DNA of 64,000 nt from Membranipora membranacea (lineage: Eukaryota; Bryozoa; Gymnolaemata; Cheilostomatida; Membraniporidae). A model generated the notes under the pieces. The model did no database searches and was not told the DNA's origin. It saw only the letters and a program-made list of their open reading frames with translations. Positions 1 through 64,000 of this stretch are shown here, piece after piece. The position numbers and the translations under genes were made by a program. Every line of letters begins with the position of its first letter. Position 1 is the stretch's first letter. The stretch lies in NCBI GenBank assembly GCA_914767715.1, contig OU612067.1, positions 22,046,162-22,110,161 of the forward strand. Direction: 5' to 3'.

Positions 1-127
1 ACCCTTATCCCACTATTACTTCTTTCAAAGGTCGAGCCTTCAACTCAATGCTGGTAGCTCTTCTAATTTTATAGTTATGTTTGATGTGAGACTACCCCAC
101 AAACCAAATGCTTACAAAAATACCTAC

Positions 128-340
128 CTCTGTAGCTGATCTTTGTCGGAGATCCTCTTTAGCCTGAGAGCTCTCAGATTAGGTACCAGCTGATCTAGAT
201 TAGGAGGGATCTCGCCGCGAATAACCATGTGTGAGATCTGACGGTCACAGGTAGCCGCTTCAAGTTCTGATAAGGTCATGGATCTGAACTCTTTATCTTT
301 TATGTTATCAATTCCAGGCATTACCATACCGTACCATACT
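128..340 (-). CDS. N-terminal exon of a second ROCO-type gene (partial)
   Basis: This 213-bp open exon is nearly identical to the exon at 60240-60452 that starts the recognisable part of the ROCO-caspase gene. On the minus strand it follows an acceptor ending TTTACAG and ends in AG before GTAGGT, giving phase 2 at both ends, the same phase as every LRR exon at 55.9-59.1 kb. It encodes a leucine-rich stretch (segments [14 protein letters not shown] and [12 protein letters not shown]). The first Met codons in the frame are near 325-327. The rest of this gene must lie left of base 1. It is inferred to be a tandem paralogue; expression is not shown by the sequence. Confidence 0.6.
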
Positions 341-1139
341 CTGTAAACTAGAAAAATTCAAACAGAAAATACAAACTCAACCGAATATGATGTTTATTTT
401 GAGAGATCTTCAGCTCTCACAGCTTGGACTAGGATGAGCCAGGAGACTCAATAGAATAAGGGGGGGGGGGGGCAGAAGCTATGAGATCTCAAGTCCTCAC
501 AGCTCACACTCAGGCAGAGATTGACAGCAGACGCTATTAAGACTAAGACACCCAACTAAGACTCTTGAGGATTCACCACCCTCGTCTAATCGCCTTTATA
601 TTCTAAAAATCCTACATGAAAAGGCTCCTTTGTTTTGGTTTTTCGCTGTTAAATTATCTTGATTGAGGGATAAGCAAAACCCCATCTCCGCTTTTTGAGA
701 GAAACGAGGGTTTAACACAATTGATGTAAAATTACATTATTTAAATTGGACGATAAGTCAAAACCCACTTTCCGTTTTTTCAAGAGTTTTTGCAAGAGTT
801 TTTGCAGTCTTATTTTTAAATTAAATTGATTCTTGAGCAAACGCATTCTCTGTTTTTATGCCCATGCCTACCCACAGTGATGAAACCGGGTAAACATCAA
901 GCTTGGGCAGTTCTGGTTGGAGAGCTGTAGTATGGCAAAGATTGCTTTTTTTTGGTAAATTACTGTTTAGTGTTTAATTTAATTTACTATTCAAGAATAA
1001 AATTCATTTGAATATGGAAAACTCATCTAAACCATGTGTTATTAGTAATTTGAGTATGCACCTTTACGTAACAAAATTCGAAAAACAAATGTGCTTGATA
1101 AATTTAAGTAGCTAAACAAAACACCTTTTGTACCGAGTT
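341..1139. other. Upstream non-coding stretch, no gene seen
   Basis: This is AT-rich sequence upstream of the partial ROCO exon, with a run of 12 G near 461-472. It is duplicated at 60453-61260. I see no credible coding exon or RNA gene. It may include the promoter of the minus-strand gene, but no specific motif can be assigned. Confidence 0.5.
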
Positions 1140-1322
1140 GCATCCTTGTTGAACCCACAAACGTCACAAACATCACAACGTCGCAATCTAGCGTTCCACT
1201 AACGTCGCAATCCCAAAAACGTTGCAACGAAAGGTTTTTATAACGTCGCAAACCCAGTAATGTCGCAATTTTTAAACGTCGCAAATGCTCAAACCCACTA
1301 ACGTTGCAAATATCGCAACTCA
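1140..1322. repeat. ACGTCGCAA-rich degenerate repeat
   Basis: The motif ACGTCGCAA and close variants recur about every 20-25 bases, separated by phrases such as AACCCACTAACG. Related copies lie at 61262-61443 (same orientation, part of the long duplication) and 11268-11446 (inverted). The open frame across it on the minus strand is a by-product of the repeat. The family of mobile DNA it belongs to is not recognised. Confidence 0.7.
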
Positions 1323-1325
1323 ATA

Positions 1326-2190
1326 AAAATGCCGAGTTTTCTTCTCATTGGATGCAAATTGGTGATTAAAATTTGCTGCTGATAGGAGCATACAAACTTT
1401 AAAACACTGTGGGAAGTTGAAATATTGTGCAAATTGCTATAAGAGAAAAAATTTTCACTTCCTAGGATCATGATAAAAATTATTACCTCAGATATAATTA
1501 CTGCCGCCGATTATTGGATGCTTATAAATATTGGATGATTACGAAACTAGATTATCAATACTCATACTTGATGAACTAAATGTTCATTTCCAGATCTCCA
1601 GATGTTTCCGTTTAGCTAGAGTTTCCCCATGCCGACCTTTTCTTGTTTAAGACCATCAATCATTTTATATAACTACCCTACTTGATAACAATATTTTTAA
1701 GGAATTCACCTGATACATTATGATATTTGTTTTATGCACGATCTTATATTTTAATTGTCTTGATCAGCAAATAAATTGAGATTAATATAATTATCATAAA
1801 TATCAAGAAACAACTGAGGCAGATATCAGCAAACATGCCTAGCTTGAAATATACCGTCATGTTTGATATAGGCTATGCTGAAAGTTTTCAAGATGTAGTA
1901 CACTGCTTGCTATATTTATCATGGAAAAATTGTTACACCAGTTATGCATGTACCACTTCATCTTCACTTTCCACCATAACATTGGGAAGTAGACAACAGT
2001 GAAAATATGAGTTATCCTATTTTATTTTGTGAGGGAACAACTCTCATAAGTGAAAATGGTTTCCTTATCCGAGCATCATCGATTGCTACAATGCAACAAC
2101 TCAAGGTTCCATGGTACCTGTGACAAATCAATATAAGGGGTATATCATCATCATCATTTTTCCAGCATCTCTCCAGCAGATTACTTTTTT
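1326..2190. other. Non-coding stretch, no gene seen
   Basis: AT-rich sequence shared with 61447-62230. No convincing exons, RNA genes or terminal repeats are visible. Confidence 0.4.
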
Positions 2191-2192
2191 CC

Positions 2193-2836
2193 ATGGGTAG
2201 AGGCAGGACACATGATGACGATATCGTGATCCAGGCACTTGCAGACATGCTGAGTATGCAAATACTCATTTAAACGTCTAAAACTCAGATATTTTGATTC
2301 GACCTGATGGCCCAGGCGTATTAAACTTAAACCCAAGAGAGCCATATATCGTCCTCCGTAAATTACCAAAAAACAATGGAGAACACTATGTAGCACTTGG
2401 ACAAGATTTGACCGATGTTGTTATTGTCATTACAAGGTCACCGCAGATGAGACTTCAGACAGAGAGTAAAATTCATGTGACTCCTTTAACAAGGGTGCAG
2501 TCAACAGAATCACCCCGAAGCTCCTTTGCAGCTATGGTTACATCACCTGAACAGGCCTCAGAAGACATGACAGAAAACTTGTTTGACCTTCCAGTGGAAA
2601 TTTTACCAGTGATATTTACTATGGTTGTCAACAATAACTTAAAACATACAAAAACACAAATATATCAGATGTTCCTGGACATACAAGAATTGCTTGGGTT
2701 TGTGTTAGCGTATGTAACAAGACCTGTCCCATCCTTATTATCATTACCAATTCATTGTTCAACTGTGTCTTTCTGGAGATATCATCACTTTCTATATGTA
2801 AAGGAAAATGGGTGGGCTAAACTATTTGATCGATAA
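2193..2836 (+). pseudogene. Decayed ORF, possibly OTU-like protease tail plus unknown domain
   Basis: Two plus-strand frames look like one broken gene. The first (from ATG at 2193) reads DDDIVIQALADMLSM and then stops; the second (2294-2836, 180 codons) carries IRPDGPG and then NNGEHYVALGQDL. A D-D...LQALADML block followed by a distal HY hydrophobic pair resembles the end of OTU-type cysteine proteases often found in invertebrate mobile DNA, but the match is weak and no catalytic Cys is seen. The tail has a LPVEILPVIF segment reminiscent of an F-box, also unproven. The right-hand copy (62235-62887) has an additional frameshift in an A-run near 62410, which argues against constraint. Confidence 0.35.
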
Positions 2837-3123
2837 TGACTCCATTCCAAGGGAAGCAATTTATATGGATGCCTGCATGGAAAGGTGTTGAATCTGCAGA
2901 AACTTCCAGTAATCCGAACCAGCCTGAGTGCGGTATCACGTGCCAGCAGCAAGAATATTGGGCTTATGATTGAGAATAAGAGATGGTCGATGGTACAATC
3001 ATAGAGTTATCCCCCCTAGAGCTATTACTCACAGACTAATAACATTGCGTTTCCGGTGGAGGTGTGTGCACAGTGTCGGCCATATTGGATTTGGGGAGCA
3101 ACACATAAACATTCCATTGTGCT

Positions 3124-3796
3124 CATGGGCCCCTGGGACTTACATGTCTTCACTTTGCCAATGTCCACTATCACCCACACAAAAAAAACCAAACAGGGTA
3201 AGACACACAAAAAATATTTTTTACAACCTACCCTAAAATCTCTCACACTAACTCAGCCCTCCTTCCTCTTTCATTTGCTTCAGGTTTGAAGGTTCTAGCA
3301 CAAACAGAGCTGACTTTATGGACCAGAGAAAAAAATTGTTCCACAAAATCTGAGTAGGCTGAAATGGCTGCATGAGTGTTGACATCCCCACATGATTATT
3401 GTACTTTTTTTTATTTCACTAAATTGGTTCTTTTTACACTTATTTATGAGTTCTAAATTATATTCATTAATTTTTGAGCTTCTAATAAGCTATGAGAAAT
3501 CATATGAGTGTAAAAAGAACCAATTTAGTGGAATAAAAAAAAGTACAATAATCATGTGGGGATGTCAACACTCATGCAGCCATTTCAGCCTACTCAGATT
3601 TTGTGGAACAATTTTTTTCTCTGGTCCATAAAGTCAGCTCCGTTTACGCTAGAAACTTCAAACCTGAAGCAAATGAAAGAGGAAGGAGGGCTGAGTTAGT
3701 GTGAGAGATTTCAAGGTAGGTTGTAAAAATTTGTTTTTTGGGTGGTTGATAGTGGACATTGGCAAAGTAAAGACATGTAAGTCCCAGGGGCCCATG
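3124..3796. mobile_element. 673-bp foldback element with 8-bp target duplication
   Basis: The element begins CATGGGCCCCTGGGACTTAC and ends with its inverse. The two arms of about 300 bp pair almost completely around a short AT-rich centre near 3430-3510, so a single strand would form a very long hairpin. It is flanked on both sides by the 8-bp direct repeat ATTGTGCT (3116-3123 and 3797-3804). It encodes nothing convincing; the ORFs on either strand are mirror shadows of the arms. Related copies are at 63175-63875, 42055-42153 and about 27601-27711. An 8-bp duplication fits hAT- or P-type mobilisation; the transposase is not in the element. Confidence 0.9.
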
Positions 3797-3985
3797 ATTG
3801 TGCTCTATAGTTGTGGTACAAAATTCATGTATATCTCTAGGGTTTTTTCAATAGATCTCAACATCTGATGAACCCAGGCATAGATTGAAGAACCCAGGTA
3901 AAGTACAAAGATCTCTTAGCTGTATTTCATGATTTTGAACTCATTTTGAGTAAAATATATGGATATCTCAGTGAAGCATGGTCTT

Positions 3986-5160
3986 CGGGAAGAACTTGTT
4001 AGCCACATAGCAGGGTAGAAGGGGCGTGGCCTGATACTCTTGTTTCATTGGTTTACTTATTTGTATACAGATATTGCGAAAGCACATGGTTATATTAGAT
4101 GTATTTTATAGATGTTAGTGCCTTAATAATACTACAAATACTCTCTTTATGCTTATATGATGTAAGCCTTTGACACTTCACTAAAATAGCCAGCTAAGAT
4201 CACCACACCCCCTGAACTCCCACATTAAAATAAAATACAAACAGAAAATATGCTTGAAGAGCAAAGATAGATAAATACCAGCCATCCAATGTAGAACCAC
4301 CAAGAGAGAAAACACCTTTTTGAATGCTATTACGATTTTTCAACTAATGCAGCTCAGACTCCTTTTATTTTGTTTTACTTATGTGCCGTACTTTCGATGC
4401 TATCAACCAATTACAGGATGGATATTAGAAATAAGGCAATAAACAAACTTCAAACTTCACTTAAACATTTACTAATTCCAACATTCAAGCTAGTGTTAGA
4501 CTTTATATCACAAAAAACAACTCGACGAAGCAAATGAAAACTTCACTTAGTGAGCTGAATTTTGGTTAGTACCTTATTAATCATCCTAGTAGCCTCTTTA
4601 AAAACTGCACAAACATGGTCTCAGAGGATGCTGAATATTCTTTGCATTTTGCAGCCTCTATATGTTTTTATTCAAGTTGCGGCAAGTGCTACCTTACTTG
4701 CATTTAATAATAGATTACAACGTTCCATGCTGCTGTCACAAATATTGAGGTTATCAATGAGACACCACTGCTGGTGAATGATGGGAGCAAATAGCTGCAG
4801 ATATATTCAACTTAGAGTTCGCATTTACCATATTTGAATATAAGTATTGTAGAACAAGTTTTTTCCCTCTGTGGTCGCAGAGGGATATCCCTCCACCACA
4901 GAGGGAACAAACTGATGTATATATTTTAGATCCTTGTGACTTTAGCAAACACCGACTGCGCTTTGATTTAGGTCTCTAAGAGGTATTGTCAGTTATTCTA
5001 AGCTTTGCAACAATACCTACATTGAAACCATCAAATTTGTGATGAAAGAACATCGAAACATCCGAAATTACATTACATTAATTTGTGTCAATATATATAT
5101 ATATAGAAAATAGGGAGGCACGCCCTTTCTACCCTGCTATGTGGCTAACAAGTTCTTCCG
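3986..5160. mobile_element. Non-autonomous DNA transposon with about 40-bp inverted ends
   Basis: The left end reads CGGGAAGAACTTGTTAGCCA and continues through ATAGCAGGGTAGAA; the right end at 5118-5160 is the inverse of this with one or two differences. The interior is AT-rich and encodes no recognisable protein. A nested hairpin at 4862-4906 pairs TTCCCTCTGTGGT with its inverse. No clean target duplication is visible (only TCTT on both sides), so the superfamily is left open. Confidence 0.8.
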
Positions 5161-5640
5161 TCTTGGGAGGAAAAAGAAGTGTAACTGGAAGACAAGGTAT
5201 GTCAAGTGCATAAATCTTACATATTCTGAGAAGCTGAGTTGTTTCCTATCACATCACATACACTAAAACATTTTCATTCTGCATCTAATTGGACTGGTGA
5301 TTAGCAATCATTATTTGTTTGGATAGCAAGCATGACTTTTTAGTTCTTCAATTTCATTCTTCATTTAATTTTGTTGTTGTCCAGCATTCCTATCCCCCCT
5401 GATCCCATCATCTATTTGCCTTTCTATCTTCCTACAGCTAACCCTGCATAATTGCGGGATTGAATGTAGAAAGACAAATAGAATGGTAAGATTACATCAT
5501 TGTCAGCCAGCTAGCCAAATATATAATATAATATTAATTGGCACAATTGTAATTGTGTGTATTCATTTATTTCTTTCTGCAGCTAAGAACTGTAAGATAG
5601 TTTTGGATTACCCACATTCACTAAACAACAAGCAGGTGAG

Positions 5641-8600
5641 ATGCCCGGAGGGAGCTTTTGCTGTGCAGTTAACTGCTCTAACTCTTCGAGTAATTCATCT
5701 AAAAAATTCCGTGGGTGAGTTATTTTATATTATAATTTACAATGATGTAGCTTGGATCCATAACAGCAATAGTTGGTGTAAAATTGAGTTTTGTAGGCAC
5801 ATGGAGGGTTGATTCCCCTACAGTGGTTTAGTGCCCCTCAAAAAACCACCACCAATCAACAAAAGAAGTTGTGTTTTTTGTTGGTTGCTTCCGGTTGGGG
5901 ACTTTTTGGTGGGCACTCGACCACTGTTGGGGGATCAAACCTTCAATGGTGCCCATGACTGTTATTTTGTACTCTTTGCATTTGTCAGAGCAGAGCTTTT
6001 GAATTCAATACCACCAAAAATGTTACAATATCGTTCACGCCTATCATTAGACTCACGGATGTATTACCACCAGCGTGTTTGTGTAGTTATTGAATCAAAC
6101 TTGAATACGTAATCAAAAAATAATCATTGTTACAATGCATTGTTATTATAGATTTCCACTGAAAGACCCTGAACTGACCAAAAGATGGGTGGTTGCGACA
6201 AAGAGAGAGGGCTTTAATCCTGGGAAGTCGACAAAGCTGTGCTCCGACCATTTTAAAGACAATGATTACGCCGGAGTGCCAAAACAGTCATATCTAAAAC
6301 CTGATGCCATTCCTTCTGTGTTCACTTTTCCAGCACATCTTATGGTATGATGAATATGGCATGAAGCACATAGCTTTAGCATTGCCATGCGGCCAATTAA
6401 AAAAAAGGGCCGCAGGGCAAGGCTACATAACTTTGACATTGAAGCCTAAATCTTTCCATCGGAAAAGAATCGTTAACTCTTTTTTTTATATGAGGAGTGT
6501 ATCAGAACTACTGGATGGATTTTTCAGATGATTGAATTATTCAAATAATCAATTTCAATGATCAGAACCGACACTTTAGCTTTGTAGATTACACAAATAT
6601 TGCACTCATTCATGTACATGTAGGCAATTCTCATTCACAGAACATGTTAGTTGTGGCCTAACTTTTTTCCAGTTTTTGCTGCCTGTCTTTGTGTCTGAGT
6701 TTTTCTCATCGCTCACATCTCAGTAGCTGATATTATATCAATCTTGTTGTTTGTAGCCTAAGCAGACCGAAGTCAGAACTGCACGGAAACGCAAATTATC
6801 CACAGGAGATTTGCCGAGCTCAGAGCCAGTTGTAGATGATAGCCCGACTCCAAGCTCCTCTAGTACTCCGCATGATCATAGTTACAGCGAGGATATAGGT
6901 ACGTATACAACAGCAAACAAACATAGCTCATGCTCATAAAAATAATAATGAGTTTATTTGATATCCCGCTCATAGAGATCACACTATGATCCCGCTTAAT
7001 GAACTCCAAGATAGGATAACTTCTAAGCGGCTGTATTTTTGTGGAATTTATAATTTAATGTGGTCGATGTAGATGTTTTAAATACCATAAATGTGTTTGT
7101 CTACATGTACTTTGGCATTTCTTCGGTCTATTATAGTGGCAGGTAGTGTTATTCACAAAATGATAAGAACAAATATGAACGCAAGCAACTTGATTTTATA
7201 TTTCACAGATGTCGCAGTAAAAAAGTCTAAGGAGAGAACTAAGTTACTTGAAAGAAAAGTCAAGGCGTTATCCAACAAAGTGCGGAGGCAAACACAGCAA
7301 ATCAACACCCTCAAATCTCTTTTGGTTGAGCTAAAAGAAAAACAGCTGCTACAAGCACACCCAGCCGCAATATTAGAACAATGCTTTGACGACAACATAA
7401 TTGATGTCATCAGGAATGAGTACGAGAACAGCTCTCGCCATAAAAAGGGTAGGCGTTATTCTGAAGAGACAAAACAGTTTGCTCTAACCTTACACAACTA
7501 CAGCCCTCAAGCTTATGAGTTCTGCAGAGAAAAACTTTCCCTACCTCACTCGTCATCCCTCAAGCACTGGCTCAGTAATATAACATGTGAGCCCGGATTT
7601 CTATCTAATGTGATTGAGGAAGCAGCTAAGTCAAACATAAAAGACTTCTCCCTAGTTGTTGATAGTATGTCCCTCATGAAGACTACAACTTACTCGAACA
7701 GTCAGTTCTCAGGATACTGCGACTATGGCGGTGTTGTCGCGTCTGGCATCAGAGGCTTTTGTGTTCTTGCTGGTACCTCTGCACTACTCAGTAATGAAAT
7801 ACCCCGTGGGTTATTTTCTCGTTGACAAGGTAAATGCAGATATTCAAACCAGACTTGTGCAGAATCTTCTCAGCATAACTGCTGAGAAGGGAGTTCTTAT
7901 ATGTAATATAGCCTCCGATGGCGCCTCCGCCAATATCGCCATGTTCTCAGCTCTTGGTGCTGATCTAGAAATACTCAATCCAAAGCCTTACTTTAATCAT
8001 CCACAACTCGGCCACAGGGTCTACACTACGCTCGACATATGTCATATGCTTAAATTAGGCAGAAACACACTCGCTGACTATAAAGAACTGAAAGTTGACG
8101 GTAGGACTGAATCAATATATTGGAGTCACATTGTGCAACTATCATCGCTGCAAGATGACATTGGTTTACACCTGGGAAATAAACTATCGTCACAACATGT
8201 AGCGTGGCAGAAACAGAAGATGAAGGTGAAATTGGCAGCTCAGACTTTCAGCCGTTCAGTGTCCGATGCTCTGGAGTTTCTCAAGCAAGCTGAAGTCCCA
8301 GTAGTTGAAAAAATGCTCTGCCACTATAGAATTCATACGTCAGGTATATTCTCAAAACTTAGTGCATTCTTGCTGTGTGCTCCTGCTCGCTTTCTTTGAA
8401 CAGTTAATGCTTAAAATCTCAAGAAGTGCTGCACAATATCAATGTTTAAACCATTCGATATCGATTTTTCAAAAAGCGATATCTCGATATAGTTTGTCTC
8501 ACTGGGATCTCTTAATTTCAGAAAATTTAGCGCCATTTTCCACAAGATACTCCAGGGATTACCTTGATTCAAGCCTATCTTTTCATAACAATGCTAGGTC

Positions 8601-10354
8601 AATATGGGTATAGTTGATCTCATATCAATGATTTTATAATTTGTTCCAATACTATAACATTTAATGTTAGTTTCGATATCAAATTATTGATTACATATTT
8701 TTGGATTAATCTGAAATCTGTGTAGCACTAAGTTAAGTTTATGTTGTTGCTTGACACTTATGTTCTGTACTGTTCTTTCAGAGTTCTGCCATTGTTCCTC
8801 TACCTTTCAATCAGCATGTTACGGTGAGTGCTTGTTGTTAGACTCGACGTTTCCGTATTTTTGTAAAAAAAATTGTTGCTCGTAGTCGAATTGAGTCATA
8901 GATAGACCATGATAGAATTTTCATCATTCTCTGAAATGGTGCTATAAACATCTGTGAATCCCCACTTATCATTCAACCCACCCCAGCCAATGAATAAATA
9001 AGTAAATCAACTATCATTTCATACCAATTTGAGTTTTTATCTTTGCTTGCAATGAGATCCATAATACAGAAATTTGGATCGCATTATTGCTTGTTCAAAT
9101 CTGTGTAAGAGTAGTCTTCTCATGCCAACTTTCAATAGATATAAACTGCCACTAGCAGTTTAAGTGCATCTTTATCTCTTCTCCGTATTTACTTGGTGAT
9201 TATTACCTATACAGCAATCTCTACATAATTGACCAATACAATTACGTATTTCTTTTTCACAGATGGACATCGTATTCGACATATTAAACTCTAAGAGTGC
9301 ATACGGGAGATTTCCAAAATCTCCATTACGACCTGATAACATGGCAGAGCAGAGAAAGAACTATGATAACTTCAGAAAATACATCCTTTCCATACAAGAT
9401 TCGAGCGGCCAACCACTAAATAGGGGAAGACGCAAGACATTTATAGTAGGCTTCATAAACACATTCCACGCAGTTCTCATGCTAACAGAGGAGCTGTTTT
9501 CCTCAGGTTTGAAGTACCTGCCTACGTTTAGGATATCACGAGATTTTATAGAAACACTTTTCAGTAAGATTCGCAGGATGGGTGGTCACAACAGCAACCC
9601 TACATGTGTGCTATTCAAAGCTGCTCTTAAAAAGCTACTGTGTAAGCAGTTCGTACAGGGCTCTAACAGTGCAAATGCTTTAGAAGCCGATTCCAACTCC
9701 GGCATTTTCTCTCTGAAATGGAGCAAGCGAACTGCTCCTGTACCAACTGCTAGTGACATTTCATTGTCAAATGATTTAGTTGAGAAACTTCAACATCTCG
9801 AGACAAGCACAAGTAACATAGTTAGGGATAATATTGTTACATATGTTGCAGGCTATGTTGTTCGATCACTGTTAGGGTCTGTCAAGTGTGAGGCCTGTGC
9901 CGAAGCTTTGGTCGGGAAGCGAGGCTACTGTGTCTTTGATCATGACTATCAAAGTTACAGTTACAAATCTCAACAGTTACTGAATATTAAGGATAGAGGT
10001 GGCCTTGTGGCTGCCTCACAGTCTGTTAATGATATCATAAAGCGGTGCGAGTCCATCATGGAACGATATGTTGATCAAAAATTCCTACGTAAAGATAACC
10101 ATATAAATCTGCTTGTGGCGTTGTTATTCCGCAGTGTAATTGTAGAAAATCCTATTTTATTATTTACTCATAGCTGTGAGCTTGGGGAGGATAGTTTAGA
10201 TCACAGCAAACAGTTGATCAGGAAAACAGCCAGAAAATATTTTGATATTCGTATAAAACACTATGTAAAGCATTACAACAAAACAGTTATTCATGGGAGT
10301 AAGGGAAAGGATCGAGCAAAGTTGAGTCGCCTTGTAATATTTAAACATCTGTAG
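5641..10354 (+). pseudogene. THAP9-like / P-element-type transposase gene with two frameshifts
   Basis: Likely exons are 5641-5714, 6152-6344, 6757-6898, 7209-8343, 8782-8823 and 9263-10354, about 890 codons, close to the length of vertebrate THAP9. The start ATG gives MPGGSFCCAVNC, the first Cys pair of a THAP zinc finger; exon 2 supplies CSDHF and the closing IPSVF motif. A coiled-coil region follows (about 7215-7350), then an RNase-H-like core with VVDSMSLMK, SDGASANIAMF and the late acidic helix DFIETLFSKIRRMGG, matching the positions of P-element catalytic acids. The 3-prime exon has the YVAGYVVR and paired-Cys tail. The frame slips by +1 near 7720-7755 and again at the A-run near 8309-8314, so it looks inactivated unless these are sequence errors. 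No terminal repeats of a complete P element were found. Splice sites are consistent in phase once the slips are allowed. Confidence 0.85.
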
Positions 10355-10482
10355 TCTTGCATCATTCACTCTGCGATTTAATCTGATATGATACAATCCA
10401 ATTTATTTTATGTTTATGATCTATTTCATTATTGTCTATGAATTAAAAAAATTATATCCATGTATCAGTCTGTGCTTGATAG

Positions 10483-10897
10483 CAGGGGCGTATATTCTAA
10501 AAAATTTCACTCACTGACTTTTCAGAGATGAGCATAATAATCGGGCGCAGCCCGATCCACACGCCGTAGGCGTGGCGGGGAGGGTGTGGGAGGGGCGCTT
10601 AAGCGCCCGCCCACCACGGAAATTTTTGCATATCGGTAGCAAAATAGTGCAAGCAGAGAGGTATTTCAATAGCTCACTGAGCTGTTGGGTACTTTCAGAA
10701 AACAACTCAATAGCAGTAGAAGATTACAGTAAAAATGCTCCAGTTATAAAGCACCCATTTGAAAAAAAACTGACCTTGATGGGATTCGAACCCACAACAA
10801 CCTTATTAACAATGATTATTAGGCGGACGCTCTACACACTGAGCTATTCAGCCACTCACGGATTTCCATGGGCCGTGAGTGATAATATACGCCACTG
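10483..10897. mobile_element. hAT-like MITE carrying a tRNA-like module (copy 1)
   Basis: The ends are CAGGGGCGTATATTCT and, inverted, CAGTGGCGTATATTATC, and the element is flanked by a perfect 8-bp duplication CTTGATAG (10475-10482 and 10898-10905), the hallmark of hAT-family insertion. The interior has three GC-rich palindromes around 10540-10612 (CGGGCGCAGCCCG, CACGCCGTAGGCGTG and GGGCGCTTAAGCGCCC) and a minus-strand tRNA-like sequence next to one end. A second full copy lies inverted at 51777-52180 with its own 8-bp duplication. No transposase is encoded. Confidence 0.9.
10771..10854 (-). tRNA. tRNA-like sequence inside hAT-like MITE
   Basis: Read on the minus strand it has a D-arm/A-box stretch TAGCTCAGTGTGTAGAGC and a T-arm/B-box GGGTTCGAATCCC, and is followed at once by a run of eight T, a canonical polymerase III terminator. 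The D and T arms pair; the acceptor stem pairs only partly, and the anticodon arm is lengthened and poorly paired. It is therefore a tRNA-derived polymerase III unit rather than a normal decoding tRNA. The copy at 51819-51903 keeps both boxes but lacks the T-run. Confidence 0.5.
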
Positions 10898-11078
10898 CTT
10901 GATAGGATCAATAAAATACATTGATATGAGTAGCATCTATTGTATCTTCTTCCTAGCATCACTGGTAGGACATAGCATGGAAGCTTATATTTCCTTAATC
11001 TTTGGGTTAAAACCTCTATATAATTATATAATTATATTTCTTCAACAGTCCACAGTGGTTTGCTTATGAGTTGCAACA

Positions 11079-11446
11079 CAAATCCAATATGGCTGCCGGA
11101 TACACATGCCTCCACAGGAAGTCAACATTGAGTCATAGCTCTAGGGGGATAACTCTATGGGTACAACACTTGGTTAGTCTTGTTGGCAGAGTGGAATGAG
11201 TGGTTTGTAGTCGGAGATACATTTTCGGAAAAAAATTGAGAAGACAACTCGGTATTTCTATAGAGTTGCCACATTTGCGACGCTAGTGGGTTCGAGCATT
11301 TGCGACGTTTAAAGAATTGCGATGTTTGTGGGTTTGCGACGTTACAAAAACACTTCGTTCCGCCGTTTTTTGGATTGTGACGTTAGTGGAATGCTAGATT
11401 AGGACGTTTTGACGTTTGCAACGTTTGTGGGTTCAACACTCCTTCA
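11079..11446. repeat. Short inverted derivative of the duplicated-region repeat
   Basis: Reverse-complemented, this block aligns first with the ACGTCGCAA-rich repeat at 1140-1340 and then directly with 2990-3095 (segment GAGTTATCCCCCTAGAGCTA), skipping what lies between. That suggests that 1140-3110 is a longer repeat unit of which this is an internally deleted relative. No inverted ends or target duplication are clear. Confidence 0.6.
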
Positions 11447-11670
11447 ACAGGAAGGGGTTAACTCCATACAAAATGAACTTGAGCAAAAACAAATGAAAGA
11501 GGGATGCTTTTCTGCTGTGTTTGACCTCAAGTGGGTCGAATATCTAACAATTTGTTACATCACACCCTCAAGCAATAAAGTACTTCAAGTGTGCACATAA
11601 ATAAAGGTGAGTTGAGGTGGGAGGGGGGGTGACAAGACACAATGAAATCAGTTCTGTGAAGAAGGAGACA

Positions 11671-11914
11671 GGGGGGTCTTTTAATTAGAAACAGCCAAAA
11701 TTGCAATCTGATTGCTCACTCACTGAGTGAGTGACACCTGCTAGGGGTCTCGCTCTTAGATCGCTCACTCATTGATGGAGCTATTACATTCTGAGTGAGC
11801 GATATGGGAACGATCTTTTCTAATTGAAACACCTAGTGAGCGATAATTTTGAGCAATGTGATAGTGATAACTTGATTTAGTAAAGCATCGCTCTTTCTAA
11901 TTGAAAGACCCCCC
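11671..11914. mobile_element. Small MITE-like inverted-repeat element
   Basis: The ends GGGGGGTCTTTTAATTAGAA and, inverted, GGGGGGTCTTTCAATTAGAA bound 244 bp that contain repeated TGAGTGAGCGAT phrases. No unambiguous target duplication is visible. Non-coding. Confidence 0.65.
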
Positions 11915-12063
11915 AGGATTATAGGGAGCATAAGTACCAGTCTTTAGAATTTTACTGATAAATTATATCAAACCCACAGAACTGATGGTTTAAAAGATTG
12001 ATGTACAATTATTGTTAATTCTGGAGGTCAAACTGAGTAAAGAAAGCAAATCTCTAAACTTAC

Positions 12064-12267
12064 GCTTCTCAGTATCCGACTCAGTATCCGACCCTGTATC
12101 TGAATCTGTATCCGACTCAGTATACAGCTCTGTATCTGAGTCTGCCACCGGCTCAGTATCATTGTCTGAGTCTTTAGCATGGCGCTCAGCACCTCTCTGG
12201 TCTCCTTTAGTCTCTGAATCAGCTCCCTCTGCTTTATCTTTGTCTGACCTCTGCATTCTGTTTCTGT
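12064..12267 (-). CDS. Isolated Ser/Asp-rich exon, gene unknown
   Basis: A 204-bp open stretch on the minus strand sits between an acceptor CTTCCACAG and a donor GTAAGT, in phase 1 on both sides. It encodes a charged N-terminal part (RNRMQRSDKDKAEG) and then Asp/Ser/Thr repeats such as ESDTDSDTGSDTESDTE. It is low-complexity, so function cannot be inferred. Phase 1 matches the intron before the last exon of the NSRP1-like gene at 20.6 kb, so it may be a cassette from a related RS-rich gene, but the 8-kb gap and the intervening stop make that speculative. It could also be simple-repeat DNA that happens to be open. Confidence 0.35.
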
Positions 12268-14440
12268 CTGTGGAAGATTTAATCATGAAAAGAAACAGTC
12301 ACTGTTAGTTCTGGTTGTTGTCAGAGCGCACTTTCAAACTGAATGATTGCTGCTAGAATTCAGAACCAACTGTCTTTACACACCCTTTGAACCCACCAAT
12401 AGATCAGTCGGTCAAATCGCCTAAGCAACTGAAAGCAATGCATTACTAATAATAAACACTAAAAATTGCATATCGCATCTCGGCCTATTGGCTAAGATCA
12501 AAGTGTCACTGCCAATGGCCGATTAATGCCGTTCAGTTTTGGCAGCTCGCTGCACACCCATGTTCAGAAGGTCTTCTATGGCCTCACCTCTAGGATGCAT
12601 TCTAGTTTTCTAGGATGTATCACATTCTTAGTATGAAGATTTAGGGCACCTTGTGTCTCTCTTTAGGGGCAGCCCAATTTTCTGTTTCTTACTAAACAGC
12701 AAAACAGATTTACTTTTCTCTACCATCTCCTCGCAACAAGCCAAACAATACTACAAGAAATTTTGCTAAACAAATGCCTAGAGCCTGAAATTCTCAGTTA
12801 ACCTGGCAGCAACTCAACAGATTTCTTTCCCATTATGGAAATACGAATGCTAGCCATAGACACTTGTCAAGCAGGGAGAATATAACCCACTCACATACAC
12901 AGGCTGGGGGTGCAGCCATTCCCAATAACAGAGGCAGGAGTCATAGCCACCTCAGTACTCATACCTGCCTCTACATGTATAAATAAAGACAGGGTGCACG
13001 ATACACCATCCATCAGAATGGATATAGCAGAGCTCTCAACCTATCGGATTTAGCCTGAGTTACTCAGGTTTTTAGGTTCAACTCAGGCAACTCAGGGGAT
13101 ATTAGAATAAGAGCTAAAAACTCATACTTTGCCACATATTCATAAAAGATGGACATAAACTCCCAGTGTGGTCTTGTTGTATTGTTATATCTGAAACTAG
13201 GGGTTTTAGGATACCCAATACAACTAATCTCGATACGATTGATAGAACAGGCTCACCTCAAATAACTGTTACAAATATCTGATTTCTCAAGCAAGATCCT
13301 CTCAGTGCAGAGCTATCAGTGGAATGTCCTCTCTACTAGCAGCCAGCCTCTTGGGATGACTCTACAAGTAACATAATCCTTGTATATAATATATTGTAGT
13401 TGGTACAAAGGTATACTAGAATATCTGCACTATCTGTTTGCCGTTGCCGCTATGTGACTGACTGGTTTCTGGTAGCCTGTCTTAACAAGCTTTGTTCGAT
13501 GGGAGTGGGGGCTCCCCCACTGAACAAAGCTTGTTAAGACAGGCTAGGTTTCTGGCCGAGTCATGTTATTCATACCAGGGAGTTATATCCCAAACTCCCT
13601 ATTTATACCTTTGTACTCAATTACATTTAAACGTGGGAGTTGCCTTCTCTTTATGCGTGGCGGGGCAACTGCAAAGTAATATATGATGGTTATTACAATT
13701 TGTCTAATATATTATCCAAATTCTAATAGGCATCATATATTACTTTGGAGTTGCCCAACCACACATGAATTCAATATAACAGTATGATTATAATTATAAG
13801 TAAATAAGTTTTATCCTCCTAGATATCCTAGTATACTATCAAGACAGAACAAAAAAACCAATTCTATGGAAGCACACTTCTCCACTAGAAAGAAGAAAAA
13901 TCCTGAACAGAGGACTTTCTTTAATTGGCAGCTAGCTGAACGTTAGATACAATAGAAGCTGAGCCAAGCTGCCTAACTGCGACACTTCCTCTTCGCTCTC
14001 ACATTATCTGAGCTTAATACCCGTCAACACAACACTTTATAAGAGTAGTAAGACATGCTCATTTTGTTTGGGGGGAGGTAACAGGCTGGGTAACTATATT
14101 TGACAAGAGAGGACAACTCCATAAAAAGATTGCAATGGTTGTGGGTTTCATACACACCCACCACCGACAGTGTGCCCTAGCTTCTGCTATCCCCATGTCT
14201 AAGGTCTGCCTTTAATACTGTAAATAATCTCAGACTGCAGTATGAATACTTACAATATTACAATTAATTAATTTTGAAGAGCATTGTGCAAATTTGCCTG
14301 TCGGTCCAAGGTCAAATAAAGTGCAACAATACCATTTGTATAGAAAATCTGGTAAAATAGACGCAATGCTGCAATAATATAATATGAATGGTCAAGTTTA
14401 TGCTAAGAAATATGAAAAAGGAAGGCCGAATTAAAAAAAA
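12268..14440. other. Non-coding stretch with small hairpins
   Basis: No gene is seen. It contains the 74-bp foldback at 13473-13546 and a second inverted repeat (13663-13690 with 13730-13756, arms around GCAACTGCAAAGTAATATAT). The rest is unremarkable AT-rich sequence. Confidence 0.5.
13473..13546. mobile_element. 74-bp foldback insertion with 9-bp target duplication
   Basis: TAGCCTGTCTTAACAAGCTT and its inverse form two 30-bp arms around a GC-rich turn. The 9-bp direct repeat GGTTTCTGG flanks it on both sides (13464-13472 and 13547-13555). A 9-bp duplication is typical of Mutator-like elements, so this is probably a tiny non-autonomous derivative. Confidence 0.8.
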
Positions 14441-14668
14441 ATGTTTGTTGAAATCGCAAGAATGAGTACTCAAAATAGTTTGTGCCTGAAGGGGAACCCT
14501 CTGGGCAAGGCCCCATTGTTTGCGCCCATTTGCTCTCAGTTTGTAGGCAGGTTGGAGCACACCTGGGGAACCAACAGGTCCCAATAGTCAGTGGGCTGCA
14601 GTGGGACTCAAGCCCATGACCTTCAACATTTGCGTGCTGAAGTCCGGCGCCCAACTGAGCCACCTCCT
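14440..14668 (-). mobile_element. tRNA-derived SINE, family 1 (copy A)
   Basis: On the minus strand the head reads GGAGGTGGCTCAGTTGGGCG, an A-box, and then GGGCTTGAGTCCC, a B-box, about 50 bases later. The body downstream matches the element at 19200-19392, including the phrase AGGTGTGCTCCGACCTGC. It has the structure of a polymerase III-transcribed SINE. The minus-strand ORFs across it are not genes. Confidence 0.75.
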
Positions 14669-15122
14669 ATAACTGCACTGCGAGACTCAGAGTGGTACTC
14701 CGGGTTGGAAGTTCGCCGGCAGAGACCTTCTGATTGTCATGTATGATCTTCACTAATTAAAACCAATGCACAAAATACAAGATGAAAATCTGTTATGAAA
14801 TAAACTTTACCTGTGCTTCAATCCTGAAAGTCAGTGGGTTATAACTCCTTGGTTATATTGTATGACTGTTAACCAAAAAATGGATCATCATAACGACTAA
14901 GGCTTGCAGGCGCTGTCGCGCAAATATTGCCACACCTTACTAGCTGTGCGAGCAAACCTGTTTATATTGCAAGCAATTTTCAGTGTTGTTTTTCATGAAG
15001 TTATTAAATTAAATGTTGGCTTCTCAATCTCAACAAAAAAAACCTATGTTTGCATGAGTCATCAATATACCTAGTATAAGCTTACTTACATATAACATCT
15101 GCGATGAGTTTTGCCGTAGGAC

Positions 15123-16349
15123 CAGAGACTATAGATATAGAGACCTTCCACTTGCGCATAAAACGCGAATAGCCAATCAGCGTTATTTAACGGTCACGCC
15201 CACTTCTGGTTGTATAGTAAGCGCTGCTGCCTTAGACAGCAATGCTTTCTCAATAAAATTTCAGGTCTTTCACCTGAGTTATTTGAGGCAAAATAACCAC
15301 AATCTTAATGACAAAACCAGATCAGACAGCAACAAAGTCACTATCAACTTGTTGTTGCATTCTTAGCCAGAGATTTATATTATACAGGCCTGTATTTTTG
15401 TAAGAAAGTAAGGGGGCTGTGCAGTATAATCCATCATTGTTGCCCACTGCGATGTTATGATGGCCTGCCATAGGTTAGCTGTTGTAATGAGTTTCACGGA
15501 CAAAGTTTTCATGTGTGAGGACAAGAGGAAGAGGGCTCTAAGATTAATATAAAAGAATTTAATCATGGTGACTAGTACCAACCATACACACACATTCAAA
15601 ACTGAAGTAAGAATGGCATCAAAGTAAAGTGCATCGTCAGCAGATTCATACTGACAACTCAATGCTGACAAATGTATAGAATTTACTGCATTGAGAGATA
15701 GAAGACCTCCCTCTCTGCCTCAAAGTTATTGTGGGATGGTTGAGGCTATGGAAAGCTTATTTTTACAAATCGCCTTGAAAACTTGTTTGGGCTTCATAGA
15801 CAGATTCAGAGCAGTTCAAAGCACATATCTTCAGGCAACAATCAGCAGTATGCTGACTTAAAACGGGAAAACTTAGACTTTTTGAGGATGATACTTTTCT
15901 CAGACCTATGCTATAGAAAGTTTCTGTGCTGACCTAACTATTGAATTCAATTCAGTCACCGGAACTGGAGAATATAACATCAGTGCTTGTTCACATTTAA
16001 CTATTTTCACATTGAATATTCAATTTTCTATACATATGGGGTCTACATTACCAAAAGGTCATCCACCAAGTATTTTGTTTCCTTGATGCCTATATTTTAT
16101 ATAAAAGTCGCACATCTTAGATTTCATTAGTCCCAGTTGATATTATTGAGAGTTTTGTGTGAATGTACTTATAAAATAAACAGCTAAATCATTCGCCTTG
16201 TCAATTTTTGATAGTAAATTCATAGCACTGGGTACGCTTACCTCCAAGCAATTACCATCAGAAAGGGGCGGAGCCTAATTTTCAATGTGTTCGCATCGGT
16301 TATATACGTTATCATGGCAAGTGGAAGGTCTCTATATCTATAGTCTCTG
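15123..16349. mobile_element. 1.2-kb non-autonomous transposon with 33-bp inverted ends
   Basis: CAGAGACTATAGATATAGAG continuing to ACCTTCCACTTGC is repeated inverted at the right end. The direct repeat GTAGGAC (15116-15122 and 16350-16356) flanks it, and the related sequence at 19850-19880 lacks the insertion, showing the empty site. The element splits one of the exon-like units. No transposase is visible; the minus-strand ORF at 15375-15671 is unrecognised. Confidence 0.85.
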
Positions 16350-19199
16350 GTAGGACTGCAGCCTCACCAACAGTTTGTCTATCAATGGCTTGATACCAAA
16401 GTGCAGGGCAATGAAATGTACTGTGATCCGGCTAGCTGTCAATACAATGACTCTTATCTATAGAGCGGAGTTGGTTGAATAGAACATCTATTTGATATCA
16501 GTGTATTTGAGAGGCTTGCATTGCCGCTTGTTGCTGGCTTTTACAACATGAATGCAAATTTCTTATCAGTAAAAGCACTTACTGATAACATACCAGGTAA
16601 CTGTCATCCTTTTGATAAAACTGTGAAATGAGTATATGAACTGTCAATCAACGAAATCATTACTATCATTATATTATATTGTATCTGCGAGAAAAATAGT
16701 AAAATCAGTCAAACTAAGTCTTTAAGAATGTCAGAGCTGTGAATTTCTATCGAGCATGGTTAATCAGAAACAATATTAGTCTTGTCTTATGGAGTATATC
16801 TGCTCACCGGAATTTCACTGATTTTTATCGTCAATTGGAGTGCGTTGTCTCACATTTCTCGCATACCGGGCTGAAAGCACTTCTTAAATTGACTTAAATA
16901 TAAAAAACGTGGTCTTTCAAAATGTTTCTAACACCTTTTTTTCAGGGAAAATTACTCAACATCAATGAAGATACATGATTCAGAAAAAAATTTCATTGTT
17001 ACAATGACAATGTATATCCAGCAAGAGACAAACAGTGTGGAGAGTTACATCGCAGTATTCTAATAATGTCAGGTAAACGAATATTGGAGCAGTCACTTAG
17101 ATGTTAAAACTTTTATGAAACTTTCTCAAACACCATGGAGAAGTTGAGTTATTTGAAATGATAACTTGTACCAATCTTAACTCTACCTGGCGGTGCTTGG
17201 CCATATATCACAATAGGTCAGTGATAGATAACATGTGAGGCTACTTACATATTATAACAGTTGCACTGTGCCCCACAATTCGTCGGCAGTTCCGTCAATT
17301 GCTTGTTTTATCAGTGATAAATAGCGGGACGCTGTAATGAAGAGTAGCTTTATACTTGAAATTATGAGTCTTATCTAAGGGAGTGTTGGCTAACCTGAAA
17401 TTTGCAACCCTTATTATCAGTCTTAGGAGTGCCTGGTGTCACATTTACTGGCATACTAAACTGAAATCACTTTACAAATAGACTTCGTCATAAAAAAACG
17501 TGATCCATCCACAATAAATTGCTAAGCATTGTACAATGTGTACTGCAGGAGCCAAGTGTGTCAGAAGTTACATTGAAGTTTTCTTAATATTAGACAGACA
17601 CATAAAGTACCAATTAGACCAGTTACAAATTGATCTGATTCGGTTTTTAAAACTTTGCTGAAGCCCAATTCAATTTGGACCAATAATTGGTACCAAACTT
17701 AACCTTTCCTGGGTGTTTTGCTACCTAACGCAATTTGAGCAGTTGTCCTCTATCCAGTTTGGTACAGGTGCAGATTCTGAATCAAAAATCATTTTTATCT
17801 TAACGTAAGCGGTTTTCAAGATAACCCTCTTTTCAGCACGTTTTTCCTATGCGGCGTGGGTTAAACGTACCAAACAGGAGAGAGGACAACTCCGGATTGA
17901 GGTCCAAATCAGAGCTTAGAAAACTGTCTATAGGGCTACTTACATTTACGACTGCAGCATTAAGCTCCACAGTTTGTCTGTTGATTTCCCAGACACTTTT
18001 CTACCATAGAGCACGTTGAGGATATCGGACGCTGCTATAAAGAATATATAAATCAAGTCTTACTGGCATTATGTTACAACGAACCAGGGCAAGGCTGTAA
18101 ATTATCAGTAAAACTTATGTGATTGTTTGATACCTGTTTCATCAAATCCATGAAATATCGATGTTGTCTGGAATGATAAAGATAGAATAATATGTATGCT
18201 AGGCTTCTCACATGTAACTGCTCCTCTTTGCTTCAGGATCTACACAGCTTCTTAATCAGTGAGTGATAGTTGGCAACACTGCAATAATATAAAACGGTAA
18301 GCTTAAAATACTGAGTCTTATCTATGAAGTGTTAGCTTGCTTGAATTTCCAACAATATTGTTATCAGTGCCATAAGAACAATGAACTAAAGGAGATTAGT
18401 TCATTGGCTAGAAGTTGCTTACATCCCATCTAGTATTACTAACGCCCAAACCTGACCGAAAATCTTACATTGGAGAAAGGAAACTGAATGCTCAACATCA
18501 CAGAAGCCATTGTCGTTTTAGCAAAGCAAGGAAAGAAAAAAACAAAACTTGTCTTTGTCGCAATGTAAACAGCAAGAGACAATTGTGTTTAGAGCAACAT
18601 TGCAGTTTTCTATTACCAGACCAACACATATTGGACCAGTTACAATTCAATCTCACTCGGTTTTTAAACCTGAAGCTTGATCAAGCATATGGTCCATTAA
18701 CATGTATCAAGTTTAACTCTGAGTTGGTGTTTGGTCACATATCTAAGTGTCTACATGCAAAATGACTGCCGCATTGAGCTTCACAGTCTGTCACTACAGT
18801 CTTCTCAAACTCTTTTCAACCATAGTGTAAGTGGAGCAGAGAATATCGGTTACTGCTATAAACAGAATATAATTCAGGTCTTACGATAAATTTTGCTGCA
18901 ACGGTTTTCAATTGAGTGGTGAGAAACTTGTGTCCCTATCACAGTTTTTTTCTTCCTGAACACCTTGGTGTGGATCATCGATGAACTGATTATGGTTCAC
19001 CATGCTTGACATACAAGGAATATACCAAAGACCCAATAAATTCTACACCAGCTCCCCACCCCCTAGAACTCTCAGAACTTGAGGGGGCCAACCTAGAAGT
19101 GCTCACCATTTGACCAAATATTCACTTGTACTCAGGAGAGGGTAGATTAAAAACAGGGGGTCATATCACACGCCACATCTCGGAGTATGGGCGACTAAA

Positions 19200-19392
19200 T
19201 ATTTGTTGCCTTAAGGGCGAGGCAACAATTTCTGCGTCAGGTTGTTCTCTGTACACAGGCAGGTCGGAGCACACCTGCGGGCCAAACAAACCTCTGAAGT
19301 CAAAGGACTGCAGTGGAATTCAAACCCACGACCATCAACATTTTGCATGTTGAAAGACCGGCAATCTAACCAACTGAGCCACCTCCTACTCC
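19200..19392 (-). mobile_element. tRNA-derived SINE, family 1 (copy B)
   Basis: The minus-strand head GGAGGTGGCTCAGTTGG followed by GTGGGTTTGAATTCC gives A- and B-box-like sequences. The body matches copy A at 14440-14668. Non-coding. Confidence 0.75.
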
Positions 19393-20214
19393 TTGTGGTG
19401 GTCGGATACCATTCCCTCCACACCAAGAAATCAACAACAGTGATACCGTACATCATGAACAAAAATATGTATTAGGGGGTACTGTATCCTTCCTCTTGTG
19501 TGGTCATGGGCAAAGCCCCAGCCAAGCAAGTCTGTCAACACTATATAATTGTGAATAATGAAATAGTGTTGGCCACTTTTATTTAAGATTCGCGCCCAGG
19601 AAATACGGGGCTGGGAGTGACAAAAGCACAGCGCGTCTTATATCATGATGGAGTTGAAACAAAAGAAGCAACATGACTGTCAGTGACAATCAAGCAAAGT
19701 CAGGACGAACATAGTAACAAACTACAAATAGTGTAATTAACATTTCCAGGTAAAATTTAAATTTGGCCTCTACATCATAACCAACAATTTTACAAATACA
19801 GAGGTCAAATATATACCTAATATAATGTCACTTACATATAACATCTGCACTGAGCTTCGCCGTATGTCTGCAGCCTCACCAAGAGTTTGTCTATCAATGA
19901 GTTGATACCAATGTGCAGGGCAATGAAATATATACTGTGATCCGGCAATCTTTCAATACAATGACTCTTATCTATAGAGTGACGCTAGTTGAATAGAGCT
20001 TCTATTTGATATCAGTGTATTTGAGAGGCTTGCATTGCCGCTTGTTGCTGGCTTTTACACTGTATATGCAAATTCTTATCAGTGAAAGCACTTACTTATA
20101 AAGTACCAGGCAACTGTCATTCTTTTGATAAAACTGTGAAATGAGTATATGAACTGTCAATCACCGAAAATCCAAACTGTATTTGTAAAAGCTCCCTGTC
20201 TGTTATAAGAGAGA

Positions 20215-20450
20215 GATGCAGAACAAACATACTAACCTCGACACTTTGAACTTTAAAGACCAATGCATGTTTTGTCAGGTAGTTACTTCTGATAAAATTT
20301 TGTCAGATTGTTATGGTAAAAAAATTCAATGCTCTACTTGGCATGAATTATTGATGGTGGAAAGAGAGCCTCCCATAAAGGAAGGTAACTCTCATTCTCT
20401 ACTTTATGATGTCACAGTCTTGGTCTTTGGGTAATATTAAATTGTTGTGC
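20215..20450. repeat. Dispersed repeat also found in both copine units
   Basis: This block resembles 36180-36365 and 40190-40375 (phrases TGATGGTGGAAA and GGAAGGTAACTCTCA). The boundaries are uncertain and no inverted ends are evident. The plus-strand ORF here is not supported as a gene. Confidence 0.55.
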
Positions 20451-20622
20451 GCGAAATAAACACCAACAGGAAAGAGACATGAGAAAAACTTCTGTACAGT
20501 ATTATTTCATTATGCTTATTAGTATGTTATATTTATAAGTATTTGAAATCATTACTATCATTATATTATTATATTGTATCTGCGAGAAAAATAGTAAAAT
20601 CAGTCAGCGTAAAATGTAATTC

Positions 20623-23600
20623 TCAAGTTCCCTGTTTGGCTGCTTTTCTAGCTAGATACCTCTCTCTAGCGCTCATCATAGAATCTGCATCATTCCTTTT
20701 GCCAAAGCGATCCTTCTTTTCAGCAGATTCATTAATGTCCATTTTATCATCTGCGGTAGATTTGGCTGTGTCAGCAAGAGGCGCTTCAGAACTTTCAGGT
20801 TTAGGTGACCGAGATCGTCGGCGCTTACCATCTACATTAAAAAGATGAAATTCCACCAATGTATTCTTGGTTATACAAAACTTGAAGTTTTCGCTTCTGA
20901 TATAAAGGCATCGGCTACAAGAAATTCAATTGTGTGCCGCCTTGACGAAATAGACCTAGATGGGGTACCTTCTCAGAGACTTGGCCATTTGATTGCTATA
21001 TGATTTTAAATGGATGCAAGATTTAGCACTAAGGTAAAATCCTGAATGCGTTGAATGAAAAAAAATACAGGCCTTGCAGTTTGAATGATATTATGTCATC
21101 ACATCGAATCAAAGTTAACCATTAATAGTATAAGTTAGACCTAGCTAGACCTAAGTAATTTATGCGCTTCCGCCAACACAAATTCCTTTTATAGAATGAT
21201 GGATGTAGAATAAAGGCGCCAAGTTGATGAGCCACGCATTCCATAGTTGAGTGTGGACTATGCTATGTCCACCCCCGAGTGCTAAAGGGAGTTTTAACAA
21301 TCCCAAAACAACATAACACAGACACTGCCGCTGGGGGGGGGGCTGCCGGGCAATGGAAGGGGGGGGCAAGAGTCTGGGGGGATCAGACTACATCCGAACT
21401 AACCTTTGTGTTTCTTCTCGTCTCTATCTGTGTCCCGATGTTTGTCTTTTTCTTTACCATCACTCTCTGCTCTGTAAGCCAAAAGGTTAAAGGTTAGGTT
21501 TATCTTACGTCAAGGACAACAAACAAGGGTCAGGATATCACTGGAGCTGTCAGTACACTAATATTATATCTTTATACACCATAAGTAAAAAATCATACAG
21601 CTGTTTCTTTGCAAATGGAACAAAAGTTGCAACCAGAATAATTTGTCGCACTTGAAGGAACATAAAGCCAAGAAACACAACAGCAAACATGGTTCAATCA
21701 CACCCTGGTTTTTCGAACGGTTTGGTTAAAATTCTCGGAGGTATGTTTTGGGTCTTCAGAAAAGGAGAGAAAGTAGCAGGCTAGGTGGGCGTTTTGCTGT
21801 GATACTCTGTTTTCCTGCACAATTATTGTGGACAAGTCAGGAGAAGGGGAGAAGGGAGGGGGTGTGTATCTTATAAGTACAGTCATCCATCTGGTAAAGT
21901 TTCTTTATCTGGTCTTGTCCAATCATGAGGTTGAGTATTTATATCAGGAAAAGTCTCTAAGCTAGCGTCTGCAATCACACGGCTCCATCATCTTAAACTC
22001 AACAATGCTCTACCTAATTTTGCATCCACACTTAAAGTCTTGACCATCAATGCACTCCATATTGATGTATATAAATAGGCCTACCTGTGTCTATCTGATC
22101 TATGTTTGTCATGAGATTTTTGTCGATGTGATTGTCTGTCTTTATCTTCCCTTCTCTCTCCATCCCTGTGAGATTTCAAACTATTTTTCACCCTGTCACG
22201 ACTATGTGACCTAGACCGAGATCTTGGTCGACTTATTTTGTCTTTGGGCGGACTATCTTCTTCTGAATTACGTCGCCTGTACTGCCTACAAAGATATATA
22301 ATTGCAGGCTAAGTAGACTAATAATATTACAGTCATACAAGTATTTGATGATTATAGTGATCCATGAGTGAGTGAAGTCTGTCTGACAAACTTTATTGGT
22401 GGAGGGGGGAGGGGGGGGGAGGGAACACCTCAAACCAACAACATAAAGTGAGTGATACATATTGACATTCATCAGATTTACTCTTATCCCAATTCTTTTT
22501 GACATTTGGTCTTTGAGTAGTCTGAGCCCCCCCAGACTTTGCCCTCCGCCCGACGGCCCCCTGACGACAGGAAAGTCTGAGAACAATGCAGGATTTTTCT
22601 GGAGTTGTCTGCTCTTAGATAAACTAAGTTAGAACAGGGATCTATTGAATTCTATTCATGCCACCTATTATATTGCTCCAGGTATGAGAGTTTTCCAGTC
22701 AGACTTTGGGAAGAGTAGCCTCATGTTTGGGCAATACCCATGAGCAGAGATATCCACTGCTAAGTACTGAAAAAAAATCTCAGCCAGAAATCATTTTATT
22801 TTGAATAAGGGCAGTCATTCATCACATTGACAAAAGGTCATACAATGTTATATTATTCGACCCTTGGGCTATTGAAGTAACACTAATGTAGAAGTAATGA
22901 GAGGAAAACTCGAAGCAAATCCTTCAAAGTGCATAGGCTAGTCTTTGGGTAGTCTTCAACCTTACCTTTTTGTATCTTTTTTAGGACTGTCAGCCTCTTT
23001 TTCTTGTTTGACCTTTATCTCCATCTGATTTTTGTTTTCTGTAGCCGATTTTGCATCAGGCTCTGAACCCAAAGTCTGTTTATAGAGATTACGATAAAAT
23101 TCAGACATATCCGACTGCTTCGTGACGTCTAAAGCATCTACAACAAAGTGATGATATATTAAAATAAATCTTGCCGCTAAATGGCAACTCAAATTGGGTA
23201 AGTATTGCAGTATGTAATTTCATTTATTTTTGTTTATTATGTTTTGAGGCAGATGAGAAATCTAGAGGAAATTAAGACGCAGCAAGGACTGCATCCACCA
23301 TCTAACCCTACCCATCAATCCACCATATGGGCAAACACCCCGTATTATTTTTTGTATAATGACAAAATTTCTCTTAACATACCAACATGGATATGCTCAG
23401 TTTTCAAAATGTGAAGATCCTTACTTGGCCTGGGAACAGCCAGCCCTATCTCTACTCTAAACTCTAAAAACATGGCTGGTTTAGTCTGATATTGACAAGT
23501 CTAAGTGGTCAAACTGCTGTGATTTTGTGTCATCAAAATATTAATCATGATTCATTATTGAATGCCACAAACTCGAACTTGCTGCCATTTGCCAAGTCTA

Positions 23601-26243
23601 AGTGCTCAGACTGCTGCTGCTGCTGGGATTGTAAAGGTTCTTATTTCATCAGCGTGATGTTGATAATAGCGTCATGTCACTGGTAGCTTCATCATAACAA
23701 CCCAACAGAAAGCTGCGCCATGAGTAGACTATATTCCAATGAGTTAATTCCTTAAAACCTCTTAGCGATGCTCATGTTAATCATTTTTGGTTGCAGCTTT
23801 TAAGCTAAATACACATGGTTATGCCTGTGGTTTACACAATTTTAACATACAACATATGTGGTTCTCTATGGTATTGGGTAGTCCTCAAAACTTAATCACA
23901 ACCTCAACATCACAATCTCAGCGCTTTTAGTGGCATAACAACACAACAAGAGTATAAAACCCTTGGACATTCGTCTGTAAATCACAGGTTGTGAATCTAC
24001 TAGAATAATCCGATTTTCTGAATAGGGAGACCGGTAATGCTCAGTAACTTGAAAAAAGCAGACAGCTATGGACATTGACCTTCATATAAACAGGAGTTAT
24101 AAAGTATGAGATAATCTTGAACACCTTCCGTACTTGCTGATAAGTAGGGCTTCCACTGTTATATTGCTGGGATAGCGTTAATATTATCAAACATAGAGAG
24201 TGGTTTGAAACAGACTTACAGACAAGGATACCTACAGCATAGACCTTAATTATATTATATAATCATTCAGTCATTATGTGCCAGCCTCATACCTTTTGTA
24301 CTTTCTTCTCTGATCTTCATTCATGCTCCTTCTGTCTCTTTTCAGCTGCCTTCATCAGCCCTCCAATGTATCTAGACTGTCAATATAAGCATAAGTCATA
24401 TTCAGTTATTGCTGCACGCCTCAATTGTGCTGCGTTGACTTTTCTCAGAAATCATAGCAATGTGACTCTTCGTGTACGATCAATGAAATCTCAATTGAAT
24501 CCAAGAGCTGATATATTGCTAGAGTGTATGGATCAATTTGGGAAATTGCTTTTTCTATGTGCATCACTGCAAGGTGCTTGGAGTTCCCTGCTCACTATAT
24601 ACGAAAAATCACATGCTATTTAGGAGTTATTCTCTCTTTGACATGCAAGTTCAGAGAGTTGACAACTCCATAGAGCAAATAAAATATAGAGCAGTTGTGT
24701 CCAAACTTCAGCCCCTTGTATGAAGTGTTAAGTCAGGTTGTGATTTTTATTCAAAATCTTGGGTTCATCATGATATCTGATTAAGTAGAAAGAGTGATTA
24801 GTTTATTTTGATATTTCTTTGGTTCAACTCCCTCATTTGTTCAACTATACTTGTCATTATCTCTTGGTAGATGTCGGGCTAAAAGTAGAGGGTTACATCA
24901 TTCAAATGTTTAGGCATCGTTGAGTAGCTTGATGTGCCTACACTGTCTACATGGCACATACATACTGTGATTTCAGGATGGCCAACTATCTTGAATGTTG
25001 CCCGGAACCTAGAGTCTGGCCTCATTGTATTTCAGGACAAGAAGACAGTTTCATTTCCTATGATTTTTTCTCAACAGGTTTCGGATACCTACCTTCTTTT
25101 CCACGGAATCTTTAGAATGGTTGAGTTTTTGTTTGTATTGTTCCTTTTCTGCGTTCTTCATGTCATCGTACAACTCATCGTAACAATAGACATTTGGGTC
25201 ATCAGCCAGCGCTTTATCAATCTCCATTTGTGTCTAAATGAAGAGAAATTATGTCATTATCTAATGCTGTCATTAAAAATAAGTTGTCTTATGATTGCAA
25301 TGTCACCGAACTTCGTTAAGCTTATTATCACAGCAAACATTGAAGCAAGGGGTCGTTTAGTATGACTCATTAATGTGATTGTGTAAGAATCTGGTTTCTC
25401 AGTCTAATTTAGGGTACTGCCCTAGACTCATTAACAGCCTTTGACCCAGTAAATCAACCAGTTGATTCACCATGTTGGGGTCCAATAAAATTTACCAGAG
25501 ATGGTATCTGAGAGTTTGCTGCAGACATGAACAAGACGTGCCTCAAGTCTCTCACCAAATTCGCACACTGATTGGCTAAATGAATGACTAAAAAAGCAAG
25601 AGATTTGAGCCAAGTGAATGTGAGTAGTTTGTCAGACAAGGCCTCTTGCTCATTCTCATTCAAAAACTTGCTGGTCATTATATTTGATTGTGAAGATATT
25701 TTCTTACTGTAGGGAAACTGATGATCATCTTTATTTTACCTGTCTTTTGGTTTGATTTTTCTGTGAGGTGAGATTAATTTCTTTGTTGACAGCCGCCATC
25801 CCATCCTACACTGGTTGTGGTAATATACAAATACGACAAAGCTGAGGGGCAAGCGGGGGTGGAGTCTCAGTGATTCTTAAAACAGATAGAAGATAGATTA
25901 GGCCTATCTCTCCACATGACCTACATTTTAAATTGGAAACTGAGATCAGAACATCAAAATTGCAAATAGGTTTTTACAATTTTTTAAGAGGCATGTGTTG
26001 TATCAGTTTCAATACTTCGAAATCCTGCAGCACATTTAGACATAAAAATAATCATTATCAAGTCTAGGGTCGTCTGTCGCCTTTACTCTGTACAGTCTTA
26101 TATTAAAAATAATGGGGGGGGGGGGTCAAGTCGAGTAGGATGAGATGAGCTTTACCTCTTCACTATCACTGTCGAATATACTGGCTTTCTTGAGGGGAAC
26201 TGCTGCATCTTTGCTCTTCTTAGGAAGCCTAATAAGACCATAT
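20623..26243 (-). CDS. NSRP1: NSRP1-like nuclear speckle splicing regulator (5-prime end not found)
   Basis: Exons from the 5-prime side are 26156-26243 (YGLIRLPKK and SIFDSDSEE), 25740-25805, 25093-25233 (KALADDPNVYCYDELYDDM), 24293-24376 (YIGGLMKAAEKRQKEHE), 22966-23138 (DVTKQSDMSEFYRNLY), 22085-22285 (RS-rich SRPRSRSRSHSRDR), 21404-21471 and 20623-20831, ending KDRFGKRNDADSMMSARERY and a stop. These are the signature blocks of NSRP1/CCDC55, a coiled-coil, RS-tailed nuclear protein that influences splice-site choice. The first coding exon, carrying the start, was not found. Two oddities: exon 24293-24376 has an in-frame TGA at 24317-24319 where an Arg would fit, and the expected Glu/Lys-rich exon between it and 22966-23138 was not found; the intron phases (0 then 1) also show something is missing. 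The locus may be decayed or locally mis-sequenced. Confidence 0.85.
21329..21392. repeat. G-rich dispersed repeat (GGGCAAGAGTCTGGGGGG)
   Basis: The phrase GGGCAAGAGTCTGGGGGG followed by TCAGACTAC occurs here and at 34963-35023 and 39198-39262; the inverse is at 22508-22563. Each copy is preceded by long G runs, which could form G-quadruplexes. All lie in introns of the NSRP1-like or copine genes. Confidence 0.7.
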
Positions 26244-28661
26244 CTACAAAGAGGGATAGAATAAATATAATAGAATAACAGAATGAATAATAATAATATA
26301 CAAATGCTGCATCCCTAAAGCAATGAAGAGGGAGTTAATTGCCTCAACTCAAGTCAATAAATTTAATATCACAAACTTACTTGCCTCCCAATTGATCCTA
26401 GGAGCCAGTTCGAGGCATATGGGAACACAGAACAAAACAGCTAATGTGTTTTTAGCTCCCTGTTTATGTAGCACTATCATAATATAATTTAAAATATTAT
26501 TTGTTATTAGAATATATATTATACTGTTACTCTTTGATGATATGATCAGCAATCAGCATACATAGGTTGCATATAAACCATTGTATAATGAATAAAAAAA
26601 GCATATCGGCTAATATCTCCTCCCTGAAGAGAGAGCTCATTGATCATTTGAATGAAAAAAGTGTTGAGGAGCTTGCAAATCATGAAACAAATTAGGAAAT
26701 TTACTTTTTTGAGGGGGCTGCCATCTTTTTGCATTGATAACCAAAGTTCTACTTCAAGACTTATATTCAGTTGCATCATTTACTTAAAAATAGATCAGTA
26801 ATAGAAAAAGCAATAGTTGAAAAGAAAATACACTGACATCTAACAATTATGAACGTGAATTCTCCACATTTATCATCATTAGATGATTGGTTATCATTGC
26901 TCTGAATACAACCAAGGAGCACAGCATAAACATTACCAGGTAATGACTAATACTCGTAAAACTACACTATAAACACTGACATCAATTCTTAGGACATGTC
27001 ACAAGTGTTTTCAAACTCCTTGCTTGAAACAACCCAGGTGTCAAGAGATTAGTTACCTTCAATTAAATATTATCAAAACTAGAGATCAGTTGTGTTATTC
27101 ATGTACTGTATTGTAGGAAGGTAAGGCCTGCCTACCACCCCAACATAATAATACATACACAGACAGAGTGAGAGTTGATTACATAACATAATATTAATTA
27201 ACAAACAAGTACAGACTGTCTGTGAGTATGACATGAAATTATGTAACTTAGTGTTGATATTGAACTAAGCAATTGGGTGTCTTACTCATTTAAACTGTGT
27301 ACAGTACAGCACAGAAAATATATTTACAGTAAAGTGAGTGTGTTGCTGAATTTGATCAGTGAGAATGATTTGGAGAATAGATAAATATTTAGGTAGATTT
27401 ATGAATTTGGAAAGTAAAACTTGTCTTTCTGTACAATAAATAAGCAGAAGTCTCCTAGTGAGTGTCTAGCTGCCGGCCTACTACTCTCTCTACTTTTGAC
27501 ATTCTGGCCTCGGTTTGTCCTGGCAACGGTCAATGATTGACTGTCACATATATTTTTCCTTACTAGGGATCCTTCTCAGAGGTTGGGTACTTGAAACAAG
27601 GGGGTCCTTAGGACTTACATGCCTTTACTCTGCCAGAACATTGGTACAAACCTGAAGTGGTTGATACTGGACATTGGCAAAGTTGCGGCATGCAAGTCAC
27701 AGGGGCCCATGCTTGAACCATACTTTCATTTCACCTGTTTTACCTATGTAAAGTGTGCTTGTTTACATCTGGTTACTCGTTCTTGTTGGCCAAAGTGTTG
27801 ACTCTGATCCACAAGTTTGATGCTATATTGCCATAATCTGGCTGTGCAACAAAATTGTGGGTCTGGTGGGGTTCAGCTTTGATGTTTCTTAAATAAAGTT
27901 TAAGTTAGTAATTTGTTGTAGGCCTGACAGTGTGACTTTAAATAATCATTAAAATCACCCTCTTCATTCATGACCCTAACCAACGCCTATCAAACCTCGT
28001 GCCATCTAGACAAAGTCAACATCGACACTCTGCTAGGATGACTGACACTTAAATAAAGGGACACAGAAAATACAGCATGAGTAGGCTAACACAGTTTTTA
28101 CAAAAATGGTATTCGAGTTTTTTGAACTCCCTTCTTTTATCAAAGACATTTCAAATACATATCGATTTAAGTTTTTGCTTTATATATAACACTCGCTCTT
28201 ATCATGATAGCCATGTCAACATGTACCATATGGAGCGGTAAAAACAGAGTAGATATTTATCTATTGACGTCAAAAATTGCGGCCACATAACTTTCAGTGC
28301 ACAAGGTATATCGGTACTGCCTCTTCTCCTCATGGAGATGAAGCAATGAATGGGCTCTCAGTCCACACCACTTTAGTGTAGACTATTTATGAATGATTAG
28401 CAAGCGTGAAAATTGATTGTCAATTCAGTTTGCTTAATGCGGAAGCTATACTTTATGGCAGGTTTTCAGGTGTTCAATACATTCTGCTCACATATATCTA
28501 TATCATGCTGACTGATTTAGATTACTACAACTTTGCAATCACAAGGGGCCATGTCTAATATTTATAAAGTATTCTAATATTGATCATGAGTCTGTCAATG
28601 CAGTATTTTTATCATCTTACAGATAGTCAATATTACCAAGGAGTAAGAAACTATAACTCCA
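26244..28661. other. Region between the NSRP1-like and copine genes
   Basis: The two genes diverge from here, so their first exons or promoters should lie inside, but I cannot identify them. The only structured part is a decayed relative of the foldback family at about 27601-27711, with the terminal GGGGCCCATG. Confidence 0.4.
27601..27711. mobile_element. Decayed foldback-family copy
   Basis: The left end, TTAGGACTTACATGCC, and the right end, CACAGGGGCCCATG, with GGTTGATACTGGACATTGGC inside, match the termini of the element at 3124-3796 but the arms have diverged. No target duplication can be seen. Confidence 0.65.
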
Positions 28662-31600
28662 ATGGCAGTTCCCAATTTTCAGTTGGGACAAAACGCTGTC
28701 CCGTCGTCTAAAGTGGAGATTAGTGTGGCTTGTAGGCGAGTTCTAGCAAGGAGTGTTACTCTTCGGTTCTAGTGTGTTGATCTTATGATTGTGACCAAAC
28801 ATTCTTTGTACAGATAATCCGACAGACATAATGCAAAAACACCATCATAAATATAACCAATGAGCCGGTTGTTTCCTATTGCATGCTCAAGAATTATAAT
28901 ACTGTCATGACTTCAACATAGTTATGGTGCATTTGTAGTGTGCAGCATTCTTTGTCAATGTGGAGATTATTGTTTGAAGTTGTAACTAGACAATGTGTTG
29001 GCTCAGACCCAACACATTGGCCAGTCATGCTTGTTAGTTTCTATATGAACAATTAACTACACACCAATAACATTTATAACCTTTTATAACGCTTGATATG
29101 CTATGCATCTTTGTAGGAAGCTCCTAGATCGAGATGTCACTTCAAAGTCAGACCCAATGTGTGTCCTATATATGTCCGAGTTTGGCAGTACCAAGTTCAA
29201 TGAGGTAAATTGGCATTGCTTTATTATTTTAATTTAAAGCCAAGTTAGCTAATCACTCTTAATTGGAGATAATTAGTATTTATTTTGGTATGCTGTTCCT
29301 TCTGAATGTACTGCACTTCTCTGCGGTTGTTATACTTTTGCGTCTCTATTTCATCTTACATTTCACATGTAGGACTGCTACCCATCTGACACACCCCCCT
29401 TTGGAAGTTGGCTCCCCATGCTGCTGTTTATTAAACTGCTATTTAGATATTGAGCTTTATATATATATATTTATGGTGTCATATATAACGCTATTATATA
29501 TGATAATAAGATTCAATAAATACATATATATTCAATATTTATATTTATGACATAAAAGTGTATTTAGTATGGTGTTACTGTACTGTTCTATATTTATAAT
29601 TTGAAAATGTATTTAGTACGGTGTTCTGTTACTGTACTTGCTATTGTTACGCCAAGAAGATGTCTATGTAAAACCATTTCAACTTCACTTATGACAGCTA
29701 ACAAATAATTATTTGGATATTCAATCAAGTGATAGCGTATATGCTCTGAATATTAATATATTCTGTGCTATTTTGCAGGTCGCCAGAACAGAATGCATCA
29801 AGGCCACTCTTAACCCCGACTTTGTCAAAAAGTTTATAGTTGAATATCGATTTGAAGAGCAGCAGAATCTGAAATTTGTTGTGTAAGTGATAGATTCTTT
29901 GTATGATTTAAGTCAGTCTGGGATAACGTGTGTGTAAGAAAGTTCTGAGGCCAGCGGCGGACTGATAAATCAGTACAGGCTATGACCAATGTCGGATTAT
30001 TTTACTCGGGGTTGAAAAAGGCCTAGTAAACCGCAGAGCAAGGATGTTATTTTCTTGATGACACTTTCCCAATGTTGCTAACCTGGGATATTGATTGCTA
30101 GAATAAAGTATATTGATTGCGAGATCAATTGTGCTGGTTTTCACATGATTGATTCAAGTTCAACCACATGCTGAAATTATGACGAACCATGACAATCCCT
30201 GCTAGAGTTATTACACGCCTATCCAATCCCAACTCAACATTTATGATCAGTTTCTGATTGTTACTATGGCAAATAGTTCCACCAGAATGCATCTGGTGAT
30301 TCATATTTTTATTTCCTGCTAAATCTACAACTTCCTTTTCTCAATAAGCCTCAATTAGGCTTATTGCACTCAGAGAATGTGGTTTCGTTGTGAGGGCACA
30401 ACTCCAAAATGAAATAAAGATCATGTTATAAAAAGAGGGGTGGCTTATCGAGTGCAGGCTCCTCCCCCTTCCATTCTCCCTTATTGCACTCAGAGAATAT
30501 TTTAGTATTTTTATTCATCATATAGACAGTAGGGAAGAAGATCTTATGCACAGAATAAAATATATCATGCTTGCATACAGTGAGTGAATCTCCGCAGTGT
30601 TATAATAAATAGGTTTTGAATTTCAGTTTTTATAAAACATTTTTCATCTCCATTTTGATAAGAAATGGCTCTTTGAATTTTGCAATCATACAAACGTAAT
30701 CATTGTCCTGTTTTATGGTATTTGTTATATTGTCCTGTTTTTTATATATTACCAGGATTGATGCCGATTCTACCTCACAGGCATTCAAAGACCATGTAAG
30801 TCTCAGTCCATTTCTGCATAAATTTAAATTTGATTTAATTTCAATCAGGAAGAAATTGAAGTTCGAACCAGTTGAAAAATTCAAGGATAATGAGCTTATA
30901 TGATATAAATAATAATAACAATACATGACACTATTTTAGACCACAGATAGTCTTCTCCTAATATCACACAGAAAGGGAACCATTACTCTGACAGCGATTA
31001 CCCTATCAGAGAATGTTTCAAGCTTGATCTAGACATTTTCTCAGTGACAGATATGGTTTCCTCGTTATCTCACCCCCATCATTTAAAAAAATTAATGCGG
31101 AAAGCATTTAATATAAACTGAAAGTTATTCCCCAGGCTCGGTGGTTGAATCACTATTTAATGGATATGATGAACGCAAAAAACCATGATTTTCATAGAAA
31201 ATGAGGAAGTTTTAGCAAAAAGTTCTGTTTGAAGCTAGTGACTCAATTATAAAATCAGTTATTTGGAATCGATCAGCTCTTAGAACATAACATAATATGA
31301 ACAATACATATAATGTATGAAATGTTAATTTCCTCTTCTGTTTCACAGGATTACTTAGGGCAGTTTGAGGCCAATCTTGGAGAAATAGTGTCATCTGGCA
31401 GTACGACGAAACCTCTAAAGCCTATAATAAGTATGTGTTACTAATATCAACAGTCCTAGCCAATAGAAAGTTCGAAATTCATACACCCCGATGGATCAGA
31501 CTTATAGATGTAACCATCTATAAGTCTGATTTTATAAAAGTCAAATCCGATGAAACCATCGGGAAGTCTGATCTTATAGATGAAACCATGTATAAATGTA

Positions 31601-34600
31601 GGATAATTCCTAAGACGGTGTGATGCGGGCCAGTTAAGATTAAACCTTCACCATACCAAAATTAGTTGAATTTATGGTCAAATTATGATTTTGCATTTGC
31701 GGTGAGATCTTGCCGCCTTATCAACATTGTTTCTGATCAGAGACTCACCAATGGTTAAGTAGGAATTTGTCACCAGAGATTAACCGTTGAAGATTGTTTC
31801 ACCTATCCATGCTTTTGCAGTTAGGGCCGAGGAGATAATGGCCTGTAATGAGAACTTGTTTCTGAAGCTACGAGGCACTAAACTGGACAAGAAGGATACG
31901 TTCGGGAAGTCTGATCCATTTCTAGTCTTTTACAAATCCAACGAAGATCAGAGGTAAGCCAGCCCGGACTTTACAAGGGATCACCCTTAAATTAAAGTAG
32001 ATGAGAAAAGGAGATATTGTGTGTTAATGATTGCCCTAAAAACTTTTGTGAATTTGGGATTTATCTCCTGCCAGTTTTAATTTTTACCCGTATTTACCTC
32101 AACTTTTAGGTCTGAGACTAACCAGAAATCGAAAGTCCATTTATGCAAGTTTTGAATAACTATGGAGTCAAATTGTAGGTTCATCCATATTTGTAAATTT
32201 TAGCCTTTTTCAAATACATCTCTTGAAAAAGAGTACGCAATTCATGGCGTGCCCGTTCATGGCGTTCAAGTCTTCATGGCGGGCAAGTGGAGATTGCCGA
32301 TTCCATAACTGACGATGACTGAAGTGTGGTTGCAAGACTTGGTGGCCCATTTGTAACTATGAGTAGGACACACCTTAGCTGTGGGATGCACACCTCCGTC
32401 ACATACTTGGATATTGAGGGTCTCCTTACAACAACGAATTGCACCAGAGTATACAATAAACTTACTCAGCAAATCTACCTTGAAATAAAACAAGTATGCG
32501 TTTAGACAGAAGTGAAGTATTTGTGCTATTTCAAACACAAGGAAACAGTAAGGCCTTGTGCTTGAAGTTGCACAAACATTGCAACACGTTTATCTAAATA
32601 TAAGTTGTATTGTCTGTATCACTAATCATGGTGTCGGTGTAAACTGGGCCGACTTCCTTCTTATGAATCAGAAAGGCAGTAAACATTCAATGTATAAACA
32701 TAAATGAACATGATCATTACCCAGAAAATTGGATAATTGGTCCGGTTTGAATATGGGCGTTAGGTTATCACCAAGTTTGATTGAGATCGTTTTATAAATT
32801 AGAGGCTTTAGATAAATATAATGGCAAAGGAAATGAACATGAATAGGACGCAGGGTGGGGAGGGGGGTTTATTAGATACTTGGTCAGGTTTGAATAAAGG
32901 CATTTACTATAGATAGGGTTTGACTGTTTACTATAGGGTGTGACTATTGTTGTGAGATCATTGAATAAATTAGAGGCTTGAGATACATATAATGGCTAAA
33001 GAATTGCATGTGCTTTTGCTTTTAAATCTAAGATATTTGAACTTAGATCAAAAGGAAAATACCCCCCCCCCCCTCCTCAAAACTAATTTATATTTGCTTA
33101 AAAGATCATTTGAGTTTCAGTGTTGCACCAGATAGACTTGAGCGTTCATAAAGCAAAGTCAAACTTACTATGCTGTAGGTGTAGCATATAGTGCTAGGTA
33201 ACTCAGTAGTGCGTCCATCTCTCAAGATCGTTTTGGCCAACAAGTATATTTATGTACATGTCATACTGCTATTATATACCCTATAGGAGTTTAGTTTTCG
33301 CGGCATTTAGGATTCGCTTTTCCGTTGTTGCCTAGGTTGCGAAATTTAGTGTATCTTAAATTAAACTCACTCACTATAGTTTCATAAACAATGTACAATT
33401 ATACAGGAATACACCTTATCCAAGCATTCAAGCTAGTCTGGTGTAGTGGTCTAAGTGTCTGCCTTGCAATCAGAAGGAGATTTATGCCCTTGGTTCTAAT
33501 CCCAGCTTGGACGTTTTTTTTTAATTTTCACTAGTAAGCCTACTAGCGAAATTAAGTACTAGTGAAATTTAGTAACAGGTCCAGATAGCGGAATTAAGCT
33601 CTAGCTAGATTAAACTCCTATAGGGTAACTTACATAATATTTGTGTGTAAAACTTTGATAAAATGATTGATTGATTGGTCGAACAATTGATCTATATTGA
33701 TTGATTGATTAGCTATCACAAAGATTAAATGTTGCAAATAAAGGATGCATATACTTTATCATAAAAGGAGTTTGCTACTGGAGTATTGAACTTGCATTTT
33801 AAAAAGTATCTCATTGACCATAATGCACATTTACCTCATGATCCATATTCGCCTTAGGAAACAGTCTACTCAAGAAATCTACTCGCGCACTTCCTGTTTG
33901 TTTGCTAACTTACCTATATATTGATGTATTTTTTTTTGTAGTTTCACAGCTGTACATAAGACAGAAGTGATTAAGAACACACTGGACCCCACATGGAGGG
34001 AGATGATGGTCAGTGTAGGCACTTTCTGTAATGGAGATAAAGCTAGGACACTCAAAGTAGAATGTTATGACTGGGATAGTGACGGTAGGTGCGTTTGTTT
34101 CTTATTACTTTATATTTGTCGACCAAGATACATTTAAAATGTATCATGTGAGGTCGGAAGGTACAGAAAAAGTGTTCCAATGCTGCAATATATCGTATAG
34201 CATCATCATAGTAAATCACAAAATCACGGTATTTGAAAAAAAGAGATTATAAAAGAGACATGTCTACTAACATCAGTTGTCATCTACTGGCCATATTTGA
34301 AGAAGAGGTTTTTTAATCTCTACACTTTGGTCAGGTATTTGTTTATTCCTCTTCCAGATTATAGTAATTGAATCACAATTGATGGTTTGCCAATATGGTG
34401 AACTGTGGTATGTTGCCTTGAAAGATTTCAGCGACAACTTAAGATTTGATATTGTTTTTTTTTCAAATACCCGACCGGATATCTTCTTCCTACTTGTTGT
34501 TTGCGTCACAGAGCACTTTAGGTAAATACTCAGTGAAAAATCCGTCATAACAACACCCTCCAGTTAAAGTGCAAATAAACCGCTAATAGACTGTTTCTGA

Positions 34601-37600
34601 GCGTAAATTTTAGCCTATTTTCGGAGCTGTCCTCCCTCCATTTATCTGGTCGATCGTTTTCCTTGCTGTCTAAATGCTTAGTATGATAATTTTAGTGATT
34701 GTATGCCGCTCAGTGTTTTGTATGTGGGTTTCTTATCAAATTTGAAGCAGGTAATCAGAGCTCAGAAAACTGTCTATAAGATGAGAGACTGATAACCTCG
34801 GCACAAAAATCGAACAAAGTTTACCTAAAACTGATCGTAGGTTCTGCGGGTAGTTTCGTTTTATGTCTGAATTAAGATTGGTTCTTGATGCCCTACATTT
34901 AGTTGCCTCTCTTAGGGCAAAGCACAGTACAAGCTAGTAGTATTACAGTAGGACCATTGCCCCGGCTGGGGGGGGAGGGGGTCGGACGGTGGGCAAGAGT
35001 CTGGGGGGCTCAGACTACCATTGAGTATAAGCAATAGCAAAATATCAAATATGGCTACATGTTATTAATTCCCTTCCTGTGTGGAACTTTTGATGGATCT
35101 ACAATTCCACATATTGAGAGAACACTGGACTTCTCCATAATAAGTTGACTTGTAGCTCCATCCTCCTATCCGATCTCAATATGTATCACTAATCTATGTA
35201 TTGTATTTATCTCCCTCAGCCACGACTTGATAGGCGTTTTCCTCACCAACATCAAGGAGTTAGCGAAGCACAGTGTAAACTTTGAACTTGTGAACCCAAA
35301 GAAGACCAAGAAGAAGAAATATGTCAACTCCGGTGAGGTAAATATTTCAGCATCCATATGAGTCTAAAAACTGGCAGCATAAGGTCATCAGTTCTACAAA
35401 TCATATACAAACTAGTTCAGGAGTATTTAATTCACGAGCACGCATAATGATCAGCTACAATCTTAACAGATATGACTATATGGATGTAGTCTAAGTGCTC
35501 AGACAGCTCCATTGCAAGTTGGTGGCATTACATTATCAACCACCCATTTGCCCTCAAGAGTTGTCCGCTCCTTGTTTTGCGTGGTTGATAATGTAATGCC
35601 ACTAACTCGCAACGGAGCCGTCTGAGCACTTAGAATACATCCATATAGTCATGTCTGTTAAGACTGTAGCTGATCATTATGCAGGCTTAAGAATTAAATA
35701 TTATTCAAGTAGGTTGTATAGAATTTGTAGAACTGTTGACCTGATGCTGTCAGTTTGGTGTTGATTTTCATACACGCCTGCAGACGATGTCCCCTCTTGC
35801 TCGCTATTTTCCCATGTTTACCCGGGATTAAATTTTAAAATGATTGCAAAGTCTTCTTCCGGTTCAGCCAACTACTCGGCTTGACTTTGACACAAGAAAA
35901 TGACACAAAAATGCCCATTCGATGTAAATCTTACATAATAAGTTGATATGGAGTATGGGCCTTACTGACTATTACTGGTTGTGTAACATTGAGAGAGTTT
36001 TTGATAATTGTCAGTGAAAATTTCATCACCAACCTCTATTTTCTCTTCCATTCTGCTTGTAGATACATGTAGACCATGCCAGGGTAGAGAAAAGTTACAC
36101 ATCTTTAGACTACATACAATCTGGGTAAGATAATCATACTATTGGCTCCATCTCAACATCAAATATATAATCAGTATTGTGTACCCAAAGACCAAAACAT
36201 GTTATAGTCAGGCAGTAACTTATGATAAAGTTGTGTCAGATTTGCATGGTAGAAATAAGTTCTACTTGACATGAATTACTGATGGTGGAAAAAGTGCCTC
36301 CCATAAGGGAAGGTAACTCTCACTCTCTGCATTATGAGGTCACTATGATCAGGATATGCAATACAAGAGTGGATCATCATTTTACATAATTTGTTATAAA
36401 CTGCGTTGTTATATGGAGATTTGTAATAATCCACCATATGTGTTAAACAAGTTTGAGTTATGCACTCAATTGGAATTTTTTCTGTTGCTCAAACCTGAGG
36501 GTCTGTTTTACCAAGAATTTTTACAAGTGTAATTCACACAAGCTTGTTTTTCGGATACACGGGCTTGTCAATCAAGAAACCAAATTATACCTAGGGTGGT
36601 AAGGTAACCCTCCTGTCTTCTGTACAATAGATGAGAAGATATTTTTTTCATATCTACGTGGTGATCGCAATTAAATGTCATCTTTCTTACTTAGAAAATA
36701 ATTGTGGCGAATATTATGTCATATTTTTCAAAAGGCTCCAAAGGAGCTCAAAACGCTGAAGTTTCATTATAACCGTTGAGCTTTGCTTTGAAGTTATGAG
36801 TCGGCCTTTGATATAATCGCCCTCCCCTATATAATAAATAGAGAATTCGCAAACTCTTGAAGTTGTCCTCTCCCAACATGTGAAATCATCACGTATTACG
36901 TTGTTTGTCACTTTGGACACCATCTTGATTCGGAGTAGCATCCTCCTGATAATTGGAAAGGCGACCTCATATGGATGGTTTCCCGGAATCAAGAATTTGT
37001 TGCTTTTTGAATCCTGTGACATCCCTGGGGAGATTTCGAAACCTCTCTGTTTAATTGAGATTGACCCTTCTGAAACACAAGGACAACATCTGTAGTTCAG
37101 CAGATAATCATTGCTATTATACTCATCACTTGTTTTACATTTTCAGATTTCAGCTCAATTTCACAGTGGCGATAGATTTCACCCGCTCTAACGGTAAACC
37201 ATCGAGTCCTCAGTCGTTACATTACCTCGGTGCTCAGATGAACCAGTGTGTTATAGCCCTGAGCTCAGTTGGTACGATAGTACAAGATTATTTACAGGTA
37301 TGAATCTAACATTTATTGTATGAGTTGGATAGCTGATTGGTCAACCATCTAGCTGACTGATGTTGATATCCGATCAATAACTGATCACCCGTCGCACTTT
37401 GGAAACCACAGTTTTTAAAGAGTTGTTTTAGCTTGCTCGTGTTGCTAACAGTGGCTTTCTGTTAGGGGTTGATAAAGAAATGCTGATAACAACAACCCTG
37501 GCAAAGTTTATGGACCATGACTAGAATTATCCAATGAGCCACCTGAAAAATTGAAAATACCCCCCCCCCCCAAAAACTAAGTTATATTTGCTTAGTCAAA

Positions 37601-40600
37601 CTTACTATGCTGTAGGTGTAGCATATAATGCTAGGTAACTCAGTAGTACGTCCATCTCTGAAGATCGGTTTGGCCAACAAAGTATATTTATGTACATGTC
37701 ATACTGCTATTATATAACTTACATATTTGTGTGTAAAACTTTGATAAAATGATTGATTGATTGGTCGATTGATTGATCGATATTAATTGATTGATTAGCT
37801 ACCACAAAGATTAAATGTTGCAAGTAAAGGATGCATATACTTTATCATAAAAGGAGCTTGCTACTGGAGTATTGAACTTGCATTATAAAAAGTATCTCAT
37901 TGACCATAATGCACATTTACCTCATGATCCATATTCGCCTTAGGAAACAGTCTACTCAAGAAATCTACTCGTGCACTTCCTGTTTGTTTGCTAACTTACC
38001 TATATATTGATGTATTTTTTTTTGTAGTTTCACAGCTGTACATAAGACAGAAGTGATTAAGAACACACTGGACCCCACATGGAGGGAGATGATGGTCAGT
38101 GTAGGCACTTTCTGTAATGGAGATAAAGCTAGGACACTCAAAGTAGAATGTTATGACTGGGATACTGACGGAAGGTGCGTTTGTTTCTTATTACTTTATA
38201 TTTGTCGACCGAGATACATTTAAAATGTATCGTGTGAGGTCGGAAGGTACAGAAAAGTGTTCCAATGCTGCAATATATCGTATTGCATCATCATAGTAAA
38301 TCACAAAATCACGGTATTTGAAAAAAAAAGACACTTCATGTACATTATCATTATTATTGAGATTATAAAAAAGACATGTCTACTAACATCAGTTTTCATC
38401 TACCGGCCATATTTGAAGAAGAGGTTGTTTAATCTCTACACTTTGGTCAGGAATTCGTAAATTCCTCTTCCAGATTATAGTAATTCAATCACAATTGATG
38501 GTTTGCCAATATGGTGAACTGAAGTATGTTGCCTTGAAAGATTTCAGCGACAAGTTTAGATTTGATATTGTTTTTTTTTCAAATACCCGACCAGATTACT
38601 TCTTCCTACTTGTTGCTTGCGTCACAGAGTACTATTGGTAAATACTCAGTGAAAAATCCGTCATTACAACACCCTCCAGTTAAAGTACAAATAAACCGCT
38701 AATACACTGTTTCTGAGCGTAAATTTTAGCCTACTTTTGGAGCTGTCCTCTCTCCATTTCGCTGATCAATTGTTTTCCTTGCTGTCTAAATTCTTAGTAT
38801 GATAATTTTAGTGATTGTATTCCGCTCAGTGTTTTGTATGTGGTTTTCTTATCAAATTTGCAGCAGGTAATAGCATCTATCATTTACTTTTGATAAGTTC
38901 AACCTGTATGTATGGGCCTCATTAAGAGCGAAGAATCAGTAAGTCTAGTATGCTACTGCCATCGTTCTGCACTCTGCAGTTTCAACTGATTGACCCTCAT
39001 ATTAATATCTTAATACAATAAGATGAGAGACTGATAACCTCGTCGCAAAACTCGAATAGAGTATACCTTGAACTGATTGTAGGTGCTGCGGGTAGTTTGG
39101 TTTTATGTTTGAATTAAGATTGGCTCTTGATGCCTTACATTTAGTTGCCTCTCTTAGGGCAAAGCACAGTACAAACTAGTAGTATTACAGTAGGACCATT
39201 GCCCCGGTTGGGGGGGAGGGGGTCGGACGGTGGGCAAGAGTCTGGGGGGCTCAGACTACCATTGAGTATAAGCAATAGTAAAATATCAAATATGGCTACA
39301 TGTTATTAATTCCCTTCCTGTGTGTAAATTTTGATGGATCTACAATTCCACATATTGTGAGGACACTGGACTTCTCCGTAATACGTTGACTTGTAGCTCC
39401 ATCCTCCTGTCATATCTCGATAATCTCACTAATCTATGTATTGCGTTTGTTTCCCTCAGCCACGACTTGATAGGCGTCTTCCTCACCAACGTCAACGAGT
39501 TAGCAAAGCACAGCGTAAACTTTGAACTTGTGAACCCAAAGAAGACCAAGAAGAAGAAATATGTCAACTTTGGTGTGGTAAGATTTCAGCGTCCATATTA
39601 GTCTACGTGCTCAGACGGCTCTGTTGCATGTTTGTTTGGTGTTGATTTTCGTACATGCCTGCAGACGATGTCCCCTCTTGCTCGCTATTTTCCCACGTTT
39701 ACCCGGGATAAAATTTTAAAATGCTTGCAAAGTCCTCTTCCGGTTCAACCAACTACTCGGTTTGACTTTGACACAACAAGATGACACAAAAATGCCTATT
39801 CGATGCCATCAGTAAATCTTACATAATATGTTTGATATGGAGTATGGGCCTTACTGACTATTACCGAGTATGGGACTTACTGAATATTACCGTCAGATCG
39901 CTGTATCCTCAATAATAAGATATTATGTCCATGTCATTGAGGATGCAGCAACCTGACGGTAATATTAAAGATATTGAACTAACACTGTTTGTGTAACATT
40001 GAGAGAGTTTTTGATATTTGTCAGTGAAAATTTCATCACCAACCTCTATTTTCTCTTCCATTCTGCTTGTAGATACATGTAGATCATGCCAGGGTCGAGT
40101 AAAGTTACACATTTTTAGACTACATACAATCTGGGTAAGATAATCATACTACTGGCTCCATCTCAACATCAAATATATAATCATTGAGGTATGCCCAAAG
40201 ACCAAAACATGTTATAGCCAGGCAGTAACTTATGATAAAGTTGTGTGAGATTTGCATGGTAAAAATAAGTTCTACTTGACTTGAATTACTGATGGTGGAA
40301 AAAGTGCCTCCCATAAGGGAAGGTAACTCTCATTCTCTGCATTATGAGGTCACTATGATCAGGATATGCAATACCAGAGTGGATCATCATTTCACATAAT
40401 TTGTTATAAAATGCGTTGTTATATGGAGATTTGTAATAATCCATCATATGTGTTAAACAAGTTGGAGTTATGCACTCAGTTGGAATTTTTTCTGTTGCTC
40501 AAACCTGAGGGTCTGTTTTACCAAGAATTTTTACATGTGTAATTCACACAAGCTTGTTTTTCGGATACGCGGGCTTGTCAATCAAGAAACCAAATTATAC

Positions 40601-41305
40601 CTAGGCTGGTAAGGTAACCCTCCTGTCTTCTGTACAATAGATGAGAAGACATTTTTTCGTATCTATGTGTTCATCGCAATTAAATGTCATCTTTCTTACT
40701 TAGAAAATAATTCTGGCGAATATTATGTCATATTTTTCAAAAGGCTCCAAAGGAACTCAAAACGCTGAAGTTTCATTATAACCGTTGAGCTTTGCTTTGA
40801 GGTTATGAGTCGGCCTTTGATATAATCGCCCTCCCCTATATAATAAATAGAAAATTCGCAAACTCTTGAAGTTGTCCTCTCCCAACATATGAAATCATCA
40901 CGTTTTACATTGTTTGTCACTTTGGACACCATCTTGATTCGGAGTAGCATCCTCCTGACAATGGGAAAGGCGACCTCATATGGATGGTTTCCCGGAATCA
41001 AGAATTTGTTGCTTTTTGAATCCTGTGACATCCCTGGGGAGATTTTGAAACCTCTCTGTTTAATTGAGATTGACCCTTCTGAAACACAAGGACAACATCT
41101 GTAGTCCAGCAGATAATCATTGCTATTATACTCATCACTTGTTTTACATTTTCAGAGTTCAGCTCAATTTCACAGTGGCGATAGATATCACCGGCTCTAA
41201 CGGTAAACCATCGAGTCCTCAGTCGTTTCATTACCTCGGTGCCCAGATGAACCAGTATGTTACAGCCCTGAGCTCCGTTGGTACGATAGTACAAGTTTAT
41301 GACAG
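28662..41305 (+). CDS. Copine gene, 5-prime half intact, A-domain core not found
   Basis: Copines bind membrane phospholipid in a calcium-dependent way through two C2 domains followed by a von Willebrand A-like domain. Exons are 28662-28735 (start MAVPNFQLG), 29117-29204, 29779-29882, 30756-30795, 31350-31430, 31821-31953, 33942-34088, 35220-35337, 36063-36124 and 37147-37297; phases agree throughout. C2A shows [17 protein letters not shown] and [11 protein letters not shown]2B shows [27 protein letters not shown] and [10 protein letters not shown], with calcium-binding Asp residues kept. The last exon starts the A domain ([17 protein letters not shown]). The rest of that domain, over 200 residues in the family, was not found. 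Exon 1 uses a GC donor. A second copy of the last four exons follows at 38028-41305. About 332 codons are accounted for against 530-590 in full copines. Either further exons are too diverged for me to see or the gene is truncated. Confidence 0.9.
33279..33625. mobile_element. TA-flanked MITE carrying a tRNA-Ala-like module
   Basis: The ends CCCTATAGGAGTTTAGTTT and its near-inverse at 33605-33625 bound 347 bp. The second copine unit at 37708-37725 has the empty site, TATATAACTTACAT, so the insertion duplicated only the dinucleotide TA, as Tc1/mariner-type elements do. A tRNA-like sequence with a trailing T-run sits inside. No transposase is encoded. Confidence 0.88.
33436..33512 (+). tRNA. tRNA-Ala(TGC)-like sequence inside a MITE
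   Basis: GTCTGGTGTAGTGGTCTAAG gives a D-arm/A-box; the anticodon loop CTTGCAA would place TGC at the anticodon; GGTTCTAATCCC is a slightly degraded B-box. It is followed by GTTTTTTTTT, a polymerase III terminator. The acceptor stem pairs through G-U bonds and one anticodon-stem pair is broken. It is probably a tRNA-derived relic that may still be transcribed. Confidence 0.45.
35366..35756. mobile_element. Long foldback insertion in copine intron (unit 1 only)
   Basis: Two arms of about 170 bp, for example GTGGCATTACATTATCAACC and its inverse, pair around a turn of about 50 bases at 35540-35575. Unit 2 keeps only a small similar piece near 39603-39640 (GTGCTCAGACGGCTC), so the element was either inserted into unit 1 or deleted from unit 2. 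Confidence 0.8.
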
Positions 41306-41645
41306 GTATGAATCTAACATGACTTATTGTCTAATTGGTATGAGCTGACAAGCTGCTTGGGAGTGATATCCCTTCTGTTTCATCCCACCCGATCTTGTGT
41401 TTTTTTTTATTGTATGAGTTGGATAGCTGGTTGGTCAACCATCTAGCTGACTGATGTTGATATTCCGTCAATAACTCCTCACCCGTCGCACTTTGGAAAC
41501 CACAGTTTTTAAAGAGTTGTTTTAGCTTGCTCATGTTGCTAACAGTGGCTTTCTGTTAGGGGTTGATAAAGAAATGCTGATAACTACAACCCTGGCAAAG
41601 TTTATGCACTATGACTAGAATTATTCAATGAACCACCTGAAAAAT
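37554..41645 (+). pseudogene. Copine internal tandem duplication, unit 2
   Basis: Second copy of four copine exons: 38028-38174, 39460-39577, 40073-40134 and 41156-41305. The third has a stop TAA at 40100-40102 where unit 1 has AAA. The last exon of unit 1 ends in phase 0, while the first exon of unit 2 must be entered in phase 2, so the units cannot be read in series; unit 2 could only serve as a mutually exclusive alternative and then would hit the stop. A small foldback at about 39859-39985 is specific to this unit. Confidence 0.85.
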
Positions 41646-43121
41646 TGACATACTATTATTGAGTGTAAATCATAGACTTAATAATAATTGTTATTAAGTC
41701 TATGGTGTGAATATGTCACGTTGATGTGAAGTGGCCCTCATTTTAAGCTCAACATCAATAATGACTATGACTATAATTCTATCCCTCCCTGATTGACTCG
41801 GAGTTGTCTGTCTACGGAAGACGAGCAATGACAAACAATTTATTTTAAAGTTTAAAAAGTTTGTCAGTACTCGGCTACACGAAGAGAGAGGGTAACTCCC
41901 AGTAAGAATGAGTTATCCTAGCCTGAATAAGAGCTCTTATGCAATCGGTAACAGGTTTAGTGGGCGTGTCTTTTCTTGGCGGCAATAACAAAGTCACTCA
42001 GTTCTCTGATAGTTGACAATAGCAAAGCATCTCAATGTAGGTAGTAGTTATAGTCATGGGCCCCTGGGACTTACATGTCTTTACTTTGCCAATGTCCAGT
42101 ATCGACCACTGGACATTGGCAAAGTAAAGACATGTAAGTCCCAGGGGCCCACGGTTATAGTTCACTCGGTGAGATCACAACCAACATAGGCTGTCAACAA
42201 TGAAGGGAGTTCTTTGCTGTCAATATTTATTTATTAAGCCTGAGCAGGATAAGCCAAGAAGATGAGGAGCTGGGAGTTCTATGGAATATACAAACCAAAT
42301 ATGAGTATGATACTATATGGCTATCTATATGTGCTTGAAAGTAATGATCTGATCTGATGATTGCAATGAACTCCCTCTTTCATTGTTCATTAATAATGTA
42401 AGTACATGGGAGGTGCAAATCACCAATCCTCATGTGGACATGAAAAAATCCATTATGTGATGTGAGTAGTCAGTAATAATTGTAACTACAGTAAATGCAC
42501 AGGACTTAGTCACATGCATGTGACCAACCTTGGTGTTTTGTATTGGTCATATCAAGGAGTAACCTGTTACTCCTTAGTCATATGTATGTGACTACACACA
42601 TAGATTACATGATGATGATGATCGGAGTGAGTCACCGGAGCGATAATAATATTCAATAATGTAATTGTCAATGATATTTATCCGCCGGACTCTTGCAGAG
42701 GGTCACCTCCTTTGGAGCATAACTATATGTATTCTTATTTTGTTGGTGATGTGTCACTGCCGCTGTCTGATTTCTTTCTTTGTAACCAAACGGCACCTTT
42801 TTCTCATCTAACCTACAAATCTACCAACGTTGAGATATTGACAACCTACATAACCAGACATCATCACTCTAATCTGCTTATCACCTGCCTCATGCTTTCC
42901 CGAAAAGCGTGTCAGAGTATCCTAAAGATAGTTAGAGTGCCCTGAAGCCATCAGCATGCGCCCCCGACCATTAGCTACCTGGCTGGCTAACCAACATGAA
43001 CTTGATCAGCTTACATCATGATCTCGATTATCAACTGCTAATTGCTTGATCGTAGCCAAACTTTTCGTGAAACACAAGCATAAAAATTTAATACACAGTT
43101 TTGTTATGTGAATCTTTCAGG
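41646..43121. other. Stretch downstream of copine, no gene seen
   Basis: I looked here for the missing copine A-domain exons and saw none. It contains the 99-bp palindrome at 42055-42153 and short inverted phrases around AGTCACATGCATGTGAC near 42509. Confidence 0.45.
42055..42153. mobile_element. 99-bp near-perfect palindrome with 8-bp target duplication
   Basis: Only the two termini of the foldback family are present, joined head to head: CATGGGCCCCTGGGACTTAC on the left and its inverse on the right, with GGTCGATACTGGACATTGGC at the junction. It is flanked by GTTATAGT on both sides (42047-42054 and 42154-42161), so it is a genuine mobile minimal element. Confidence 0.92.
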
Positions 43122-45854
43122 TGGAACTTGGGACTTGTAAAGATGGTAATGACTGCCCTGGTTTCCAGTCGACAGATGACATCTCTCAATACTATCATTG
43201 CCTCCATGAGGCCGCTGCTCTCTCATTAGCAGCAGACAATGGTAACAGGTTGTTTTACTTATCTAGTTTTAAATTTATTGTTATGATACAAGTTTGCAAA
43301 GCATGTATAGGTGTAGGCTTGATGTCATCATGGAATGGATTAGTACGAAAATCCATGATGTCATCTTGCAGATCATTTACTATATAACACCTCTGCAAAC
43401 ATTTATCTGTAAAGTGACCTCATAGTGAATACAAGGAGTAAGTAGAATCTATCCTGTTAGCTGGTCAATCATTATTCCTGTCACTGCTACAGTTCAAACT
43501 CTCACACCCTCCCATCCTCGCTGTCGCATTGGTTAACTTGATTTTTTGTATATAGGCATAGCTGTTAAATCCATATTATCGACAGCATGGTGTAATGGTT
43601 AGAATTTGAGAGTTGCAGGTTCGAATCCCAGTCACTACTCATGCTGCTAAAGGAGGTGAGCTCTCCGGGCAATAGCCTAGCTTGCCCACCCTAACTTTGT
43701 ACAAGTGTGCACTGATTAAATGAGTTGTATTGTTGATCTTATGTAAGCATATTCTCATTGCCCCCCCCCCCCGAAAGGGGCAATGAATTGCAAATAAAGC
43801 GATTATTATATATTTGACAGCTCTGATTTACACATGCATGTGTCTCACAGCTGAAGACTAGATTAGATTTTATTTATAACAAGCGAAATGATCATAAAAA
43901 CTTGAAAACTGTTGAAGAGGCTGAATATGATGCAGATCTAATACATGAAAAGCGACACCCCACTCCCCCAACATGACAATCTCGATAAGAGCTTTAGTCT
44001 GCTTATACTCTGTATGAGACATTTAAGAACATCTCACCCACCAGAATCAGACTATGTAGAGTCCAACACACATTGTCAAGGCCCCAATAAGAGGCACATG
44101 GTGTCTGAATCTCCCTGCTTTGTTCATTGTTCAGTTCTTTGTTCTTATCTCAATTATCTTTCTTTGAAAAAATCCTTCCGCATATGTCAACAGTCTAACC
44201 AATCAACGTTTCCTTTGTTTTTTGATCATCGTATTTCTTGAATACCTCCCTACGCTCATTTAGCTGTGTGTAATCCAATATCAATTAGTTTTCTTTCAAC
44301 AGCAACCTGCTAAAATAACTGAAACCACAGCAAGGAGAAACCCTTCCATCCATGCAAGCTCTTACCCTGCGGCCTCTTGTCCAGCAGCACCAATAAACAC
44401 CAAACAGGAACAGAAAGCAACCAGAGACTTAATCAGCTGAAGAAAGAGGACTCCTAACAAATTTCCACAGCAGCAATCAATGTTTGCAGAGGGTAAGGAT
44501 ACTGAACTGATAATATTATATGGGAGACTAATTTGTGGGCTCAAACTTCGCTTGGGTCACTAGAATTGAAATTCCATTTTCATTACCCTAACCGAACCAG
44601 TGTTGGTTTAGGTCAGGGTTTCAATTATGGAATGACATTTCCAGCAACCCAAGCATACTATGCATTGAGCACTCAAACTAGTGTGTACTGTATACTCTCT
44701 GAAGCCTTATCATAATTCTTACTTGCAATGTTTTATTATCAGGGTACAATTTGGTGTGTAGTGGTGAAATAGTTCGACAGTGCTTATTCAAGGTTTCAAA
44801 AAGTATGATATACACTTATTTGAAGCATATTATACTGTTCTTTGAACCTGGAGCAAACAGGCCCACAAAAACAGCTGGTGAACAAGCTTATCAAAAGGTT
44901 TGAGCAAGACAAAGCAGGTTAGTAATAGTATGATGGGTGTGCAATGATTGCGTATTGAAGCATCTTTTTAAAATAAAAACAATTCTTAGCCCTGACATAA
45001 CCATGCTATAACCATACCACTCCTGTTTTTACACTATTCAGTCAATTCATTAGGACTTGGCAAAAAGTCAAAACTTGGGAATTTGTCTTTGGTACTAGTA
45101 CTACCCCTTTATCATTTACAGATAAAATCTTGGGGACTTGAGCCTTCAGGTATTCTCTAAACACATAGCTAATCATAGAGATACTTACGTTTGTTTGCGA
45201 TATTAATTAATTATATTAGCAAACTCAATCAGGGTGCTTGGTCACTGGGTGCAGGCCCCAGAGAACTGAGAAAAAGGTTCATTGCGTAAGGCAGCCCTCG
45301 CACCCTGTATTGATATGCCAAATCCTGCATATGGTCCCAAGATTGTCATTCTGTGAGAGTGCCATGAAATGGGGACAGACTTGGGTTTTTTTTGTGAGAA
45401 GAGTAATGTATTGGGATTATTTTTCCACATTTTATTTTGAAAAATGACCACTGTGTGGAAGTTAACCTGATGTTGAACAGTGATGGTGAACTGAGGGTAA
45501 TTCATCAATAGCGTGTAAATAGACTGTATTTACCTGTACTGTAACAATGTTTGTATGTGCCTCCATTTCAAAAAGTTCACAAATCAACAACCAGATTTAT
45601 GAAACCTAAATTTGTTACAGTTAGAAAACACAGCAAGAACTCAATACTGTACTGTACTTATCTAAAGCACCGTCAAGCTTGGAGTTTCTGTGTCTGAAAT
45701 TTGCCATTGTTCAGCCAAAATTAACCATGTGAAGTGTGATTTATACCCAAAAATAAACATCATATAATCCAGGAAAATTCATGATTTCATGAGTTTTATC
45801 ACGTCGCATGTATTTATTGTTTCAGACAGCACGGAAAAAGACATTGGAATGTGA
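43122..45854 (+). CDS. Small unrecognised multi-exon gene (tentative)
   Basis: Plausible exons are about 43122-43237 (after TCTTTCAG; GNDCPGFQSTDDISQYYHCL), about 44326-44493 (RRNPSIHASSYPAAS then RKRTPNKFPQQQSMFAE), about 44861-44919 (PQKQLVNKLIKRFEQDKA) and 45826-45854, ending DSTEKDIGM and a stop. The splice phases chosen are mutually consistent. An in-frame TGA lies in the second exon near 44438, at the sequence ATC AGC TGA AGA. I do not recognise the protein and no domain is evident; a short coiled-coil tail is possible. The 5-prime end is unknown. It might instead be a decayed gene or chance open frames with good splice signals. Confidence 0.35.
43583..43800 (+). mobile_element. tRNA-derived SINE, family 2
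   Basis: GCATGGTGTAATGGTTAGAA is an A-box-like head and GGTTCGAATCCC a canonical B-box. The body continues through a poly-C tract near 43760 to a tail of short A-rich sequence. Right boundary approximate. Confidence 0.65.
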
Positions 45855-46410
45855 TTGCTGGTGATTGCGGTCCCTAAAGAATGTTACCTGCACCTTTGCA
45901 TTTTCACTAACAGGCCTTGTCCATGAAGGGTGCATCTATTTTCTGAGCGTATGTCACACTCAGCCAATGTTTGTTTTGGATAAAATAAGTTCTAACAAAA
46001 ACAATTATTAGATGGTACTGCAATAAAATTTATATACAGAAGTTCATCAATATTGGTTCCTTGTCTACTATTTATGGCCATGTTTGTGGGTAGTAATTAT
46101 ACAAGGCCTTCAGTATAAGGCATACAATCTGACTACAATGATGTATATCGATCAATTGTTTTTGTTAGGTTTTCACAACTGACTGACCCATGGAAAGACA
46201 TGTGACAGCATGGAAAGACATGCTGCCAAGCTGGAAAGACAGCTAAACCTACTACAAGGGGTCCCAGCAATGGGCCATGTAAGGCCAATAACCCTAACAC
46301 GTACGCTGTGTTTCATAGGGTGGCAATGGTGGAATGGAATGTGCTGTGGGATGAGAGAACACAACTCCAAGTAGTGAATTAGCGCCATTGACCCATTCTC
46401 TTTTGGGGAT

Positions 46411-46691
46411 GGTGAGATGGCGCAATCAGTTAGCGCGCTTGCTATTCACTGCCAGGCGATTAGTGCCGCAGGAGTTGTGGGTTCGAGCCCCACTGGGGGA
46501 GCTTTCATTGTTGATTGTTCCCCCAGCACCCTCGGGTGTATACCTCTCCTGTACCTGTTAATGTAAATTGTTATATCATTGACTACTCATTCAAGTTTCA
46601 CCTTAAGTTTTACTACCTGAAGACATGACAATGGGTCCCTCTCACTTCTTGGATGCACTACCAAGTAGCAAATGGCGCTTTAACTTAACTT
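46411..46691 (+). mobile_element. tRNA-derived SINE, family 3
   Basis: The head GATGGCGCAATCAGTTAGCG is a clear A-box and GTGGGTTCGAGCCCCAC a perfect B-box hairpin; the spacer between them is too long for a simple tRNA anticodon arm. A body of about 190 bases ends in TTTAACTTAACTT, which looks like the short repeated tail of a SINE. Confidence 0.75.
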
Positions 46692-48603
46692 GATCTCTTC
46701 GATTAAAATGGGGATGTAGCGGTATATCCCATGTCTCTGCAAATAGTTGCATGACTATGAGCCTTGAAGAAAAATCTTGTTTTGGCTTTGGATCTCTCAT
46801 GTATTTGCTATTTTGAAGACTGAGTATTATGTATCATATTTCGCAAAAGGTCTCTGTCTGTGCATGTTTTTGCTTCCATCGGCAGCTGGAGATCTCCATT
46901 CCTGTAAATTGTAAATAGTGTCCTGCTATATTTGAATCAAGCACCCTATTCAGTTTGGTAACAGATTGCAGAATAATACACTCTTGTTGAACTGTACATG
47001 GATTGGATTTTCCAAAAAAAGGGGAGATATGATGGCATCAGATCAGAAAAAAGGGTATGATACACTGTTCCATTGGTCTAGACAAGGGTTGCTATATATG
47101 TGATCAAGCCAAAGGACTGAAATTGACTAATTCCTTGTCGTCACTGCTGAGGTGTGTACTACTCATCAAAAGTCATTGGATTGCACCCGTCAGTGTCCAG
47201 TTTAAAATCTTGAAGGATGTTATGCGGTTGATTTAAATGTCTGCTTGACAAAAGCAAGATGTAATCTGAGAACAACAAAAAGATAAGCCACATATTACAC
47301 TTCACATTTAAGCCACACCCACAGCAATTGCATTATTCCGATTGAGTAATACTCATATGACAGTCTATGAATCAGAGTTGTCCCCTCTTTGTGTGTAGAC
47401 GAGGTGAGACATGTGAATTATTTTACCTGCAGGTTTACAAAATTTTATATGTCATAGTCCGGGCAAATACCGAAGGCGAGGTATGACACAGAATTTTTTT
47501 TCCTGTGTAGAAAAGAAAAAATTCTTTATGTCATCGTTCGCCTTCCGTAGTCTGTCCTCAGCTGTGTAACCGGTAAAAGTATCACTGTGTCATGCTGTAA
47601 ACGAGTGGGTCAAAAATGGAGGGAGGGGTGAAAGACTTATAACATTAATTAATTTCATCCATGGCTTGATTTACAGATGGTTGGCCCCCAGCATCGCCAC
47701 TAAGCCACTAATATTTTATCGCCGGTGCTTCGTGATGCTTGTGATAAGAAACCTGATTTTTTCTTCTAATCAAACAGCGGTAAAAGTGTCACCATGTCAT
47801 GTTGTAAACAAGAAGGGTCAAAAATTGAGGGCAGGGGTGAAAAACTAATAACATTCTTTTAATTCACTCATGTTGTACATGTACTAATGCTAGGTCTGCC
47901 CTGAATAGAACGTGATTGTGTCATCTTGTATTTGGGCTGAAGGAAGAATTATGATGAGTACATTTGGAGTATACGTGCTATGCAAAGGAATTGATAAATG
48001 CTTGTCAAATTCTTGCAACACAAAAGTGACGAAAAATGGAATCAAGAATTCCACCCCTTTCCCTGTCTTTCATATCATGGTTGTCAAAAAGATCATTACT
48101 ATATAATTGTATTTCAATGCGTAGGGTAGGTGTAGGGGTTTTCGAGGGTAGGGTACTGTCAATATACCTGCTGCACTTGAGATCTTTCTCTTTTCAGCTA
48201 ACAATAACAAAAGCATCAAATTCAACAGGTTCAAGATTTAAGAATATTCGTATCGTAGCTCTCAGCCCACGATGACGAACTACTCATGTTACATATAATA
48301 CCAACAACCTGCATTCTCTGCACAGGCTATTTATATAGATAATATCTCATGGAACATGAGTTCTGTTCCAGATAGGTGTGAGGAACGGAAATAGAAATTA
48401 TGATAAAGGTGGTTCCCCGCATATACTTATAAAGTATATGCTGTGAGGAACGGAAAAGGAAAGGGGGTAAGGGAAGTTACTCTGAATAACTTCAAGTTCA
48501 AACACGTAATTTAGTGAATTTAGTTATCTTTGTGTATTCAATTTGGAGTTGTTTGCTCCTTCTATAAAATCTATGAATGAATATCTCGATGACGTAATTC
48601 AGG

Positions 48604-48606
<3 letters not shown>

Positions 48607-48645
<39 letters not shown>
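48607..48645. repeat. TG dinucleotide microsatellite
   Basis: About 19 uninterrupted TG units. Likely to be length-polymorphic. Confidence 0.95.
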
Positions 48646-48650
<5 letters not shown>

Positions 48651-51287
48651 TGGTAGCACTCAATTAACCACATGTGTCAATTAACCTTGGCAAAATTTCA
48701 AGAGACGAACAGCTGGCTTCCCTTTCCAGGTTTAGAGAAACCCTTAGAATTGTTTATAAGTCTGACCACTCTTGAACTAAGGAGAAGTTGGCTCCTTAGT
48801 CATTCAAAGGGCAGCTCCTGCCAACCAACCGCAGGTATCCCTAAATTGGGCTAGCAGAAAGCTTGTTATAAGCTTGAGACAATACTCATGCACCACAAAG
48901 CGATTGATAACTGTATGTGGTTTATGAACTCGTGGCTATAATAAATATTAGCCTGTGGTTCGTAGTTTGATATATATATTGCGTAGTTATCTATAAATAA
49001 TCTCACTTATTTGTGGAGATTTAAATTCCAACAAGGTTGTTGGACTTTGTTTAGTGTTTAGAATCACAGGCCTCGTAACCAATTGATAGGTTACAGACTT
49101 CAATTCACTTCTCTGTCTGGAATGAGAATAGCTCTAGGTCGCTTCAAATTTGGCTTTAATTTTAGCTCGATACTTTAATTGACCTATCACAATTCTATTT
49201 CAAAGTATCTTTGACTACTCAAAGATAATAAAATTCTTGATGCTTATGGAGTGATAATTTTACAAGGTCAAAGGCTGCGCTAAAGACTCTTGATGATATA
49301 TTCGACTTTTCACAATTCCAGTTCAAAGTATCTTTGACTACTCAAAGATAATAAAATTCTTGATGCTTTATAAGAACGATAATTTTGCAAGGTCAAAGAC
49401 TGGGTTAATGACTCTTGAATCCTGATACTCGGTGGTTGTTTACAACTCAATAATTTAATCAAGCGGATGCTTAGTTGAGGTCAATACAACTATTTATTTT
49501 GTTCTAAATTTAGAAGTGAATACAAAATGTCAATTTAAAAATGTAGAAGTATAAAATTATTAATAAAAAACATGATAATAATCCTTTGCAAAATAAAATA
49601 TAATTACCAATGTATCCTGTCGTCCTCTTGCTTATAATATATCCAGTCTCCAAAGTATGAATAATCCAGAGTAAAAATAATTCATGGTAAAATTAATTCT
49701 CAAAATAATTATCTGAATTAAAATCAGATTTATATAAAAATATGAAATGCTCTTCTACATGTTTTCTACTGCTATAATATGGTTTTGTATCCGGTGAGCA
49801 CTTGTCTTTTTTTCTTGAATTTTCCTCCTTTTATACTCTCCGGTGGTGCTCGCTGAAACCTTGCATCATTCCCAAGACTGTTGTTTTTCATCTCTGTGCT
49901 GTTTCATCGCGGGTGCGGTGCTGTTTTCCCTGTAAAAAGATGTTTTGCTCTCAGTCTTTCTTACATAATTGATTGCATGATTGCACCTTATGTGGAAATT
50001 GTACATAAGATAATCTCATTGGCTTAAGCCCTATGACATATAGTCTATTTTAAGCCAAAGCATCATATTTGCTTAAAATAATTATGATGCGCAGTCTATT
50101 TTAAGCCAAACATTCTCATTGGCTGTCTTCACTTTGAGACAGTGGAATTTCCAGTGTCCTATAATAATACGTGATCCAGTAAAGTCAGGAGTTATCCTGC
50201 ATTATAAAAGGGGAAGACAACTTGAGAAACAAGAGTTAATGGAACTGATATCTAGCTTGTACTGCTGCTGTCATGATAGCTAATAGTGAATGAATATGTG
50301 ATGCAACCTTCAGGGTCAATTATAAAGAGCAATTATTTGCCATTAACCATGGATGTCATTTGTAAAGGCTGTTCTATATTCTAGCTGAGCTAATGGCATC
50401 TGCGGTAACCAAGTGTGGCTGTCATTGGTTATCATGATTATATAGTTTGATGTCAAAACAAAAAGGAAAAAGGAAGGGTGTGAGGTTACGTTTATTAATG
50501 TGATAATGATATATATATTATGTAATTATAGGAGGATGAAGTTCGCTCCTATACTGGACTGAAGAGCTTTGATTGTCAAAAGAACATTAATTATCAATTG
50601 TATTCATACATATTTTATAACGAAATATATGTAGAGAAAATCAAAGAAAGCGTAATGTTTATAATAATTAAAGCTGGGCTAAGCTTGGAGCTGTTTTACT
50701 TTTTTCTGTGCTGACATAGGTACAAACATAACACTTAATTAAATACAGAATTATATTAATACAAGAAATAACAGATAGCAAGTAAATTATCACTTGTCTA
50801 AATTCTATGCTGGCACAAAGAACAACAAATTATCTAAATCCAGACAGTATAAATATCTTAGCCTTATCAAGGAGCTTATTTCTTTGTTTTGGGGAAACCA
50901 CCAAAAAAAAACTGCCGCGTGACAAGGCTTATCCGAACTGTAACGAATACAAAACTTAGATAATGTAAGTACAAGGAGTTAACCTCTCTCATGCAAAGAG
51001 AAGATAAGTGCTATAACAACAGTAACAAAATGACAAAAAGAGGATTGAAAAGCGATATAGATTGCTATGATCATTTTGTTCAGTCTACATCCATAAATTC
51101 ATAACATATGTAGGAAAATATTCCGCCATTGGTAACTGTGACAGGAGAAATAACTGTTAATGCAGTACAAATAACCAATTGATTAGCACAGTCTATAACA
51201 TGGTGTATTTACTTTCGAGATAAACCGACACGCTAATGAATAGTTGAGGTACTTACTTCTCTTAATAATGAGTGAGACAGTCAGTGC

Positions 51288-51716
51288 TTATGTTGCCTGT
51301 GGGTAGCCAAGCTTTTCTAGGAGACTCTCTTTTGTATGCTTGGATCTTTGTAGAGGACCTGTACTGCTCACTACAGGAGGAAGAACAAGGTTCTTCTGAA
51401 GTGTATTCCGTGATTCTGGAGACTGACTATACTGGTCTAGTTCATTCTTCTTCATGTCCATGACAGCATTTGTAACCATCTCATGTATGGTTGTCTTCCC
51501 ATCAGCTTTAGCAAACTCTCTGGCTATGGCTCCAGTAAAAGCTCCTCTGACAGCCATCTCTCCAACCACTGTTGACATCAGTAGCAGTGTATGAGGCCTC
51601 TTTAGTACAACATGGTTCACCTCATCTGGATTAGCTTCCTTTGCATCAGAATGGCTTGTGGAAGGTCCAGTTGCTTGTGGAGGGTTGTAATATTGGCAGG
51701 CCTGAATTATGGCAAT
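51288..51716 (-). CDS. Caspase exon: active-site Cys and small subunit
   Basis: Opens directly after an acceptor TTGTAG with [14 protein letters not shown], so the catalytic Cys is seven codons in. A Ser/Thr/Asp-containing linker ([18 protein letters not shown]) with candidate Asp cleavage sites separates it from the p10-like part, which has the conserved Arg-Gly of the substrate pocket (MAVRGAFTG), an amphipathic helix ([17 protein letters not shown]) and the terminal strand QKNLVLPP. The exon is 143 codons including the TAA stop. The usual QACRG glycine is not kept. Confidence 0.82.
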   Translation of the reverse strand: MAIIQACQYYNPPQATGPSTSHSDAKEANPDEVNHVVLKRPHTLLLMSTVVGEMAVRGAFTGAIAREFAKADGKTTIHEMVTNAVMDMKKNELDQYSQSPESRNTLQKNLVLPPVVSSTGPLQRSKHTKESLLEKLGYPQAT

Positions 51717-54700
51717 CTACAATGTGTAATATATTATATCGATTGACTACGAATATTTTGAAAGTATGATTTAGTGCAGTGGCGTATATTAGCACTCACG
51801 GCCCACGTATTCCGTGAGTGGCTGAATAGCTCAGTGTGTAGAGCGTCCGCCTAATAATCATTGTTAATAAGATTGTTGTGGGTTCGAATCCCATCAAGGT
51901 CAGCTTGGGTGCTTTATAACTGGAGCATTTTTACAGTAATCTTCTACTGCTATTGAGTTGTTTTCTGAAAGTACCCAACAGCTCAGTGAGCCATTGAAAT
52001 ACCTCTCTGCTTGCACTATTTTGCTACCGATATGCAAAAATTTCCGTGGTGGGAGGGCGCTTAAGCGCCCCTCCCACACCCTCCCCGCCACGCCTACGGC
52101 GTGTGGTTCGGGCTGCGCCCGATTATTATGCTCATCTCTGAAAATTCAGTGAGTGAAATATTTTAGAATATACGGCCCTTATTTAGTGTGTAACAAGTTG
52201 TAACAAGTGTAGTTACAATTTCATTTTGTTTGATAGTCAACAGATGGTGGTTATTCGAATGAGAAGTTATCACATCATCAGCACATGCCACATATTGATC
52301 CATTTTTTCGATCATCAGCATGTTTGCTGCCGTGGAGTATTGAAGAATGAATACATACCATTGGGACTTGCTCAGACAACTTATTATCTAGTATCTGTAG
52401 AACATCAGTGATGGGGATATGCGAGCCATTGCAGCCACACAGCATTCCGGCTTTTCCATGGGTCATGATGGAGATGACAAGAAGGGAGATTCCTTGGGAT
52501 GGAAGCACATCAATTCTGTGACGCAGCTCTAATGCACTTTTCCATTCTATCTTCTGAGTCTTGCATCTTGCTGTGACTAGGCTGTCAGCCATTTTATTAG
52601 CTTCATCTTCAGCATCAGGTCTATTCTCGGTGTTGAACAGCACCAGACCGTACTTCTTCATATGATCTTGATGATGTGGTATGATGTACTGGTCACTCTG
52701 AACAAATAGTCGATTGATGTCGTTAGCGTCTAGTGGATGTTTCTCTATTAGCTCCTTCAGTATCTGTGACTTGTCACCTGAGTAAAATTAGAATTCAAGT
52801 CAAAGAAATATAGACAACCTGCAGCTTTGCATTCTAGTGTATATATAGCATTCTACAATAATGTAGATTTTAATATTTAAATGAGATACATATGTGATTG
52901 TGACATATAAACTCATATTTATGACGAGTGGTTGTCATCATAAGTATGCATTGATGTACCCAAAAAATATCTCTGCTAGCTGTGCAACTTGGTGACACAT
53001 TACAGTCATGTCAGTTTTGTACAGAAGATTGTAGTTGTAGCACATGACCACTGACTTCAGATATAATGATAATCATAGCACATATATCACTTGAATCAAA
53101 TTAGCAGACTTTTGGCTAGATCAAATTTTGTCCATTTGCTTGATTTTCAAGTTTCTCCTATTTATGGTCACACTGAGAGGATCACACATAATATGTATAA
53201 TGTAATATAAAAATGTAATACAACAACTTTTAATGGATAAAAACTGATTAAACATGTATTTAGCTTTATAATTTTTAATTAAAATTAATTCGGAAACTTA
53301 CTTGATAAGACAAGCTTTGATATGTAGTCTTGAAGTTCAGTATGACCAGCCTCTGTTATGCTTGAACCTAAAATATTCGCAAAATTTCATTGATAATAAA
53401 ATGAGTTTTCCATGCACACAAAAAGCAGTGTCTGGGAGGGCTGCTGAAGAGGGGGTTCAAGGTAGGTAAGCAGCCGTAGTGGCTGGAGCACAAGGAGATG
53501 GTGCTTCAAGTTCATTTTATTAAAGCAATTTGCCTTTGCCATGTCAATAAAGATACTTTACACTATGATAATACATATTTTTATGACTTTTACATACATG
53601 GTTTCATGAGTGGTTGTGGAACAAGTCGGTTCTCTTTGTTCTGCACTTCCTTTCTGCAGACAACCTTCTCATATCCAGTATAACTGCCATCTTGCTCTCT
53701 AGAACTATCTGGAACTGTCAAATTGTACCAATCAGGATCAACAGCTGTTTGTGGGTCCAGTTTGTTAGTGAGCAGGCAGTGAGAACAGTAGAATACACTC
53801 TCATAACGAACTCCTTTCCACACAGATTTGAGTTCGGTGATGAGCTTTCTCAGGGTCGAAATCTGCTCTTCTCTTGCTTCACAGAGTCTTTCCTGAGGTG
53901 TCAGAGTGATTAGAGTGACACGCTTTTCACCTGCATTGTGAAGGAGGTGTTCGATTATCCCATTACTCTTGGTCACAGTAGCACCATTCCCGCCTGCCTC
54001 TGGAAAGTTTGAAGGATTAGAATTCATGTCTAGATAGGCGGCAGTGATGAGGGAGAAGATGTAGCTGGGTATGGGTAGACCGCGTAAATGAAGATCAACC
54101 TTCAACGGTATCAGTTGATTGTACACTTCAGGGGCTGTTATTGTTCGGCTGGCAAAATACGGTACAATGTATTTCTGATTGCTTATTGCAGCATTTGAAC
54201 CGCATAGATGCACAAGATGAAATGTTCTTAGGATTTCGATGGACACATTGGCAGGGAGTTGGGATTCTTGCTCTAAGAGGTGTAGAAGCAGAGGTGCATC
54301 CATCACTCCTGTTTCGTTGAATGTGTCTATCATCTCTTTGTATCTGCTCATTTCTATGGTTTTTCCGTCAAGAGGGAATGGAATAAATTTATCTAGCCTT
54401 TTGTACCAGGATTCCTCCAGTGTGTGGTTGTATAGGACTTCTATCACACTTGTTATGACTTTTGAGCGATGGAATATAAAGTTTGATAGCTTGTCTAGTC
54501 TCCTGAACCACATTATTTGACTTATTTCATGAAGATACTCGAGAGTGACATGTCCTTTATCATCAGGAAATTCTTTCTCTATTTCAGACAGGGTGAGCAT
54601 GGGCTTGTCAGAGTGTTGGACTAGCTTCTGTAGTATTCGATACCAGCTACCGGGAATCTCAGTGATTAATCCTGCACCAGCTGCATTGATAGCATTTTTC

Positions 54701-57700
54701 AGCTTGTCGATTTCAGGCTGTCCGGATGTCTTCGAGAAGTGATGGATGTCACAAGACCTTAACAGGACTTCTGAGGTGTTGGCGAAGCTGGTCATGGTAA
54801 AGATCGGGTTAGTGTCATTTTTCAAGTTCTGATTGACATTATTTTCTGCTTGGATTATACGTTGGCGCAATTTCTCAGTGACATTGAGCAGTTGTTGAGT
54901 TGTCTGTTCAACCTTAGCAGGTATACTGTCACAGTGAGTGAGGACTACTACAGGTCTCTTCAGTTGAGGACACGCAATGTAGAGGTGGGATAACCACTCA
55001 ATACAAAGCTCTTGACAAGCAGATTCCTCACCTTTCTCTGAAGCTAATCTATCAAACTCAGCAATGTCTATCACTAGCAGCGGCACACATTTCTCTTAAA
55101 AGTCAGTCTATAGGAAAAGTGATGGATCTTCTGGCCTCCGAAGTCAGTAAAGAGTATTTTTGAATTCTCATCAGTCTCCACCTCGCTCAATTCAAAGACT
55201 TTAGTGGCAGCATCCAATTTCCCCTCATCAGAATCGCGTTGTGTCAGCACCCTTTTGTTTGCTTGCACACTGTTAACAAGGCTTGTTTTACCAGCTCTGC
55301 TTTTCCCTATAACTGTGACAGGTATAAGTCTCTGATTACTGGCTTTCTCAATATGGAGGTCATGAATGTACTTTCTCACAGCTTCTACACCTTGCGTACA
55401 GACACCTAGTGGTGGAGATGTTAGAGAATCACCGTTATCACACACTACTTCTTTTAATGTTGTGATACTGAATAAGCTCTCGGGGATGGTTGTGAGAGAT
55501 CTGTTAGACGCGATAACCAAAGACCTCAGATTAATCAGCTGGCTGATGCTGCAAAAGAACAGAAGATAAAGTGTATTGTGTGAGAAGGTAAAAGTGGTCA
55601 TCTGGTAAGTATCTTCTTCAGAGGGGATAATGCTGGGAAGAGAGGGATTTGGCAAAGTATGCTGAATCGTTGGCCAAGTAGAACCTTCCTACAACTTCTT
55701 TATAGAAATAAAGGTGAATTGGATATAAGGTCCTTGAGTAAGACTAACAATGAGACGAAAACTCACTGTCGCGACTTAAAATAAATCATGGTGGTAATGA
55801 CTTATTCAAACTTATATTCAAATTTTATCATAAATAAGCTGCATACTTGTAATGTATAAATTACCCACCTTTCTGGTAATGTTGATAGATCACAGTATGA
55901 CACATCTGAGACCTTCAATGACCTCATCATACCAATACTATCAGGTAATGTGTGTAGATTCTTATTACCTAACACATCTAACGTCTCTAGAGCAGTCAGT
56001 GAGCCGATACTATAATATATATAAAGATAAGTAAGACTAACAATGAGACGAAAACTCACTGTCGCAACTTAAAATAAATCATGGTGGTAATGACTTATTC
56101 AAACTTATATTCCAATTTTATCATAAATAAGCTGCATACTTATAATGTATAAATTACCCACCTCTCTGGTAATGCTGATAGATCACAGTACCGTACAGTT
56201 AAACTCTTTAATGACCTCATCATGCCTATACTATCAGGTAATGTGTGTATATTCTTATTACCTAACACATCTAACGTCTCTAGAGCAGTCAGTGAGCCGA
56301 TACTATAATATGTATAAAGATAAATAAGACTAACGATGAGAAAATAACTCATTGTCACATATTAAAATAAATCATGGTGGTAATGATTTATTTTAAACTT
56401 TAATTTAAATTTCATCATAAATAAGCTGCATACTTATAATGTATAAATTACCCGCCTTTCTGGTAATGCTGATAGATCACAGCCTGACACATTTAGGGTC
56501 TTCAATGACCTCATCATACCAATACTATCAGGTAATGTGTGTAGATTCTTATTCTCTGACACATCTAACGTCTCTAGAGCAGTCAGTGAGCCGATACTAT
56601 AATATATATAAAGATAAGTAAGACTAACAATGAGACGAAAACTCACTGTCGCAACTTAAAATAAATCATGGTGGTAATGACTTATTCAAACTTATATTCC
56701 AATTTTATCATAAATAAGCTGCATACTTATAATGTATAAATTACCCACCTCTCTGGTAATGCTGATAGATCACAGTACTGCACAGTTAAACTCTTTAATG
56801 ACCTCATCATACCTATACTATCAGGTAATGTGTGTAGATTCTTATTACCGTACACATCTAACTTCTCTAGAACTGTCAGTGAGCAAAGACTGTAATATAC
56901 AAAAATAAAGGTGAGGGTAACTAGTAGAATATATCTCAGTTAAAATCTTCAATGACCTCATCATACCAATACTATCTGGTAATGTGTAGATTCTTATTAC
57001 CTGACACATTTAACTTCTCTAGAGCAGTCAGTGAGCCGATACTATAATATATATAAAGATAAGTAAGACTAACAATGAGACGAAAACTCACTGTCGCAAC
57101 TTAAAATAAATCATGTTGGTAATGACTTATTCAAACTTATATTCCAATTTTATCATAAATAAGCTGCATACTTATAATGTATAAATTACCCACCTCTCTG
57201 GTAATGCTGATAGATCACAGTACTGCACAGTTAAACTCTTTAATGACCTCATCATACCTATACTATCAGGTAATGTGTGTAGATTCTTATTACCGTACAC
57301 ATTTAACGTCTCTAGAGCTGTCAGTGAGCCGATACTATAATATATATAAAGATAAGTAAGACTAACAATGAGAAGAAAACTCACTGTCGCAACTTATAAT
57401 AAATCATGGTGGTAATGACTTATTCAAACTTATATTCCAATTTTATCATAAATAAGCTGCATACTTATAATATATAAATTACACACCTTTCTGGTAATGC
57501 TGATAGACCACAGCGTGACACATTTAGGGTCTTCAGTGACCTCATCATACCAATACCATCAGGTAATGTGTGTAGATTCTTATTCCATGACACATTTAAC
57601 GTCTCTAGAGCAGTCAGTGAGCCGATACTATAATATATAAAGATAAGTAAGACTAATAATGAGAAGAAAACTCACTGTCGCAACTTAAAATAAATCATGG

Positions 57701-60452
57701 TGGTAATGACTTATTCAAACTTATATTCAAATTTTATCATAAATAAGCTGCATACTTGTAATGTATAAATTACCCACCTTTCTGGTAATGTTGATAGATC
57801 ACAGTATGACACATCTAAGACCTTCAATGACCTCATCATACCAATACTATCAGGTAATGTGTGTAGATTCTTATTACCTAACACATCTAACGTCTCTAGA
57901 GCAGTCAGTGAGCCGATACTATAATATATATAAAGATAAGTAAGACTAACAATGAGACGAAAACTCACTGTCGCAACTTAAAATAAATCATGGTGGTAAT
58001 GACTTATTCAAACTTATATTCCAATTTTATCATAAATAAGCTGCATACTTATAATGTATAAATTACCCACCTCTCTGGTAATGCTGATAGATCACAGTAC
58101 CGTACAGTTAAACTCTTTAATGACCTCATCATGCCTATACTATCAGGTAATGTGTGTATATTCTTATTACCTAACACATCTAACGTCTCTAGAGCAGTCA
58201 GTGAGCCGATACTATAATATGTATAAAGATAAATAAGACTAACGATGAGAAAATAACTCATTGTCACATATTAAAATAAATCATGGTGGTAATGATTTAT
58301 TTTAAACTTTAATTTAAATTTCGTCATAAATAAGCTGCATACTTATAATGTATAAATTACCCACCTCTCTGGTAATGCTGATAGATCACAGTACTGCACA
58401 GTTAAACTCTTTAATGACCTCATCATACCTATACTATCAGGTAATGTGTGTAGATTCTTATTACCGTACACATTTAACGTCTCTAGAGCTGTCAGTGAGC
58501 CGATACTATAATATATATAAAGATAAGTAAGACTAACAATGAGAAGAAAACTCACTGTCGCAACTTATAATAAATCATGGTGGTAATGACTTATTCAAAC
58601 TTATATTCCAATTTTATCATAAATAAGCTGCATACTTATAATATATAAATTACACACCTTTCTGGTAATGCTGATAGACCACAGCGTGACACATTTAGGG
58701 TCTTCAGTGACCTCATCATACCAATACCATCAGGTAATGTGTGTAGATTCTTATTCCATGACACATTTAACGTCTCTAGAGCAGTCAGTGAGCCGATACT
58801 ATAATATATAAAGATAAGTAAGATTAATAATGAGAAGAAAACTCACTGTCGCAACTTAAAATAAATCATGGTGGTAATGACTTATTCAAACTTATATTCA
58901 AATTTTATCATAAATAAGCTGCATACTTATAATGTATAAATTACCCACCTTTCTGGTAATGTTGATAGATCACAGTATGACACATATAAGACCTTCAATG
59001 ACCTCATCATACCAATACTATCAGGTAATGTGTGTAGATTCTTATTACCTGACACATTTAACTCCTCTAGAGCAGTCAGTGAGCCGATACTATAATATAT
59101 AATAATAAAGATAAATAAGACTAACGATGAGAAGAAAACTCACCGTCGCAACTTAAAATAAATCATGGTGGTAATGACTTATTCAAAAAGACTGTAATAT
59201 ATAAAAATAAAGGTTAGGGTAACTAGTAGAATATATCGCATAATCACAATTTATATTAAATTATCCCTTCTTCATTTACGGTGTGTAGAGAAAATGCAAA
59301 GCTTAGATGCCAGAGAGCAGTGCGCATTCTATGAAATCAATACACAAAACAAATATCGTACCACGTGTAGTGTGCTCATGTCAGAGCACAGCAGCACTTT
59401 GTGAAAACAAAGCGAACGTTGAGTAAGTGTGCTCATGTCAGTGAGTGCAGAGTTAATTTTGGAAAATAAGCTTTATAAATATCTACAAGATATTATCTTA
59501 TAATGGGAATAATCACTTGTCAGTGCCGGGCGAAATAAATATAAATATCGATATACATTTCCCGAATGAAATATCTGCATCGAGTACATCGAACCAAGGA
59601 GTTAAAGACAATGAGATGCAACAAAGACAGCCTCCTTGATTTTGATGAACTACCCTATTTTAAACAACTATAAAGCTTAACTTCAGAGTTTTCTCCCCTT
59701 GTAAGGAAGAGAAACAATTACCGACAGTGTGAAATTATGACATAAATAATATTGCCGGATACATTGTGAGAGATTATCTCAGTATTTGGAATTTTGAGTT
59801 GATAATACAGCTAGTGGAAAATTGGTCAAGAGTGAGGCGGTGTAATGGTTCAGTGACTTCAAGACACAGCTGTCAGATCCGCAACCATGGAGGCTCGCAC
59901 CAAATGTCAGATTCTAGCCAAACACTCCTATAAAACTCGGACACTGTATCACACAATACTTATGCAAGGCATAATGAGTTTGTCGTTGACGGTATCGATA
60001 CATTTTCCAAATTTCAATTTCCCACCAAGCCCTCTTCTCATCTCTTGTTATCCCAGCAAGACATTTCCCATCAGGATGTTGCTCGCTATTCCAACAAGAC
60101 ATTTTCCCACTAACCCTTATCCCACTATTACTTCTTTCAAAGGTCGAGCCTTCAACTCAATGCTGGTAGCTCTTCTAATTTTATAGTAATGTTTGATGTG
60201 AGACTACCCCACAAACCAAATGCTTACAAAAATACCTACCTCTGTAGCTGATCTTTGTCGGAGATCCTCTTTAGCCTGAGAGCTCTCAGATTAGGTACCA
60301 GCTGATCTAGATTAGGAGGGATATCGCCGCGAATAACCATGTGTGAGATCTGACGGTCACAGGTAGCCGCTTCAAGTTCTGATAAGGTCATGGATCTGAA
60401 CTCTTTATCTTTTATGTTATCAATTCCAGGCATTACCATACCGTACCATACT
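51288..60452 (-). CDS. LRR-Roc-COR (ROCO) GTPase fused to a caspase
   Basis: Exons from the 5-prime side are 60240-60452, then LRR exons between 59089 and 55869, then 53598-55548, 53302-53367, 52359-52777 and 51288-51716. All junction phases agree. Domain order is: leucine-rich N-terminus, LRRs, Roc GTPase (P-loop [19 protein letters not shown]), COR domain with a YCSHCL segment, a short linker, and a caspase. The caspase large subunit has [10 protein letters not shown] (His codon 52458-52460) and the next exon opens [10 protein letters not shown] (Cys codon 51696-51698), equivalent to the QAC site. The small-subunit part has [20 protein letters not shown] and ends near [15 protein letters not shown] proteins are GTP-dependent scaffolds and caspases cleave after Asp, so GTP-regulated protease activation is the natural inference. 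One 1-bp slip near 55086 breaks the frame inside Roc. The true start exon upstream of 60452 is uncertain. Confidence 0.85.
51777..52180. mobile_element. hAT-like MITE carrying a tRNA-like module (copy 2)
   Basis: Inverted relative to 10483-10897 and highly similar along its length. It is flanked by the 8-bp duplication ATTTAGTG (51769-51776 and 52181-52188). It sits in the intron between the caspase His exon and Cys exon. The tRNA-like part is at 51819-51903 and the three GC-rich palindromes at about 52055-52122 are preserved. The right terminus has drifted (ends CGGCCCTT rather than CGCCCCTG). Confidence 0.92.
51819..51903 (+). tRNA. tRNA-like sequence inside hAT-like MITE (copy 2)
   Basis: Same D-arm and T-arm boxes as at 10771-10854, with one difference in the extended anticodon region. 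It ends in GGTCAGCTTGGG with no T-run, so termination would occur further downstream if it were transcribed. Its strand is opposite to the host gene. Confidence 0.45.
52359..52777 (-). CDS. Caspase exon: large subunit with catalytic His
   Basis: Begins [20 protein letters not shown], a helical linker, then the caspase fold starts at [14 protein letters not shown]. The block [17 protein letters not shown] matches the caspase His-Gly loop, and [15 protein letters not shown] the helix that follows. It ends in phase 0 at GTATGT and splices to the active-site Cys exon. Confidence 0.82.
53302..53367 (-). CDS. Linker exon between COR and caspase
   Basis: A 66-bp exon with acceptor ATTTTAG and donor GTAAGT, phase 1 on both sides, encoding [17 protein letters not shown] and a short hydrophobic end. 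The phases join the COR exon and the caspase exon without a stop, which is the main proof that the two domains belong to one transcript. No known domain is seen. Confidence 0.7.
53598..55548 (-). CDS. Roc-COR exon (one frameshift)
   Basis: Single large exon of about 650 codons. It starts with one more LRR ([20 protein letters not shown]), then Roc with [33 protein letters not shown], and after the slip [12 protein letters not shown] and VVVLTHCDS. The COR part follows with [20 protein letters not shown] and ends near [10 protein letters not shown]. The two open frames (55655-55074 and 55086-53590) overlap by only 13 bases, exactly where a conserved Roc strand should be continuous, so a single base is missing or two are extra. 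Confidence 0.85.
55869..59089 (-). repeat. Array of eleven intact LRR exons plus one decayed
   Basis: Each intact exon is exactly 141 bp and encodes two 23-24-residue LRRs with the frame [20 protein letters not shown] and [17 protein letters not shown]. Coordinates: 55869-56009, 56162-56302, 56456-56596, 56749-56889, 57194-57334, 57487-57627, 57778-57918, 58071-58211, 58365-58505, 58658-58798 and 58949-59089. A decayed copy is at about 56945-57041. All introns are phase 2, so any number of exons stays in frame. Introns of about 150-160 bp are nearly as conserved as the exons. Exon 56456-56596 has a GC donor. The plus-strand 60-residue ORFs across it are antisense shadows. Confidence 0.93.
59090..60239. 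other. Intron between N-terminal exon and LRR array
   Basis: AT-rich with an LRR-intron-like remnant near 59110-59230. The part from 60113 on belongs to the long direct repeat, whose left boundary cannot be fixed because the left copy starts at the window edge. No separate gene is seen; the plus-strand ORF near 59887-60186 is not supported. Confidence 0.5.
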
Positions 60453-62234
60453 CTGTAAACTAAAAAAATTCAAACAGAAAATACAAACTAAACCGAATAT
60501 GATGTTTATTTTGAGAGATCTTCAGCTCTCACAGCTTGGACTAGGATGAGCCAGGAGACTCAATACAATAAGGGGGGGGGGGGGCAGAAGCTATGGGATC
60601 TCAAGTCCTCACAGCTCACACTCAGGCAGAGATTGACAGCAGACGCTATTAAGACTAAGACACCCAACTAAGACTCTTGAGGAATCACCACCCTCGTCTA
60701 ATCGCCTTTATATTCTAAAAATCCTACATGAAAAGGCTCCTTTGTTTTGGTTTTTCGCTGTTAAATTATCTTGATTGAGGGATAAGCAAAACCCTATCTC
60801 CTCTTTTTGAGAGAAACGAGGGTTTAACACAATTGATGTAAAATTACATTATTTAAATTGGACGATAAGTCAAAACCCACTTTCCGTTTTTTCAAGAGTT
60901 TTTGCAAGAGTTTTTTAGTCTTATTTTTAAATAAATTGATTCTTGAGCAAACGCATTCTACGTTATTATGCCCATGCCTACCCACAGTGATGAAACCGGG
61001 TAAACATCAAGCTTGGGCAGTTCTGGTTGGAGAGCCGATGGAGCATGTATTTCTAGTATTGCAAAGATTGCTTTGTTTTGGTAAATTACTGTTTAGTGTT
61101 TAATTTAATTTACTATTCAAGAATAAAATTCATTTGAATATGGAAAACTCATCTAAACCATCTGTTATTAGTAATTTGAGTATGCACCTTTACGTAACAA
61201 AGTTCGAAAAACAAATGTGCTGGATAAATTTAAGTAGCTAAACAAAACACCTTTTGCACCGAGTTGCATCCTTGTTGAACCCACAAACGTCGCAACCATC
61301 ACAACGTCGTAATCTAGCGTTCCACTAACGTCGCAATCCCAAAAACGTTGCAACGAAAGGTTTTTATAACGTCGCAAACCCAGTAATGTCGCAATTTTTA
61401 AATGTCGCTAATGCTCAAACCCACTAACGTTGCAAATATCGCAACTCAATAAAAATGCCGAGTTTTCTTCTCATTGGATGCAAATTGGTGATTAAAATTT
61501 GCTGCTGATAGGAGCATACAGACTTCAAAAGACTGTGGGAAGTTGAAATATTGTGCAAATTGCTATAAGAGAAAAATTTTCACTTCCTAGGATCATGATA
61601 AAAATTATTACCTTAGAAATAATTACTGCCGCCGATTATTGGATGCTCATAAATATTGGATGATTACGAAACTAGATTATCAATACTCAAACTTGATGAA
61701 CTGAATGTTCATTTCCGGATCTCCAGATGTTTCCGTTTAGCTAGAGTTTCCCCATGCCGACCTTTTCTTGTTTAAGACAATCAATCATTTAATATAACTA
61801 CCCTACTTGATAACAATATTTTTAAGGAATTCACCTGATACATTATGATATTTGTTTTATGCACGATCTTATATTTTAATTGTCTTGATCAGCAAATAAA
61901 TCGAGATTAATATTATTATCATAAATATCAAGAAACAACTGAGGCAGATATCAGCAAACATGCCTAGCTTGAAATATACCGTCATGTTTGATATAGGCTA
62001 TGCTGAAAGTTTTCAAGATGTAGTACACTGCTTGCTATATTTATAATGGAAAAATTGTTACACCAGTTATGCATGAACCACTTCATCTTCACTTTCCACC
62101 ATAACATTGGGAAGTAGACAACAGTAAAAATATGAGTTATCCTGTTTTATTTTGTGAGGGAACAACTCTCATAAGTGAAAATGGTTTCCTTATCCGAGCA
62201 TCATCGATTGCTACAATGTAACAGATCAGATTTT

Positions 62235-62887
62235 TTTCATGGGTAGAGGCAGGACACATGGTGACCATATCGTGATCCAGGCACTTGCAGACATGCTGAG
62301 TATGCAAATACTCATTTAAACGTCTACTAAAAACTCAGATATTTTGATTCGACCTGATGGTCCAGGCTTATTAGACTTAGACCCAAGTGAGCCATATATC
62401 GTCCTCCCTAAATTACCAAAAAAACAATGGAGAACACTATGTAGCACTTGGACAAGATTTGACCGATGTTGTTATTGTCATTACAAGGTCACCGCAGATG
62501 AGACTTCAGACAGAGAGTAAAATTCATGTGACTCCTTTAACAAGGGTGCAGTCAACAGAATCACCCCGAAGCTCCTTTGCAGCTATGGTTACATCACCTG
62601 TACAGGCCTCAGAAGACATGACAGAAAACTTGTTTGACCTTCCAGTGGAAATTTTACCAGTGATATTTACTATGGTTGTCAACAATAACTTAAAACATAC
62701 AAAAACACAAATATATCAGATGTTCCTGGACATACAAGAATTGCTTGGGTTTGTGTTAGCGTATGTAACAAGACCTGTCCCATCCTTATTATCATTACCA
62801 ATTCATTGTTCAACCGTGTCTTTCTTGAGATATCATCACTTTCTATATGTAAAGGAAAATGGGTGGGCTAAACTTTTTGATCGATAA
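62235..62887 (+). pseudogene. Decayed ORF, right copy
   Basis: Counterpart of 2193-2836. It retains DIVIQALADMLSM and the distal tail, but an extra A near 62410 shifts the frame before the EHYVAL block, so the long downstream frame now starts differently. The loss of frame in one copy and the stop in both argue for a non-functional relic. Confidence 0.4.
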
Positions 62888-63174
62888 TGACTCCATTCCA
62901 ATGGAAGCAATTCATATGGATGCCTGCATGGAAAGGTGTTGAATCTGCGGAAACTTCCAGTAATCCGAATCAGCCTGAGTGCGGTATCACGTGCCAGCAG
63001 CAAGAATATTGGGCTTATGATTGAGAATAAGAGATGGTCGATGGTACAATCATAGAGTTATCCCCACTAGAGCTATTACTCACAGACTAATAACATTGCG
63101 TTTCCGGTGGAGGTGTGTGCACAGTGTCGGCCATATCGGATTTGGGGAGCAACACATAAACATTCCATTGTGCT

Positions 63175-63875
63175 CATGGGCCCCTAGGACTTACATGTCT
63201 TCACTTTGCCAATGTCCACTATCAACCACACAAAAAAAACCAAACAGGGTAAGACACACAAAAAATATTTTTTACAACCTACCTTGAAATCTATCACACT
63301 AACTCAGCCCTCCTTCCTCTTTCATTTGCTTCAGGTTTGAAGGTTCTAGCATAAACAGAGCTGACTTTATGGACCAGAGAAAAAAATTGTTCGACAAAAT
63401 ATGAGTAGGCTGAAATGGCTGCATGAGTGTCGACATCCCCACATGATTATTGTACTTTTTTTTTATTTCACTAAATTGGTTCTTTTTACACTCATATATT
63501 ATGAGTTCTAAATTATATTCATTAATTTTTAAGCTTCTAATAAGCTATGAGTATATGAGTGTAAAAAGAACCAATTTAGTGGAATAAAAAAAAAGTACAA
63601 TAATCATGTGGGGATGTCAACACTCATGCAGCCATTTCAGCCTACTCAGATTTTGTGGAACAATTTTTTTCTCTGGTCCATAAAGTCAGCTCCATTTACG
63701 CTAGAAACTTCAAACCTGAAGCAAATGAAAGAGGAAGGAGGGCTGAGTTAGTGTGAGAGATTTCAAGGTAGGCTGTAAAAAAATTTATTTTTGTGTCTTA
63801 CCCTTTTTGGTGTTTTTTGGGTGGTTGATAGTGGACATTGGCAAAGTAAAGACATATAAGTCCCAGGGGCCCATG
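63175..63875. mobile_element. Foldback element, right copy
   Basis: Counterpart of 3124-3796 with the same ATTGTGCT flanks (63167-63174 and 63876-63883), so the insertion predates the segmental duplication. It is slightly longer (701 bp), mainly through an extra stretch in the right arm (63787-63815). Confidence 0.9.
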
Positions 63876-64000
63876 ATTGTGCTTTGTAGTTGTGGTACAA
63901 AATTCATGGATATCTCTAGAGTTTTTTCAATAGATCTCAACATCTGTTGAACCCAGGCATAGATTGAAGAACCCAGGTAAAGTACAAAGATCTCTTAGCT

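What the first reader, a model, noticed from the sequence alone, without database searches (positions are those of the whole stretch)
51288..60452. A ROCO GTPase whose reading frame runs into a complete-looking caspase
Seen: LRRs, Roc motifs, COR, a linker exon and then a caspase with His (52458-52460) and Cys (51696-51698) in their usual contexts, joined by phase-compatible splice sites. Known: ROCO proteins commonly end in kinase, death or other domains; caspases usually carry CARD, DED or death domains as recruiters. Inferred: a GTP-switched, LRR-ligand-gated caspase, which would be an unusual way to trigger cell death or immunity. I do not recall this architecture as a standard one, but cannot search.
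Basis: partly seen in the sequence, partly recalled or inferred. Interest (0 to 1): 0.92.

Follow-up and report, generated by a model that had tools for sequence, protein, structure and literature searches.

The report
GTPase immune receptor fused to caspase
An animal gene appears to join a leucine-rich-repeat receptor with a GTP switch of the Parkinson-kinase (ROCO) family directly to a caspase, the protease type that triggers cell death; relatives support the pairing, but this copy has a break in its reading frame.

The parts
60240..60439 (-). first coding exon (start at M 60439-60437 inferred), ends AG|gtaggt, phase 2
   Evidence: near-identical copy at 128-327
55869..59089 (-). array of 11 LRR exons of 141 nt, entering and leaving in phase 2 (59089-58949, 58798-58658, 58505-58365, 58211-58071, 57918-57778, 57627-57487, 57334-57194, 56889-56749, 56596-56456 with GC donor, 56302-56162, 56009-55869), plus a remnant from 57041 to about 56938
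53598..55548 (-). last LRR + Roc + COR exon, 1951 nt, phase 2 in, donor in phase 1; one nucleotide short relative to relatives
   Evidence: fold of homologue P0019
55281..55307 (-). Roc P-loop GKSRAGKTS
55131..55145 (-). Roc switch II DFGGQ
55090..55097 (-). site of the frame break (LTFK / EKCVPLL)
53302..53367 (-). linker exon, 66 nt, phase 1-1 (COR to p20 keeps frame without it)
52359..52777 (-). caspase p20 exon, phase 1 in, phase 0 out; in-frame stop at 52790-52788 and no ATG between it and the acceptor
52458..52460 (-). catalytic His (MTHGKAG)
52620..52622 (-). Arg proposed for the S1 pocket (ENRPDA); Arg also in P0014
   Evidence: assignment from recalled caspase pattern
51288..51716 (-). 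caspase Cys + intersubunit linker + p10 exon, to the stop codon
51696..51698 (-). catalytic Cys (QACQY)
51624..51647 (-). stretch of the p20-p10 linker bounded by two Asp (51647-51645, 51626-51624), candidate processing sites
   Evidence: role inferred
51546..51548 (-). Arg aligned with caspase-8 Arg (MAVRG / VSYRN), proposed S1 residue
   Evidence: weak stretch of the alignment
128..327 (-). second copy of exon 1 with its donor, one residue changed; probable start of a paralogue lying beyond the window

Best explanation
One gene for a multidomain receptor, LRR - Roc GTPase - COR - caspase, probably of a multi-copy family, in an unidentified animal. Shown by sequence: the domains, the splice phases, exon ends kept in relatives, a homologous pair that shares source and contig length, and LRR cassettes whose most variable sites sit on the concave face. 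Inferred: the LRR array binds a ligand; binding shifts the dimer and GTP/GDP state of Roc-COR; this brings two caspase domains together, which self-activate by proximity and are cut at Asp in the p20-p10 linker, starting cell death or inflammation without a CARD, DED or death-domain adaptor. The sequenced copy carries a one-nucleotide frame break and may be a disabled or wrongly assembled member.
Against: Frame break in Roc. Tyr for Gly in QACxG. No transcript seen and contig 8216 not read, so the link rests on equal source and length, for 1 pair among the 39 proteins. Read-through of the COR donor gives a stop at once (PCM*), AATAAA lies at 53521, and neither AATAAA nor ATTAAA was found from the caspase stop down to 50500. 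Solved caspases match only weakly by sequence: caspase-2 0.043 and caspase-8 0.087, behind an unrelated flagellar protein at 0.032 and with TNF chains at 0.4-1 in the same list; caspase-8 0.057 with a two-row profile. Model of the p20 exon poor (pLDDT 64); best fold hit caspase-2 at E 9.7e-03, tied with an unrelated synthetase. P0036 is annotated without a caspase. P0012 (94%) matches only the later part of the p20 exon.
Confidence: 0.6

Rival explanations
1. The fusion is real, but this copy is a pseudogene or non-functional allele, with intact members elsewhere (compatible with the best explanation for the family).
For: One-nucleotide frame break in Roc, an LRR remnant and a GC donor; relatives at 92% (P0037) and 94% (P0012) and an exon 1 copy at 128-327 show further copies or close species.
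Against: About 500 codons of COR and 282 of caspase stay open after the break, with splice sites present; a single indel is also a common assembly error. P0037 begins after the break, so it does not tell.
Confidence: 0.4
2. Two neighbouring genes, a ROCO protein ending at PCM* and a separate caspase, joined on paper.
For: Stop right after the COR donor, AATAAA at 53521 and no such signal seen after the caspase stop; P0036 annotated without a caspase.
Against: Donor-like residues in 26 of 28 relatives; p20 exon has a stop just upstream, no ATG before its acceptor, and a first Met that is not conserved; equal source and contig length of P0014 and P0019; AATAAA occurs 0.69 times per kb on this strand anyway.
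Confidence: 0.12
3. The caspase part is a pseudo-protease that regulates other caspases, as cFLIP does.
For: Tyr in place of Gly in QACxG; weak similarity to solved caspases.
Against: His, Cys and the Gln of QAC are present and two Arg fit the S1 pocket; the p20 relatives keep His and the first Arg.
Confidence: 0.2

Closest known systems
Bacterial LRR-AP-GTPase (Roc)-COR proteins with C-terminal effectors including caspase (PMC8195603, passages read)
   Same: Same domain order: rapidly evolving N-terminal LRRs, Roc, COR, and caspase among at least 24 domains found at the C-terminus.
   Different: Prokaryotic; here a spliced gene with an array of LRR exon cassettes. No sequence comparison with the bacterial proteins was made.
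Amphioxus LRR-caspase and TNFR-caspase hybrids (PMC2575513, passages read)
   Same: Receptor part joined directly to a caspase, proposed there as a link from recognition to apoptosis.
   Different: The word Roc does not occur in that text; those proteins keep QACxG, here QACQY.
Trichoplax ROCO proteins (PMC4104024, figure legend and passages read)
   Same: Early animal ROCO proteins; CARD and TIR are among the domains named in the figure legend.
   Different: CARD would recruit a caspase; here the caspase itself is in the chain. The figure was not seen.
MFHAS1-type ROCO (P0036, Watersipora subatra; simplest LRR-Roc-COR group)
   Same: LRR-Roc-COR, 32% identical to the window's Roc-COR over 99%; the chain goes on after PLVYPC with a short further stretch.
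   Different: Annotated without a caspase.
Aplysia ROCO-TIR proteins (PMC9334734, passages read)
   Same: Roc-COR joined to an immune signalling domain in an invertebrate.
   Different: TIR, not caspase.
Caspase-8 and caspase-2
   Same: His and Cys contexts; caspase-8 also reads QACQ.
   Different: Recruited through DED or CARD prodomains (recalled); QACxG kept; weak sequence similarity.

Membership tests
ROCO (Roc-COR) | Roc GTPase with P-loop and switch II | tested here: met
   motifs; Pfam Roc 26.5 bits on the read-through, 0.5 below cut-off, P0001 and P0019 above it; 3dpu 3.5e-15
ROCO (Roc-COR) | COR directly after Roc | tested here: met
ROCO (Roc-COR) | intact frame through Roc-COR in this copy | tested here: not met
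   one nucleotide short; assembly error not excluded. This lowers the claim for this copy, not for the family
ROCO (Roc-COR) | GTP binding and dimerisation | not testable with these tools
   none
Caspase (peptidase C14) | C14 domain | tested here: met
   Pfam 54.5 bits against 21.4; halves in order; fold model of the p20 exon alone inconclusive
Caspase (peptidase C14) | catalytic His and Cys | tested here: met
Caspase (peptidase C14) | S1 Arg, Gln, Arg for Asp at P1 | tested here: inconclusive
   Gln of QAC present; p10 Arg opposite caspase-8 Arg in a low-confidence stretch; p20 Arg assigned from recall, kept in P0014
Caspase (peptidase C14) | Gly of the QACxG pentapeptide | tested here: not met
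   QACQY; motif as stated in PMC2575513. Filed as a caspase-like (C14) domain; activity not claimed as shown
Caspase (peptidase C14) | proteolysis after Asp | not testable with these tools
   none
LRRK1/LRRK2 | kinase after COR | tested here: not met
   only C14 found in the part from late Roc to the stop, E up to 0.1
NLR / APAF1 | NACHT or NB-ARC | tested here: not met
   not among the Pfam matches; Roc instead

The most novel reading that the evidence does not exclude
An animal family of one-chain death receptors: a tandem, diversifying set of ROCO GTPases whose exchangeable LRR exon cassettes vary at the ligand face and whose C-terminus is its own caspase, so that sensing, switching and killing need no death-fold adaptor; the animal counterpart of the bacterial LRR-Roc-COR-caspase proteins.
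Probability: 0.4. Interest if true: 0.82.

Novelty: new variant of a known kind. Interest (0 to 1): 0.63.

Why it matters
Animal initiator caspases are normally recruited through CARD, DED or death domains. A caspase wired to a ROCO GTPase would give the LRRK2 family's nucleotide switch an output that is easy to measure, would tie animal cell death to bacterial LRR-Roc-COR conflict systems, and, with its LRR cassettes, would offer an invertebrate receptor that can change specificity by exon duplication.

Tried and rejected
Two-gene artefact: examined by donor residues, phases, start codons and contig lengths, judged unlikely. Death-fold domain in the linker: none among the Pfam matches up to E 0.1 on the 303-residue linker-caspase piece, where C14 was the only family. 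Relatives as DNA: the search for related loci found none in viral contigs (74 pattern matches, none confirmed) or genome contigs (54, none). A dispersed repeat of the window (10543-10578, 52085-52120) used as a tag for the organism: no match in either collection. The organism stays unknown; introns and the caspase type make it an animal by inference; the only named relative is a bryozoan.

Structure of the p20 exon: pLDDT 64, best hits caspase-2 at E about 0.01 among unrelated folds; not used as proof. The spliced caspase was not folded.

Literature: ten searches in open-licence PMC papers; some listings were cut (30 of 45, 2 of 3, 12 of 14). No animal Roc-COR-caspase protein was seen in the listings or the passages read. 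Subscription papers and annotated genome databases were not searched, so absence from print is not shown. Passages only were read of PMC8195603, PMC7159879, PMC6337361, PMC9334734, PMC2575513, PMC4104024, PMC6321704 and PMC13229695; the last two held nothing to the point; all other papers were seen as listings only.

Full report
What is there. On the minus strand of 60439-51288 lies an intron-rich gene. Exon 1 (60439-60240) ends in phase 2. Eleven LRR exons of 141 nt follow, each entering and leaving in phase 2, so that any number of them keeps the frame; 10 were found by one pattern, the eleventh by hand. Exon 55548-53598 holds the last LRR, Roc and COR and leaves in phase 1. A 66-nt linker exon (53367-53302, phase 1-1), the p20 exon (52777-52359, phase 1 to 0) and the Cys/p10 exon (51716-51288, stop) complete it. 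COR spliced straight to p20 also keeps frame, so the fusion does not hang on the linker.

The frame break. Within Roc the frame changes at about 55095: one frame reads ...SYRLTFK, the next [14 protein letters not shown]..., and the exon (1951 nt) is one nucleotide short of what its phases require. All 11 relatives aligned read on in frame here. Either this copy is disabled or the assembly is wrong; nothing here decides.

The caspase. Among solved structures the sequence matches are weak: caspase-2 at 0.043 and caspase-8 at 0.087, behind an unrelated flagellar protein at 0.032; with a two-row profile caspase-8 leads at 0.057. These alignments set His and QAC in register, and the p10 Arg opposite that of caspase-8 in a low-confidence stretch. 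The p20 Arg of the S1 pocket is my assignment from recalled caspases; it is kept in P0014. The Gly of QACxG is Tyr here. Two Asp lie between Cys and p10 (51647-51645, 51626-51624); a role as cutting sites is inferred. A model of the p20 exon alone was poor and its fold hits inconclusive.

One gene or two. First, relatives: two searches gave 36 Roc-COR relatives and another gave 3 caspase-exon relatives. Except P0036 they come from ena, lgn or jgi without organism names; I take them as single exons of unannotated contigs. Twenty-nine of the 36 reach the motif PxPL..PC (or PF) at the end of the exon. In 28, all but the annotated P0036, the next residue is E in 15, K in 9, M in 2, R in 1, and one ORF ends there; the ORFs end 0 to 68 residues later. 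TGT followed by GAG, AAG or ATG reads C-E, C-K, C-M, as a phase-1 donor T|GTGAG, T|GTAAG, T|GTATG would; the DNA was not seen. Second, the p20 exon has an in-frame stop at 52790-52788, no ATG between it and the acceptor, and a first Met that is Val in P0014. Third, P0014 is on a jgi contig of 8216 bases; I then searched Roc-COR again, and P0019 came up on a jgi contig of 8216 bases, 57% identical. The other two caspase hits lie on contigs of about 1 kb, too short for both domains; of the six jgi Roc-COR rows one has this length. I could not read that contig. Against: read-through of the COR donor gives a stop at once, AATAAA lies 77 bases further on, and neither AATAAA nor ATTAAA was seen between the caspase stop and 50500, so a short ROCO form remains possible.

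The LRR cassettes. The eleven exons hold 8 distinct sequences; of ten units (exon plus intron) nine were compared and are 86-100% alike, two pairs at 100%. Among the 8 sequences 7 of 7 sites with three or more residues fall on the ten x positions of LxxLxLxxN (P 1.9e-06); of all 16 variable sites 8 do (P 0.0012). pN is 0.307 there against 0.028 elsewhere, pS 0.25 against 0.13. The concave positions were set from the recalled LRR pattern, and duplicated exons are not independent samples, so the P values are a guide. The pattern is what ligand-binding repeats under diversification show.

A family. Window 1-2098 repeats 60113-62223 at 97% and 2185-3921 repeats 62231-64000 at 96%; exon 1 with its donor recurs at 327-128 with one changed residue. 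So another copy probably begins at the left edge, or two haplotypes were laid in a row. Close relatives exist in other records: P0037 (92%, starting after the break) and P0012 (94%, matching only the later part of the p20 exon).

Compared with the known. Passages of PMC6337361 divide Roco proteins into LRR-Roc-COR, those with kinases, and DAPK1; the word caspase is absent. PMC4104024 (figure legend) names CARD and TIR among domains of Trichoplax ROCO proteins. PMC8195603 (passages) describes bacterial LRR-AP-GTPase-COR proteins with caspase among at least 24 C-terminal domains. PMC2575513 (passages) describes LRR-caspase and TNFR-caspase genes in amphioxus. PMC9334734 (passages) describes ROCO-TIR proteins in Aplysia. 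The present gene joins these ideas: new variant, not a new kind.

Mechanism. Most likely the LRR part binds a ligand, Roc-COR changes nucleotide and dimer state, and paired caspase domains self-activate. Only the anatomy is shown. I put 0.6 on this reading and 0.12 on two genes, and regard the state of this copy as open.

Noticed in passing
1-3921 and 60113-64000: Segmental repeat at 96-97%, both including exon 1 of the ROCO-caspase gene (copy at 128-327): tandem paralogue or two haplotypes in a row.
   Followed up: partly
57041 to about 56938: LRR exon remnant with a 2-nt deletion, next to exon 56889-56749 whose acceptor side differs from the other LRR exons.
   Followed up: partly
56455-56454: GC instead of GT after LRR exon 56596-56456.
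   Followed up: no
7091-10351: P-element-like transposase in pieces (Pfam Tnp_P_element and TNP-like domains).
   Followed up: partly
10543-10578 and 52085-52120: Dispersed GC-rich repeat, one copy inside the p20-p10 intron.
   Followed up: partly
35968-37336 and 39978-41348: Direct repeat, 95% alike, each with a 142-residue ORF without Pfam match.
   Followed up: no
53521: AATAAA on the minus strand 77 bases after the COR donor; could end a short ROCO transcript.
   Followed up: partly
33425-33514: tRNA-Gly (gcc) predicted by ARAGORN.
   Followed up: no
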